Source of the DNA: Morchella semilibera
Lineage: Eukaryota; Ascomycota; Pezizomycetes; Pezizales; Morchellaceae
DNA: 64,000 nucleotides
NCBI GenBank assembly: GCA_009192285.1
Contig: CM018610.1
Location: forward strand, 606,751 to 670,750
Direction of reading: 5' to 3'
Position numbers and translations under genes: made by a program. Under the pieces are notes generated by a model that worked only from the letters and a program-made list of their open reading frames with translations, made no database searches and was not told the origin of the DNA. This document shows, in pieces, positions 1 to 64,000 of the stretch (the first letter of the stretch is position 1; each line of letters starts with the position of its first letter).

Positions 1-25
1 CACATATTCGGGGAAAAGTAATGAC

Positions 26-125
26 GGACTCAACCCGACCTGGAGCGTACAATTCAGACCGGCAGCGTACAGCCTAGGCCACATTCGTATAACCTGGCCC
101 GATGGCGTACAATCCCTCCCGGGGC
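26..125. repeat. 20-bp tandem repeat, about 4-5 degenerate units
   Basis: The pentamer CGTAY (CGTAC or CGTAT) recurs at exact 20-bp spacing at 46, 66, 86 and 106, and a weaker unit precedes it. The units share a CGTAC-AA-CC-GG layout. The array may extend beyond the left edge of the window. It is a minisatellite by sequence; no function is visible. Confidence 0.6.
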
Positions 126-2172
126 GGAATAAGAGGATGTATATGTAGTATATGCATGTATGTATAACCAACGAGACCTAGCAAGTAAAATCTAAAAAAC
201 TTTGGGTATTTACATGGTATGCAGGAATGTGACCATAAGGGGATTTTGGTACCAAACTCTTGTCCCTCGCAAGGTTTATGTCATTCACCAAGAAAGACTA
301 CTAGTTCTATCGTCCACAGAACTGGGGAAAACCAAAGCAACCCACCCGACCCAGCCTAGTAGTGGTATGTCAGGCCTGAAATTTGTATGCAATGACCTAA
401 CCCCCAGTCTGACACGCTACCTGGCCAGGGGAATTCATATGTATGGCGGTAAAGTAGAGTACACACATCAGTAAAAGAGGGCTAGCCCTCTTCACAGCGG
501 TATCCAAGAAGGAAAGTCAACAGAAATACTTAATATGTAGAGAATTCTACTCATGTAGTGGAAAGCAAAACCCCTAACCAACATGGATGCTCAACGAAAC
601 ACAACACTATCTCTATCTGCCGTATGCTATATTTGTTACTTCCCTCGAACCTCTTCGTGCCAAACACCCGCCACTGATTTAGCTTGTAGACCGCTTACTG
701 TTCACCGAACCCACTCACGGACGCCTAAAGAGCGATATGCTACCTACAACCTACTACACATTGAAAGGGCAAAAAAAGAGGAAGAGGAGTAGAGTTCGGT
801 ACCCAGGATTCCCGCATGGTCACCCACTGCAGTACTAACTAGGCGATACGGCGCTTATGCACGGCAGAGCGGACGGGATGCCCAATTTTCGCCGTTCTAT
901 GACCGAACACATGGTTGATATCAGTTAATGGATCTTTGTATGGGCATCTTTTATGTTACGAGCATTTGGACACGAACTGCTGGGGTCCTTTCCCCCAGGA
1001 GGATGTATGTTGTATGTGGCCGCCTTTAGCAGTATAAAATTAAAACCATTATCGGAATTAAGGGAAAGGGGGCCGATATCACTCTAATTTGATATTAATT
1101 GCTGGGCCAAAAGCTTTTTCGGGTCATACTTTACTACATAGTATTAAAATTTAGAGGTGACCAAGTGGGCCGGGTTGGGCTTGATCAAGAGAACTTCTGA
1201 GAGGATTGGGACAAAACAAGCCTCAACGGCTTTGAAGCTCTGGGTCGAGCTGGTGGTGTACGTGGGGAGGTCGATAATTGAGAGTACTTGGGTGTTTAAT
1301 CTGACCGCTATGGAGTACCTTATATGGCCATATAAGAGTGCAGTTGATCACATACTAGATAAGTAAGCCAGGGAAAAGCCTTAGACACCTTGACTGGCTA
1401 TGGGCAGCGGCTGCGCATCCGGAAGCAGCCTTTTGTAATTTGAATAAGATATAGTAGATAATACTCGTTAAGTATTCAATCAACATTGAGCACAGGAGAG
1501 GCATCCTAAATACCTATAAGACAATCACATATAATTTAAGTATGTGTGCCAGACACATACATAGTCCTAGGCGCAACACCCAGCACAACACAACCGTGAG
1601 ATGTTTGGGCGAGTGATATCTCATGATTAGTCGGTCCATTCGACGGGCGAATTTTGTCAAAACACGCGACCTAGTCCGCGGGGCCTCTAGACCCGGCAAA
1701 TGAGTAATGAATTAAACTCCACCGCTGACCTTTAGCCATAGATGTCCGCCAGAGCGGCTATCATGAGGGCAATGTTTTCGGGACAACCCCCGCCGGCGGA
1801 AGGCATCCATAGCTAGCCCTGGTCTGGTTAGTATATAAAAGGTCATGTCCCCAGACAGGTCCGTCCTATGATGGCACGTTCTTGACCCGCCATTGATTAG
1901 GGAATGTACGGAGGGTATGGAAACGATCAGACGGCAGGTTTCTGACTTCTGGTCTCCGTCCCACCCGGTAGCGCCGACTCAACCACTCGCTGTACTGCCA
2001 TTCTTTGCCGCCAGGGGACGGAAATCGAAAAGAATTACAGTTAAGAAAATCATTGATGGGTGATATTACAGTCAATTGGAGGTTACGACTACAAAGATAC
2101 ATCTCGACTTCCTCCTGCCCTCAAACCGTCGTGCCCCCGGGCAGCACCAACCCGGGTCCTTCAATTCCCCCT
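126..2172. other. Intergenic, no gene recognised
   Basis: Only short open frames without family resemblance or convincing splice structure occur here. The stretch from 1100 to 1900 is AT-rich and reads like neutral spacer. The 3' end of the esterase gene lies just to the right. Confidence 0.5.
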
Positions 2173-3589
2173 CTACCAAAACCCATCATCCGCCAACGAC
2201 TCCGCCAACTGTTCCGCAACAACCTTATGCATTGCCTCCGACGCTACCACCCCATAAACATTAGCCCGCGCCTCTCACCCAGGACTAAAAGGGGGAACTC
2301 ACGATGATAGTTATCGTACCACATGCACACACTCGTCTGACACACGCTCGTCGCATCATTGTACCCGTATGCCGCCGGGTTCGCAAGCACCTGGTTAAAG
2401 GGCACGTGGGTGTCAAACTGCCAGACGCTGGTGCCGGACGCGGACGCGGCGAACGCCGCCCCGCGCGAAACGAGCTGGCTGTTGTAGTCGGCGATCTGGG
2501 CGACTTGTAGCGCGCTCGCGGAGGCGCTCAGGCCCAACTGGGAGGGCGCCTTCTCGACGGCTGTTGGGGTGGGGGAGTTAGTAGGTGGCTCAAGAGAGGA
2601 GGAGGAGGGGGGGAGGTACGTGGGACGTTCATAAACAGAAACTTGCGCGCGCCGACGCCGTGTAGCTGCTGTGCAAGGCTGAATATGTTGTCCATGAGCC
2701 TGCTGTGCAGCGCCGCCTGGTCAACGCTCAGAGAGTACGAGTTCCAGATGTCGTTTATGCCGATCCAGAAGACGAAGAGGGAATCATCGGAGGACCAGGT
2801 ACCGGCTCCAGTGCCGTAGTACTGCAGGAAGGTGGCGACCTGGGTGGTCAGCGGGGTGCCCCAGGAAGATACGATGCTGTTGTTGACGGAGGCGCCGCTG
2901 GACGCAAAGTTGTAGCTGAGCGCTACCGTAGGATTGAATTCCGTCACGAGGTAGCCAACCCAGTTTGTGCCGCCGGAGGTTGTGGAGCCCGGGAAGGTGG
3001 GGTTTCCGAGCGGGTTGTCGGCGGTGGGTTGGGTGCCGCCGGCCCAGAAGCCGGTCTGGGAGTAGGAGTCGCCGCTGGGGTGGGTTAATATGTACTCTGA
3101 TATATATGAGGTATTGGAGGGGAGTTACAAGCTGAAGATGCGTTTTGTGCTGCCTGTAGCGGCGGGAGTGCTGGCGGAGGAGGAGGAGGAGGAGGAGGTG
3201 GTGGTGCCAGTAGTGGTAGTGGTGGTCCTGGCGGCGGTCGTGGTGCCGGCGGTCGAGGTCGTCAGAGTTGTCGATGCGGTCCCGGGGATGCACTGTTGCG
3301 ATCAGTGTCAATGATCGATCATGACACCCGGATCAGTGATAAATACCTGGCTGTACCATTGGTTCTGCGCATAACAAATTGCACCACTGACACAGGTCGT
3401 AGAGCCGGAGTATCCTGCAATTGGACACGCGCGATCAGAAAATTAAAAGACCATAAATAAATAAGAAAAGAAAAGAAAAAACCTACCGGACCCTCCACAC
3501 TGCCCGTACAGCGCCACTGAGCTGCTCTGTCCCAACACCGTGGGCACGGCAGCCGAGAGGAGAATCGCGATCGCAGGCAGAATCGTCAT
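2173..3589 (-). CDS. Secreted CBM1-GDSL acetylesterase (carbohydrate esterase family 16)
   Basis: Six exons splice into 372 residues: 3589-3487, 3414-3347, 3292-3129, 3074-2620, 2560-2303 and 2243-2173. Phases agree at all five GT..AG introns (54-72 bp). Residues 1-20 form a signal peptide. Residues about 28-61 are a fungal cellulose-binding module (YGQCGG, CVSG, NQWYSQC). A Ser/Thr-rich linker follows (to about 108). The esterase domain starts with GDSYSQTGF, where Ser115 is the nucleophile. It continues through a GTNW block and a WIGINDIW block, and ends with DNYH, where Asp346 and His349 complete the triad. The His and the tail are only assembled by the last two splices. CE16 enzymes remove acetyl groups from xylo-/cello-oligosaccharide ends outside the cell, so a role in plant cell-wall breakdown is inferred. 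The gene looks intact. Confidence 0.9.
3172..3240. repeat. Ser/Thr linker microsatellite (GGA/GGT triplets)
   Basis: GGA-type triplets and then GGT-type triplets on the + strand encode the Ser-run and Thr-run of the esterase linker on the minus strand. Length variation here would change linker length without a frameshift. Confidence 0.6.
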
Positions 3590-4166
3590 TTTAAATCCGT
3601 GAAGTTAAATCGTAGTCAAAGCCAATTGCAGACCGTCAACAGGAGAGAGAGAGCAGAACAATAACAATATATACTGTCGGACCGGCAGGGTGGGGAGCGC
3701 GCGCACTGCTCGCTTAAGGTCCTTTAATTAATTTATATTAATTATAAGTGTACGTATGGAGTACCTGCTACATTGTATAGAATAACCGGCATTTAGATAC
3801 ATGTGTATTCAATATATGCGGATGCCCGGAGAGGTATTCCGGGGGGGGGAGAAGAGTATATTCGGTGGTTATGTGTGATGGCCCGAGGGGGGCGCCCGGG
3901 GGTGCTTCTGCGGTCGGTGTTGGTACCGGGTACCGGTAGTCGGTATTGATACATACACAGGGGGATAATTGGCTGGACCCACACAAGGCAGCAATGTGGC
4001 ATAGAGACGGAGACAGGACGGTCCGGTGAGCGCGCTTAAGTACAGCTAAGTAATAAATACAAGAGGTACATGTAAGTACCCCCTTTTCCCTCTCGAGTTC
4101 ACTCCTCCGGGCCCTCACAGGCATATACACAGGCATACACAGGCACATACACAGAGATACTCAACA
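3590..4166. other. Divergent intergenic region between esterase and charged-protein gene
   Basis: This is the probable shared promoter region of the minus-strand esterase and the plus-strand gene at 4167. It holds AT-rich and TATA-like runs near 3665-3675 and 3725-3745, and a G tract at 3841-3849. No gene is seen. Confidence 0.4.
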
Positions 4167-4972
4167 ATGGCCACCCTCAGGCATAACCACCCCCGCGAAC
4201 ACCCAACGACCCTCCGAAAGCTTCTGGCCTCGCCCTCGCTCTCCCGCCCAAAGGACTGGTGGCGCGCTCAGTGCGCGTGGCACGATGTCTCGGCCCCGGA
4301 GAGGGGGACCATCAAGACGCTGAGGGAGGCCCTGGAGAATGCGATGAGGGTTAAGGAGGGGGCGGTCGGTGGGGGAGTGTCTTGAAGGGGGTGGCGGGTG
4401 GGCGGGTTATGAAGAGGGGGAGAGAGAAGGAGAAGGAGAAGGAGAAAGTAGAAGAGAAGGAGAAAGCAGAAGAGAAGGAGAACAGTACTAGAGTGAAAGT
4501 GAAAGCCAAAGGGAAAGAGAAAGAGGAGAAAGAGCCAGAGAAGAAGAAGGAGAACGGTACTAGAGTGAAAGTGAGAGCCAAAGGGAAAGAGAAAGAAGAG
4601 AAGAAGAGGGCGGGCAGGACGCCATGCACACCGAGGACACCAAAGACAGCCGTGCCGCCGAAAACCCCAGCAAATGGGCGCAGTTCAAGTAGACGCACGC
4701 CCCGGGTGCCCGAAAGAAACGAAAAAGCCAAGCTGGTCAAGACCGGCCGCGGGACAGCTGCAGAGGAACAAGAAAACGACGCGCTAGAACCGGACACGGA
4801 GGAGATGGATTTCGAGATGGAGTACGAGACGGAATACCGTGAGCAGATGGGAAAGTTGAACGGCGAAGGAAATGTCGATGAGAGCGTCAGGAAGAGGAGG
4901 GAGAGTCTATTCTGGGGGTTCCAAATAGTTAGAGGAGGGGAATTGGAATCATGGAATATCGCTCGCAATTAG
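4167..4972 (+). CDS. Lysine/glutamate-rich charged protein, tentative two-exon model
   Basis: I do not recognise a family. The first frame (4167-4385) encodes a compact start containing WWRAQCAWHD. The second (4382-4972) begins with an extreme KE-rich run and ends in an acidic segment (EEMDFEMEYETE) and a basic/aromatic tail. A 65-bp GTTAAG..AG intron at 4350-4414 would join them in phase into about 246 residues; this is inference. The charged part contains two near-identical units at about 4480-4535 and 4548-4603 (TRVKVKAKGKEKEE and TRVKVRAKGKEKEE), a recent internal duplication. The KE run predicts a long single alpha-helix or disorder, possibly nuclear. Alternatively these are two unrelated frames or a chance low-complexity frame. 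Confidence 0.45.
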
Positions 4973-5290
4973 TAGGAATACTGGAAGAGGTTAGCGCGGG
5001 GCCCGGGGGGGGGGGGCAATTGAATGGCCAATCAGGGTTTTTTTTTGTATTAGCGGAAAGTGCGGGCGCGGGTACGGTCCGGAGTTTGGTTTTAAGGGTT
5101 TACGGGTTTACGGGGGCAGAGTCTGCACAGGGCGGAGTTTGGGTGTTGGGCGTTTCATGTTTATATGAATAGTACTTATATATATACTTCTCCCGATACA
5201 AGTAATATATATAAAATATCAACGCGTTCTATTCTTCTATTCTATAGCTGATCTACCGGTGATTCAATATAATATCATCGATAGAATATA
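4973..5290. other. Short intergenic spacer
   Basis: It holds a G-run near 5005-5015, a T-run near 5039-5045 and an AT-rich block at 5160-5290. The block lies between the 3' ends of the converging genes. Confidence 0.4.
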
Positions 5291-5811
5291 TCAAACCCTC
5301 CTCCCCACAACCCTCTTGCTCAGGAACGCCCCAACACGGCCCCTCTCGCTGCGTCCCCACCGGTTCTCGTGCTCGCACTCAGACGAGGACGAGTCTAGGA
5401 GTTCCTCTTCATAGTCTACGATGGGCGGGGTGTAGTCAAAGAACTAGTTTCTCCATGACCAGCCTCCTCCCCGTCTTCCCCGCTCCCGGTGTCGCCCCGG
5501 ACAAACACCGCCTCTCCACACCCCACCTCCGCCGAGTCCGCGTCGTACTCGTCGATGTCGCTCTCCTCCCACTCCTCGCTCTCGCTGTCCGCCTCGTACC
5601 CCACGTCTGCGCCCATACCTTCGATCCTGTGGTGCGGTGTGCGTAACGGAGGAGGGCTTTGCAGCTTGGTGAGGTGCCATGACCGGGCGCGCTCGACGAG
5701 GAGGGCATAGCTGTCCGAGGAGGTGGTGGAGGAGGGTGTGTTGGGGGGTGGTCTAGGCGGGGAGGTGTAGCGGGCGGGGGCGCGTTCGGTTTCGGGGCTT
5801 GTGGAGGGCAT
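5291..5811 (-). CDS. Acidic, Ser/Pro-rich protein of unknown function; 3' end uncertain
   Basis: An ATG at 5811 opens a frame that stays open to 5416 (131 codons). It has a Pro/Ser/Thr-rich start and a central acidic segment (DSESEEWEESDIDEYDAD). A different frame then stays open to a TGA at 5291-5293. It encodes FFDYTPPIVDYEEELL followed by an Arg-rich end, and looks more protein-like than the tail of the first frame. A GT..AG intron ending in CTAG just before the FFDY codons, or a one-base error, would join them. I favour the longer product of roughly 150 residues but cannot prove the splice. No domain is recognised; the composition suggests an intrinsically disordered regulator. Confidence 0.45.
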
Positions 5812-6801
5812 TTTTTGTTATTGTAGCTGTGTGTAGTGTGCGGACAATGCTAATGAAGATGTATTAGTGCAGATGTATAGGGAGATAGAGAGGTTATATA
5901 CGCCTGCCAGAAAGGCATCTTGAAAAAAACCGTTCCGGTGTTGAAAACGGGTGGAGTTCCTATCTCATGGTGGGGATCTTGAAGCCTGAGGTTGCGGGCG
6001 CGGGTGGGGGTGGATATCGTCCGGAGAGGTATATAGCGGGGATTTGAGGAGGGGTGTTTTTTGTTTCAGTAAATGTTTTTCTGTGACAATACTATATATT
6101 GAAATTTCTAGATATCTGGTATTTACTGAACATAAGTACAGCTTGGTCGCTGTGGACAATCTCGGACCTGCGGCATGGACATGCTCTACGGCAGCTGGTA
6201 TATTCCACCCGACACCATCCTATAAAACCCCCCTCTCCACGCCCCCTCATTCATGCCCACCACCGCGGCCTATTTCGCAGCAATGGCACGCGGATCATAT
6301 GCTCGCGCGTCTCGTGTACGTCTGGTACCTGCTCCGGAGGGCGGCGCCTAGTTAGCATAATCTTTGATACGTACGCGGAAGGGTTAGACTGCGGAACGGG
6401 GGAATTAATATATGCACGAAACAGTTGTTAGCCCAGTCTCTCGTTCCCAGCCCATACTGTGGTGGTGGTGGTGGTGGTGGTGGTGACAGAGATGAGCTCC
6501 GATATTGAGCAATAAAATCAAAAAAAAATACCGCATAATCGCAGACAACAAGGCTGACTAGACCGAGTCATCGATCGTGAGTTAAGGCGCGCCTTAACCT
6601 TCTGCGGGCAGTTGTCGATGACGAGAGATAGGGCGTGCCCACGGGTGCCTTCAATGGTCTCTTGGGTTGTCGAAGTGATGATATCCTGGAGGGTCTGGAT
6701 GTATGATGATTCGGGGGCAGTGCGTATGAGAATTGTAGCCGCCACACTATTGGGCTCGGTGATCAATAGTAACGCTAGGAGGTAGGAGGTTTGAGGTAGC
6801 A

Positions 6802-6839
<38 letters not shown>

Positions 6840-7820
6840 ATGGATGGATGGAAAGAGACTATCGAATTACCCTGCCCCAACCCCGCCTGGGCGTAGGCCC
6901 CTCACCCGCGGGGGTAGGTTCACATGGCGGGGATATATGTATCTACCCCCTAATAACACCAGGATTGTAATAACACAAAGATTGACCATAAGAGAGTAAA
7001 ACCGATACATGAATAGAATTCTCTGTGCAGAATAAGTATTTTGAATTCTCTATGGTTGCTTTCGATGTTCCTGGTCGTTGCTCCACCCCCCGTGAGAAAC
7101 TAAACTTATATTAATAGTGATACAGGAATTGGGGCTGGTCAGCCAAGACTTTTATTTTACTCTAGAAAGAGTACATAACAGCTCAAAAGGATACTGCAGC
7201 AGAGAGTGATTTTTATTTATTTATATTTACACCCCCGTGAAGAGGACCCCTTTTTTGCTGGTGTGTGTGTGTACCTTGGCAGAGTAGTGCCACATTTAAG
7301 TGTTAACGTTGCTACGTTCTATAGATCTACTCACTTACCCTTGACTTACCCTTGACACCAAGTACATGTAGGCATGATGAATCCCCCCGGCTACAGATAC
7401 TTTGGGCATCCTCCATCATGCAGGCGTATATACGTATACAAGCGTACCTCTTATCACTAAATGCCAGCTCGTACTGCTTTGGACTTATTTCTCCATGGAT
7501 CATTGAGTTTGTGTGATCGAGTGATGGGTTGTGTCTGCAAAGATGAATCGCTCGAATACTTGGAAAAAGCAAACATGGGTCTCGTATTCAAAGCCGCAGA
7601 TCACCTGTACCATGGCCACAGGCCACAGGGCAGTGCCACAGGGCAAGGCAAGGCTTTCTTGAGCGGAGAGGCGCACACATTGGCAGGGAGCACGAGTGGG
7701 GAATATAAATATGCCCCAACGCTTCGCGAATACTTCGAAGCTAGCTAGGAGAGTTCGGATTTACGGAGCATAATAACTTTAAACTTCCCCGCACCTGCAC
7801 TAAAAATCGATTCAGTCGGA
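5812..7820. other. Intergenic with microsatellites; no firm gene
   Basis: A (GGT)n run lies at about 6461-6485 and a (GA)n run at about 6807-6835. A minus-strand frame at 6518-6880 contains a plausible-looking stretch (LLALLLITEPNSVAATIL), but its start is the (CT)n repeat, no family is recognised and no splice partner is evident. I do not call it. The rest is short frames. Confidence 0.45.
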
Positions 7821-8444
7821 ATGACATCTACGGAATATCTCTTCGAATTCAAGCCTACCCACATCCTGTACATAACCCCACCTCCAATGCTGCCTTCGCT
7901 CAGGTCGCGCTCGGCATACGATCTAACGCCGAGTATCACCACTCCACTTACAGATATAAAGGACTTCAAGCGAGAGATTGATGCCGCCATGAAGACGGTG
8001 CTGGCCACGAGCCCGCCACTCCTAACATGCACAAAGGCTACACGGTTCTCGAGCAACTCGGTCATCTCGACGCCGCCGGGGACGGGCGTCTTGGAGGTAC
8101 ATTGCCCGTGGTGGGACCCGTACCTGGCCACGGTAAAGTGGGTGAACGCGGATTTCCACCCCGAGGTGGCCGTCAAGCAGACGGGGCTGAGCCGGGCAAT
8201 GAGCTTTGTGTATAATAGCAGAATGTACAAGTGGAAATGGGACTTGATGGCGCCGTCAAAGTTGGTGATTGAAGGGAAGGAAGGCAGAGAGGTCACGGTG
8301 GCAAGATATGTGTTGAGGGGGTCGTGGTTATTGGGGGGTGTGTTGGTGGTAGATGGAGGGGGTGCGGTGGAGGTGGGGTTGGTATTTGCGACGTTGGTGA
8401 TATGCCTGAAGAAGGAGAGAGATAGGAGGGCGAGAAACTTCTGA
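7821..8444 (+). CDS. Tubby C-terminal/LURP-like fungal protein
   Basis: This single exon of 207 codons resembles fungal proteins with a tubby-C/LURP-one-like beta-barrel. The region from about residue 85 reads as successive beta strands (GVLEVHCPWWDPYLATVKW), followed by a YKWKWDLM segment, a VARYVLRG strand, and a closing hydrophobic helix (VGLVFATLVICLKKERDRRARN). That hydrophobic helix with a basic tail is the typical end of this family. Such proteins have no established enzymatic role; tubby folds can bind membrane lipids. The minus-strand open frame over the same bases is its shadow. The assignment rests on pattern memory, not a search. Confidence 0.6.
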   Translation: MTSTEYLFEFKPTHILYITPPPMLPSLRSRSAYDLTPSITTPLTDIKDFKREIDAAMKTVLATSPPLLTCTKATRFSSNSVISTPPGTGVLEVHCPWWDPYLATVKWVNADFHPEVAVKQTGLSRAMSFVYNSRMYKWKWDLMAPSKLVIEGKEGREVTVARYVLRGSWLLGGVLVVDGGGAVEVGLVFATLVICLKKERDRRARNF

Positions 8445-8885
8445 GGCGGGAATCTGGGGCGGGTGGATGTGTTTGTTGATTTTGATATATTTCTAGTAAA
8501 TCTTTAATGAGTTAATTGTTCGTATTGGAGCAAGGTTACTAGATGCTGGAAGAAGAATAGGATCCGGGTACAAGACCCAAAAGATTAATATAAATTTGTA
8601 AGAGGTCATGTATCAGTTTTTCTATACCCAGAAAGAAAAGCAAGCCATGGTCTGAGGAGATGCAGCTCAAATTTACTGTTGAACGGGCCCGAAACGCCCA
8701 TTAATGGGAGGCCTAAAAGATTAGTGATCCTAACCCAGTTCGCCGATACAAATGAACATGTGCATGTGGAACCCCTCTTATATATACTTGGAACCCTCAG
8801 GACATATATACGCAAGTTTTGTTTGATCCCCCACAGACCTAGCCTACAGCCTCACATATATATACAGACCCCATCCAGTCTATTC
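8445..8885. other. Intergenic upstream of the two-exon gene
   Basis: AT-rich 3' flank of the tubby-like gene and presumed promoter of the next gene, with TATATATA-like runs near 8778, 8808 and 8855. The reading frame of the next gene is open back to 8679, so a longer N-terminus is possible. Confidence 0.4.
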
Positions 8886-9919
8886 ATGCAGGTCTATCGT
8901 TCAATTCTTCTGTCCCGCTCCCTCTCAATCTCTGCGGCCCTTAAGGCTGCCAAAGGCCGACGGTCAAAATCTACTAAAACGTATCCATTGCTCAAATCTT
9001 TCTTCAAACCTTATAAGAATTTTGTTCGAGATCCAAAAAAGCCACCCGAGACAGAGTTCCGCCGCCTGCAGAAAGAGCAGAACTGGGAAGAGTCCCATCC
9101 CAAGTACATGGCCGCCCGAAGAACCTTCCTCCGGGCGCTTGTGGACGAAACAAGGTCTCCCGTTCACAGGTACTTTGTTGAAAATTATGAAGATTTTATC
9201 GAATATGACTGTGCCGGCTCCCCAATAGATGAGTTTAACAGATTGATGGCTTGGTATGGGTGGGATGCCATTGATAATGGGTGGGATGCCATGGAGAACG
9301 TATACGAGGATGCCTACCTGGAGTTCCAGCGTGCTTTTGAGATGGAGTTTCACGGAGATGTTGATCTATTCTTTGCGCGGTTTTCGGATTTTCCATACAA
9401 CCCTAGGAAGAACGCAATGGGTGGATTCAGGGACTTGGCGGATCACAAGAAGTGGGGGATCGGTGGAGGCAAATATAAAAGCGCGCGAACAGAGTTCTTC
9501 GAGGCGTTTAAGGAAGAGTTTGAAGATCGATTCGGCACCAGTGAGAAAGACATTAAGACATGGCAAAGACTATGTGAGATTCTAGGCGTTGAGCCTATTC
9601 CGGGAAGCCTGGAATTATGCCAAGAGGTGAGTATTGTGACCTCAGCAGCATCGATGAATTAGGTAATTGCCTCTAATTAATGTATTATCATGATAAGTAG
9701 GAACTCAGACCGTTGTACGTCAATATCTATGACTTGCTCCACCATGTACGAACAGGGGATCCCTATGACTTCTTTCCAGACTTGCAGGGTCTCAGGGATT
9801 ATTCGGTGGAGAGAGGCCTAATATATCCTCTGGCAATGGCTAAGCGTGGGCCTTTAAAGTTCCTACTACGTAGGATACTTTCCGGCCCTAGACGAAAACC
9901 ACGATGGACCTACATGTAG
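8886..9919 (+). CDS. Conserved fungal protein of unknown function (two exons)
   Basis: Exons 8886-9626 and 9701-9919 join in phase 0 across a GTGAGT..GTAG intron of 74 bp to give 319 residues. I recognise the pattern as a widespread Pezizomycotina hypothetical family. It has a KTYPLLKSFFKPYKNF block near the start, alternating FNRL, FFARF and FEAFKEEFEDRFGT segments that look like repeated helical units, a WQRLCEILGVEPIP motif before the intron, and an ELRPLYVNIYDLLHH plus LKFLLRRI end in exon 2. The unit F-x-x-F-x-x-E-F seems repeated about four times. No catalytic motif is visible. The start at 8886 was chosen because the first 20 residues resemble a mitochondrial or signal-like basic leader; an upstream ATG at 8679 is in frame. 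Function unknown. Confidence 0.75.
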
Positions 9920-10799
9920 TCATGTAGGAGAATAGCTTTGAGATTTATATATTTAGCAGGATGCCTAGTGCACTTTCGACATATATAGCAGCTGATCTTA
10001 ATGTAGTCTCAGGGTGAACTCGAGAGGATGCAAGCTTACCAGAATGTAGTCCCTTATTTCATTTCACTTGACAACTTTGTTTGGGTATATACAATGGGCT
10101 AGCTTTCCTGGAGAATATTGAAGCGATGAAAAAAAGATAGAAAAGATGTGAAATAAAGTGCTCTTCACACATCATATCTTCAGTATCTGACAACTGTGTA
10201 GCATGAGGGCATATAGGTAATACTATTAGAATTGGGCGGCTTGGGCGTCTGAGCACTGACGTTATTATTGGCGTCGGGAAAAAAATACCACTAATGAGGT
10301 AAATTACTTATATATATAGTGGTAAATTCTTAATGATCATGCTAATATATATTAGCATTTTTTCTATAGAGATACAATGGGGTCACAGGCACATACTTAT
10401 GTACCCTATATTCATTGGTTTACTGTGCGATTCTGCCCTTTGTCAATGCAAATATCATTTAGCAGTAGCCCCACCACCTCAAAATGTTGATCTAGGCTAA
10501 ACCAAATATTAATGTTCCATCCTCGTTAACCTCCTCACCACCCCTACCCAACTACCTCGATTGGTACCCCCCCCCCCCCCCGAAGCTCAACCTTCCTCGG
10601 GTTTGGTGACTCTGGAGGCGGAAATTCGAGTAGCGTGGGCTCGGTTTGTAGTTCCTGAAGTGCTGGTGATGCCGGTAGTACATGAGTGGTCCGTATATAT
10701 ACATTCTAGTTCCCGAGCTCGAAGAACTCCGGACATATGCACGTGTTCTGCTTAAATCGCTAGGTCTAATTGAGTTCTACTTCCCTCTGCTTCTGCATC
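9920..10799. other. Intergenic, AT-rich; perfect 20-bp palindrome and C tract
   Basis: A perfect palindrome (ATGCTAATATATATTAGCAT) lies at 10339-10358, and a run of about 14 C lies near 10567-10580. No gene is recognised. Confidence 0.45.
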
Positions 10800-11411
10800 T
10801 TTGACTGCGCTATCATTTCATATTTTGATATTCCCGTTTTGCGCAGCGGAACGTAGAGCTGTGTTTCCCCCATCAGACCTCCTGATTTGCACCTCGGTCG
10901 AACAATATTTTGACCATCTCCTCGTCCTCACGCATACTGCGAGATGTAATGCCGTATCTCCCCAGAGCGTTTCCGTGTCTATGTTAACTTAACCCCCCGG
11001 TCTAGTAGATCTTTGACAATCTTCTCGTCCCGACCACGTATGTACACCGAGATGTAAAAGTGTATCGCCGTAGTGAGTTCTGGTGTATTAACCTACACCG
11101 CGATCAGGTAGAACCTGAATTATCCCTTTACTTTGGTCCTGTAAGGCCACACGCGGTGGCGTATCACCTGCCTGAGCTTTTGCGTCCTTTCCGGCACCTC
11201 GATCCAGCAAGACTTTGACTGTCCCTGGGCTTCGGGGTCGTACGGCGAGACGTAAGGGGCTGTATCCTCCTCCTCCAGCCCTGGCTTCTATATTGGCTCC
11301 CCGCTCCGGAAAGTCTTTAACTATCTTATCAAGACCACCCTTCGCAGTCAGATGTAAGGCCGTGCCGCCAAAATTATTCTCCGCATCCATGCACGCACCT
11401 CGGTCCAGCAA
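10800..11411 (-). pseudogene. Decayed ankyrin-repeat gene
   Basis: The 11411-11088 frame encodes recognisable ankyrin units (GGTALHLTAKGG, VKVLLDRGAG) with damaged consensus positions (LPDRGVG, TPPRVAL). Beyond its stop, further ankyrin fragments continue downstream in switching frames: DEKIVKDLLDRG, GDTALHLAV and EEMVKILFDRGAN. At least three frame changes occur, so this is a relic. Its units (LLDRGA) are close in style to the intact array at 13.3-16.8 kb, on the same strand, so it may be a broken paralogue. It carries no N-terminal domain. Confidence 0.75.
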
Positions 11412-11856
11412 TATATTACTACTGCTAAATGCAACGCGGTATCATCATTGAAACCTCTCTCCTCCTTACCTATTCCTTGGTCAAAAGGCAGTCTCACTAT
11501 TCCGCCGGACCCATGGGTGGCTGCGGGGGGGGGGTAGCGGGGAATCAGATAATGTCAGGCCCAGTGTGTTTGATTTGAGTGCTCCAGCCTGGGGTCAGTT
11601 GTGCTTATAAAACCCAACTTCAGGAACCGGGGATTTGTATAGCACCCATCAAGGGTACCTCCGCTAGAAAACGTGCTGATTGATAAATAGCGCTCATGCC
11701 CGTCAAGTTGATCCACTGCCAAAAGCGGACTATCGGTACGGTACAGGACTACTATCGCCGGCTGGTCGCGAATTTCATCCCCTCATGCGGTAGTCCTGTG
11801 CATACCCGTTGCAATAGCTATAGGCCATTTTTACACACTACCCGATAAACCTGCCT

Positions 11857-11886
11857 TAATCCACAGGTTTTCGCAAGCGACTGTAT
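11857..11886 (+). repeat. Copy 1 of an exact 30-bp dispersed repeat
   Basis: The sequence TAATCCACAGG...CGACTGTAT is repeated exactly, in the same orientation, at 17125-17154. Nearby bases on the 5' side also share a TAGTCCTGT motif. The two copies bracket the homogenised ankyrin gene. Confidence 0.7.
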
Positions 11887-12301
11887 ACGGGCGAGCGGTA
11901 AATAAAGTGGATATGCAGGAGAGTTGATCTGAATTCGTGTCGCCTCCTATGTTCTGTAAACGTTCGTTGCATCGATATAGTGGGACTGACACAGGACGTA
12001 CAACGTTGCCCACGCAACGATGGCATTGGTAGGAAGACCCCTACCGACCAACGTGCAACTCACACATACACCGCTATAACTAAACCCGTCAACTTTGCCA
12101 ATTCTGTGGCTTACGCTCGAGGGGGTGTCTGGTGTTATGTCTTTACCGCTACTAGTGAAGCTAGCTAGTATATACTAGACGAGCATCTACTTACAAGTCC
12201 TTGGCTGCGGGCCTAGTGGCCAGATTTCATGTGAAGGTCGAAGGCGCTCCATGCTCGTTATCCTGCGTGTAGGCTACGTCGTAGGGAAACGCTGTACAGC
12301 G

Positions 12302-12478
12302 ATAGGTACGTAATAAGTGGTGGAATGCCCTAGAGTACAAATACCAGATGTTGGTGGTGTTTTACCACTGTGCTCCATCACTTATTACCTAGTCTACAAA
12401 AATGTAGTCTTAGCAATTTTCTGCGTGTGTATTTAACATTAGACGTGTTTAGAAACGTGACGAAGCTGCGAGTAGTAA
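12302..12478. mobile_element. Degenerate fold-back element(s)
   Basis: Arms at 12302-12328 and about 12366-12395 are imperfect inverted repeats (GTAATAAGTGGTGGA against TCCATCACTTATTAC). The adjoining 12390-12478 segment matches the right half of the TACTCGCAA-ended element at 37731-37856 (ATTAGACGTGTTTAGAAACGTGA, then GCGAGTA), so it is a relic of that family. Confidence 0.45.
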
Positions 12479-13284
12479 TACATTTTGATATTCGGAAGCT
12501 CTGGTGGGCCATGTCATGAAATATCACTCGAGTTTCACGGGAGTCCCGAGAGGTAACACAACTCGATCTTCTATCCACTCACAATCTCAACCTTGCCCGA
12601 CCAAGCTTTGACCTGAGTGTAGCGAATGTTATGTACAGTAAAGAGAGCATAAATATAGGGTTTGAGGTAACCGCGGGGTCACGAAGAACTCACACAATCC
12701 CAAGGTGTTGCATCGCCTCTGGGACCGCCAGATATATTGCTAGTTTTGAACTGTCGAGGCCGGGGGGAATTCCAAGATTGTTGTCAGGGACTTGAAGGAC
12801 ACATATATAATAGGGATAGGGTGTTAGCTGTCCTATATTTTGGAAGCAAAGCAATTTTCTCGACAACGCTCCCACCAATATCTACTTCTCTAAAAGATAA
12901 AGGTCCTTCCGTCTCCACAGCACCCTAGAAGCAGAAGTTTGAAGATGGGCATCATAATAATAATAAATAACTATTTGTAACCAGAACCAGCCGTTAGGAA
13001 AAACTAGAGCGAGATCGAGCTAAAGCAGTCAAACATATTGCATGGACGTACAGAGATGAAGGAAATATAAATCCGGACAATCAACCAGCTACGGCTATCT
13101 ACAATCATGATCATATGGACTTGTCTGTCATTTGCTGCCAGCCCTCTCCATCCCCGCCATCTCTAGTTGTGAATGACAATCTGCGGCGTCGAAGTGCTGG
13201 TCCCTATGGATACGATAGTAATCCTCAGCTCTCTTATAACCTATTAACCGTCAAGCGTTACGTATGTACTAATAGATCGCCGGA

Positions 13285-16200
13285 TCATTTGGCGCCTCGA
13301 TAATCTAGTAGAAGCTTCGCAAAATCCCTCCGCTCATAATTCGTCATAGGATATAGAGGTCTAGCTATCACTAGTCCCTGTCTCGCCCCCCGGTGTAGTA
13401 GAAGCTCTCTAAAATCTTTGTGCCTGCTAGCTGTCGCAAGATGTAGAGGTGTCAGGCCAGTCTTGGACTTTGCATCAATCGCCGCCCCCCGATCCAACAG
13501 AAGCTCTCCAAAATCTTTGTGCCCACTATCTGCCGCAAGATGTAGAGGTGTCAGGCCAGTCTTGGACTTTGCATCGATCACCGCACCCCGATCCAACAGA
13601 AACTCTCCAAAATCTTTGTGCCCACTATCTGCCGCAAGATGCAGAGGTGTCTGGTCACCACTACATGTAGTCTTTGCTTCGATCGCCGCCCCCCGACCCA
13701 ACAGAAGCTCTCCAAAATCTTTGTGCCCACGCTTTGCCGCAATATGCAGAGGTGTCTTGCCATTACTAGTCTTTGCTTCGATCGCCGCCCCCCGATCCAA
13801 CAGGAGCTCTCCAAAATCTTTGTGCCCACTATCTGCCGCAATATACAGAGGTGTCTGGCCATCACTAGTCTTTGCTTCGATCGCCGCCCCCCGATCCAAC
13901 AGAAGCTCTCCAAAATCTTTGCGCCCACGCCCTGCCGCAATATACAGAGGTGTTCGGCCATCACTAGTCCTTGCTTCGATCGCCGCCCCCCGATCCAACA
14001 GAAGCTCTGCAAAATCTTTGTGCCCATCATCTGCCGCAAGATGTAGAGGTGTTCGGCCATCACTAGTCCTTGCTTCGATCGCCGCCCCCCGATCCAACAG
14101 AAACTCTCCAAAATCTTTGTGCCCATCATCTGCCGCAAGATGTAGAGGTGTTCGGCCATCACTAGTCCTTGCTTCGATCGCCGCCCCCCGATCCAACAGG
14201 AGCTCTCCAAAACTTTTGTGCCCACTATCTGCCGCAAGATGTAGAGGTGTCCAGCCGGCCGAAGTCACTGCCCCGACCGCTGCCCCCCGGTCTAACAGAA
14301 GCTCTCCAAAATCTTTGCGCCCACGCCCTGCCGCAATATACAGAGGTGTTCGGCCATCACTAGTCCCTGCTTCGATTGCCGCCCCCCGATCTAATAGAAG
14401 CTCTCCAAAATCTTTGTGCCCACTATCTGCCGCAAGATGTAGAGGTGTCCGGCCATCCCTAGTCTCTGCTTCGATCGCCGCCCCCCGATCCAACAAAAAC
14501 TTTCCAAAGCCCTCGTGCCCATGCTCTGCAGCAATATGTAGAGGTGTCCGGCCGTCATTAGCCTCTGCTTCGATCGCCGCCCCCCGATCCAACAGGAGCT
14601 CTCCAAAGCCCTCGTGCCCATGCTTTACCGCAATATGTAGAGGTGTTCGGCCATCACTAGTCCTTGCTTCGATCGCCGCCCCCCGATCCAACAGAAGCTC
14701 TCCAAAATCTTTGTGCCCACTATCTGCCGCAAGATGTAGAGGTGTCCGGCCATCCCTAGTCTCTGCTTCGATCGCCGCCCCCCGATCCAACAGAAGCTTT
14801 CCAAAGCCCTCGTGCCCATGCTCTGCCGCAATATGTAGAGGTGTCTGGCCGTCATTAGCCTCTGCTTGGATCGCCGCCTCCCGATCCAACAGAAACTTTC
14901 CAAAGCGCTCGTGCCCATGCTCTGCCGCAATATGTAGAGGTGTCCGGCCATCCCTAGTCTCTGCTTCGACCGCCGCCCCCCGATCCAACAGAAGCTTTCC
15001 AAAGCCCTCGTGCCCATGCTCTGCCGCAATATGTAGAGGTGTCCGGCCATCTTTAGCCTCTGCTTCGATCGCCGCCTCCCGATCCAACAGAAACTTTCCA
15101 AAGCGCTCGTGCCCATGCTCTGCCGCAATATGTAGAGGTGTCCGGCCATCCCTAGTCTCTGCTTCGACCGCCGCCCCCCGATCCAACAGAAGCTTTCCAA
15201 AGCCCTCGTGCCCATGCTCTGCCGCAATATGTAGAGGTGTCCGGCCATCTTTAGCCTCTGCTTCGATCGCCGCCTCCCGATCCAACAGAAACTTTCCAAA
15301 GCGCTCGTGCCCATGCTCTGCCGCAATATGTAGAGGTGTCCGGCCGTCATTAGCCTCTGCTTCGATCGCCGCCTCCCGATCCAACAGGAGCTCTCCAAAG
15401 CCTTCGTGCCCATGCTTTACCGCAATATGTAGAGGTGTTCGGCCATCACTAGTCTTTGCTTCGATCGCCGCCCCCCGACCCAACAGAAGCTCTCCAAGAT
15501 CTTTGCTCCCGTACATTGCCGCAAGATTCAGAGGTGTCCAGCCGGCCGTAGTTACTGCTTCGATCGCCGCGCCTCGGTTTAGCAGGAGCTCTACAAAATC
15601 CTTATTTCCGTCCCTTGCTGCGACATGTAGGGCCCTGTATCCATCTTTGTCTTCCGCTTCGATCTCCGCACCTCGGTCTAGCAGAACCTCCGTGAGCAAT
15701 GCATGCCCGTTACTCACCGCTTCGCGTAGAGCATCATTCAAGATTCCTATCCCTATTCCGATGAGGTACCCATCTAGAACTTTGTCAAGGAGTAGCATTA
15801 CAGCTTCAACCAGCCCTTTCTTAGCACCATCAAGAATGGGAGAGCTGTCGTCGGCTAAATTAGGATTGGTAGGGTGTATGTCTCGAGAATTCGCTAGATT
15901 ATTTGTATGGGAGTCGTACCACTGAGGGTTATACAGGGTAGTGGGGGCTACCGGCAAAGACAACCTGCGAATTGATGGTACTTCTGCCAGGCTTGTACCC
16001 GATATTGATGTGATAGATACTGGCAAAGAAAAAACTGAATAATTGGTATTTCCGCCCTTTTGCCGCTGCGACGTCCCCGCGGAGGCAATTGACTTAGCAC
16101 CATTAAATCGCCCCTCCCTAACATATGGACGACTGACGAGCAATGTGGACTGGAAATGTCGATATAGGTTTCTAGAGATGGTGGAAACACTCCTGATTGA

Positions 16201-16790
16201 AGCCGAGTCACCCTCAACGGGGCTAGGACTATGTCTTGACAGGTGTTTGCATAGGGTTTGTTGGCTGTTGATTGCATCGGAAGGTGGTCCACTAGGGCAT
16301 AACAAAAACAATATCAACAGCCGAAATTTGTTGAAAATAAAAAGAACACAGCAGAGTGAAATACGTACGTTAGGATTGTCAAAATTAGCGTCAAGGAGAG
16401 TTTATGGCTCTGTATCCGTTGAATAATTGAAGAAATGGTTCGTTCTGTGAGGGACCATTTCATACGGCTCCAAACACCCAATTTACCACTGAGTTTCAGG
16501 CGATTCACCTCTTTCTCCAGCTCGGAGAACGTGCACATACACCCAACCAGCGTGAACGAAAGTTGGTTGACGTCAATCATCGATGCCCTTGAGGCGTTGA
16601 GCGAGGTCTCCGACGACCTAAGGATCAAATACTGTATTCGAGTAAGGGCGTAATTAAAGTCGAGTATTTCTTGAAGAATAGATTGAGCAAAGAGTGGCGC
16701 ATTAGTGCAGCTTGATATGAACTGACTGATCGCAATAGACAGATTGGCTCCGACCGCGACTAACCCGACTATAGATGCGCCAACCTCCAT
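13285..16790 (-). CDS. Helo-like N-terminal domain protein with about 25 homogenised ankyrin repeats
   Basis: Two exons (16790-16369 and 16291-13285) join through a 77-bp GTACGT..CTAG intron into 1142 residues. Residues 1-141 match the fungal N-terminal domain seen on many STAND/NLR-like proteins. It has a hydrophobic MEVGASIVGLVAVGANLSI start, helices with a LILRSSE..SLNAS turn, and a KLSGKLGVWSRMKW segment. Residues 142-325 are a Ser-rich linker of the type found in ankyrin homologues. Ankyrin repeats of 33 residues (G-R-TPLHIAAEHGHEGFGKLLLDRGA) run from about 326 to the end, with many units nearly identical at DNA level (99-bp period). No NACHT, NB-ARC or kinase module lies between. Likely a cytosolic recognition or scaffold protein, possibly in non-self recognition; that role is inferred from the architecture. 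The last repeat is degenerate (LYPMTNYERRDFAKLLLDY). Confidence 0.85.
13440..15660 (-). repeat. 99-bp tandem repeats encoding ankyrin units
   Basis: About 22 units of 99 bp lie inside the ankyrin exon. Blocks alternate between two subtypes (EHGHERFGKFLLDRE and EHGHEGFGKLLLDRG) in a higher-order pair of about 198 bp between 14860 and 15310. That pattern indicates duplication of unit pairs or gene conversion. Confidence 0.85.
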
Positions 16791-18304
16791 TATATGATTA
16801 TCGCAGAAGGGTAGTGCTATAACTTTGGTAGAGTGAGTAGAAGGATGCTGGTATGTACGTGGGGAGGGGGCTGTAGCTACCTCCCCTGATATTGCCGTGT
16901 GCTGCTGCGGTCGGGCTGTGAAAAACGCCGGGGATAGGAAATACGCGCAGCTGGTGAACAACTATTCCTGTGTATCTTCCGCGAGGGGTAATTACATGTA
17001 ATGGAAGTTAATCCACTGGCATATATATCGTACGCGAATATATACATACATACATAGAACAACAAATCGAACTGGACTGAAACTACATGCGATAGTCCTG
17101 TACCCTATTGATAGTCCTTACATGTAATCCACAGGTTTTCGCAAGCGACTGTATTAATCTAAAGATGTCCCGACCTAGTTGCTTTCGCCAGATGTCCCTA
17201 GTCAAGACACCCACCACCACTACCACTACCCGCGAGCCCTTCCAAGAAGAGACTCTAGCCGATCCGGATATTATGTACATGTAGTTATTTCACTATCTAA
17301 TTAGTTTCGAGCTTAGCAGAAAGTTATCATTCTCTTTTCAACCATGATTAACGACACTTCATAGAAATGATTCCCCATTTATTAAATATCTTCAGTGGGT
17401 TTTTAGAATAAGTGGGACGATATATATGGATGTAGGTACTCCCCACCCTACGACGTATACGAGGAAACTATAACGGGAGTAGTCCCCCACAATAAAATAT
17501 TTCCTAGCTCGCCCCTACTAAATATAATTACCTATAGCTAGCGTGATCATGAGTTAGCGACCTTTTCAATAGATTGCATCCTACCATATCGACAACAATA
17601 GTTAGTGGAGTTGGCTTTAAACACGAGGTCAAAGGTATAATTTCTGAAATTGATGTCGAATTCAGGCCCAAGAGATACCGTTCTACACAAAAACCCTCTG
17701 TTGAGGCACAAGAGCAGGTCATCACAGTCGATCACTCGAGCGCCAAGCTATATATCCCATGTTGCCCAATCATTGACACCCCCACGTGCCAAGGCTGCAC
17801 CCCCTCCCCTCCCAAGCCCATGATTAGGCCAATATGCTTAACTTAACTCCCCCCTCATACGGTGTTAGTGCCGCAACTGCAATATTTGCTCTCTGACTCC
17901 GCACCTGTGCGGGGACAGAACATCGCGACTTTTCCTTTATATTCCAATATTCACGGTGTCAAGATCTCATCCTGGCTGCTGATCATCTGCAGCACTACTC
18001 AATGTGTAGTTATTCCGAGGACGTTAATGATGCGCTGGCGGCCTAAAGTTGTGGTGAACGTCATATGCCGGGCTGTAGCTGTGAGGGTGTCTGGCCAGAA
18101 ATAATCTCTATCAGGAGTGTCGATGCTTATCTCCCTATCCCATCAATCGGGGGAGGGGTAGGAAGGGGGGGGGGGTCCACGGTGGCGATATTTCTATTTG
18201 CCGTATAGTACAAGTACCCCCCCCTTTCCCCTTCCCATCACCCAACTCCTCCTCTCCCAACTCTCAAACTGTCCAACCAGCCCCGACGACCCCAAGCCAC
18301 AACA
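16791..18304. other. Intergenic
   Basis: It contains the promoter side of the Helo-like/ankyrin gene, the second 30-bp repeat copy at 17125-17154, a G-run near 18160-18174, and a pyrimidine-rich tract at 18215-18300. The tract just precedes the next ATG, as is common in fungal core promoters. No gene is recognised. Confidence 0.45.
17125..17154 (+). repeat. Copy 2 of an exact 30-bp dispersed repeat
   Basis: Identical to 11857-11886, direct orientation, 5.27 kb apart. Confidence 0.7.
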
Positions 18305-19558
18305 ATGCTACGACCATACCCCCCATTCCCGCTCCTCTCGCTCCCTACCCCGCTAATCGAAACTGTCGCCACCCATCTCCCCGCTCCCTCTGTTCTCTCT
18401 CTTTTTCTGGCCACGAAGCGCCTGCACTTCCTTGCCCCGCTCCTCTCTGCCCGCTGTACCCCCGCCGTTCTCCTTCTTCAGGCCTCTAAAACAAACGACC
18501 TCCCACTCGCGCTCTCTTCGCTCGCCGCCGGTGCTCCTATCGACTCCACGACCACCACCTCCCTCCGTACCCCACTCCACCGTGCCGCTGTATACGGGTA
18601 CGAAGCACTACTCATCGCGCTTCTTGACGCCGGTGCATCTCTCAATCTCGCCGATAGCTACGGACAGACACCGCTACATTGTGCCGCGGGCGCAGGGCAG
18701 GAGGGTGTGGTGAGGGCGTTGGTGGAGCGAGGCGCTGACATAAACGTTACCGATAAGATGGGATACACGCCGCTGCACTGGGCAGTTAGCACTGCGGGCT
18801 GCGATGGTATCACGCGTCTATTGCTGGATCGGGGAGCCAGGGTCGATGCGGTTGGACGGGGAGGCGTGACGCCACTGTTGCTGGCTGTGGGTAATGGAGG
18901 GCTTGTAGCAGCGAAGCTCCTGGTTGAGAGAGGCGCTGAATTTGCTGCCGTTGACGAGAAGGGGAGAGGTGTGCTACATGTTGCCGCTGCGGCCAGCGGG
19001 ACACTGTCGCTGGTGCAGTGGATACTAGGGATGGGTGCGGACGGCGATCGGAGGGATGGCGATGGACGGACAGCACTGATGGGGGCTGTGCAGTATGGAT
19101 CCAAGGATGTAGTCAAGGTGTTGCTGGAGAAGCAGGTTGATCTAAATGCCCGTGACGGCGTTAGGAACGAGACCGTCCTACATATGGCGACCAGACGCGG
19201 TGATCAGGCGATTCTGTGGATGTTGCTGGAGGAGGGCGTAGACCGCAATGCAAGGAATGTCGATAACGAAACAGCTCTACATGTGGCGGTGAGGGAGCAC
19301 CAGTGGGAGGCGGTCCCACAGCTACTAAAGGCAAAAATCGACCTGAATGCGAGGAATAGAGAGGAGGGGACGGCGCTTCATGTCCTAGTTGACGAGGGGG
19401 TAGATGGGAAGGTCGAGGCGGAAGTGGCTGGGGGGCTGCTGGTGGAGGGGATCGATATCGATGCGAAGGATTGCCGCGGCGAGGATGTCTTGACAATTGC
19501 TGAGCGGAAGGGGATGAAGATGATGATGGCGTCGTTTAAACGTTTTGAACTTTCCTAG
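18305..19558 (+). CDS. F-box-like ankyrin-repeat protein
   Basis: This single-exon gene encodes 417 residues. The first ~50 residues (LLSLPTPLIETVATHLPAPSVLSLFLATKRLHFLAPLL) have the Leu/Pro layout of an F-box, which would bind Skp1 in an SCF ubiquitin ligase. Residues about 85-410 form nine or so ankyrin repeats (RTPLHRAAVYGYEALLIALLDAG, GQTPLHCAAGAGQEG, GYTPLHWAV, and so on). Unlike the neighbouring array, the repeats are diverged, with different codons and loop residues, so they look old and under normal constraint. A pyrimidine-rich stretch lies immediately upstream of the ATG. Likely a substrate adaptor; the target is unknown. The gene appears intact, with a clean start and stop. Confidence 0.8.
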   Translation: MLRPYPPFPLLSLPTPLIETVATHLPAPSVLSLFLATKRLHFLAPLLSARCTPAVLLLQASKTNDLPLALSSLAAGAPIDSTTTTSLRTPLHRAAVYGYEALLIALLDAGASLNLADSYGQTPLHCAAGAGQEGVVRALVERGADINVTDKMGYTPLHWAVSTAGCDGITRLLLDRGARVDAVGRGGVTPLLLAVGNGGLVAAKLLVERGAEFAAVDEKGRGVLHVAAAASGTLSLVQWILGMGADGDRRDGDGRTALMGAVQYGSKDVVKVLLEKQVDLNARDGVRNETVLHMATRRGDQAILWMLLEEGVDRNARNVDNETALHVAVREHQWEAVPQLLKAKIDLNARNREEGTALHVLVDEGVDGKVEAEVAGGLLVEGIDIDAKDCRGEDVLTIAERKGMKMMMASFKRFELS

Positions 19559-22265
19559 GGGGGAGGAGAGAGAGGGGGGGGGAGGTGAGATGAGACTTTG
19601 GTTTTATTTGAGGTGTAGTTGGGGATACGCAAATTGAAGGTCATTATATCATAGGATAAAATAAAAACAGAAATATCCTCTTTTAAATTTTGATTGTCAT
19701 GTAGTTAAAGTACATGTATCTGATATTCATGTATAATATAGTATATACCCCAGACGTAATATACATCATGTATGAATTGGTACTGAAGTGAGGATTCTCT
19801 CCACTACACCAAGGCACTGGTAAGTCTATTCTATTCTATTGACCAACTGGTAGTGCATACTTGGCTTGAACAACATTTCAGCGCTGAACACCAACACCAA
19901 CAAAGCGTTAATTGCATGCTAATAAAAGTACAAACGACACATCGCACAGTGTATGTGCATAACACTATGAGAATAAGGAAATGTCTCTTCAAATCACTAA
20001 TGACACATGTCACCCGTGTTCATCTCAGAAACGTCGTCTTACCTTTACATGGGGATGCCGCCGACGTCCTTGTCGGCCTTATCCTCTGGTGGCCGGATTC
20101 CTCCATATTTAAGCGGGGCATCCTTAGCTCGCCCGGGAGTGGACTCCCGCTTAAACAGCCCCTCTCAAAGTTCTTGCAAAGTGCAGGTGTAGAAATGCTT
20201 GAAATTAACGAGACATCACCGGTAATGCCGTTCCGCATGATGTCCCCCGGCAGTGCTACTAGCGTAGCAGGTGATTTTATGAGGATTAAGATGGATGGTT
20301 TAAAAATTTATGTACACGCCCTGTGCATTCTTTCCGGGCGGGAGGCCGTCGTGTTAATGTGGGTGGAATTCGTGAGCCTATAATATAATCTGACCGGCGA
20401 AGCGAACATCTTGTGTGCATCCTTCAATAGTAGAACCCAGGGGATGTGGGTTCTGTCACTGGCTGGTCGGGTCAAGTGAATCTTGTATTTGTGGCGGTAC
20501 TGTCGGGTTCAACGCCCGCGCGATGGCATTCTGTCCTTCTGCTAATTCTCGATATCGATCTGTCTCAATTAGGTCCCCTGCATGTCCTCCCGAATGGATT
20601 TTTCAGTGCGCATGTACTTTTCCATGTTGAAAGGTGTATGCTCTAGCTTCCATCAAATAGCCCCACCAACGCTAGCTTTAGGCTACTGAACTGCACTATC
20701 CGATAGAGTATTGACAGTGAATATCCGAACTGGCGCCAGCTATAGGGTTGTAACCTACACTCCGAACGTCCAACGAACGAGTCGCTGCGGCTGGAGTAGA
20801 AAGCGTATAAGCCTTTAGCATCTGTTCCCGGCGGGAATTTGGAGGCTGGGATCGATTGAGATCTTCTTATGCTCCTGACTTGTAAATCAGGGCATTGGTG
20901 CGGGGTAGATTATATATATGTCCTAGAAACCCTGAGGAAGAGGCTTCAACCCCTTGTAGTAGGTTGTTGGTCCGTCCAATTCATACAAGTGCACGCAGTT
21001 GACGGAACAATTAACCATTACCAAGGACCGCTATATCATTTCGGGCCCGAGTATGCTGACATATATAAGACACCTCTCTTGTCCTGTATTCAGTCAATCA
21101 ACTAAGTCTCGTACTATCTAGTGCTTCTCCGGTAAAATATAAAAAAGTCCATGTTCGAGATATTGAGGCAGCGAATATAATTCTTATTTCATATCCTCTT
21201 CTAATACAGGAGGGAACTTTGTAGCCTTTTTATAACGATGATGAGAAGCAGTAAGGACATAGTACAATAGTGGTTTATAACTTGCCATAATTATTATAAG
21301 AAGATATTTTCCGCGGCTCGTAATAATAATCACTATAGCTATATAGTCCAATGCATGTATGTATGAAGAAGTATCAATCAAATCAATCTATCAATATAGT
21401 CCAATTAACAAATTTACGGGTAATATTATATGGCGAAGAAAGCTTCTAGTTATACTAGTTATAAAAGAGAAAACAAAGACGGTAATAATTTCAAATGCGT
21501 ACATGGGGGGGGGGGGGCAAATAAGGAGAAGCTCTAGGAACATTTTAGTTATTTATAACGCTGAATTTGCCCAATTTCGTCTGCATTCCTTGAAGAATCC
21601 AGCGGAACCCACTGCATAGCCGCATATACAATGTCACAAAATCAACTATTTTAAAAACCTCGAAAGGCACATAAACCCTCGAAATCTACCACTTGGAAGT
21701 GCTGGTACTGAGAGATATCAGTAGTATTTCCTGCCTTTCACCACCGGATCAACCACTCCTTCGATGGCTTTCGTGAGACAATGATCTTGTGGGCCATTCT
21801 TTCTATTTCAGGCCCTGGAGGATCTCTCACGTCCAGCCCAGTGTTTTCCACGAGCGGAGTAGAGAGAATATTGGATCATATCACTTGTGAGCGGTTGGTA
21901 CTGTGGCATTATATATGCCTTCGGCCTGGGGGTACTAGTCTCGTTCTTGTTATCTGCATAAGTGATGATTCAATAACCCTCGCGGAGAGCCTGTAAGAGT
22001 CCACATGTAGCTCTTTTCCCAATAAATCCGAGTTGTGCTGATTAGAGAACTCGCCGACGCTAATCTCGGGCTGAAAGAGGCGTTCGCCAATACTTTGTTT
22101 GGTCAGGTATGGTGGAAATACGGACCTACAAGTATAGGCATGAAGAGTACGAGCCTTACGCGAGAGACACGGATTATTCTAAGAGGATGAGTAAAAAGCC
22201 CACAGGTGATCAGGCGCGGAATGTCTGTCGGTCTCCTCTTGCAGAGTGGTATTGAGAGTTCTCGT
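19559..22265. other. Intergenic, repeat-derived; no firm gene
   Basis: Several 60-180 codon frames occur (for example 19853-20383 and its minus-strand shadow 20020-20238), but none has a recognisable family or splice partner. A dispersed repeat copy lies at 21163-21340 and a G-run at 21505-21517. Much of the tract reads like decayed transposon or gene debris. Confidence 0.45.
21163..21340 (+). repeat. Dispersed repeat family R1, copy 1
   Basis: It aligns over about 175 bp with 44583-44768 in the same orientation. Shared blocks are GGCAGCGAATATAATTCTT, TAATACAGGAGGGAA, CTTTTTATAAC against CCTTTTATAAC, and TTGCCA(T/C)AATTATTA followed by GGCTCG(T/C)AAT. The copies are roughly 75% identical by eye. 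No coding capacity. Confidence 0.7.
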
Positions 22266-23262
22266 TTATTGAGACCAGTCCACTGTCTCGCGCTGGATAA
22301 GAAAAATGTTTCGACCGCTAAGTTGGTCATACATATCGGCTTTCGGGTCTATCTTGTCGCATTTACGTGGAAACTCATATGAGTAGATGTAGTTAACTGA
22401 ACATTCTTTCGGGAGTGCGGAGTTTTCAACAAGAACAGGGAAAATGAAATATCGAGCCTCAGTGCTTACATGACACTCTTTGGTCTCTGCATCTATTGTT
22501 ACATTTTGCCCGTCAGTATTGATCTCTCCGTAATTTTTGACATATGTTCTTGGGCTGAAGGCACCTGTTATATAAATATTTTGGTTCCTCACAAGGTCTT
22601 GTTCGGTAGCTCTCGCGCTGGTAGTGCTATCGTTTATAGGGGTGAGGCTATTGTAGGTGAGCCCGTGACCTTGTAAAGCAGGTATGAACGGTGGACAGAG
22701 AAGAGGAATCGTTCTTGAGTGGGTGCATTGCATGTGAAGCTAGACACAACCGGTGTCGAAATTACAGAAATCGTTATCGGAGTGAAGATGGTAACGAGTG
22801 GGAAATGCCATTTCAAAACCGCCACGGCTTTCGATACCATTGTACCATCCAGGAAATGAAGAATATTGGTTGTAGCCCTATATAGATAATGCATGTATCC
22901 TTTTTGATCCCAACTAAGGCCGCCACAGGAAAACCCGGGAGGTAGGCGGGGCCCGTTCCGGCTCGGACCGCCCACTCCTGGCGTTCGGCGAGAGTATTAT
23001 GCTTCAGGCTATAAAATATGTGCTGTCCGATGGCACAGCTGCAGCTTAACCCGACAAAAAATGAGGGCAAGGCAGTAGCTGGCTTGTCATACCGGCGGAT
23101 CTCCCAGTGAGCCATAGGATCCCTTAGCAGCAGTAGGGAATCATTCCCATGAACGGACTCATCGGAATCACAACCAGGCGGAAGCAAGGAGTCCGTAGGC
23201 TCATAAAAGGTAGGCATGCCTGTATTGACTGTTTCGCGGGGAGTGGAAGGACCATGGGCCAT
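22266..23262 (-). pseudogene. Polytopic fungal membrane protein, probably decayed
   Basis: Three overlapping frames on the minus strand appear to be pieces of one gene. 23262 to about 22930 encodes a soluble start then hydrophobic LPSFFVGLSCSCAIGQHIFY and a QEWAVRAGTG segment. The middle frame, around 22850-22730, encodes VLKWHFPLVTIFTPITISVIS. 22733-22266 encodes a glycosylatable lumenal-like region. This order (cytosolic start, transmembrane, AxRAGTGLAYL, IPL..TPATLTV, then a long extracellular part) is a common Pezizomycotina membrane-protein layout. I see no convincing introns at the two frame changes, so frameshifts are more likely. A functional gene with unusual introns cannot be excluded. 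No further exons downstream are clear. Confidence 0.45.
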
Positions 23263-24001
23263 GGCTACTAGAGCTCGCGCTCTTCTATCAGATTAAGTTC
23301 CTAATGTAGAGAACCGGTTTGGAGTGAGAATAAGGCAGTTCTAGATTAGGTGGTTCGATCACTCTAGGCCTATGGAAGGGATTAATTTAGTATAAGAATT
23401 TAAGTGGGGAAGCGCGCAGCTGACATACCGCGCCTGAGCAGGGATATTGACCAACCAGAGGCAGCATCTGCGCGTCAATACATGTCTACTATGTACTAGA
23501 TTACATCGGCTTTCGCACCTTCTTGGAACCTGATTGGTTGAGTGCGGCAGGGTGTGATTCGCTTAGTAGGATGAATTTCCTGAGTACGGTCGCATCCAGT
23601 CAATTTTTGATTAGAAATTCCCGGACAACTTGGTTTTAAAAGAGAATATTTGACTTGATAGGGTAGTGATAATGGTAAAAAAAATTAAAGAAAACACGTT
23701 TTCGACCCCGAAAATAACCCCCGGAGCGTCAAAGTATGGGGAGAGGATGGTTGAGCTCTGTAGATTCAGGAAATGAAGGTAGGGTAACTGCTGTGCCCTC
23801 CAGGTACAGTCTCGCTTATGTGGGTAAGGTGCGGAGTTGTGGAATCCCACCAAAAAAGACACGCTTTCGAGTGCAAAAATAACCCCAGGTGCGTCAAAGC
23901 GCCGGCACCCCCGCTCATGACACCGGTGGGTATATGAGAGCTGGGTGTTGCTTTCAAAGGGAAAAAAACTTTTTGACAAAAAAGGAAAAAAATTTCAAAA
24001 A
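23263..24001. other. Intergenic with a diverged direct duplication
   Basis: Segments around 23684-23745 and 23853-23910 share CACGTTTTCGA/CACGCTTTCGA, AAAATAACCCC and GCGTCAAAG blocks. They represent an old direct duplication with about 170-bp spacing. No gene. Confidence 0.4.
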
Positions 24002-24190
24002 TCTGCTTGATATAACTGATATTACTGTTGACTACTATACTACTTTTGCCTAAACAATTTGCTCACCCAGCTCTCACGGGACCCATTTTGCGAGATCATT
24101 GGTATGTAAAACATATTTTTATAATTATTGGGTAAAACTAATCTCAATTATCGAGATTAATAGATTCAATCAATACTTTATACAATGTAG

Positions 24191-27100
24191 AAAATTAAAT
24201 GCACAAAGTGCAAACGGGAAAAGAATCTCGAAGAATATAATCTTGACAGACGGGGTCATCCAAGAAAACAATGTCGTCAATGTTTGGTAGGCACAATATA
24301 ATAGTATTAATGGGTATAACAATTAATACTAATGATAATATTTTAGACGCGGGAAACAATACGTAAAGAACGTAGGAATCAATTGAGAATATTAGAAAGA
24401 AGCAACAATAGTCAAGTAAGCCCGCATATGCAATTATATATACAATATAGTATTAAATCAAGTTAATAATATTTGAAACAGGAGATATTACAAGTACAAC
24501 GATCACCGGTATCGCCTCTTGCATTTTCATCTTCACGGCAACGTTGGGTATCTTTGAACCTCGGGGGAATGACAAGTATTTGCAGTTACTGTAATGCCGC
24601 ACATTGGATAACTGAACGGGTTCATGGTAGCACTTTAGCTGCGCCACGTTTCGAAAACTGTTGCAAAAAAGGGGATGTCATCTTGCCTGATTTACGTCCA
24701 GCACCTGAGTATTTGCGGTATTTGTTGGAATCATTGGATACTGTTGCAAGAGAGTTCAGAAACAAAATAAGAGAATATAATTCAGCGTTAGCATTCACTT
24801 CGGTGAAATATAATTCTGATAACAGACTGTCCGAAAGACTGGGAGCAGGTGTTACATGTTTTCAAATACATGGAGAACTTTATCACGTACAGGGCCCACT
24901 AAATCCTGCTCCTGCTGCAGTACCTACTTTTGCGCAATTATATTTTTATGATCCACAATATGCTGCTCGGGCCCGACAAGAAAGACATCCCAACTTGAAC
25001 GTTACTGTTTTGGAACGTCTAACAAATGAGTTAAACAATGTAAATCCTTTTGTAGGGGTTTATAAGACAGCAAAAGAACGTTTGGCCTCAGTGTCTTCTC
25101 AGGATGGGAATGCACGAGTACTACTGAACCCTCAACTACAGTTGATTATGGAGACAGGAGCTGATCGACGCCGTGAAAACTTGCCAACAAGCAATTAGGT
25201 AGCGGTCATACTTCCAAATGAATATGGTCAAGCAGGTTTCCGGGACATAGTACTTGCATACCGAAACCCTACAGAGAATAATCTATTCAGTATTATAAAT
25301 CCAAATCATGCAGCGTATATGCCACTGCATTACGTTTTGTTATTCCCCTGTGGTGACTTGGGTTACCATTGGAGCCTCGAGCTACGAAATGAAAGAGGCA
25401 CTCGGAAAAATCTCAGAATAAGCCAACGGGCTTTTTATAGGTAAATTTGACTCTTCGATAAAAATATGTAATGAATATACTCACATACATTAGATACCGG
25501 TTACATGAGCGGGGAACCGAGCCAAAAACATTATTTTTAGGGCAAAGACTGTTACAGCAATATTTGGTTGATGCGTGGGCTGTCTGCGATCAAAATAAAC
25601 TAAACTGGATCCGTTTGAACCAAAATCAGCTCCGTTCAGATTTGTACAATGGACTTGCAGATGCGTTGATTCAACAAGACTTTAATCCTGAAGAGACGGG
25701 ACGTAGAATTATTCTACCGAGCAGCTATACCGGTGGTGACCGGTATATGCAACAGCTATTTCAGGACTCTATGGCGATTGTTCGTCATTTTGGCCGGCCC
25801 ACGCTCTTTATCACTTTTACTGCAAATCCCAAGTGGACAGAGATTGTAGCGGAGTTGAAACCGGGTCAAACGGCTGTGGATAGACCTGATTTGGTAGCAA
25901 GGGTATTCCATATGAAACAACAGGAGCTTCTCAAAGAGTTAAAGCACAAAAATGTACTTGGTAGATATTTAGGCTGTGTTTGGACTATTGAGTATCAAAA
26001 ACGTGGCCTGCCGCACATGCATTTGCTCCTATTCCTGCATCCAGATGATAGATTTATAGACGCCGACCGCATTGATCAAATAGTCTGTGCAGAATTCCCT
26101 GATCCAGCAACAGATCCAAATGGGGAGCTTGAAGCAATTATCAAAAACTGTATGGTTCACGGGCCTTGCGGGAATGCTAATCCGAATTCACCATGTATGA
26201 CAGCAACCTCTCCTGCAGGTACTAAAACCTGTTCCAAAAGGTACCCGAAAGCCTTTCAGTCTGAAACGGTGGTTCAAGAAGATGGTTACCCACTATACCG
26301 AAGGAGAAACAACGGAAGGATTCATACAGTACCTTTACGAGGTTCAGCAACAGGACAAGCAACTTTCGATTTTGACAACCGATGGGTAGTACCTTATAAC
26401 CCATATCTGTCCTGGCGGTATAAGGCACATATCAATGTGGAGGTTTGCGCCTCAGTGCAAGCTATAAAATATATACACAAATATATATATAAAGGATCTG
26501 ACCGTACAACTCTGCAAGTTGGTGGGGAACTAGATGAGGTGCAGCGGTATCTCCAAGGCCGCTATATTGGACCGACTGAAGCTGTTTGGAGACTGTTTGA
26601 ATACGCTATGCATGAGGAACAACCATCTGTTACTCATCTGGCTATTCACCTACCAGGAGAGCAACCAATCGTTTATAATGCTAATGCTACTCATGAGGAA
26701 CTGTTGCAACTGATGGATAGAACACGTTCAACACTTATGGCTCATTTTCAGTATAACGCTGAGAATGAAGATGGTAGACAATATCTCTATCACGAGTTCC
26801 CCGCTCATTTTACTTATAATAGCCAGTCGAGAAGATGGTGTAGGCGTAAGCAAGGAACTGCTATTGGTCGGATTTATCACTGTAATCCTATGATGTGGGA
26901 AAAATATTATCTGCGTTTGTTACTGACGGTCGTACGGGGTGCCAAATCTTTCGAACATTTGAGAACAATCAATAATGTTCTTCAACCAACTTTCAAAGCT
27001 GCCTGTATTGCTCTCGGTTTATTGGATGATGATCAGGAGTGGATACAATGCTTTAATGAGGCAGTTATATTCTCAAGCGAGTCCTCACTACGTACTCTCT

Positions 27101-28806
27101 TTTCAACGGCAATTCTTTTTGGAGATGTAACCGATCCTACTGCTCTATGGAATCAATTCGCGCCAAATATATGTTATGATCTACCAAATACGTTACGGAA
27201 CAACCCTTTTCTCAATGTTCCAGCTGATTTCCCAGACCTCCATCTTGACTACGGGTTGTACCTTATTGCTCGCATGCTTGCAGATTCTAATAAGAATCTT
27301 TCCGACTTTGGGCTACCGGGGTATATATTTGATTGGAATCGATCTGCTGAGAATGAAATGATTGCTGCAGAACTAAATTACGACTGGAGTGTAGAGGAAA
27401 CGCTACGAGTTGAACGAGTGCTACAACTAAATGATGATCAACTGGAATGTTTCAATAAAATCGTTGAGACAGTTAGTAATACAGGATCCGGACAATTTTT
27501 TCTTCAAGGACCAGCGGGAACAGGAAAGACGTTTTTGTATAAAGCGTTGTGTAATCACTTTCGTTCTCAAGAGAAAATTGTTCTCTGTGTTGCTTCCTCT
27601 GGAATTGCCGCACAGCTCCTCCCAGGTGGCCGCACATCACACTCTCGGTTCAAAATTCCAATCAATATAAATGAAACATCGGTATGCAATATTAGTCGGA
27701 ATAGCATGTTAGCCGGTTTGCTCAAGCAGACTGCGCTTATAATTTGGGATGAGGTACCGATGCAGCATAAATACTGCTTCGAAGCAGTTAATAGAACACT
27801 TAATGATGTATGTGGTTCCGGGGATGATGCATTATTTGGTGGTATCCCGATCATTCTTGGTGGTGATTTCGCACAGATTCTTCCAGTAGTCCCAAGAGGC
27901 AACTGTGTGTCAACAGTTGAAGCATGTTTTCAGCGGTCGATTCTGTGGCCACGCTTTGAACTGCTTCGTCTCAGGATCAATATGAGGGTGCGTAGTGGAA
28001 GAGAAAATAATGAGTTCGGAAGTTGGCTTAGTCTCATGTCCCATGAACGTTTGTGGCAAGGGGTTATAAATCTTCCCCCATTCATTCAGCGGTGTACTAT
28101 GGTCTTAGATCTCTGTCACCATGTTTTTCCCCCTGACTTGGTTAGAGGTGCAGGTGTAAACCATCAGGCATTTTTAGGGAGAGCAATCCTTGCGATGCGT
28201 AATGATACTGTTGCAGAGTTTAATGATATAGTTCTTGGGCAGTTACCAGGCGAAGTACATAATTACTATGCGGTTGATGCTATTAGTCTTAATAATTCTG
28301 AGGAAGAAGCCAATGCGTTGCCTGTTGAATATCTCCAGAGCTTGAATCCCCCCTCAATACCACCCTCCAACCTTAAATTAAAAATAGGAGCTCCAGTGAT
28401 CCTTCTAAGAAATCTTTATCCAAAACAAGGTTTATGTAACGGAACGCGAATGACTATCACCCGACTTGAGCAGCGGTGTATTGAGGCTAGGATCTTAGGT
28501 GGAGATTTTGATGGGCATTTAAAGGTTATTCTAAGAATAAAGCTATCAACCAACGAAAAGGAACTGCCATTCATCCTAACAAGGAGGCAATTTCCTATTC
28601 GATTGTGCTTTGCTATGTCGGTAAACAAGTCCCAAGGGCAGTCATTGGATGTTGTAGGAGTTGATTTGCGGTCCGCACTATTTTCTCATGGGCAATTGTA
28701 TGTGGCATTATCAAGGGTTACCAATATCGAAGGGTTAAGGGTATTGCAAACAGAGGAACGGGGGTCACAGACTGAAAATGTAGTATATCCAGAAGTGTTG
28801 TTATAA
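24191..28806 (+). CDS. Helitron Rep-helicase with N-terminal zinc finger; one in-frame stop
   Basis: Exons 24191-24286, 24347-24415, 24482-25440 and 25494-28806 join in phase through GT..AG introns of 60, 66 and 53 bp. A small 5' exon with the start codon is not located. The first exon encodes a CxxC..CxxC finger (CTKCKREKNLEEYN then CRQCL). Exon 4 holds the Rep domain: FGRPTLFITFTANPKW, the HUH motif in GLPHMHLLLF, and the Tyr pair in IHKYIYKG. The Pif1-like SF1 helicase follows, with Walker A GPAGTGKT, IIWDEVPM and LYVALSRV. A TAG at 25196-25198 interrupts an otherwise continuous frame between NLPTSN and VAVILPNEYG; related Helitrons usually read a glutamate there, so one base change explains it. 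Unless read through, the copy is newly inactive. Confidence 0.8.
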
Positions 28807-28879
28807 ATTATTGTTGTTTTCTTATCTTTGTATGCGTTGTATTTTCGTTTATTTCACTTGGGTTTTATATTATTCGGTT

Positions 28880-29476
28880 GTAGTATTGGGTAGAGTTCTA
28901 TTATCATGCTACTCAAAGGCGGTAAGTAATGTTATTGCTTTTCAGCTTCGCTTTATACTAACAAATCTAGATCATTTGCGGTGGAATATGATTGGTAGTG
29001 TATGTTATTGGGGCGGAATCGTGGTGCAGGATGGTAGGTGAATTCCTATTATGATTAACTATTTACTAACAAATTTACAGGATCTCGACATTGGTTGTAC
29101 TTGGTGGAATAGGTATTGGAGGTAGCCAATGGATTTCTGAGAAACGGTATATATCAAGCTTAAGTATTATTATTCGGTGTTACTAATATAAATATAGTGG
29201 ACGGACAGCCTCTGTTTGATAGAGTTTGTATTGAAGGTAGTTGGAGGTTTTTGTAGAATACAGTATGTATCTATTTCCAGTATTTTGATTAACTATTACT
29301 AACACAACCATAGGTAATGTGTATACTTTACGGAATTGGTCTAGGCCAAATATATTCTACCGACTAACAAAAAGTAAGTGAATTCCCCCTTTCCTCTACT
29401 CTCTGAAACGACATGACTAACTACAGAATAGATCGCCTGGATAATTTTCAAAGATTGGGTTGGATGGTAGAACAAG
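28880..29476 (+). other. Helitron-borne multi-intron transcript with very short exons
   Basis: Downstream of the helicase stop there is a regular series of canonical splice signals. Introns are 28922-28970, 29034 or 29038-29080, 29147-29197, 29263-29313 and 29374-29426. Each is 43-53 bp, begins GTAAGT/GTGAAT/GTATAT/GTATGT/GTAAGT and ends with a CTAAC or TACTAAT branch site close to AG. Exons between them are 60-67 bp. Using the GTGAAT donor, an ATG at 28905 gives a small open frame through three exons (LLKGDHLRW..., STLVVLGGIGIGG) that stops in the fourth exon, about 57 codons in all. It could be a captured gene fragment, a second Helitron gene, or a spliced non-coding 3' region. Product unknown. 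Confidence 0.45.
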
Positions 29477-29616
29477 GTAGTATTGTTAACTTTGTATTTT
29501 TTTTTTTCAGCATTTTTTTTCTATTTAATTTCTGTATTCTGTATATTGTATGATTTAAGAATAAATTCTTACCCAAATATATGCAACTCGCGGTCGCGAG
29601 GTGGCCAACCCCTAGT

Positions 29617-29767
29617 ATGTATGTACACGCTTACCAGCAAAAGAACCAAGTAGGTAACGGAACCAGGGATTATTTGTATGAGAGAACGGTGCCACTCCAT
29701 ACAAATTATCCTTGCCCTGAGCAACTGCATTTTCTGGTTCTTATGCTGGTAAGCGTGTACCTGCATA
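29617..29767. mobile_element. Fold-back element beside the Helitron 3' end
   Basis: Inverted arms (GTACACGCTTACCAGC at 29623-29638 against GCTGGTAAGCGTGTAC at 29745-29760) extend inward through AAGAACCA/TGGTTCTT and GGGATTATTTGTATG/CATACAAATTATCC. Almost the whole 150 bp can form one hairpin. It is followed by a TACTCGGGGCAAGTAA motif like the end of the element at 56963. Confidence 0.65.
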
Positions 29768-30677
29768 CTCTACTCGGGGCAAGTAAAAAGGCGAGAACTA
29801 CTGGGAAAAAATGTTTCATATGAACCCTTCCCTAGCTAGCTTCTGTCGGAGACCGGATGAATTTCCATACAGCCATGCATGTCCAGAGAAGTATAATGAA
29901 ATCTAATTACATGTAGTTTGAAACATAAGCACCCCGAGCATTGAGAAATGATGTGTTTAGAGTAGCGCGCCCAAAATCCGGCTCAGTTCAAGATAACTGA
30001 TTTAGAGGCACATAGTCACATGAGATAGGTATGAAATGGACTACAAACCCTAACCCTGATGGGTACCGAAGGTAATAAGTCTTTGGGTGTGCACGGGAAA
30101 TAATCCTTAAGTAGCTCGATCACGAAAATTCGCCCTCCGTGCATATGTAGTTACAATCTAATATGTGGAAATAAGCGCCCTCCAGGAAAATCGATATACT
30201 AGTAGGTGGCATAGTAATTGATGGGATGCCTATTTACAGGTACTCAACACTGGAGGCAATACCCCCAAAAATAAAAAGATCATTATCAGAGGTAGGGGTG
30301 GGGGTGAGTAAGTGTGGGAGGTGGCCATGGTTCAACTTCTCGAGGTAGCCATGGACAGAAATGGCCAACTGCTCTGGGCGAGGGGCTACGTGAATATATA
30401 GGAGCTAACCAAGCTGAATGACAAACTGTTCCTATACCATGCCAATCATTCGACCGGGTGGTACGTACTCTATGATGACAAGCTCGTACCCAATCGCCTA
30501 ATTTATTATAAATCGAACAATGTATCGAGGAGTTCATATATTATTAGAAAAGGTGAATTTTATATAACAACTAGCCCATCCGGTATTGATTCAACCGGCC
30601 TTCCCCTACGCTGATTTCCCGCCCCCGGAAAAGTTCGCACACTCAAGTTAAAGAGAGCACATTAACATGCAGAATAA
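29768..30677. other. Intergenic, no gene recognised
   Basis: Spacer between the Helitron and the 3' end of the ZNFX1-like gene. One short telomere-like CCCTAACCCT lies near 30048-30057. Confidence 0.4.
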
Positions 30678-33600
30678 TCATAACCTTACTCCTCTCATTT
30701 GTCGATCGAGTTCAGCAAATTCCGCAGCACGGTTAACACCACTCGCGAGCCCAACGCCGTAAATACCTCCAATGGGAGCACCGCATTCCGGACACGTCGT
30801 TTGTTGGTTTGGCATGCCGCAATCGCCGATAGTAAACTAAAGACATTGTAAAGCGTCAGCAAGATGCCGCTGAGCAAGTTGGGCTAAGGCATAACTTACC
30901 GGGTGACCGTTGGCGCAAGTATACCACCTACCAGTACTACGAAACTCTCTTGACATAGCCTGATGCACCAATCTCCTCTCCTCGGCGCTGACGCTAGTGT
31001 AGAATGGGTCTCTTCCTCTCAGTAGCTTCCGAGCTCCATCAATCTGGGATTTGAGCGGACCCACAGTGCCCGGAAGCCTTATGCTCAGAGCGTCGCAAAT
31101 ATCTAGGCTTCTCTCCTCCTCTTGTCTGCCGTGTTCGTTAAAATTGTCTGTGGATGGACGGCTCTGCTCAGGATTGTCTCCCTGCTGTTTGGGCTGTGCA
31201 TTTGTTTCCAGCCGGTATAAAGCAAAGAACTGCGCCCGCCGAAGTCTTGCTTCGACCTCATATTTTGAGAGCTTCCCCTTCTGGCATTCCTCAATAGTCT
31301 CCGAGCATAGCCCGTGCAAGCTTCGGAGCTCCCTCAGCATCTGGTTCCTGAGCAGAACGACAGAATTATCAGATGCAGCGAAACCTTCGGCGATTAGGTG
31401 TGTGTCCCACAAGCTTTCCCATCTGAACGAGAGGAGCAAGTTTTGACTTTTCAAACGGAAGCTCATCTGCACTGCAGAACTATCTACCACAAAGTTCCCT
31501 TGGGCATTTCGCCTTCTCTGGGCACTAATAGCCATTTCTCGAACCTTGGAGTAGGGCTGTTCCTCCTCTGACACAGTGCCGATAAAACGCTGGATCTTGG
31601 TACCCATCATCTTTGTCCTATGGGTCCGCTCCTGAACGGCCAGTGGAATCTTCATTTCGTTTCCTCGTACCTTTGGAGTCGTATTGAGCCTTCTAATGAA
31701 CTCATCGCGGTTGGCTTGAAACAGATCTTGAGCATCAGAAGCCTCCTGGAATATTTTGAGGAAACTCTCCTGGGAACTCGTGCAGAACCTTCGAGTTGAC
31801 TCGTCTAGGTGGGCCACTTTAACAATGCGATTGTATCTGTGGAGGTCCCTAAGAGGTGACCGGCAATCTGGACAGTTCTTGACTACCAACCGTTCCGGAG
31901 GTTCATCATCATTACCTCTAGTGCTTGTGCCAGATCCGTTAAGGACCTTTGGACCAATGATCTGCCCAAGCTCATCTATCTCATACGCGTTCTTCATGCC
32001 CATAATACTATCGTAAGTATCCACAGTGTAGAAATGACCACAGGTTGGAACAATGATTGGGTCTGTATCGAGATCGATCTCAGAGTAGGGCTCAAACATA
32101 ATCAAATCAACCACCCTCTCCAGGACATTATCATTTCCACACTCTTGACAGAATTCCACAGATGGACACCTTTCTCCGCATACAGATGGGCACTGGTGGC
32201 TGCAGTCAAGCTGTTTTTCGCATCGCTTAGAGCACGGGTTGATGTCGCACGGAACCGCACAAGGCATCTCGCATCTCTGTTCCCGATGAACACATGTCCA
32301 GGAACACCGCTCCGCACAAGGAGCACAAGGCTCGGTACAAGTCTTACCACACCGCGAATGTTCACAGCGGATCTCGCATCTCTGCTTGCAAGGTGGACAT
32401 GCTTCCCCCTCGTGGCAGGAGCTGATGCAGGTGTGTGGGCAGTTGGTGTATTTCCTCCCACACGGCTTCTTGCATTGCTCATGAACAGAAATGACCGTGG
32501 CACCTACTTCGCCTTGGTTTCGTACCCTCGTGCACTCAATGCAGCGAGATAAGCACTGGTGTCCGCAGGGTAGAAGTCCTCCGCAGGGCTGAGAGCATCG
32601 GTAGTCTTCGGGGTCCTTGTAACAATCCATCATCACTTCATGACCGCACGCTGACAGCTTCCGCTGAACCCTTTGGCGGCAGCGGATCTCCGACAACTCT
32701 TGCAGTTGGTGACAGCGAAGGGATGGCGGCGCGTGCCCACAAGATAAAAGCACTCCGCGTACCTTTTCGTCACATTTTCCGCAGGCCACACCACAAGGCT
32801 TTGAGCAGATATGCGTACAGTGTTGAAATGTCCGATTGCAGGGTTCCAGACAAACTGTGCTTTGATGAAGGAACTCCGAGTGACATTTTTTCAAGCATGG
32901 GTGACCACAGTCTAGACGCCATTCGCAGCGCTCGCTGCAGCCTCCTTCGGGGGAGAACAGATGAAAGTCATCGGGCTCACTGATGAATATTTGCGTTTCA
33001 CGGTGGCGGGGACAGCATAGCTCGAGTCTTTTGTCGATATTTTGGCCTTCCTCAAATATAGAAATCACCTTAGACCACATGTCGATGGGGCCGCATGTCT
33101 CCGCGTTGCCAATGATATACATCCCATCTATTGCTCGGCTGTGAATGTCTCACATGGTTAGTTGAAAGTGCACTAACAGTTTTGTGATTGTCATGAACGA
33201 ACCTCAATAATACATTAATCCTGTTTGATGTTTTCAAAAACCCACATTTCCTCTCCTTGTTACTTCTCACCAACGAGATGATAATGACTCTGGCCTCCTC
33301 TCCCTAAATGACAAGTTAGAATCGAGACAATCTCGAAGAGAGAATTCTGGAAAGGCTCAGATATATACCTGAAAATTATCTACTGTAGCAACCCTGACCT
33401 CGTTGAGAAGACTTCCCTTCTTTACCTGTTTTGACGGAACCAACACTGGGACCACGGGTTGCAAATCTTCGTCACCGCTCATCTCCTCGTCCAGCTGTTC
33501 CTGGTCTCGATCACCCACTACGACTTCAAACATTGATGCCAGTTTCCGCCGCAACACGAATAGCTGTCTTAGGTAAGGTGACAGAACTGCAATCTCTCCA

Positions 33601-36600
33601 CCCTTGTATACACCCTGCCTTGATAGGTGTCGCACCAGCTCAACCACCATATCGGCCTCAAACTCATTCGCATGCGATGTCTGAATAAGCTCCAGCTTAT
33701 CCGCGCCATCTTCAGGCACCCTGTGGTCCATCCAAAACATTCTACGAGCCATCCCTTTGACAGTGGGATGAACGGTAGTATTGGGGTGGTCAACGAGATA
33801 TGGATATAATGTATTCCTCACAAGACTTGCAATCATCGGGTGCATTCGTCTCTGGGTATCAAGGCTTGCAACAGGGAACTTCTTCCCTCCGTAGCTTTCC
33901 ACTTCAGCAGTCCTCTCAAACAAGGATGTGTCAAGCCCGTACGCCTTCCCTCCGCGGGGGTTCTCCATCGAGAAGTCATGGTTCATAATCTGTGGGCGCA
34001 GCTGCAGATGATCCCCTATGAGGATTGCATGCTCCACGGTTGGCAATAAAGCGCTAAGAATGTGTGCTTCAAGTACTTCCGCCGCTTCTTCACAGATCAG
34101 GATCTTTGCATTGACTGAGCGGATGAGATCTGAGTGGGAGGCAAAGCCGGTGGTTGTTACGCCAATGATGTGACTTTCTTGGAGACACCGCCGTTCTTGT
34201 TCTTGATACTGCCTTGTTAGATTCAGGCGCTCGGTGGTGTGGTCCTCTGATCCTTTGAGGAGCTTTGAGCTGGCAAGTTCCTTCATCGAGTCGTGCCAGT
34301 AGTCCAAGAGCTTCATCTTTTCAACACGGGACATGGCAAAGACATTAGTTCCCAACAAAGCATCTACCGGTCTATTTGTTCGCGGGATTCGGTTATGGTC
34401 TAACCCTCGGCCGGAGATCCATTCACGGATGATGTCTCCAGTACCCCGGGCACCTCGTCTTCCCCTCTGTTTTACCCATCCATCCTCATCTGGCTCGTTG
34501 CTGAAGAGCTCCATAAACGCTACTGGATGGTGTTCTTCAAGAAACTCCTTTAGGACTTTTGGATCTCTTGGGTTAATGAGCTGTCGGCATGCCTCTTCGA
34601 TGGATGATTCAATTTGTAAGATATTCTCGCGGGCTTTGGCAACTTGGTAGCGTTCGAGACGGGTGCGGTCGGCCTTTTGAGCGATATTTTGGAGAGAGAG
34701 AGCTGCGACGGCTTCGGACTTTGAGCGTGAGCCGATGCGCACAATGTTGGTGATTCCGTCCTTCAACAGATGTTCGAGAAACTGGTCGAGAGCGTGATTT
34801 GTATAGCAGCTAGTGGTGGGTCAGCTTCTATAGATAATTATAAAAGGTGAGTTATGAGCGAGACCTACACACAGATAATTGGGCCGATGTTTGTTTTTTC
34901 TCTATTATCCAACAAAACCTTCACTATCTGAATGCCAAGATATGATTTTCCCGTCCCCGGAGGACCCTGGATTAAGGCCAGCTCTCTACTTAGACTCGCG
35001 ATCAAGGCATCACACTGTCCGTGGTCCAGGGTGGTCCTCTGCCGAAGGTTCTCAATACTGAACTCTTGGCCTATCGAATATACTAAAGATTGGCTGTCGG
35101 TGGTAATGCTTTTCAAGTCCATGGAAACCCCCGGTTTTGTCATATAGAGTGGAGGAGAAACATCGACTTCTTTGGAACTTGGGCCTGACGGGTATTGGTA
35201 TACTGGGGATGGAGCCAGCCACTTTGGAAACGGAACATTGCCTGTCTTTGAGACCTGCTGTAGGCACTTCAAAACTGGATCAAAGGACGTGAAGAGAAGT
35301 CCCGGGAATTCGACAAGAACCTGTGTAGTCCCTTCATTGTTATCGACATCCTTGAATACATTCTCAATATCAACTTCTGACACTGTCCCAGCAAAGCGGA
35401 GAGTAATCATCCCCCTATGCTTGTTACTCGCAAGATCTTGAACCCCCTCCATCATATCCGAGTCAGTATGCTGCTGGTGCTTATTCCTTTTGTTCTCTGA
35501 GGCGTTGACAGCGCGCTCGCAGACAACGAGGAAGGTACTCCGTTTGAAGTTATCAACTAAACACAAGAGAGACCCAATCTGGAGATACTTTGACTTTGCC
35601 CACCACTCACCCCTGGCCTTATCGGTCAGGGCCTGCACTTTTGATGGCTGATCGAAGGTGGTATTGAGAACCAATCCGTCCCGTTGCGAACATTTGATCC
35701 TCTCGATTATTGCATTCTGATACAGGAGTGTTCTCACCCCCGAGTTCCTCCCTTTCTTCTTTCCTTTTCCGCCCTCCTCTACAAGTTCCGTCCAACCGTC
35801 TTGAACGGCTCTTACTGCCTCCCTGATCTGTCCGGCAGTGTCCTCCCTCAGAAGTCGAAACTGAAAATCGAGTACCCTCGCAATACCCTCGAGATGATGG
35901 GGATACTCCAGTGCCCTCTGGGGCAGGAACTCATTCCTATGAGAACTGATCTCCTGGCTTGAAGGTAGAATCTTGATCTTTGATATGTCTGCATGATCAT
36001 TGTCGTGTCTGGGTCCCTCTCGAGACAACTCTCCCGGAAAGTCTACGGAATACCTCACAAGGTTCTGCAATGGCGTGTCTGTAGCCGTTTTCATTCTACT
36101 GCTCGCACTCGGGACCGCGTCCGCCATTTGAAGGAGGACCTTGATGCGATTGAGCTCTTCTTGAACACAGCGATAAGTGTAGTTAAAGGGTCCCCCCGAG
36201 TCTCCATGTCTTGTGCTTAGAGTGATGAGAGTGTTGGCGATCTTCTTGAACTGAGCCTGCACTGCCGCGGAGTCGTTCAGGTTCAGCGTGTTAAAGAGAG
36301 CGGTTGCTGTTGGAAGCAGTGCACCCTCGAGTTCATCCCTCGACTCGGTTTCAGCTAGTCGCTCAAGCTGTTCCACTACCCTAGAGAAGAAGTCGATCCC
36401 CCGTCGCCCACCCGGGCCATATATAAAGTTGAAAATTGTTCCAACCTCCTTCTCCAGAACCAATGACGCCCGCATCTCCTCATGCGCCACAACCTTTAAG
36501 AACATCAGACAGTGTCTTTTAAATCCCATCCCATTCGGTGAGTATCCAACGACAAAGTTTGCCTCAACCAACTGTAGAATTCTTCTCAACCCACGATCAG

Positions 36601-37055
36601 ACCCGAGATCTCCGATCAACTGTTGCACCGACTCCGAAGTCCCAATCTCCAGAATCTTGTGTGCATCTGCCAAAAATCGCTCCATTTGGTCCGCGGTCAG
36701 GCCAGAGAGGGGCCCACGGGCTGTGCGTGCACGACTTCCGAGTAGCTCGGACCAGCCTTTGTAGAGAGAGGTAGCACTAGTGGGATCCTCTGGCGGTCGA
36801 GGGATACTTGTATCGTGAGAGAATCGGCAAGTGTCGCCAAAACGGCAGTGGCCACGTGAGAGGAAGAAATTGCATGGAGGCTTTGGTGGGGGAGGGCCTG
36901 TAGAGGTGTGGGCATAGCGACAGTTGGGAAAGGCACAGCTACCAGTTCTCGCGAACTGGTTACAGACTCGTGTGCTGAAATAGTTTTTTAGTGACGAAGG
37001 TTATACATGGACTTAATAAAGGAGAATGATACTTTTGTCTTGGCAAAGACGCCAT
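30678..37055 (-). CDS. ZNFX1: ZNFX1-type RNA helicase (NFX1-type zinc-finger protein)
   Basis: Six exons give 2022 residues: 37055-37033, 36974-34869, 34809-33369, 33303-33203, 33138-30900 and 30836-30678. All phases agree. The 23-bp first exon supplies the start. Two CCCH fingers follow (C12, C21, C26, H30 and C42, C51, C57, H61). A helical region precedes an SF1/UPF1-like helicase: Walker A GPPGTGKS at 678-685, YTNHALDQFL, motif II EEAA at about 950-953, LIGDHLQLRPQ, and VDNFQ/GEEA with RINVLLSRA near 1190-1226, assembled across two introns. Cys-rich NF-X1 fingers run from about 1288 to 1560. The C-terminal RZ-type finger (WYTCANGH, GDCGM, CPECGAPIGG) is formed by the last splice. Family members act on RNA in small-RNA silencing (S. 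pombe Hrr1, C. elegans ZNFX-1) and antiviral sensing (human ZNFX1). The gene looks intact. Confidence 0.93.
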
Positions 37056-37730
37056 ATTGATCCGCTACAAGTATTCCCTATACTCTGCACGTGGATAAAA
37101 TTTATAGACGGCTAGTTGACAGTACTGCTCGGACTTTAGGGTAGATCTTCAAGATATGAATTGATGTCGGTGGTAGACAATATTGAATGTGAACTAGATG
37201 AGACAGCTAGCTTATGGTATGAAAGCTACCTATATATATATGAAAGGGAGGAAGTTAAAGATCACTTTGGAATCGAGAAACCTCACAAGAAAGCGCTTGG
37301 GTAACTAGAAACTCTGAGAATCATCATTTCTGTCCATGTTTGCTGGCTTTTAGCCCAGGGTCAACTTTCAGGCAGCTCACTTTCAAGAATTCAGGCAACC
37401 CACCACGCTGCCCTACGGTTGCGGGTAGCTACCTACTCTCGTTAGTACTGCCCATAGATGAGTCGTAGATACGCTGATCCCTGCATGCCTCATCGCACTA
37501 CAGGTTCGATAACCCCAGGGCCACCTATCTCGTGAGGGCGATTGATGTGAAGAGTGAGGTAATATTAGGCAGCAGCTTTCTGCTAAACCTCATCCATCAT
37601 CACTCGTAACTATGTGTTGTTTCCAAGCATAAAGGCTCTTTGTCCGGTAAATAATTGGCTTAAGGGTAACGTATAAGGCGCGCACCTCTCTTGTTTATCC
37701 TCCCACCTCTTATATTCGGGTAAATAAGAC
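37056..37730. other. Upstream region of the ZNFX1-like gene
   Basis: Presumed promoter; AT-rich runs such as TATATATATA occur near 37228-37240. No gene. Confidence 0.4.
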
Positions 37731-37856
37731 TACTCGCAACTTCATAGCGTTTCTGAACACAACCGCTATTACATGCCATACAAAAATGTAGTCTTGGCGG
37801 TTTTTTGGGTGTATGCAATATTAGTCGTGTTCAAAAACGCTATGAAATTGCGAGTA
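37731..37856. mobile_element. Fold-back MITE, TACTCGCAA-ended family
   Basis: Termini TACTCGCAAC and TTGCGAGTA are inverted. The arms continue as TTCATAGCGTTT..GAACAC and GTGTTC..AAACGCTATGAA, with a core of ACATGCCATACA and TGTATGCAATA. The ends are consistent with a TA target-site duplication. 126 bp, no coding capacity. Confidence 0.8.
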
Positions 37857-38528
37857 CTTATTGTTGCTGTGACATAAATATTTACGGCGGCGCTGACGGT
37901 ATGCAGTTTTTGCCAAGCCTCCAATCTTCAACTATCGCTCGGGCGGATGACTTTTGTAAGGTAATATGTCCTTGCTCTGGGGCGCACGGTCTCATCCGCG
38001 ATAGCAGGATAGTGTTCTGGTAGTCTATATACTTAGTCTAGACGGTTTTCTACTATTTTTGAGGTCTTTAGGATATCTTATTCGACAATAACAGGTTGTT
38101 CACGGGGTGTATAGGAAGAACAGAGTAGAGTTCTTGTATATACATACCTACTTTATAATTATAGGATGGTAATGTTGACTACTGCGAGATTCTGATTGAA
38201 TTTCCTGGGGTCAGGGATTAGTGTGGCGTACTGCATCTGGCTCTTGTTTCTCCCTGCATGGTGTGCTCACTGCGCATGCTCCAATCCAGTTCTGGACGAA
38301 TTTCTTTTAAAAAAAAAACAGATTAAAACATGTTGGTTTCCGTGACACGTACTCAAAGTTAATGAATGCAGTTAAAATATCGCCGAACGAGAGTCTATCA
38401 CATCGCGGCAGAGTAGGCTACATTAGTAGGTATGTACCTACATCTAGGTATACATGTTGAAGGAAGATAGACGAGAAATGTACCAATCAGTCGATTGAAT
38501 TGATTTTACTGGGTATAACCTGATATTA
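37857..38528. other. Spacer between fold-back elements
   Basis: No gene recognised; an A-run lies at about 38310-38318. Confidence 0.35.
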
Positions 38529-38644
38529 GAGACTTTGGGCAAATGGAGCCAGCTCTATATTTCGATTATCTGATTGGTAGGCTATGGGATCGGCATCAAG
38601 TAGGTTACCGGATGATGGAGCTGGCTCTATTTGCGCAAAGTCTC
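38529..38644. mobile_element. Fold-back element, GAGACTTT-ended
   Basis: Arms 38529-38556 and 38617-38644 (GAGACTTTGGGCAAATGGAG and its inverse) are inverted repeats of 28 bp with about three mismatches. 116 bp in total. Confidence 0.75.
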
Positions 38645-38798
38645 AAATATATATGTTCGAGTGGTGCAAGCGTGTCACGATCGCAATAGCTAGCAGCTTT
38701 GATGGATATACGGTCCAGTTTATAATATTCAGGAAGCACACATGTGAGAGTGGTATAAGATTCCCGCTTTTCAATTCAGTATGTAGGTACGTATTCAC

Positions 38799-38914
38799 TA
38801 CTCGCAAATTTCTGACGGACCGCTATTGCATGCCATACAAATACGCGCCAAGTCCAAAATTTACTATGGTATGCAATAGTGGCCCATTTCACAAACACCA
38901 GAAATTTGCGAGTA
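38799..38914. mobile_element. Fold-back MITE, TACTCGCAA-ended family, second copy
   Basis: The ends TACTCGCAAATTTCTG and CAGAAATTTGCGAGTA are perfect inverted repeats. The inner arms hold CCGCTATTGCATGCCATA and TATGGTATGCAATAGTGG. 116 bp, TA at both tips. Confidence 0.85.
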
Positions 38915-38943
38915 CAAAGTGGCCGTAGTAGCCCATCAACTAC

Positions 38944-39161
38944 CTGATAACTCGTCAGGCCGAATTTGAATCTGAGACACCTAAACCCTTTATGGTGGGG
39001 TGATGAATTTAACGCCCAGAATGTTTGAGTGGTAGTTTTTAAATTTTGGCATGCGTGATAGTTTGTAACATTGTATTGTTTCAATTTATTGCGCTGTTTA
39101 TATCACGATTACCTGTCTGGGTTTAGGTGTCTCGTTGTAATACTGCCTGACGAGTTATCAG
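38944..39161. mobile_element. Fold-back element D, CTGATAACTCGTCAGGC-ended
   Basis: The left arm 38944-38988 and right arm 39119-39161 are inverted (CTGATAACTCGTCAGGC against GCCTGACGAGTTATCAG; GAGACACCTAAACCC against GGGTTTAGGTGTCTC). TA occurs two to three bases outside each tip. 218 bp. Confidence 0.8.
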
Positions 39162-39164
39162 ATA

Positions 39165-39340
39165 CAGTCGTTCACCGTCTCTTGACGAATACTGGCAGTT
39201 GACGAACAGGGATTCCAAGTATGGCAAGAAGCAGTCGAGCAACAGCCAAGTTGCGAGATCTCCAGTCCTTTTAATTTATATTGGCCCGAAGTCCCCTGTT
39301 CGTCAACTGACAGTATTCGTCAAGCGACGGTGAACGACTG
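39165..39340. mobile_element. Fold-back element E, CAGTCGTTCACCGTC-ended
   Basis: Arms of about 47 bp at 39165-39211 and 39294-39340 are inverted: CAGTCGTTCACCGTC against GACGGTGAACGACTG, and TTGACGAATACTG/GTTGACGAACAGGG against their inverses. It begins directly after the TA that closes element D and ends at the first base of element F. Confidence 0.85.
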
Positions 39341-39464
39341 CCGTAGTATTTGAGAAAATTCGTTGCGCTGTAGCAGGGGTATGAGCCAACCAGATGTAGT
39401 ATTTAGATAGATTTAGTAGAGAAGACCCCTGCTGCAGCGCAACGAATTTTCCCAAATACTACGG
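39341..39464. mobile_element. Fold-back element F, CCGTAGTATTT-ended
   Basis: Arms 39341-39380 and 39425-39464 are 40-bp inverted repeats with two mismatches (CCGTAGTATTTGAGAAAATT, then CGTTGCGCTGTAGCAGGGGT). It directly abuts element E. A decayed relative is seen at about 49703-49756 (TTCGTTGCGCTGCAGCAGG). Confidence 0.85.
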
Positions 39465-40086
39465 TGTAGTTGGTAGCTAGGGTAAAGATGGAATGACAGG
39501 CGATTACATAGGTAGATATCGTTCCAAGAGCTATGTGTAGGTACTGGCCTATGCACGGATGACTTCCCGATTTTAGGGAGTCTGGGTCGATGGCGCGCAT
39601 GCAGCTGTGGCTTTCTTGAACGAGACATGCAACCTATTAGAGTCCCAGGAAAACTAGATGGTGGAGTAGGAAACATATTTTTCGGCACGACTTGGGCTGA
39701 GGATGTGATTTGTGCTTCTGGAACCTGCAGGGCTTGTTATTGCACCCCTTGTGTGCATGAGGGCGCCTTGTGACACCAGCGCACCCCCTCCTGGAAGTAT
39801 GTATTCTACCTCCCATCCCGTTGTCGACTCCGCATTCTTATAGTGTAAATCTTGAGGCTCACTCTGATATTCAAGACGATTCACAAAAACCACGGGCTAC
39901 GGAATTTATTACAACCAGTCGGATCACCAGATCAATAATTGTCGATCCTACTCTCATAAAGTTCGGACTAGCCAATATTGATCCTAGCTTCTACACTACT
40001 TCGTAGGTATTGCTGTCAGCTTCGTTTATTTAACTCCTAATAATGCTGGTGGTTTAACAGGACTAGGGCACGATCACACCGTTACC
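39465..40086. other. Intergenic upstream of the polytopic membrane gene
   Basis: A frame at 39770-40006 has no recognisable family. Probably promoter and spacer. Confidence 0.35.
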
Positions 40087-41951
40087 ATGACCTATTATCC
40101 TCGCAACACTCAAGCTCTTTCCACCTGTCGGTATGCAGTTATACTCGTTCTACTCTCGATTTTCAAAACAATTAGCGCTCAAGAAGGCGCCCCCGACCTT
40201 CCATTGTTATCACCAAGAAGGCTGCATTATGTCACAAACCCTAACGGTACTGTCCCTCCTGTACAGAGGATTTGGGGTATGTCTATCGGAAAGTCGAGCT
40301 GCCAGGATACCTATCTTCAGATCCTTCAAAACTCCGACGAGTACGACAAAGCCGCTTCGTCAGCTGCAACTACAGTCATGACCCTGGTGCCTGCTATGTT
40401 AACATTCGCGGCGATGCCAATGGCTAGTATCCGATCGCTCAACTTCATCAATACAAGACTGGCATTATTTACCAGCGCCCTGACATTAGGCCTGACAATG
40501 ACATATAAAAAGACTTTGGCAGATGACAAGACACTTAAGGTTAAGGAGATATGTGAACCTGATCATATCGAAAGATACGGTATAAAGCCCTCCCTGACTA
40601 GCTAAGACTGCCTATTGGGGGCTTACACCTTATCAGGCGTGGGTGGTACTCCTGACGTGAACGGTGTTCAACTGTCGGGGGAGATTGATGAGCTGGCACG
40701 ACTCTACGATGAAACAGGCGCTGTGAAGGCTGCAGAGGACGAAGCACCGATCGCGAGAGTGTGGGATAACAAAGAGCTTCGCCGTCTGGCATCGGAGATC
40801 CACGGAAACAAAAAATCAATTTACATCAGTTTAGTCATAACAACGTCCAATGTGATACAAATTCTGCTCTTCGGCACACTTGTGCGAGCACTTCCTAAGA
40901 TTGAAGAGATACGATTTATATGGGGCTGTCCCGAGACTACCACGATAATATTTAACTCCTGGCTGTCAGTAACTGCCGTACTCTCAGCAATTATTCGCAC
41001 GATTGCAGTATCTTCATTGGCCAAACATGACGAAGTCCTGCATATTTCGCCAGAGTTGGGTCGGCCTATTGTGCCCACAGATGAACCGCCGTGCGATCAA
41101 TGCTCAGTCATAAATCTAAACTATAGCAAGGAGGGACCTTGGGGGGTGTTCACCCGGGCATCTGATCGTGTTAATGAATTCGGGAGATTCTTTTTCCGGT
41201 GCAAGATGTATGAGACTAGAATCCCAGAGTATAGGGTATTAGCTAATTCGAAACTTTCAGACCTAGTTTAAGGTTTCTCAAAATGACTTGGCTGCAGCGT
41301 ACCTTCCAGAGACTGGGTCAGCCACACCCGAGGATAGTTGTCATCAAGAAGGCACATCGGACGGCGAATTGGTCGGACGAAGTCAAAACAGCTCTTGATG
41401 GAATCGTCCAGTCTGCATCCATCTTGGCGCTCACGTTCATGTTCGGAAGTATCTGGGGGGGTTCTCTTGAGTGGACAGTCCTATTTGTAGCAGCATTCAT
41501 GTGCGTCATGTGGATCTCGAGGACAGTCAGTCTAGTTGTGGGAAGATACCTTGAAACCAGTACAGGAATGACTGTGATAATGCATGAAACCGAAAAGGAG
41601 AAAACAGCAATCCTACGGATATTGACAGGAATGCCAGCAGCCTTTGTCGAAAATAAATCTAACAGCTCCAAGTTCTGGCACGGCTATAAATTGAGGAATA
41701 AGTGCGAAAATTGCAAGACGACCCTTGAGCAAGAGTGGGAGGATAAGACCGCCCCAGGCGTTTTCTATGGGTTGGTATTCGCGATAATCTCGGGAGCGGG
41801 GATATTCATATGTTTTTTGGCTGTAACACTCCCATTCGATGCACCATTTCTACCGCATCCATATGAATGGAAGAATTACAGAGTTGCGACCTCTGTATCT
41901 CTGACACTTGCAGTCACATACGCAGTATGTTTCGCTTTTGAGTTTAGGTGA
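40087..41951 (+). CDS. Polytopic fungal membrane protein of unknown function
   Basis: Three exons (40087-40579, 40637-41235, 41298-41951) join in phase through introns of 57 and 62 bp, the first with a clear CCCTGAC branch site, giving 581 residues. A signal peptide (CRYAVILVLLSIFKTISAQ) is followed by a SSCQDTYLQIL segment and then hydrophobic SAATTVMTLVPAMLTFAAMP. Further membrane segments follow in exon 2 (SIYISLVITTSNVIQILLFG, FNSWLSVTAVLSAIIRTIAV) and exon 3 (ILALTFMFGSIWGG, TVLFVAAFMCVMWI, GLVFAIISGAGIFICFLAV, VSLTLAVTYAVCFAFEF). About eight membrane spans are expected. The SAATTxMTLVPAMLTF pattern recurs in Pezizomycotina membrane proteins that have no assigned role. The gene looks intact. 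The second intron's donor (GTATTA) is the least certain boundary. Confidence 0.75.
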
Positions 41952-43103
41952 GCTACAGCTACGAGATATCAATGTGGACACGCTGACTCGTAGGATTCAG
42001 AAGTGTTTTCATTTCCGACCTTATTCACTATGAGGTAACGAAGGGGGAACGGCGCCGGAGCACTCTACGAGCCAATTCGATAGGCTTACCCGCCCCTACA
42101 CAGACAGTTTAAGTAGAACCGAACTGGAAATCGAGCCTTCTAGGTGGCTCCAGATCATTACACGAAAACGTGATTATTAGCGGCTTATCCAGAGTCAATC
42201 TTGACAACATCTATATCGCTCAAGGAGTGCGGCTCCTTTTTATTAAATTTAACTCCCTGGTCTCGGACCCTGCTTATGGCTGGGGACATCTTCTTTGATC
42301 TATATTTTCAGTTTTTTCCCTTGGCACTTGTTTTTGTATTATAAGAATGAACCTCATTTTTTTTTATAAGGTGCCCGTACGGTTGTGTGCGGTGCTTCTC
42401 TCGGTCACACACTATACCATGTTAATTCAGAGGTCCTACCTAACCATAGCTGTTATGAGTAGAAAAAACGAAGACCATACCGTATTTTTCCACTGGAAGA
42501 CACCACTCACTACACAGCGTAGGCCACAGTACCTAGTTAATCTGAGTCGGAGGAAGTCGGTCTCCTCCAGTAGAACAAGATGGTATATACTTGATACTTG
42601 CAATGATTATGTCATTTTGAGTGTTTAATAATCAAACTCATCTCTACACGAGCCATATATGCGCTGTTTACCGGGTGCTTGAGGGGGTGTGGTACCGCAA
42701 AACATGGTACGCTATATCAGAGATAATGTAATCTTTACTGGAACCTGAATATCGATCGATGTTCAAAGGCTCTAGTTGCTTTATACCCACCCCTATTGAA
42801 ATAATACCGCAAAAACTCGAAAAATTAGCTACCTCCGGCCAGGGATTACCTCCTTCACGGTTTGTTGAAGGGCGTAGATCAGGTCTGCTTATAGCAATTT
42901 TGATCTCATATGCATAGCCAATTTTTCGAGTAATGGCGGTAGGCCAGAACCCCCAATAGCTCACCCAAGGCTATTACACATAGAAGCAAACATGACTCAA
43001 GCTCACTTCTATTGCCGAGGTTTATCACTTCGGTCGTCGCATTATGCCACAATACCCGAATTGGAGAGATTTCCCTCAGTTCAGTTCTTCGCGTCAAGGG
43101 TGG
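41952..43103. other. Intergenic, no gene recognised
   Basis: A 93-codon frame at 42347-42628 has no family or splice support. AT-rich, with T-runs near 42358. Confidence 0.4.
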
Positions 43104-43262
43104 TATCTCTTAGGCTGTCAATATTGACCCCCCTAAAATAGAGGAATGAAAGTTTTATAGGAGATCTATTATTTGATAAGGGAGACAGCGGGGTCTATTA
43201 GTAAAGCCACACTGGATTTGCTTGCTCTGAGGGGGTCAGCATTTTACGGATAGACTAAGGGA
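43104..43262 (+). mobile_element. Fold-back family R2, copy 1
   Basis: Terminal inverted motifs (CTGTCAATATTGACCCCC at the left, GGGGGTCAGCATTTTACGGATAG at the right) enclose a body shared with 45672-45843: GGAGATCTATTATTTGATAAG, then TAGTAAAGCCACAC. Confidence 0.65.
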
Positions 43263-44219
43263 TAAGGCGCCGGTTACTTGTTCTGGGCCACCCCACAATG
43301 TACCGCCAAAAATGCGGGGATTTTAAATGGGAGCAACCAATTATCATCAATCACACACCAGCCTTAGCGCACCAAATTTGTATGGGGAAAAAAGTCTGAA
43401 GAACTTTCATATACCTTCACTCAAAAAATATAAATATTGCTAAAAATACAAAAAAAAGAACTGCAGAATAGCGCTGACTCCCAGCTTCCCCTAGATAAAA
43501 TTTTGAGCTCATAAGCCCTTGTGGGAAACATTTTTTGGTGGAGTTGGGTGCAAACAATAGTCAAATTGCAGTCTCAGAGGCTGCGTTGCAAAAGATGGGG
43601 GGCAACCTATTCAAGTACCTTTTCTGGCGTCAAGTATCATTTTCTGGTGCCAAGTATCATTTTCTGCAGCTTCAACCAATCATACTGCCAAAAAAATGTT
43701 CTTCAGAATAACCCACAACCCCCGGTACATACAGCCACTCTTCAAAGGTGTTCGTGGTTCGTATAAGATGGTCGGTGCTCGGTGTGGCTTACAGAGTTGT
43801 ACCAAAGAACTCAAATGTATCTATAGAGAATAAAAACACCATGAACACCTATTACTGTTTTTAGCCTCCATTAAGTACTGGTGGCTTGAGATTTTAAACA
43901 TTTCGATCCACAGTTTGATAACTGACTTGAGCCGGACATGTCATATTAAATCCGAATCACGAACACTCTTGATGGGTGGCTGTATATATGGCGCGAGAAG
44001 GCATAGGGGGTGGGTGTGTAAACCTCAGAGGAATTTTTTTTGTATGGGAATTAGACCGTTAGGCTAGGCACTAGTACAATTATGGGAGTAGATCTCCCAA
44101 TTTCTATAGATTGATTACATCTACCCTCCATAGCTTCTCGAGCCATGAGTTGGGCCAACAGATATACAACGGGTGATATGGAGCCAAAAGTAATTCCATA
44201 AACGGTAGTGAGTCAGTTT

Positions 44220-44465
44220 GCCACCGGTGGTGAATTGTGGTTTCAGTACTGAGCCACAGTCCATGTGCCAGGATATCGGTGCTATACTTCATTAGTAAAT
44301 GTCGAATCATTAATGCCAATATTTATGAATGTTTCCCACCGGTGGTGAAATTCCCCACCGGGGACAACAGAACTCATATATTGGCATTATATAGCCCCTT
44401 TTGGCCCAAAGGTCTGCGCTCTTATCCATTTTAAGGGTATTGTTTTCACCACCGGTGGTAAAATG
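44220..44465. repeat. Three copies of the palindrome CCACCGGTGG
   Basis: The 10-bp palindrome occurs near 44221, 44339 and 44450. The middle copy is followed by a second half-like CCCCACCGGGG. TGAAATT/TGAATT follows on one side and TTTTCAC precedes the last copy, so the outer arms are inverted. Confidence 0.6.
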
Positions 44466-44582
44466 ATTTACTATCATTGGTAAAATTACTTTTGGCACAT
44501 TTACTGGTGCAACGCTCCCCAGATCATACAATGAACGAGCTAAACAAAAAGAAAAGGTATGCAGCTGTTTGAAATATTGACT

Positions 44583-44768
44583 CTGGCAGCGAATATAATT
44601 CTTGTCATATCTCCTTGTAATACAGGAGGGAATTTAATAGCCCTTTTATAACAATAATAGCCTTGGAAAACAACAGTAATGACACAATATAAGAGTGGTC
44701 TAGACCTTGCCACAATTATTACATTGGGGGATATATTTTTCCCGGCTCGCAATGATAATCTCAACAGC
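44583..44768 (+). repeat. Dispersed repeat family R1, copy 2
   Basis: Partner of 21163-21340 in the same orientation. Confidence 0.7.
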
Positions 44769-45671
44769 AGCCATTTCGCAGGCACCGAATGATACGAGGT
44801 GACGCACCTCCGTCTCTCTGCGCCCTGAGCACTATGTCTTGCTCAGTTCATTTTGCAGGTGTTGACATACTCCCAGGCACTTGCCAGCGCTGGTGCAACC
44901 CTGGATGGCTGGTAAGCGCCTTCCCACCCCAAAGACCAACCCATCCGCGGGTAGACGGCCTGCACAACGAGAAAATAGCAGTTTCTACCCCTCCCTAAGC
45001 GTGAGGGAGGGTGCTTGGCAGTACCGGTGTCAAGGGGAACGTCGAGGAGGAATGATTTTACTCGGGTCTCGGCTTGATTTATAGTGCAACATGTTGATAA
45101 CAGGTGGTTTGCGCATCAGAAAAAAACAAATCTCTCCGGTATGAGACACCTCGCTCCGGACGTATGTAGCACACAGCCAGAATCCTATCCTTGTATCAAG
45201 AGGACAAAAACCTAATTAAACGAGAAAACAGAAATGTGATGCAAAGCAAAAGACATCATGCATTCTGCTGGAGCAGGAGGGCAGGAAATTTGGGAGTGGG
45301 GGCAAACTTTTGTTGGAACAGGAATATTCTTCGCCCCGGGGGACCTAACCCTGAACTACTTGTAGTGATAAATATCTCATTTTCTGGCGAATTGTGTTTG
45401 CGCCGCATCCGGCTCACCTAGGGCCCAGACGAGACCAAATCTTTTAGACATGATGCGTTTGTGGGTGTGGTTTAGCTATGATAAAAATGATAAATTTATA
45501 CTGTATTATTTCAAGCAATAAATATTTCATTCATCTTTCACTAGATTTATTCCCTAGTTTCTCGAGCCAAATCTTGCACGAGACTCTCTATATATAATCC
45601 CAAGGAAAACCTCTAGTAGAAAGATATAGCGTTGACTTATAAAGAGCCCTGGAACCAAAACCCATAGAACT

Positions 45672-45843
45672 CAACAGAAATGCTGACTAACCCTACTTCA
45701 ATTGCTGATCCGGTGATATAGGGGTTGAATTTGTATGGGAGATCTATTATTTGATAAGAAAGATAAGAGGATCTGTTAGTAAAGCCACACCAAATTTGCT
45801 TTTTTTTGGTGGGTCAGCATTTTGGTGACGGTTTAAGGGATAG
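45672..45843 (+). mobile_element. Fold-back family R2, copy 2
   Basis: The left AAATGCTGACTAACCC and right GGGTCAGCATTTTGG ends are inverted. The body matches copy 1 (GGAGATCTATTATTTGATAAG, TTAGTAAAGCCACAC). Confidence 0.65.
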
Positions 45844-46409
45844 TTCCATGTCCTAACATGCTGTGAAATAGAGGAAAAACGTTCCTATTTCCAGTTAGGT
45901 TATATTTTTTGGTATTATTATTTTTTCCTTCTGTGTTTGTCGCGGGTGGCGGAGGAAGAGATGAGAGGTTCTGGGAATAAAATAGTGTGATATCATCAGA
46001 GCCGTGAGGCTATATGTAATTAATGAGTTAAACAAAAAAACATGCCAGAACCATGAAAGGTCACTCGCTCAGTCTCGGTCATGAACTATCACTCGCCCGC
46101 CATCTCCAATCTCTTACTCCCGTCCCCTGCCCATTTATTGATTTTATACCCGTCCCCTGCCTAGTATTTTGGTGTAGGCAATGTAGGTGTAGGCATTGAC
46201 GGTGCAGGTGGCCCACCCTGCCTCTGACGGGGTGGACCTACTTGTGGACATCGGACGTAGGAAGTAGGAAGTTGGATGCGTATGTACGCCCCATCCGCAG
46301 GGCTAGTATACTAGTAATACACAAATAAACAGAAAATCCATGTAGTCAGTTTTGAGGTTTCGCTTTTTTGTGTCCAACTATGCGCTAAGTACCTTAGAAC
46401 GAGTTGAAT
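45844..46409. other. Intergenic, no gene recognised
   Basis: AT-rich, with a duplicated CCCGTCCCCTGCC motif near 46121 and 46149. Confidence 0.35.
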
Positions 46410-46539
46410 ACTACTATTTCCATGTCGTTTCCGAACACGACTGCTATTGCATACATACACACAAAAAAGTGCCAAGTCCCCCTATTTGTATGGTATGCAA
46501 TATTGGTCGTGTTCGGAAACGTCATGGGGGACGAGTAGT
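46410..46539. mobile_element. Fold-back MITE related to the TACTCG-ended family
   Basis: The arms TTTCCGAACACGACTGCTATTGCATAC and the inverse GTATGCAATATTGGTCGTGTTCGGAAAC are nearly perfect. The right tip is GACGAGTAGT and the left tip ACTACTATTTCCATG. Core and tips match 37731-37856. Confidence 0.75.
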
Positions 46540-47539
46540 CCGTTTGTAGGTGGGTTTATGCATTCACTGGCGTTGTCTGGAGGGCCGGGGTGCTTAAGAG
46601 GGTGCATCCCTCAGGATATCAGTATGCTTAGTATCCAGCATCTCCAAATTGTGACCTACGAAGTACATTAAGGCCTCTAAACCACGAAGGGATCCATATG
46701 CGTGGCTTCATGCACTCGCACAATGCGACATTCTCGTTGACGCATACCGGAAGACCGCTCTAGTGCGCGGCCGATTCATCAGATTTGATGTAAAGGGCCA
46801 CCCGTCCAGAAGCTAATGCTAAGTTGGATTGTCAAAACGGCAGATAAAGGTGTAAGCACAAGCCCCTCTTAAAGTTAACATCTTCTGGTTTGGTTGTACT
46901 GGTTGTTGGTAGGTCACCTTATTCATACTGTTTGAGCTTTGAAGTGGTATTGCGATTTCCAGGACGGTTGTCGGTTGTTCCTCGAGAAAAAAAAAATTGA
47001 AGCTCCTCATCTGGGTCTCTTAGACATAAGGAGATTCGTTACATGTTGGATATGTTCCTACCCTATAGCAACACTGGCCGCAATGTCTAGGATGGCCGGA
47101 TCATGAACCTGATTATTTTTTGCCTCTGCCGACGCCTAGGGCGACCAACAACCGCCCTGGAAATCTCAATAATAGTGTAGATATCAATCCCCACGTTGGA
47201 CTTCGAAAATAATAATTGTATCGGGATGGCTAGTCTTACAGACTGAAGGAAGCTCGAGCCCATAAACAACCGCAGGTTTAAGGCTTGAGGGCCAAATGTG
47301 TGAGCTATGTCTCACCTGTTATGGGGATTAACCATTTAGTTCACCAGCTCTACAGGTTTTGGGCACGGTCCTACTCGGATATTTCCTTGAGCCACCTCGA
47401 ACACAACTGACTACCTGTTCATTGGATCACGTCAAATATTGATCAAGACGCACATGCGGCCAAATTCAAAGTGGCCACACCATTTATCATCTTTGTGGGT
47501 AGGGCGCCCACCTGGCTAAATTGACGACTTGGTCAACGG
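46540..47539. other. Intergenic, no gene recognised
   Basis: Only short frames without resemblance to known families. Confidence 0.35.
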
Positions 47540-47700
47540 AGGATTCCTTCGTTTATCAAAAAACTCCTACCCCCCTAGCCCCTGAAAAGGCAAAGTGTTG
47601 TGACTTTACTAACAGATCTTGTTATCTCTCGTATCAGATAGTTGATCTCCCATCCAAGTTTAGTTATATAGGGGAGCCAGCATTGACAGACTAGGATAAA
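47540..47700 (-). mobile_element. Fold-back family R2, copy 3 (inverted, decayed)
   Basis: GACTTTACTAACAGATCTTG..TATC..GATCTCCCAT is the reverse complement of the R2 body, and a GGGAGCCAGCATTGACAGACTAGG end follows. Confidence 0.5.
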
Positions 47701-48569
47701 TACTAGCATAACGATTAAGAGTGATTACCTACTGTTGCGCATGCCGGCCCTAACCGTGACAGGAGAGGAGAGGGCAAGACATGACAGGGTACTTTGCGTG
47801 TTTAAGCTTAAAAACCAACTGCATATCATCGATCGCTCGTGTATTAATTGCAACCAATCGAATATCTGGATGCAGGGCTGGGGCATGAGAGACAACGGGA
47901 GAAACCGTGCTGAAACGCAACACGCACAAAATGTGTGGGGACATCTGGGCATCTCTACACCGCTAAACCAACAAGTTCTCAGGGCAGGTAAGAGAAACCT
48001 GAGAACGATCATTGGTGGGAATGGCCTCTGATTCGCGGCTGGTGAGAATATACACCGAATTGAGCCCCTGCAGCTTGCGTTTTCAGGTTCTTATTGACTG
48101 CCTCGAAGACTACTCTAGAAGACTCCTTCCAGAGAGCTTAATCCAGAGGACTTGGCTCTACCACCTCGATCCCCCCCCCCCCCCCCCCAGCACAGCGCTA
48201 GGCCTCGATTGAGACGCCTCCAATCTCCCCTCTAACACCATACACCTGTCTCTAATTTACACAACATGCTTTGGACACCTGTTAATGGCAGAGCTTGTCT
48301 CGACATGCCCCCTCCTCGATCATTGGTGCCCACTTCCACCATCCCGGTGGACAAGGGGGAGCTTTGGCCGCTATCACGCCCTCTCCCCTCCCCATGGGAT
48401 CAGGCAAGTACATAAACTCGAGCGACAACCTCACTGTGCTTGACATCTATCTACCGTCCATCGACATCCACGTCGACATCCACATACATCTCACCCCATC
48501 ACTGTGATAGCATCTAGATTAGGTCGACCTTACAGCCACTCTCAAACCCACATTCCCTTCTTCCACACA
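47701..48569. other. Intergenic; long C tract
   Basis: A run of about 18 C lies at 48171-48188. A GACATC-rich segment near 48446-48484 (GTCCATCGACATCCACGTCG) is a short imperfect repeat. No gene recognised before the ATG at 48570. Confidence 0.4.
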
Positions 48570-49315
48570 ATGGCCTGCGGACGTGACGAGCGCTGGCCCC
48601 ATGCGACATTCTTAACCCTCCGAGCCATGCAACTCATGCTGGCCCCGATCAATCCCCCCCTGTCTGTAATCATGAAGGATACCAGGTTTGCCCCCCCCCC
48701 CCCTGCTCGTAAGGTCCTGATTATCTGGGCTCGACTGCTATTGTATTGCATCCCATACAAAACAATTGGTTTAGTGCGGTTTTGTATTGTATGCAATGGC
48801 AGCTGCAGCCCGCTCTAAAGATACCAGGACCTTACGGTTACTGCCTGTATCGCCTGGTCATAACTGGACTCCATGCCGCAGCGCCCTCTTCCTCGCCTCC
48901 ACGAGCGCGACCGGCCTGTTCACAATGGTCTACACCACTACCTGCCTGATCTACTACTTTCAGGGCAAGTTGCGCCCTTTGCCGCTCGTGTACATCGACT
49001 TTGGCGCTACGTTCCTATGGACATGTGGCGTGGCACTCGCAGGCTACGGGATGACCAACTACATATCGATGGCGAGGACGATGGTGGGACTGATGGAGAT
49101 GTGAGTGTTCCCCATTACGTGATTGTATGCTTCTGTGTCGGAAGCGTGGCGACTGATTGCTCGGGTCTAGTTTTCTATTCGTGGCGACAACTGGGCTCGC
49201 GCTGGTGGCGGTGGTCAGGGAGAGGCAGGAAGAGAGAAAGTGTGCAAAGAGTACGGTGCAGGCGGGGTTTGTGCCGGACGTGGTCATCACCGGGAAGGTA
49301 GAGGCGCCAGTGTAG
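48570..49315 (+). pseudogene. MARVEL-like four-span membrane protein gene interrupted by a fold-back insertion
   Basis: The ATG at 48570 opens a frame (WPHATFLTLRAMQLMLA) typical of the first helix of small fungal MARVEL-type proteins. After the insertion at 48687-48828 another frame carries SALFLASTSATGLF, VYTTTCLIYY, PLPLVYIDFG and FLWTCGVALAGYG. A 70-bp GTGAGT..CTAG intron (49101-49170) joins it in phase to FLFVATTGLALVAVV and a charged tail, ending at 49315. Removing one 9-bp direct-repeat copy plus the insert puts both parts in a single frame, so the insertion alone may explain the break. An alternative reading, in which GYCLYRLVITGLHA belongs to the protein, would need a further frameshift near 48875. 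Confidence 0.6.
48687..48828. mobile_element. Fold-back element inserted in the MARVEL-like gene
   Basis: The 9-mer GATACCAGG occurs at 48678-48686 and 48820-48828, flanking the insert like a target-site duplication. Inside are inverted arms (GCTATTGTATTGCATCCCAT and TGTATGCAATGGC; CGTAAGGTCCTG at 48708 and CAGGACCTTACG ending at 48836). A run of 13 C lies at 48691-48703. Confidence 0.6.
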
Positions 49316-50845
49316 GTGGATTGTTCATACAAGCATTGTAGGGTTTTAGAAAAACCTCAGACAAACCATTTAGTGTTATTTTATATTGAATGCTTATCTA
49401 TTTATTTGAATAACTCGGGATTATCGTATGACGCAGCTTGCTGTCCAACCTGAAACGACCAGAGTAGTGAGCAAAAGGGATGAATGACCGGGATTTCTCA
49501 AAGAGGTGGGTTGAGGAATAAGGGTTTCTAGGCCCTACGCCTGTGCACCTGGGTCTGCAGCCCTTATCTATATCTCCTCGGGGAAAAAATACCAGAACAT
49601 CATTACCGAAGAGTGATTACAGTCAAGTCACCATATATAGGTACTGAATTTGAAGGACAGTCTCATAGCAGAGAGTCTGAGTCTAGTGTAGGCAAATACC
49701 GCATTAGTTCGTTGCGCTGCAGCAGGATTTGGACGTCAATATGCAACGAATTTTCTCTACCCCACTGCGGGTATGTGCCTCAGCCTTTCAGCCTCATGAC
49801 AGCCTCAGTCATAATTTTACTCCTGGATAATGAATATATTGTTGGTTGCAGGGAAGCGGCAGAGGCAGCGGCAGCCTCCAGAAAGGCTTTACTCGCCAGT
49901 TTATAAAGTCTGTTGAAGTTTTTAAAGTGGCAACCGCACCTAAAAAATACAGAATTAAAATTTTGGCGAGTAGTAAGGTACATCTGTACGAATATCTTTA
50001 CCAATCCAACCTCCTAGTAATTCTAAAGCACGCTGTATAATAGACGTTGATTCCATTAGAACTCTTGATGTCATTGATGGTGATCTCTGGTCCCATATTC
50101 TCCTCTACCTCATCCTCGCGGAGTGACCACCTATTTCAACTAGTTACAAGTGTCCTCTCGTTGTGCTTGTCCCCCAACCAGCACAACTAGCCCACCGTTC
50201 CTGCTACCTCTACACTCTTAATTATACACAACTACGCACACTACAAATCTGACCTCCTATAATAGCGCTGTTCTAGGTTATCCGCGGAAACAGGCCAACG
50301 GTGGATGGACGAGGCCCTTATTAGTCTAAGCAATTAGCTTTCGATATACCGGGAAGATAGGCTGGCCTGGTTCATCCGCTTATGAGCAGGTGAGTGGCCT
50401 AGGCCAACCACGTAGGAAACACAAAGAATCACTCGGTTTCAATGGTATATGGGTCATTAAGATTTCCGATAGCTAGTGGGTGGGATAACTATTTACCCAC
50501 GTTGTTGTATGGGTATGCAAAATGATTCTATCAGACAATTAAGGTTTACAGGGTACGTCACTAGTTGAGAGTAGTATTTCTTGCAGTCCACGTAATCACT
50601 ATGTAGCATAGTGGTAAACATCTGATGGTACTAGGGTTCAATCCTAGGTGCTAGTTTTTATGCTTTATGATCCGGACAAAAGTATTCGGATATGAACTAT
50701 TAATAGCCTTCTAGCTTTGTGCCGCGGTTTCTGTCTACTCTCTAGTAGTGAACCCGACCAATGAACTAAGCCGAGTAATGATAAGGAGAAGGGTTGCCGC
50801 TTGGGGAGGGAATTTATTCATAGCGATTCAAGAGCGTAATACTCC
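49316..50845. other. Intergenic with relics
   Basis: It contains a decayed copy of element F ends (49703-49756) and the tRNA-like relic at 50598-50654. No protein gene recognised. Confidence 0.4.
50598..50654 (+). pseudogene. Truncated tRNA-like sequence
   Basis: An A-box-like GTAGCATAGTGG (50603-50614) is followed by a good T-arm (CTAGG-GTTCAAT-CCTAG, B-box GGTTCAATCC at 50635-50644) and a T-run. The anticodon arm is missing: only about 20 bases separate the boxes. It could be a tRNA relic or the head of a SINE. Confidence 0.35.
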
Positions 50846-50986
50846 GGTTATTTATCTTGTGCCAACCCACATTGTACTTCAGGTGTAGGGGTAAGTGAGA
50901 AGACACACTTCACGCAAACTTGGCAGCTTGGTATCTTCTCACTCACCCCTACACCCTAGGTACATGGGTGGGACCACCAGATAACC
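50846..50986. mobile_element. Fold-back element, GGTTAT-ended
   Basis: Strong inner arms GGTGTAGGGGTAAGTGAGAAGA and TCTTCTCACTCACCCCTACACC continue outward, less perfectly, to GGTTAT and ATAACC. About 141 bp. Confidence 0.7.
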
Positions 50987-51084
50987 AACTCGATGCAGTT
51001 GAAGTATCAATCAATCAATCAACTCGATGCAGTTTTTTCTACGAACCGAGTGATATCCCATGATACACCAGTCCGCTGACCTCA
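50987..51084. repeat. Duplicated CAACTCGATGCAGTT spacer
   Basis: The 15-mer occurs at about 50987 and again at about 51019, separated by an AATC short tandem repeat. Confidence 0.5.
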
Positions 51085-51385
51085 CCCCCAGTACAGAAGT
51101 ACTCGCCCCTGTATAGCTGTACTCGCATTAGGAGCTCTCCTAGCACCTGTACTCGCCCTACCAAAGCTGCTACTCTCTTCAGTACAGCAGTACTCGCCCG
51201 AGTGTAGCTGGTATCGCCCCAGTGCAGCTGTGCTCGCCCTGGAAGCTCAGTTAGCGCCTGACACCCTACTCGCAAAAGGATATCGGTATTCGTCCCAGCT
51301 GCAGCAAGGCCCTACTCGCCTAGGTAGCTCTTTCAGCGCCTGGCTCCACACCAGATGAGCTGTACTTACCCTGGAAAATCTTTGC
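51085..51385. repeat. Degenerate minisatellite with a TACTCGCC core
   Basis: The core TACTCGCC or a one-base variant occurs roughly ten times at irregular 20-30 bp spacing. It is usually followed by a GTA/AGCTG block and in places by an AGCTC..AGCGCCTG extension. Confidence 0.6.
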
Positions 51386-54300
51386 TCACCCTAGCGGGGC
51401 TGTCCGGGCCACAGACACGCTGTGCCTGCCCCAGGAGCAGGGCATCCAGCGGGCCATGGCACTATTGGGCTCGCCCGGGCCTATCTTTGGGCGGGCCGGG
51501 CTGGGCCTCGACTTTGAGAGTTGGGCCTGGGATTCATTGGAGTTGGGCAGGCCCAAGTAAATATATGGGCCTCAGTATGTTTTCTTCAAACCAACAAATG
51601 TCCAATCGATACCGATTAACTCTATTCCCTACAGAATCACCGAATCACTGAGTCACAATTGCCATAAAACCTGGAATAGGTTAATTAGAAGTTGATACTC
51701 TTTTTGGTCATGTTTCTACTAGAACTCCACCTATCCAATATATACTTCATCCCCTCTCAACTAATTGCGCCAACGTAAATGGGCTTGTGGGACTGCCCAG
51801 GCTTCTGCTATTTGGGCTGGGCCGGGCTGGGTGGAGGTGTTTCTGTGCCCCGGCTGGCCTATTGCAAGCCCTACCTGTTTTCCTTGTCTCAACCTGCTGC
51901 AGAGTGAGTCAATGTTTCCGCATGTTGCCTATACAAAATTAAGCAAGGACCGACACCTTGCGCCTAGAAAAGTGTGAGGGTCCTGAAACATGTTGCGGGG
52001 CATTGTAGGACTCGGTCTGATGCCTTCAACTTGGCCAAATGAACGGTTTTTGGCCGTTTATCGGTCGGTCTTCGAGCTAGGCTGGATTGGGGTGATACCA
52101 GTTATATTGTATCACCTATATGGGAAAAATTTCCGCCCGGAAATTCATGGCCCATTATGCCAGGTGAATGTACCATATATAATGCAGGTCTTTGGGTAGT
52201 TGCCCGTGAGAGAGCAGGTTTAGAGCTAGGGTTGGCAGCAAACGCGGAGTAGGCCAAACGTTTGTTCGCTACCTATTATAGAGTCAAAGATTGTGCCAGC
52301 TCCGGTGCCATAGACGCGGACAAAACTAAAAAGCTCGGAGCTTTGGAAAAGGATTTCATAAAGTTAAAGAGGAATGGTATATAACTCCTAAGTCAGACAC
52401 CTAGCTATTTAGAACCGACTCTGGCCCCGTCTAGGGGAGCGTAGTAGCGTCCTACAGTGACTGTTCTCTGGGGATCTACGGGCAACGATATCTGGGCACG
52501 GCAGGAGGAGGGCACTGGGCCGTGGTTATGTGAACTGGGCGCATTCACGAACTGGCAGAATCAACACGATGAGGACGCCTGGCTCATTTGCCAAGTGGCT
52601 GGTGAGTTTACCTGTGATAGAAGGTAGTCGCCTTTACAAATCTTGATTAAAAACGTTTACAACGTGAGTCGGGAACCTTGCTGTCCGGTAGAATTGCCCT
52701 CCTCTGGAACCTGAGATGTCATATCTTGTTGATGCTTGCTCGTTCGTTAAGTCGGATATTGTGGACCATATCCTTGATCAATTCAAGGAGATGGATTTGC
52801 AGTTTTGTGGTTGAAACAAGCAACAATACAATTCGCCTCTTCGAGAGCATGTTGAGGCAACTTGCCGGTCACAACCAGGATCAAGTGCCACCCTAAGTCG
52901 AGTCTTTATTGGAGAGACATACTTCACATTTCAGAAGGACTGCATTGCGGAGCGATCAAACTGTTGCCAAAGGTCTCAAACAAGTATGGTTGCTTTTTGA
53001 TTCTTTACACGATTGCTCAGAACACGACCGGCAGGGCCTCCCCTGTAGATTGAACTATTTGAAGGCGGCGAAGATCCGCATCTTTGCTACGGTAGACCAG
53101 ACCTGGGCGGTATTAAACAATTGGGACTAACCGCCCAAGGGATATACATACATTTCTTAATGACATAATCAATCAATTGATAAATGTGGTTATGTAGTCA
53201 CCCACCGGTAAGACGAGTGACTTTACATGAGGGGCTGTATGCGAGCAGTTTGACTGAGACATGTAAAGTACACGTAAGTCCAATCGGCCACCAATTTGTC
53301 CACTTCCGCCCATCACCGCCACGAATCAAGAAAGGCATCGTTTTCACCAAGTAGCCTATTGTATGGGAAATGTGTGCCTGGAAAATGACCATTTTGGCAT
53401 GAGGCTATCTCCTGAAGAAATGAATCAAATTTACCTGTAGAAAGGCATTTGGTAATGAATCGTGAGTCTCGTAGGACGAGTTTCTCAATCGATTTTCGAT
53501 ACGAAAAGTGGGTCCTATATCTAAAAGTGGTAGTCATATGCGGTACTATATTTACCTGGTGTGAAAAAAATAGAAATAGAGGAACCGAACGTTGGTTATC
53601 CAGTTAATGAAGCCTAGAGTTTATCACTTGAGCTATGAATAGATGTGGTTACTGCATGCCTCTGCTTATAAAAACTGAACTTGTGTGATTTCTTCAAATT
53701 TCATTGAGTTTCACCGGGTCTGGTTGAGTACATCCAGGAAATGCATCTTGGAAAGCGACCGAATTGCAAACGCCCTGGAAGTGGTTGCTTTGTCCCATTT
53801 CTAATCGAAGTCCTCGAGCTTGAGAAATGAAGCCGGGATCCATTTCCCGGATCTTTGCAAGGAAAGGCATCGTTTGATTCATTAACAGAGGTACTACAGT
53901 CACTGTCCGCGCTAATATTTCAGGTACCTTTCATGGTTACGCATTGTGCACTGTGTAGCTATTGTGTTGAACAGTCCTTGCTGAAAAGAGGGAGGAACCA
54001 TTCTCATTTCGGTACCCACTTCTCTTATACCCTTCAAGGTTGTAGGGCCAGGCCCCCCTTCATGGCTACGTAGCTCCCTTGTTCACTCCTGGCTTGGGGT
54101 GGGGGGGGTCGTGCTCGTCTGTACCGTATTTCACATAACCTACGGGTTAGCTATCTATATAACGACAGTCCTAATAGCGATAGCCCATAAGGTGAAAAAG
54201 ACCTATAAGGATTTCTCTATTATGATAGTGTACGGGGAAACTTGATAACTGATATTGTATCACGTACCAGCCACACAGAACTCCTATCCGCCAACCTTCC

Positions 54301-54689
54301 AGGGCTGCCAATGATCCAGAGAATACAGTACTTTATGGATGGCTGTAAACAACCACCCAATCACGATTCCTTTTTACTCTACATATTGGTTAGAGCAGCC
54401 AACAGTGGGGGGCTCACAACAGGTCGACTTTGTCGTTATTGTCTCTTTTTAATAGTTAAGAGAAGGCTAGGAAGGGAAACTACTATGATATTTCTCAGCT
54501 CCCGAGGGTGTCAGTCAGAAGAAGGCAGGCACATGTGAATCACATAAACACACGCCTTCGTGACGCAACAAGTATACGTATAGCCACCTTCTGCTTTTAC
54601 AATAAAGTTCCTATTACCAATAATATCATGCGATTAATGATGTAAGCAAAAAAAAAAGGTCTAGATCCTCTTGAAGAACCGCGAACCTC
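51386..54689. other. Intergenic, old repeats and a possible gene relic
   Basis: GGGCTGGGCCGGGCTGGG-type GC-rich blocks recur near 51490-51550 and 51780-51835. At about 52790-53130 a + strand frame with one stop reads plausibly (RLFESMLRQLAGH, then KGLKQVWLLFDSLHDCSEHD and KIRIFATVDQTWAVLNNWD) and may be a relic of an unrecognised gene. AAAGGCATCGTTT occurs twice (53331, 53862). Nothing else is supportable. Confidence 0.4.
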
Positions 54690-56090
54690 CTGCTACATTC
54701 TTGTACGTACCACATCGCTCATTACCATCTTACCCACTATACAAAAGAAACCAATCGCCACACCCAGGAAAAGAACGATCCACAACACCGTAGAAAGCTT
54801 GATAGCTGGCAGGGCTTTATAGTCGATTGCTCCGCGGTCCGTCCCCCTTACCAACAATGACCATGTCAGATCTCCATATACATTGAATCCTGTCTCAATA
54901 GTGTGACTAATCACGAGCTAGGCTACCGTCTATATCTCCTGAGGCCGAGTACTCTGTCTGCTCTTGAATTTTGTTCGATAATATAGCAGCTATAGACGAA
55001 AGATAGGCAATGACGAAAGCAGCTCGGGCTACTACGCCTAGGAGATCTTTCTGAATATCTTATAACTTTTAGCAGTTTCCCCTATAGCTTTTGCGGCCAA
55101 AACAGGACCTCCCGGTAAGCGACCCGGCTATGGCTGGCTGGAATGCCCTCATAGATTTCGCCAACTGTTCCATATACGGTCCTTTCATCATTACCGACAT
55201 CATCCAAGTGCGTAGGCCCGCATTGCCGCACGCAAGGCTCCATCCGACATGTTATCCAGATTCAGACCTTCTCTTGAAGCTAGAAAGATTTAGCCAGAGT
55301 TCCGCTGCTTGACTTGCTGCTCTGGCTCATGATCATCTTGAGGGGCCTGCATCGGGAGCACCTTCACAAGGAACAAAGTGGGATACCTGGGAGAGCAGAT
55401 TGAAGAGACAAGTTGCAAAAAGACATGGGGTGTCACTGTCAGCGAATATGGTGTATAACCAGATTTCCCTAGTTGGTGCCCGCGCGCTACAGATAACTCA
55501 TACGTGCCGTTGATAATCTGCACAACTCTTACTACAACCTTCGGCAGGCTGTTATTGCTTGCAATCCGGTAATTGATTGGCGTCCCAGTAATGTAGTTAG
55601 TGAGTGGTTGGATAGGGAAGACTCAGCTGTCTACAGTGACCAAAGCACATTTAGAGGATTAATGGGCCTTTTTGTTGGGCTCTTACTTTCCGATAATGCG
55701 TCAAGCTCCCCAGTCTCGGTACATTATGACAATGAATCTCAGTTAGGGACAGCAAGATAACGTCTGGCATCCTGGATAAAGTTATAGGTTAAAACTATGA
55801 TGCAAGAGATAGATCCATAAAGGTAGTTAGTTACTATCTGGAGGTCTTAATGCGGTAAAACTGCACCTAGGGTGTATCCCCGCTACCCAGCCATGGGGTC
55901 CGTTGGCTCACCTAGAGAGTAAATATAGATACCCATTGTGGCTCCGATGGACACTAGAGAGAGGAGATATCATAGCAATATCTATCGTAGATATTAAAGC
56001 ACCACTTCTGTGAGGTAAAATAGCGGTAAACGCATGAAGAGCATAATTCAACAAAAAGAATTTAATAAGGTCTATCCAGGCGGCAGGCAT
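54690..56090 (-). pseudogene. Relic of a polytopic fungal membrane protein
   Basis: Three separated minus-strand pieces occur in the order expected for one protein. 56090-55908 has AWIDLIKFFLLNYALHAFTAIL, like the WxDxxxFxxxNYxxH start of a common membrane family. 55523-55290 has YTPYSLTVTPHVFLQLVSSI then PRYPTLFLV, like the YxxYSLTVIPY..PDYPxxFLV segment of that family. 54914-54693 has a LSTVLWIVLFLGVAIGFFCIVG membrane span. Stops and frame changes lie between, and no consistent intron set joins them, so I call it decayed. Identification is by pattern memory only. Confidence 0.45.
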
Positions 56091-56891
56091 GCAAACAAGA
56101 TCTCTCTATCCAATAGCTCCTGGATAGTCTATATTTTACACCAGTAGTGCCAAGAGTAAGATCGATAGCGGGAGATCTGAATATATATGTACCACCGAGC
56201 AATATTTGGGGCCTGGTGGCCAGAGGAAAGAACTCTCGCCTGGGTTGGGCGTCATTTTATACCACAATAAACACTAGCCCTATAGGAAAAAACTATTCGT
56301 ATAAGAGGAATACATATAAGCGGGGCAATAGGCCGAGATAGGTGCAGGATTGAGGTGTAGAGAGTTCTGGCCCGTAAGCTTGCAACAATCGTACTTTTGG
56401 CACCATGTACAGCGGTGGGGAGAATTATTGTAGAAGTATGGTACGAGTCCTATTGGCTGGGGCAGCCACCCTGTTTTTAGGCCCCTGTTTCAAAAATAAT
56501 TCCTCCCATCGCTGTAACGAGAATTGCAACACCCAGGAGAACCTGGATGCAAAGCGAGGTAAGCTTCCCCATGCATTAGATGCGCGAATACTTTGTGTGT
56601 ATGATGCCCCGAGGACTTCACCAATCCACATTGATCTGAAGGTGCATACATCAATCAACAGCGAACAAGAGCATACGTCCGCCCTACCAATGACCGAACC
56701 AGGGCCCCGTGGTGAAATACTGGAGACCGTATTTAAAACAGGGCAAAATACTCAAGCTGTTGGAAACTGATGTTTATAACTTCATGATAACCTGGATGAC
56801 ATAAGCAAAAAATGCGGGTGAGTCTCTTGCATATGCCTTTTGGGGGGGGGAACGGACCTGTTTCTGCCCTCTCCCTATGTTATTGCTTAAT
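56091..56891. other. Intergenic, no firm gene
   Basis: A 121-codon frame at 56405-56770 has a hydrophobic start and an EF-type Asn/Cys-rich segment but no recognised family. A G-run lies at 56842-56850. Confidence 0.4.
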
Positions 56892-57150
56892 AACCCTAAC
56901 CCTGCCACAGTATCTCACTCCCTCTCAACTGGACCCGAGTTTGTAACAGTATCTTACCCTTGTACTCGGGGCAGGTAAATAGTACCGGACAATGCAAGTT
57001 TTGTCTCTGGGCTTTTTTTGCAGCAGTTCTCGCCTAGTACGCACACCCATTGGCGAACCAAAAACCTTTATTGTCCGGTACTTTTTACCTGCCCCGAGTA
57101 TATTTGACGGGACCCTAGACCGAACCACATTGTTTTCCAGGGTTAGGGTT
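56892..57150. repeat. 13-bp telomere-like inverted repeat around a fold-back element
   Basis: AACCCTAACCCTG at 56892-56904 is perfectly inverted at 57138-57150 (CAGGGTTAGGGTT). The fold-back at 56963-57100 lies between them. Confidence 0.7.
56963..57100. mobile_element. Fold-back MITE, TACTCGGGGCAGGTA-ended
   Basis: Arms 56963-56993 and 57070-57100 are 31-bp inverted repeats with one or two mismatches (TACTCGGGGCAGGTAAA, AGTACCGGACAAT and inverses). The tip TACTCG matches the TACTCG tips of other elements here. It lies 176 bp upstream of the GTPase start codon. Confidence 0.8.
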
Positions 57151-57275
57151 CTACACGCATTCAGGCGCCCCACACATCCAACCACCCGATATACATAACT
57201 GCGCGCATAAGTGGATACATATGACCACCGAACAGCTGGATCGATAGAGATATACCCAAAGAACCAAACCTTGCG

Positions 57276-59987
57276 ATGCGTAGCAATGAGCACCAACGAA
57301 ACCCCGCCGCGGCGGACACAGGAGAGCCAGGGACAGGGACAGGGACACTGACTGGGACGGCGACCCCCTCGCAGGCAGGGACTGGGCTCGGGACCCCCTC
57401 AGAGACTGTATCTGAGATTATCCCTTCGACACTATCGGAGCTGATACGCCTCGGGCTGGAGAACACCCGCCTGACCTCCGAGATCAGGCGGCTGCATGCG
57501 GAGAACAGCCGTCTGACGGGGGAGATTGAGCGGATGTGCCAGTTTAGTGGGGACCTGACTGAAGCGCGGATGGAGCTTGCAGAGAAGGCGCGGAGGATGA
57601 TGCAGATGCGTGGGGAGCTTGCGGCCCTGCGGGCGGAGGCAGCGAGGCTGTCGGATACGAATGAGGAGATACAACCGGGGGCGGCTCGGGGTAGTGCGGA
57701 GCTCTCGTTGGAGCTGGGGAGGGTACGGGGGGAGTTGGCTGATGCGGTGGCAGCAAAGATTGCGGCGGAGGGTAGGGTGGTGGAGTTGGAGGTGGAGGGT
57801 ACTCGCGCTGGGGAGGAGATGGCAGTGGTAAGGGGGGAGATGGCGAGTGTTAAGGAGGAGGTGCGGTCGGCGGAGGCGGACAATGGGCGACTGCTGGCTG
57901 TCAACAGACGCTCGGCGGAGGAGGTTGCGGCGCTCCGGGTAGAGTTGGATCTGGTGAAGAAGCAGCTTCAGGCGGCGCAGGGAGTCCAGGTAAGACTCGA
58001 AACTACCAATAGCCAACTCACCCACCATATTTCTTGCATGATTACGCAGTTGAACCAGGAGGCTACGGCCCTAGCTGCGGCAAAAGGTGCATTGGCGGAG
58101 GCTACGGCCGCGGCAGAGGAGAGGGTCTTGCAGACGCAAAAGGAGATGGCCCGGTCTGACGGTGAATTGGCCACGATGGGAGAGGAGCTGGCGAGGCTGC
58201 GCGCCGAGCTGCACTCAGCAGGGGCGGAGAATGTGCAGCTCCAGGAACTGAATAGGCGGGCGGCGGCGGAGCTGGATGCGGCGATGACGAGTGTTGCCGC
58301 CACAAACACCAGAATCGATATTCTACATGCGGAGGGTAGGCGGTCGGCCGAAGAGGTTGCGGCGGTCAGAGAAGAGTTGGATGCAGCGAGAAATCAGCTT
58401 CAGACGGCGCAGGCAGACTACGCAACGCTCGAAATGGAAAAGTCTGAATTGTCCAAAGATGCAGCAAGAAGCACACAGCGCCTAGAGACAGAGGCCTTCA
58501 GAGCTGTGGCTGCGAGACAGTCATTATCTATCACTGTCTGGGAGCTGCGTCTCGAGCTTCACACGATCACCGCAAAGAACAAAGAGCTGGAGGCGGAAAA
58601 CAAGGCCGCTGTAGCAAACCTGGCAGCGGCGAATGTCGAACTCGACACGATAAAGTCAGAGAAGGAGAGGCTACAGGAAAAGGATAGGATGAAGCTATCA
58701 GTGGCGAATGACGAGCATTGCGCGGTAAAGACAAAGAACGAGGAGCTGCAGGCGGAAAACAGTGTGAATGCATCAAAGTTAGCAGCAGCGAATGACGGGC
58801 TTCGCGCGATTAGGTCAGAGCACGAAAGGCTGCTGGTGGAGAATAAGGAGACTGCATCGAGCCTGTTAGCGACGAATTATGAGCTTCGCACGGCAAAGAA
58901 AGAGATAGAAGAGCTGCAGGTCAGAAATTGTGATATTTCGTCCTTGCTGGACCTATTGGATAAACAGCAAATCGAGGAGTTAAATCGTCTTAGAAGGGTT
59001 ATGAAAGAGGATATTGGCGCAAGGTGTCGCTCGCGAAGAATAAACGAAGAGCTGCAACAGACAAAGCAAAACCAGAAGATCATGGAGGATCTTCGGAAGG
59101 CCCAGGAAGAGAACAGAAGTCTGGAGGAGAAAATTAGGATGGACAATATAGCGATGAAGATCGAACAAGATGCGATAACTCGAATTGAGCAAGAAGTGTG
59201 GTTGCGACAGAAGGTGGAGAAGAACCTGGAGGAAGGGATCCCACCAATTAAGTACCCTACCGGCGACCAAATCGCAGAGAAGAGAGCAAGTCTTAGATAT
59301 CAGGAAGGCTTTCTACACATTGCTATCACTGGTTGCTCTGGAGCGGGCAAGTCATCTTTGATAAACGCTGTCCGCGGTTATAAAAACCCAAACTTGAATA
59401 CTATATTTGGTGCTTTTACCAGTTTTGGTACAAATCTTGCCCCAACCGGAGCTAGCGAAAAAAAACCTGCGAAGATCCAACGATACACCGACCCGCACCA
59501 CTCGCGAAGATATCTAGCTTGGTATGATGTCCCCGGAGCTAGTAGAGTCCGTGTACAAGATTGGCAATATTTCAACGATCAAGGCTTGTACATCTTCGAC
59601 CTCATCATGATTGCTGTCGGCGACCGTATTACCAAGACCGACGTAGACCTTCTATTCCATTGTAAGCGATTCAACATTCCCACCTTTTTTGTACGATCCA
59701 AAGCAGATCAACACATAAGGAATATGGCGGACGACGATGAGAGCTCTGAGGATGAAGTTCGTCCCCTTTATATCGAATTCACCCGTGCTGTGTTCAACAG
59801 CATTTTAACCGAAGTGGGGCTACCACCACAAAAGATTTATATCGTTAGTAAAGAGACTCTTCGATTACTCAATGACGGCACTAGCAAGAGGCCTAAACCG
59901 AACTCCATTATCGATGAAGAGGAGCTTATGCGAGATTTTACTGATGCACTTCATAAGTGGTCAACCCCGGTTCCCACCGACAAATAA
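57276..59987 (+). CDS. Long coiled-coil protein with C-terminal IRG-like GTPase domain
   Basis: One open exon of 903 residues. A short Gly/Thr/Pro-rich start is followed by about 600 residues of Glu/Ala/Leu-rich heptads with recurring modules (ENTRLTSEIRRLHAENSRL; SAEEVAALRVELD and SAEEVAAVREELD; AAANVELDTIKSEKERL-type units from about 430 to 560), predicting an extended coiled coil. The last ~250 residues are a GTPase: P-loop GCSGAGKS at 686-693, switch-like TNLAPTGASE, D-x-x-G as DVPG at 751-754, IFDLIMIAVGDRITKTDVDL, and the guanine-specificity motif SKAD at 808-811. This order is that of immunity-related (p47/IRG) GTPases, which act on membranes of intracellular invaders in vertebrates; fungal versions are little studied. 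No membrane segment is seen. Role inferred only. Internal duplication of heptad modules is evident. Confidence 0.8.
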   Translation: MRSNEHQRNPAAADTGEPGTGTGTLTGTATPSQAGTGLGTPSETVSEIIPSTLSELIRLGLENTRLTSEIRRLHAENSRLTGEIERMCQFSGDLTEARMELAEKARRMMQMRGELAALRAEAARLSDTNEEIQPGAARGSAELSLELGRVRGELADAVAAKIAAEGRVVELEVEGTRAGEEMAVVRGEMASVKEEVRSAEADNGRLLAVNRRSAEEVAALRVELDLVKKQLQAAQGVQVRLETTNSQLTHHISCMITQLNQEATALAAAKGALAEATAAAEERVLQTQKEMARSDGELATMGEELARLRAELHSAGAENVQLQELNRRAAAELDAAMTSVAATNTRIDILHAEGRRSAEEVAAVREELDAARNQLQTAQADYATLEMEKSELSKDAARSTQRLETEAFRAVAARQSLSITVWELRLELHTITAKNKELEAENKAAVANLAAANVELDTIKSEKERLQEKDRMKLSVANDEHCAVKTKNEELQAENSVNASKLAAANDGLRAIRSEHERLLVENKETASSLLATNYELRTAKKEIEELQVRNCDISSLLDLLDKQQIEELNRLRRVMKEDIGARCRSRRINEELQQTKQNQKIMEDLRKAQEENRSLEEKIRMDNIAMKIEQDAITRIEQEVWLRQKVEKNLEEGIPPIKYPTGDQIAEKRASLRYQEGFLHIAITGCSGAGKSSLINAVRGYKNPNLNTIFGAFTSFGTNLAPTGASEKKPAKIQRYTDPHHSRRYLAWYDVPGASRVRVQDWQYFNDQGLYIFDLIMIAVGDRITKTDVDLLFHCKRFNIPTFFVRSKADQHIRNMADDDESSEDEVRPLYIEFTRAVFNSILTEVGLPPQKIYIVSKETLRLLNDGTSKRPKPNSIIDEEELMRDFTDALHKWSTPVPTDK

Positions 59988-62900
59988 AGTGCAGGAGGCA
60001 TTTTGGGCTTGGATTTCCATTATTTATTTTACTCTCTCTTCGGAGTGCGCGGTGACTGAGATAGCTGAGACAGGTACATTTGGTAATATTGTGGCAAGAT
60101 GGATGGCGGTGTGTAGTTGGTTGAAATTTTGGAATCAGAGAGCTGGGTTCCCTTCAGCCAACTGAGTCGATTTCTTTTTTTATTTGTACTAGCCGTGGTA
60201 GAGCCAGGCTGAACAATTCTGTTGTTTTTACACCGCTAGTTAGAGTCGTGTTATTTTGCTTGAACGAGATGTAACCCGTTGAACCTGGAGTTGAATATTT
60301 TAATTGAATAAGCACTACCTCCGAAAATCCCATTGACCTCAAGTTTTAAACCATGAGGTAGACAACATGCCAAAACTGATTATATACAGATGATTCGGAC
60401 TTTACCTCTCAAACTATAACTTATTCAGTGCCGCCGGGGCGGGAGTCAACAGGTACTATGCTTGGGACGTTGAGAACGATTCACTTCTTTCTATTGTCGG
60501 ATGTCACAAGTAAGCGAACATTGGGAGAGCAACCACCAAAACCACCAAAACCACCTAGTAAGTCGAAAATTTCAAAGTAGCGCTGTTGATGTGACACTTG
60601 AGCTAAACATATTATCACTACCAATGAGTCTATCTATAAAGTTGTCATCCTCAACTTCCTGGCGGTTGTTGAGTAACAGTTATCTGAAGTTGCGTTCCCA
60701 TACAAATTTTGGTTGCAATGAGAATGTTCGCTTACTTATGAAAACCGACAATAATATAGCGACAGTACTCCACTCTAGCTGCAACCCTCTTGCTCCTTGC
60801 AACCTCGTTCTCAACTCCGCCAAGAGTTGGGAATAGGGGGGTTCACCCAAACTCACAGACTTTTCTTAGGCTTCATGTCTTTGAGAATGTCTACAAACCT
60901 TATTCTTCCTCACAATGGCGTTCCATTCTCTATGGACGTCGTCTCTCCTCTCTTTGCGATGACCCTGGCCACCAGGTTTAGGCGACATTCCGGATCCCAA
61001 CCTAGTTTCTTCCTCTCGGGGGGGGAAGTGTAAATCTGGGCGGACCTTCCTTTACCACCACTATGCTAAGTCAATGAGCGAGTTCTTGCGGCGGCCCCTA
61101 AGGGCGTGTTCTTACGCCGGCGTGTTTAACGAAAAACCCACTCTCCTCGAAAGATTCTCCCTTTGGCAAGGGGATTCCGTCAAATTCTTCTCTCCTGCTG
61201 GACTCCCTTCTTCGGACTGCAACCGGATTCCTTCAGGCCCTCCATGTCCTCCTCGGGGTGTTACCCCGCCCGCGGATCCTATCCTTTTTGGACTGCAACC
61301 GGATCCCACCCACCCTCCTCCTGGTGTGACGTGTCTTGTACCACACACACGCCCACTCAGGCTCGCTACCGCTCGCAATCTCCGGCCTTCTTCGGTTGAC
61401 CGGTCACATTCTCTTCTTTTCTTATCTTCTTACGCAATTTTTTTTAACGAGGCCTCCGTGCGGGGTACTCTTTTTTTTTTATAGGCGGAAAAAGGTTGTT
61501 TGGGGATAGGTGCTCTTTATGCCATAGGGTTTCCCTGCATGCAATGTTCATGTACCTAGAATTAATTGAACTATATGAAACAAAAAAAAAAAAAAACTCC
61601 ACTCTAGCTGCCTCCGAGCCCACCGCACGACGGTACCTCCAAGCCCCACTATCTCCTATACGGTCTGCCGGCTGCTCGGCCCAAAGAGACTTCAAAGTAG
61701 TTTGTGTATTTCATCACTATAATAGTTTAATCAGCTAAACGAGTCTTCCCTACGCCCGCCCGAGACGCGATATATTGTATCAAATCTAACAATATAAAGT
61801 TGCCCATATGAGAAAAGCCCTTGGCGCCGGTACAACACCCCACATCTTGCACATCGAAAGGCCAACACCTCACCTCTGACCTAGCCGAGCCACACTTTAC
61901 ACGCTCTATGAGACTTCCGTATAGCGCACATGCCATGAACCAGTTCCCCGATTGTCCCTCGCTTGCTCATTCGGTACCGCCGTTAGGCCCAAGTAGATCC
62001 TCGCGTGGGACAACTCCCCGATGGAAGCTGAGAGGTCAGGCCTAGCGTAACCCTGGAGGCGGCCCTTCATGGGCGGGAATCTAGCATATAACGTTAGTCA
62101 ATGATGGTGACTAGAATGCTATTACTTCGTCTGTTACCAAAACTCTACCACTTGGCGCTGACCAGGCGCAGCGGCACCGAGAAAGCTAGCTGTGATTGGG
62201 GCTGTAACGCTGGAACACACTCGCTCCACAACTTAAAAAGAAAGGAACCACTGCAGGGTAGTGAAAAGCAAGGCTTTGGAATAGTTTCAAGAAAGGCTGC
62301 CCTGGGGGGTTTGATTTCTTCACTTACGGCAGGTATCAGGTGCAGCTCAGGAGATTACTACTTACATATAGCCTCCTCCAAAGTCCATAGCTGCGTAGGG
62401 TGTGGAGGGTCCTCCATAGTCTTAGTCATAATGGGGACCTCGTTCGGGTTGCCAGAGTCTTCCGTGGAGGGGATCAGTGTCTTGCTTTTGTCGCCCTCGT
62501 ATGATAATGTGAACTGCTCGCGGTTGTCGGGCGGGTTGAGACCTGCCAGGTAGCCCCCTCGGTGAGGGAAGGAGCGGCGTAGCCATTGAAGTCACACAGG
62601 GAGGGGTTCTGACCAGCATTGATTCTCGCCGTACCGTGCATGAGTGCCATTATTGCTTCTGTTTGGTGTATATGGCGAGGAGTGAATTAAAGAGGTTTCA
62701 ATCCACTGCCGATGATAGAGCTGGTGCGGTGCCAGAACTTATACATCACGAGCTCATCCATCCATCCTGAGAGACTCCTTGTCTTGTCATCCCCGCCTTG
62801 CACTCCTCTTCGATAATGGTTGTGGGTCTGTTTGAGCTCAGCTCGGTATTGATACTTTGCTTTCCTGATTTTGAGAATCGCCGAGGTCTAGGCCATGTTC

Positions 62901-63646
62901 TCGCTACTAATACCCTCAGTAGGTTACTGGAATGCGTACCGGGCTAGACTATTCTTCATATAATCATCAACTCAAGAACCAGCTGTTACATGCCCATTAA
63001 CAGGCACATCTATGTACCTCGCTTTTAATTATCGGTTTATATCATCCACATCAACACGTTCTCCGCAGCAGAAAACCTGCCCAGACGTGGATGATGGTAC
63101 AAGCGATGAAATCACTAGACATGGATTTTGAATCTCTCAAAGCAGACCATGCCGAGAGATCGTGGGTGATAAGCGGTGATACGCGTAGTCAGAATGAGCC
63201 AGAAACGGACCGGGGCCAGACGAACAATTTGATTTGTTGGCGACGAAATGGTTTGCAGCTTTCCATCCAGTGAAAAGCTAGGTTGAGAGGCTGGGATTGA
63301 GCTATAATAACTGTACAACCTCTATTGGTCAAAATGCTCTGGTTCTGGCTCTGGCTCTGGCCCTGGCCCAGTCTGGCTACCGTTATTGAGGGAGGGCTTG
63401 GACCGGGATCCGCTTAACCGGTTCGCCCAATGGTCTGTGCCACATCCTGTTGATCCTTCGTATTAACTAAGAGTATTATCAACACCAGGTATAGAAGAGT
63501 ACTCCGGTAGAGTTTAGCCTTCAGTTTCAACCCCAATAAGTATCTTTGGAGGGACCATGCATTTGTTTATCTGACTAACTCCAAGTAACCCTATACGAAC
63601 GAAACTTCATTAGTTTTAGGCCACTACAGCGGTAGCGATTGCCAAC
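59988..63646. other. Intergenic, no gene recognised
   Basis: It contains a fold-back at 60506-60740, a T-run near 61470-61480, an A-run near 61581-61594 and a duplicated GGACTGCAACCGGAT motif near 61213 and 61289. Frames such as 61074-61484 and 62101-62553 lack family resemblance. Confidence 0.4.
60506..60740. mobile_element. Fold-back element, AAGTAAGCGAACATT-ended
   Basis: AAGTAAGCGAACATT at about 60508 is inverted as AATGTTCGCTTACTT ending about 60738. GCAACCA follows inside on the left and TGGTTGC on the right. About 235 bp. Confidence 0.65.
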
Positions 63647-64000
63647 CTACTCATCAAGCCGAGGAGAGATGTGCATGTATGAAGGATTAACCTGGTCCCA
63701 TCGGTCAAGAACAAAGATAATGTTTAACACAGTTTCCATTACCAGGGCGTTAATGTAGGGAGGGTTTATGCCATGCAGCCAGGCCACGGCGTCGGCGGCC
63801 TGGGGCGGGCATAGCAGAAAGACTTCCTTGTTTGAGACGACCAAAAAAACCGCCAGAAACCCGCACTCCTTCCTAATGGAGCCCGGGCCCTTGGGCCCAT
63901 GTATACCTTTATCTCCAGCGCCAAACTCAAGTAGCAGACTCACTATCTTTTCATTAACGATGCGGGCATAGGTCCTCGCCACCATCATCGGTGTCTCTTC
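63647..64000 (-). CDS. Partial gene at right edge, possible C-terminal ankyrin repeat
   Basis: The minus-strand frame is open from the window edge and reads ETPMMVARTYARIVNEKIVSLLLEFGAGDKG. This fits the second half of an ankyrin unit (TPMMVAR..NEKIVSLLLEFGA). A less conserved tail follows (KEVFLLCPPQAADAVAWLHG). A GTTAAT donor after WDQ near 63690 might start an intron, so the printed 3' end is uncertain. The start lies beyond 64000. It is a different repeat style from the homogenised array at 13-16 kb. Confidence 0.4.
   Translation of the reverse strand, partial: EETPMMVARTYARIVNEKIVSLLLEFGAGDKGIHGPKGPGSIRKECGFLAVFLVVSNKEVFLLCPPQAADAVAWLHGINPPYINALVMETVLNIIFVLDRWDQVNPSYMHISPRLDE

Follow-up and report, generated by a model that had tools for sequence, protein, structure and literature searches.

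IRGs are known as immunity proteins of vertebrates. The window, by which we mean the whole stretch of 64,000 nucleotides that was analysed, contains a frame read in a first-pass annotation as a fungal IRG-like GTPase fused to a coiled coil of about 600 residues. The locus raises the question of whether this protein is an IRG, and what an IRG built on such a coil would do in a fungus.

One frame encodes a long coiled coil and a GTPase

The frame lies exactly where it had been annotated and joins the coil to the GTPase without interruption:

57276..59987 (+): whole open reading frame, 903 codons plus stop, a single exon as read (chance test; dN/dS of the tail 0.36 versus paralog L020)
57276..57425 (+): low-complexity N terminus, residues 1–50, with neither an MG start nor a hydrophobic segment
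57426..59240 (+): coiled coil, residues ~51–655, second half less firm (periodicity and register)
58533..58943 (+): 84-nt (28-residue) repeats in the coil, five copies, 61–70% identical to the reference copy

It sits within an open stretch of 920 codons, whereas in 1,000 simulations of 3.2 kb under a first-order Markov model no open frame was longer than 325 codons. It is possible that an upstream exon is spliced into the frame, which is open from 57225.

The coil, which makes up two thirds of the protein, was judged by heptad periodicity with a shuffle test and by the a/d register. A heptad peak at 3.44–3.56 was present in all eight overlapping 98-residue segments starting at residues 1–344 (shuffle p 0.00–0.05) and in all five starting at residues 393–589; because p was 0.09–0.20 in the latter, the coil is less secure over its second half. 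Residues 51–655 contain one proline (134), and the hydrophobic a/d register is held over long stretches with several shifts. Besides the 84-nt repeats, the coil contains a 97-nt repeat pair at 76%.

The G domain is of IRG type

The motifs GCSGAGKS, DVPG and SKAD, on which the first-pass assignment had relied, occur in that order within the C-terminal part of the protein:

59256..59900 (+): IRG-type GTPase domain, residues ~661–875 (Pfam IIGP, solved-structure profile, AlphaFold2 model)
59331..59354 (+): G1/P-loop GCSGAGKS, residues 686–693
59457..59465 (+): switch I; E728 retained at the position of Irga6 E106; residues 729 and 730 are lysine here and threonine in 12 paralogs
59526..59546 (+): G3 DVPG (residues 751–754) and switch II; ASR at 755–757, where 12 paralogs end in G-T
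59697..59708 (+): G4 SKAD, residues 808–811
59985..59987 (+): stop codon, 45 residues past the G5 position (43 in L020)

Database comparisons bear out the IRG assignment. Pfam IIGP matches residues 678–826 with E 2e-11 and 44 bits (cut-off 24; profile positions 34–167 of 375), whereas the other P-loop families among the 11 Pfam families matched fall below their own cut-offs, including MMR_HSR1 (17.4 bits, cut-off 21.9). Among 45 solved-structure rows, IRGs fill the top 13 (Irga6 at 1.6e-10), and a profile of the 13 paralogs described below finds Irga6 at 7.6e-29 and the best non-IRG, mt-EngA, at 3e-8 in the best 60 of 91 rows. An AlphaFold2 model of residues 626–903 is ordered (pLDDT 83.6, pTM 0.79). 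The glutamate at the catalytic E106 position of Irga6 (E728) is invariant in all 13 genes.

Other GTPase identities, which the first-pass annotation had itself named as competitors, fare worse. Septin and AIG1/GIMAP give no match at E up to 1 in Pfam, in the 45 solved-structure rows or in the best 60 of the 91 profile rows. Ras matches one of the 13 family G domains at 0.003 and Roc one of 13 at 3.6e-6; Dynamin_N matches 3 of 13 (best 0.0013). NACHT, NB-ARC and HET were not matched by the window protein in the Pfam search and are not listed for any of the 13 family G domains.

Vertebrate IRGs had been credited with only short helical flanks; instead, in the available part of PMC4774019, Irga6 and its vertebrate relatives have a bipartite helical domain, with helices A–C before and F–L after the G domain. 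The window gene shows no such arrangement, and the fungal family has an N-terminal coil instead: helices F–L find no match in any family gene, in all 16 IIGP matches the profile is covered only as far as 157–198 of 375, and the 13 frames run on for 39–177 residues past G5 (39–57 in seven genes, 68–100 in four, 131 in L009 and 177 in L018) compared with about 180 in Irga6, by chain length. An extra exon carrying a helical domain could possibly be spliced on after these frames.

The window gene belongs to a family of 13

We searched the 56.76-Mb genome (23 contigs), in which profile match counts are lower bounds. At least 16 places match IIGP, all 16 over the cut-off, and protein searches recovered the same 16. 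Three times a match recurs on a near-identical copy of its contig (one pair on C9/C10, two on C21/C22; 99.9–100%), which leaves 13 distinct genes, every one with IIGP. These contigs are near identical over their common IRG loci, and IRG genes at 1.7 Mb of C22 and at 2.5 and 3.4 Mb of C21 have no partner, which points either to two haplotypes that differ by a rearrangement or to faulty assembly. The fungal origin that the first pass had read from the letters is supported by at least 49 Zn2Cys6 matches, contig copies included, this domain being fungal; HET has at least two matches.

A coil or linker ahead of the G domain is the norm across the 13 genes. The long coil had been put forward as a distinct architecture, which holds against vertebrate IRGs but is not peculiar to this gene. 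In the tree, the window gene groups with L020, L022 and L012 (97/96), and seven genes with a hydrophobic N terminus cluster (95/96); the placement of L013 and L009 is not firm. Five of the 13 genes are no more than 65 kb from a contig end (P 4e-4, only indicative, as the limit was chosen after the data were seen), and three of the five ends concerned carry terminal telomere repeats (C8, C9 and the right end of C21), which are absent at C14 and at the left end of C21. At the contig ends L045, L046, L049 and L052 these repeats alternate between TTAGGG and TTAG (a unit like TTAGTTAGGG) and are not plain TTAGGG.

Membrane anchors are predicted in the paralogs and not found in the window copy

MGxxxS is the pattern for N-myristoylation, a modification that is not common to all IRGs. 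L020, L022 and L012 have a predicted 18-nt first exon (MGNDAS, MGGGES and MGGGQS), then a predicted intron of 50–64 nt and then the coil; the predicted start of L013 is MGQR or MGQRVSHHHHR, by choice of donor. An MG first exon is thus predicted in 4 of 13 genes, with MGxxxS in three and depending on splicing in one, in models built from sequence alone that take, from several listed alternatives, the first acceptor downstream of a CTAAC-like site.

Eight other genes (L009, L010 and L014–L019) begin with a more or less hydrophobic stretch and have in common, just past it, a PTKENETV-like motif, or more fully GP[ST]KENETV, located with a pattern fitted to these same genes. The best 19-residue mean hydropathy exceeds 2.0 in five of them and is 0.67–1.45 in L009, L015 and L016, where we are unsure of a membrane segment. 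Searching the genome for GPxxxNET gave nine places, five of them IRG paralogs, versus four for the backwards control. Of the other four places three were inspected, and at one of them a 77-codon frame, L040:4405-4635 (-), also resembles the paralog anchors, with a hydrophobic stretch (hydropathy 1.42) followed by GPSRVNET; neither a coil nor a G domain is among the listed frames around it, and it may be a chance match or another gene with such an anchor.

The window gene has nothing comparable. There is no ATGGG from 56000 to its start and no MG exon was found; of two ATGGG inside the frame, one is in phase (58176, MGEELA) and does not fit MGxxxS; and no stretch ahead of the G domain is hydrophobic (best 0.77). 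As predicted from sequence, then, 12 paralogs would be anchored at the N terminus, three of them weakly, and the window copy would not.

Losses are confined to the switches of a constrained domain

In the profile alignment, residues 728 and 730 of the window protein correspond to E106 and T108 of Irga6. Switch I reads ETT in 12 of 12 paralogs and EKK in the window copy, so that the T108 position, threonine in all 12, is K730 here; switch II reads G-T in 12 of 12 and S-R in the window copy. Of 58 columns in which 11 or all 12 of the other genes agree, the window copy departs from four, all among the 11 switch columns (P 8e-4, a value that rests on switch columns assigned after the departures were seen). 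Other paralogs depart from near-invariant columns too (L009 13/64, L015 11/62, L012 4/62); some do so at the switch edges (L016 G115S, L013 A147G) and none in ETT or G-T.

For Irga6, the accessible sections of PMC3006384 describe T108 as absolutely conserved across mouse IRGs. Mutating T102 or T108 essentially abolishes GTP hydrolysis and strongly inhibits oligomerisation, the Thr-to-Ala mutants keep nucleotide affinity in the wild-type range, and neither residue contacts Mg2+ in the structures available to its authors. With T108 lost, no C-terminal helical domain matched and no anchor found, the window protein is IRG-like in its G domain yet not a canonical IRG.

The tail of the gene is nevertheless under constraint, judged from substitution patterns, its protein changing no faster than that of its sister L020. 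Over 311 codons dN/dS between the two is 0.36, a pairwise value that includes time before any split in function, compared with 0.35 between L020 and L022. With L022 as outgroup (309 codons), synonymous and nonsynonymous changes number 24/34 on the window branch and 26/36 on that of L020 (Fisher p 1.0).

The gene looks like a chimera

Upstream of its GTPase, the window gene ceases to match its nearest paralog, L020:

57276..59036 (+): 5′ part, 587 codons, matchless elsewhere in the genome (at the DNA level; at the protein level at E 1e-6)
59037..60039 (+): stretch common to paralog L020 (C21:39.4 kb), 82.6–83% DNA identity (DNA alignment)
56963..57101 (no strand): foldback (MITE-like) element, 139 nt, 40-nt arms 90% complementary, recurring at 95–98% in at least 26 further places

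The match covers the last ~316 codons, runs past the stop codon and reappears more weakly at 60221-60396 (69.6%); no match to L020 exists upstream of 59037, where exon 2 of L020 has about 43 residues versus 587 in the window gene. We therefore think that the gene looks like a chimera with its breakpoint near 59037, formed either by joining a copy of a 3′ half to a new coil upstream or by exchanging an old 5′ half for another. Two repeat families lie upstream of the ATG. The foldback element, to judge from its at least 26 other places at 95–98%, was probably mobile recently, and the second family occurs at 81–88% in at least 13 places; these counts are lower bounds, with 40 of 210 candidates scored. 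The telomeric end of contig C8 (678,588 nt, with TTAGGG-type repeats at both ends) is 11.9 kb away.

The window also contains an ankyrin-repeat frame at 13288-16401 (-), of 1038 codons, whose repeats at 13400-15600 consist of a 99-nt unit repeated about 22 times (87% matches), the pattern of recently homogenised repeats. A second ankyrin frame lies at 18209-19555 (+) and a Helitron-type helicase frame, 1114 codons without stops (Helitron_like_N and PIF1), at 25462-28803 (+). Adjoining frames at 33360-37000 (-) match CCCH zinc fingers, a ZNFX1 domain and AAA_11/AAA_12, as in a ZNFX1-like gene; beside it, 30840-33149 (-) has no Pfam match. A 5S ribosomal RNA gene is found at 791-910 (-).

A scaffold, decoy or brake is the leading explanation

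We favour, at a probability of roughly 0.45, a reading of the sequence in which the protein of the window gene lacks an anchor, is impaired in hydrolysis, oligomerises through its coil and serves a fungal IRG-type family as a member or as a regulator (scaffold, decoy or brake). The family layout would run from a myristoyl or hydrophobic membrane anchor at the N terminus, through a coil or linker, to the GTPase at the C terminus. By analogy with Irga6, active paralogs would attach to a membrane and, with GTP bound, dimerise through their G domains and coat or reshape that membrane. The window copy, having kept G1, DxPG and G4, should still be able to bind nucleotide while being poor at hydrolysis and switching, and its ~600-residue rod would make it a soluble oligomer that acts as a scaffold, decoy or brake for the active paralogs. 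No feature of the window gene's sequence points to a regulatory role as such. A fuller picture, which we hold to be rather unlikely, is of a cell-autonomous, IRG-like membrane-GTPase system in ascomycetes, with myristoylated or otherwise anchored cycling effectors and a non-cycling regulator, the window gene, that arose when a new coil was placed on a copied effector G domain and the switches then changed.

The closest contender, which we consider less probable than a regulator or decoy but by no means negligible, is that the gene is a recent chimera turning into a pseudogene: a 3′ half like that of L020 would have landed near a telomere behind an unrelated coil frame, lost its anchor and its switch function, and gone unused. 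Much fits this account, including the breakpoint near 59037, upstream of which the gene has no paralogous counterpart, the repeats directly upstream, the short distance to the telomeric contig end, the missing MG exon and the lost switch residues, which could themselves be early decay. What speaks against it is that all 903 codons are intact at a dS of 0.36 from L020, that the nonsynonymous share on the window branch equals that of its sister, and that the changes in near-invariant columns are limited to the switches, whereas general decay should scatter losses across the domain, an argument and not a proof.

Function could instead have been retained in full, the protein being an active dynamin-like GTPase of IRG type that tolerates its switch changes and tethers or bridges membranes through its long coil; the P-loop, the E106 position, DxPG and SKAD are all kept. 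Membrane bridging had been suggested by the first pass, but with switch residues lost and no anchor found it fits the paralogs better, and with a lysine at the position where Irga6 mutants lose hydrolysis (in the part of PMC3006384 consulted) we regard it as improbable for the window protein. More improbable still is a structural coil protein, a cytoskeletal or septal rod with a G domain serving as a mere nucleotide-binding cap and no tie to defence or membranes. Such a rod would agree with a protein that is two thirds coil and altered in its switches, but this coil has no relative in the genome, and most of the family has a predicted membrane anchor. For the family as a whole, defence is the likeliest role by analogy only, and membrane remodelling is likewise suggested by analogy.

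Comparison with known systems

Bacterial dynamin-like proteins resemble the window protein in having a P-loop GTPase with coil-rich flanks, but the similarity is very weak. Among 296 genomes of one bacterial phylum, IIGP matched at E 0.001 in six and exceeded its cut-off in one (24.1 bits), compared with none of 14 control genomes; by eye, that one protein reads as a bacterial dynamin-like protein. A scan of a contig collection gave at least 594 pattern matches; three loci among the matches listed are, by eye, one YcjF/DUF697-like and two EngB-like proteins. A scan of viral sequences gave 39 pattern matches, none of them a relative.

Fungal NLR/HET allorecognition proteins are likewise multi-copy, with several members of the present family near contig ends, and the ankyrin-repeat frame with its similar repeats lies in the same window; the difference is that the window protein has no NACHT, NB-ARC or HET match. 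The words GTPase, IRG and dynamin are all absent from the main text of the fungal immunity papers searched, and a literature search, with most subscription journals outside its reach, found no paper on fungal IRGs; automatically named fungal IRG members may already be in databases.

Within the IRGs, regulatory members of the IRGM (GMS) type control the active ones, and by analogy these would be the functional parallel of the window gene. They differ in that the window copy keeps its P-loop lysine (GKS) and is changed in switches I and II instead.

The closest relatives are Irga6 (IIGP1) and the other GKS-type IRG/p47 GTPases, with which the likeness is in the G domain, the GX4GKS P-loop, the E106 position and DxPG. 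In the portions of PMC4774019 and PMC3393671 available, the Gly2 myristoylation site of Irga6 is required for vacuole recruitment; four fungal paralogs have a predicted MG start. Irga6 has both its myristoyl site and the threonine T108, and the window copy has neither. A fungal family of 13 genes that combines the IRG G domain with a corresponding lipid-anchor signal and another way of oligomerising would make it possible to ask whether IRG-type membrane attack predates interferon. Fungal hosts can be cultured and knocked out and so are open to such questions, and the contrast between this copy, altered in its switches, and its intact paralogs provides a natural experiment on which of the switch residues are important.
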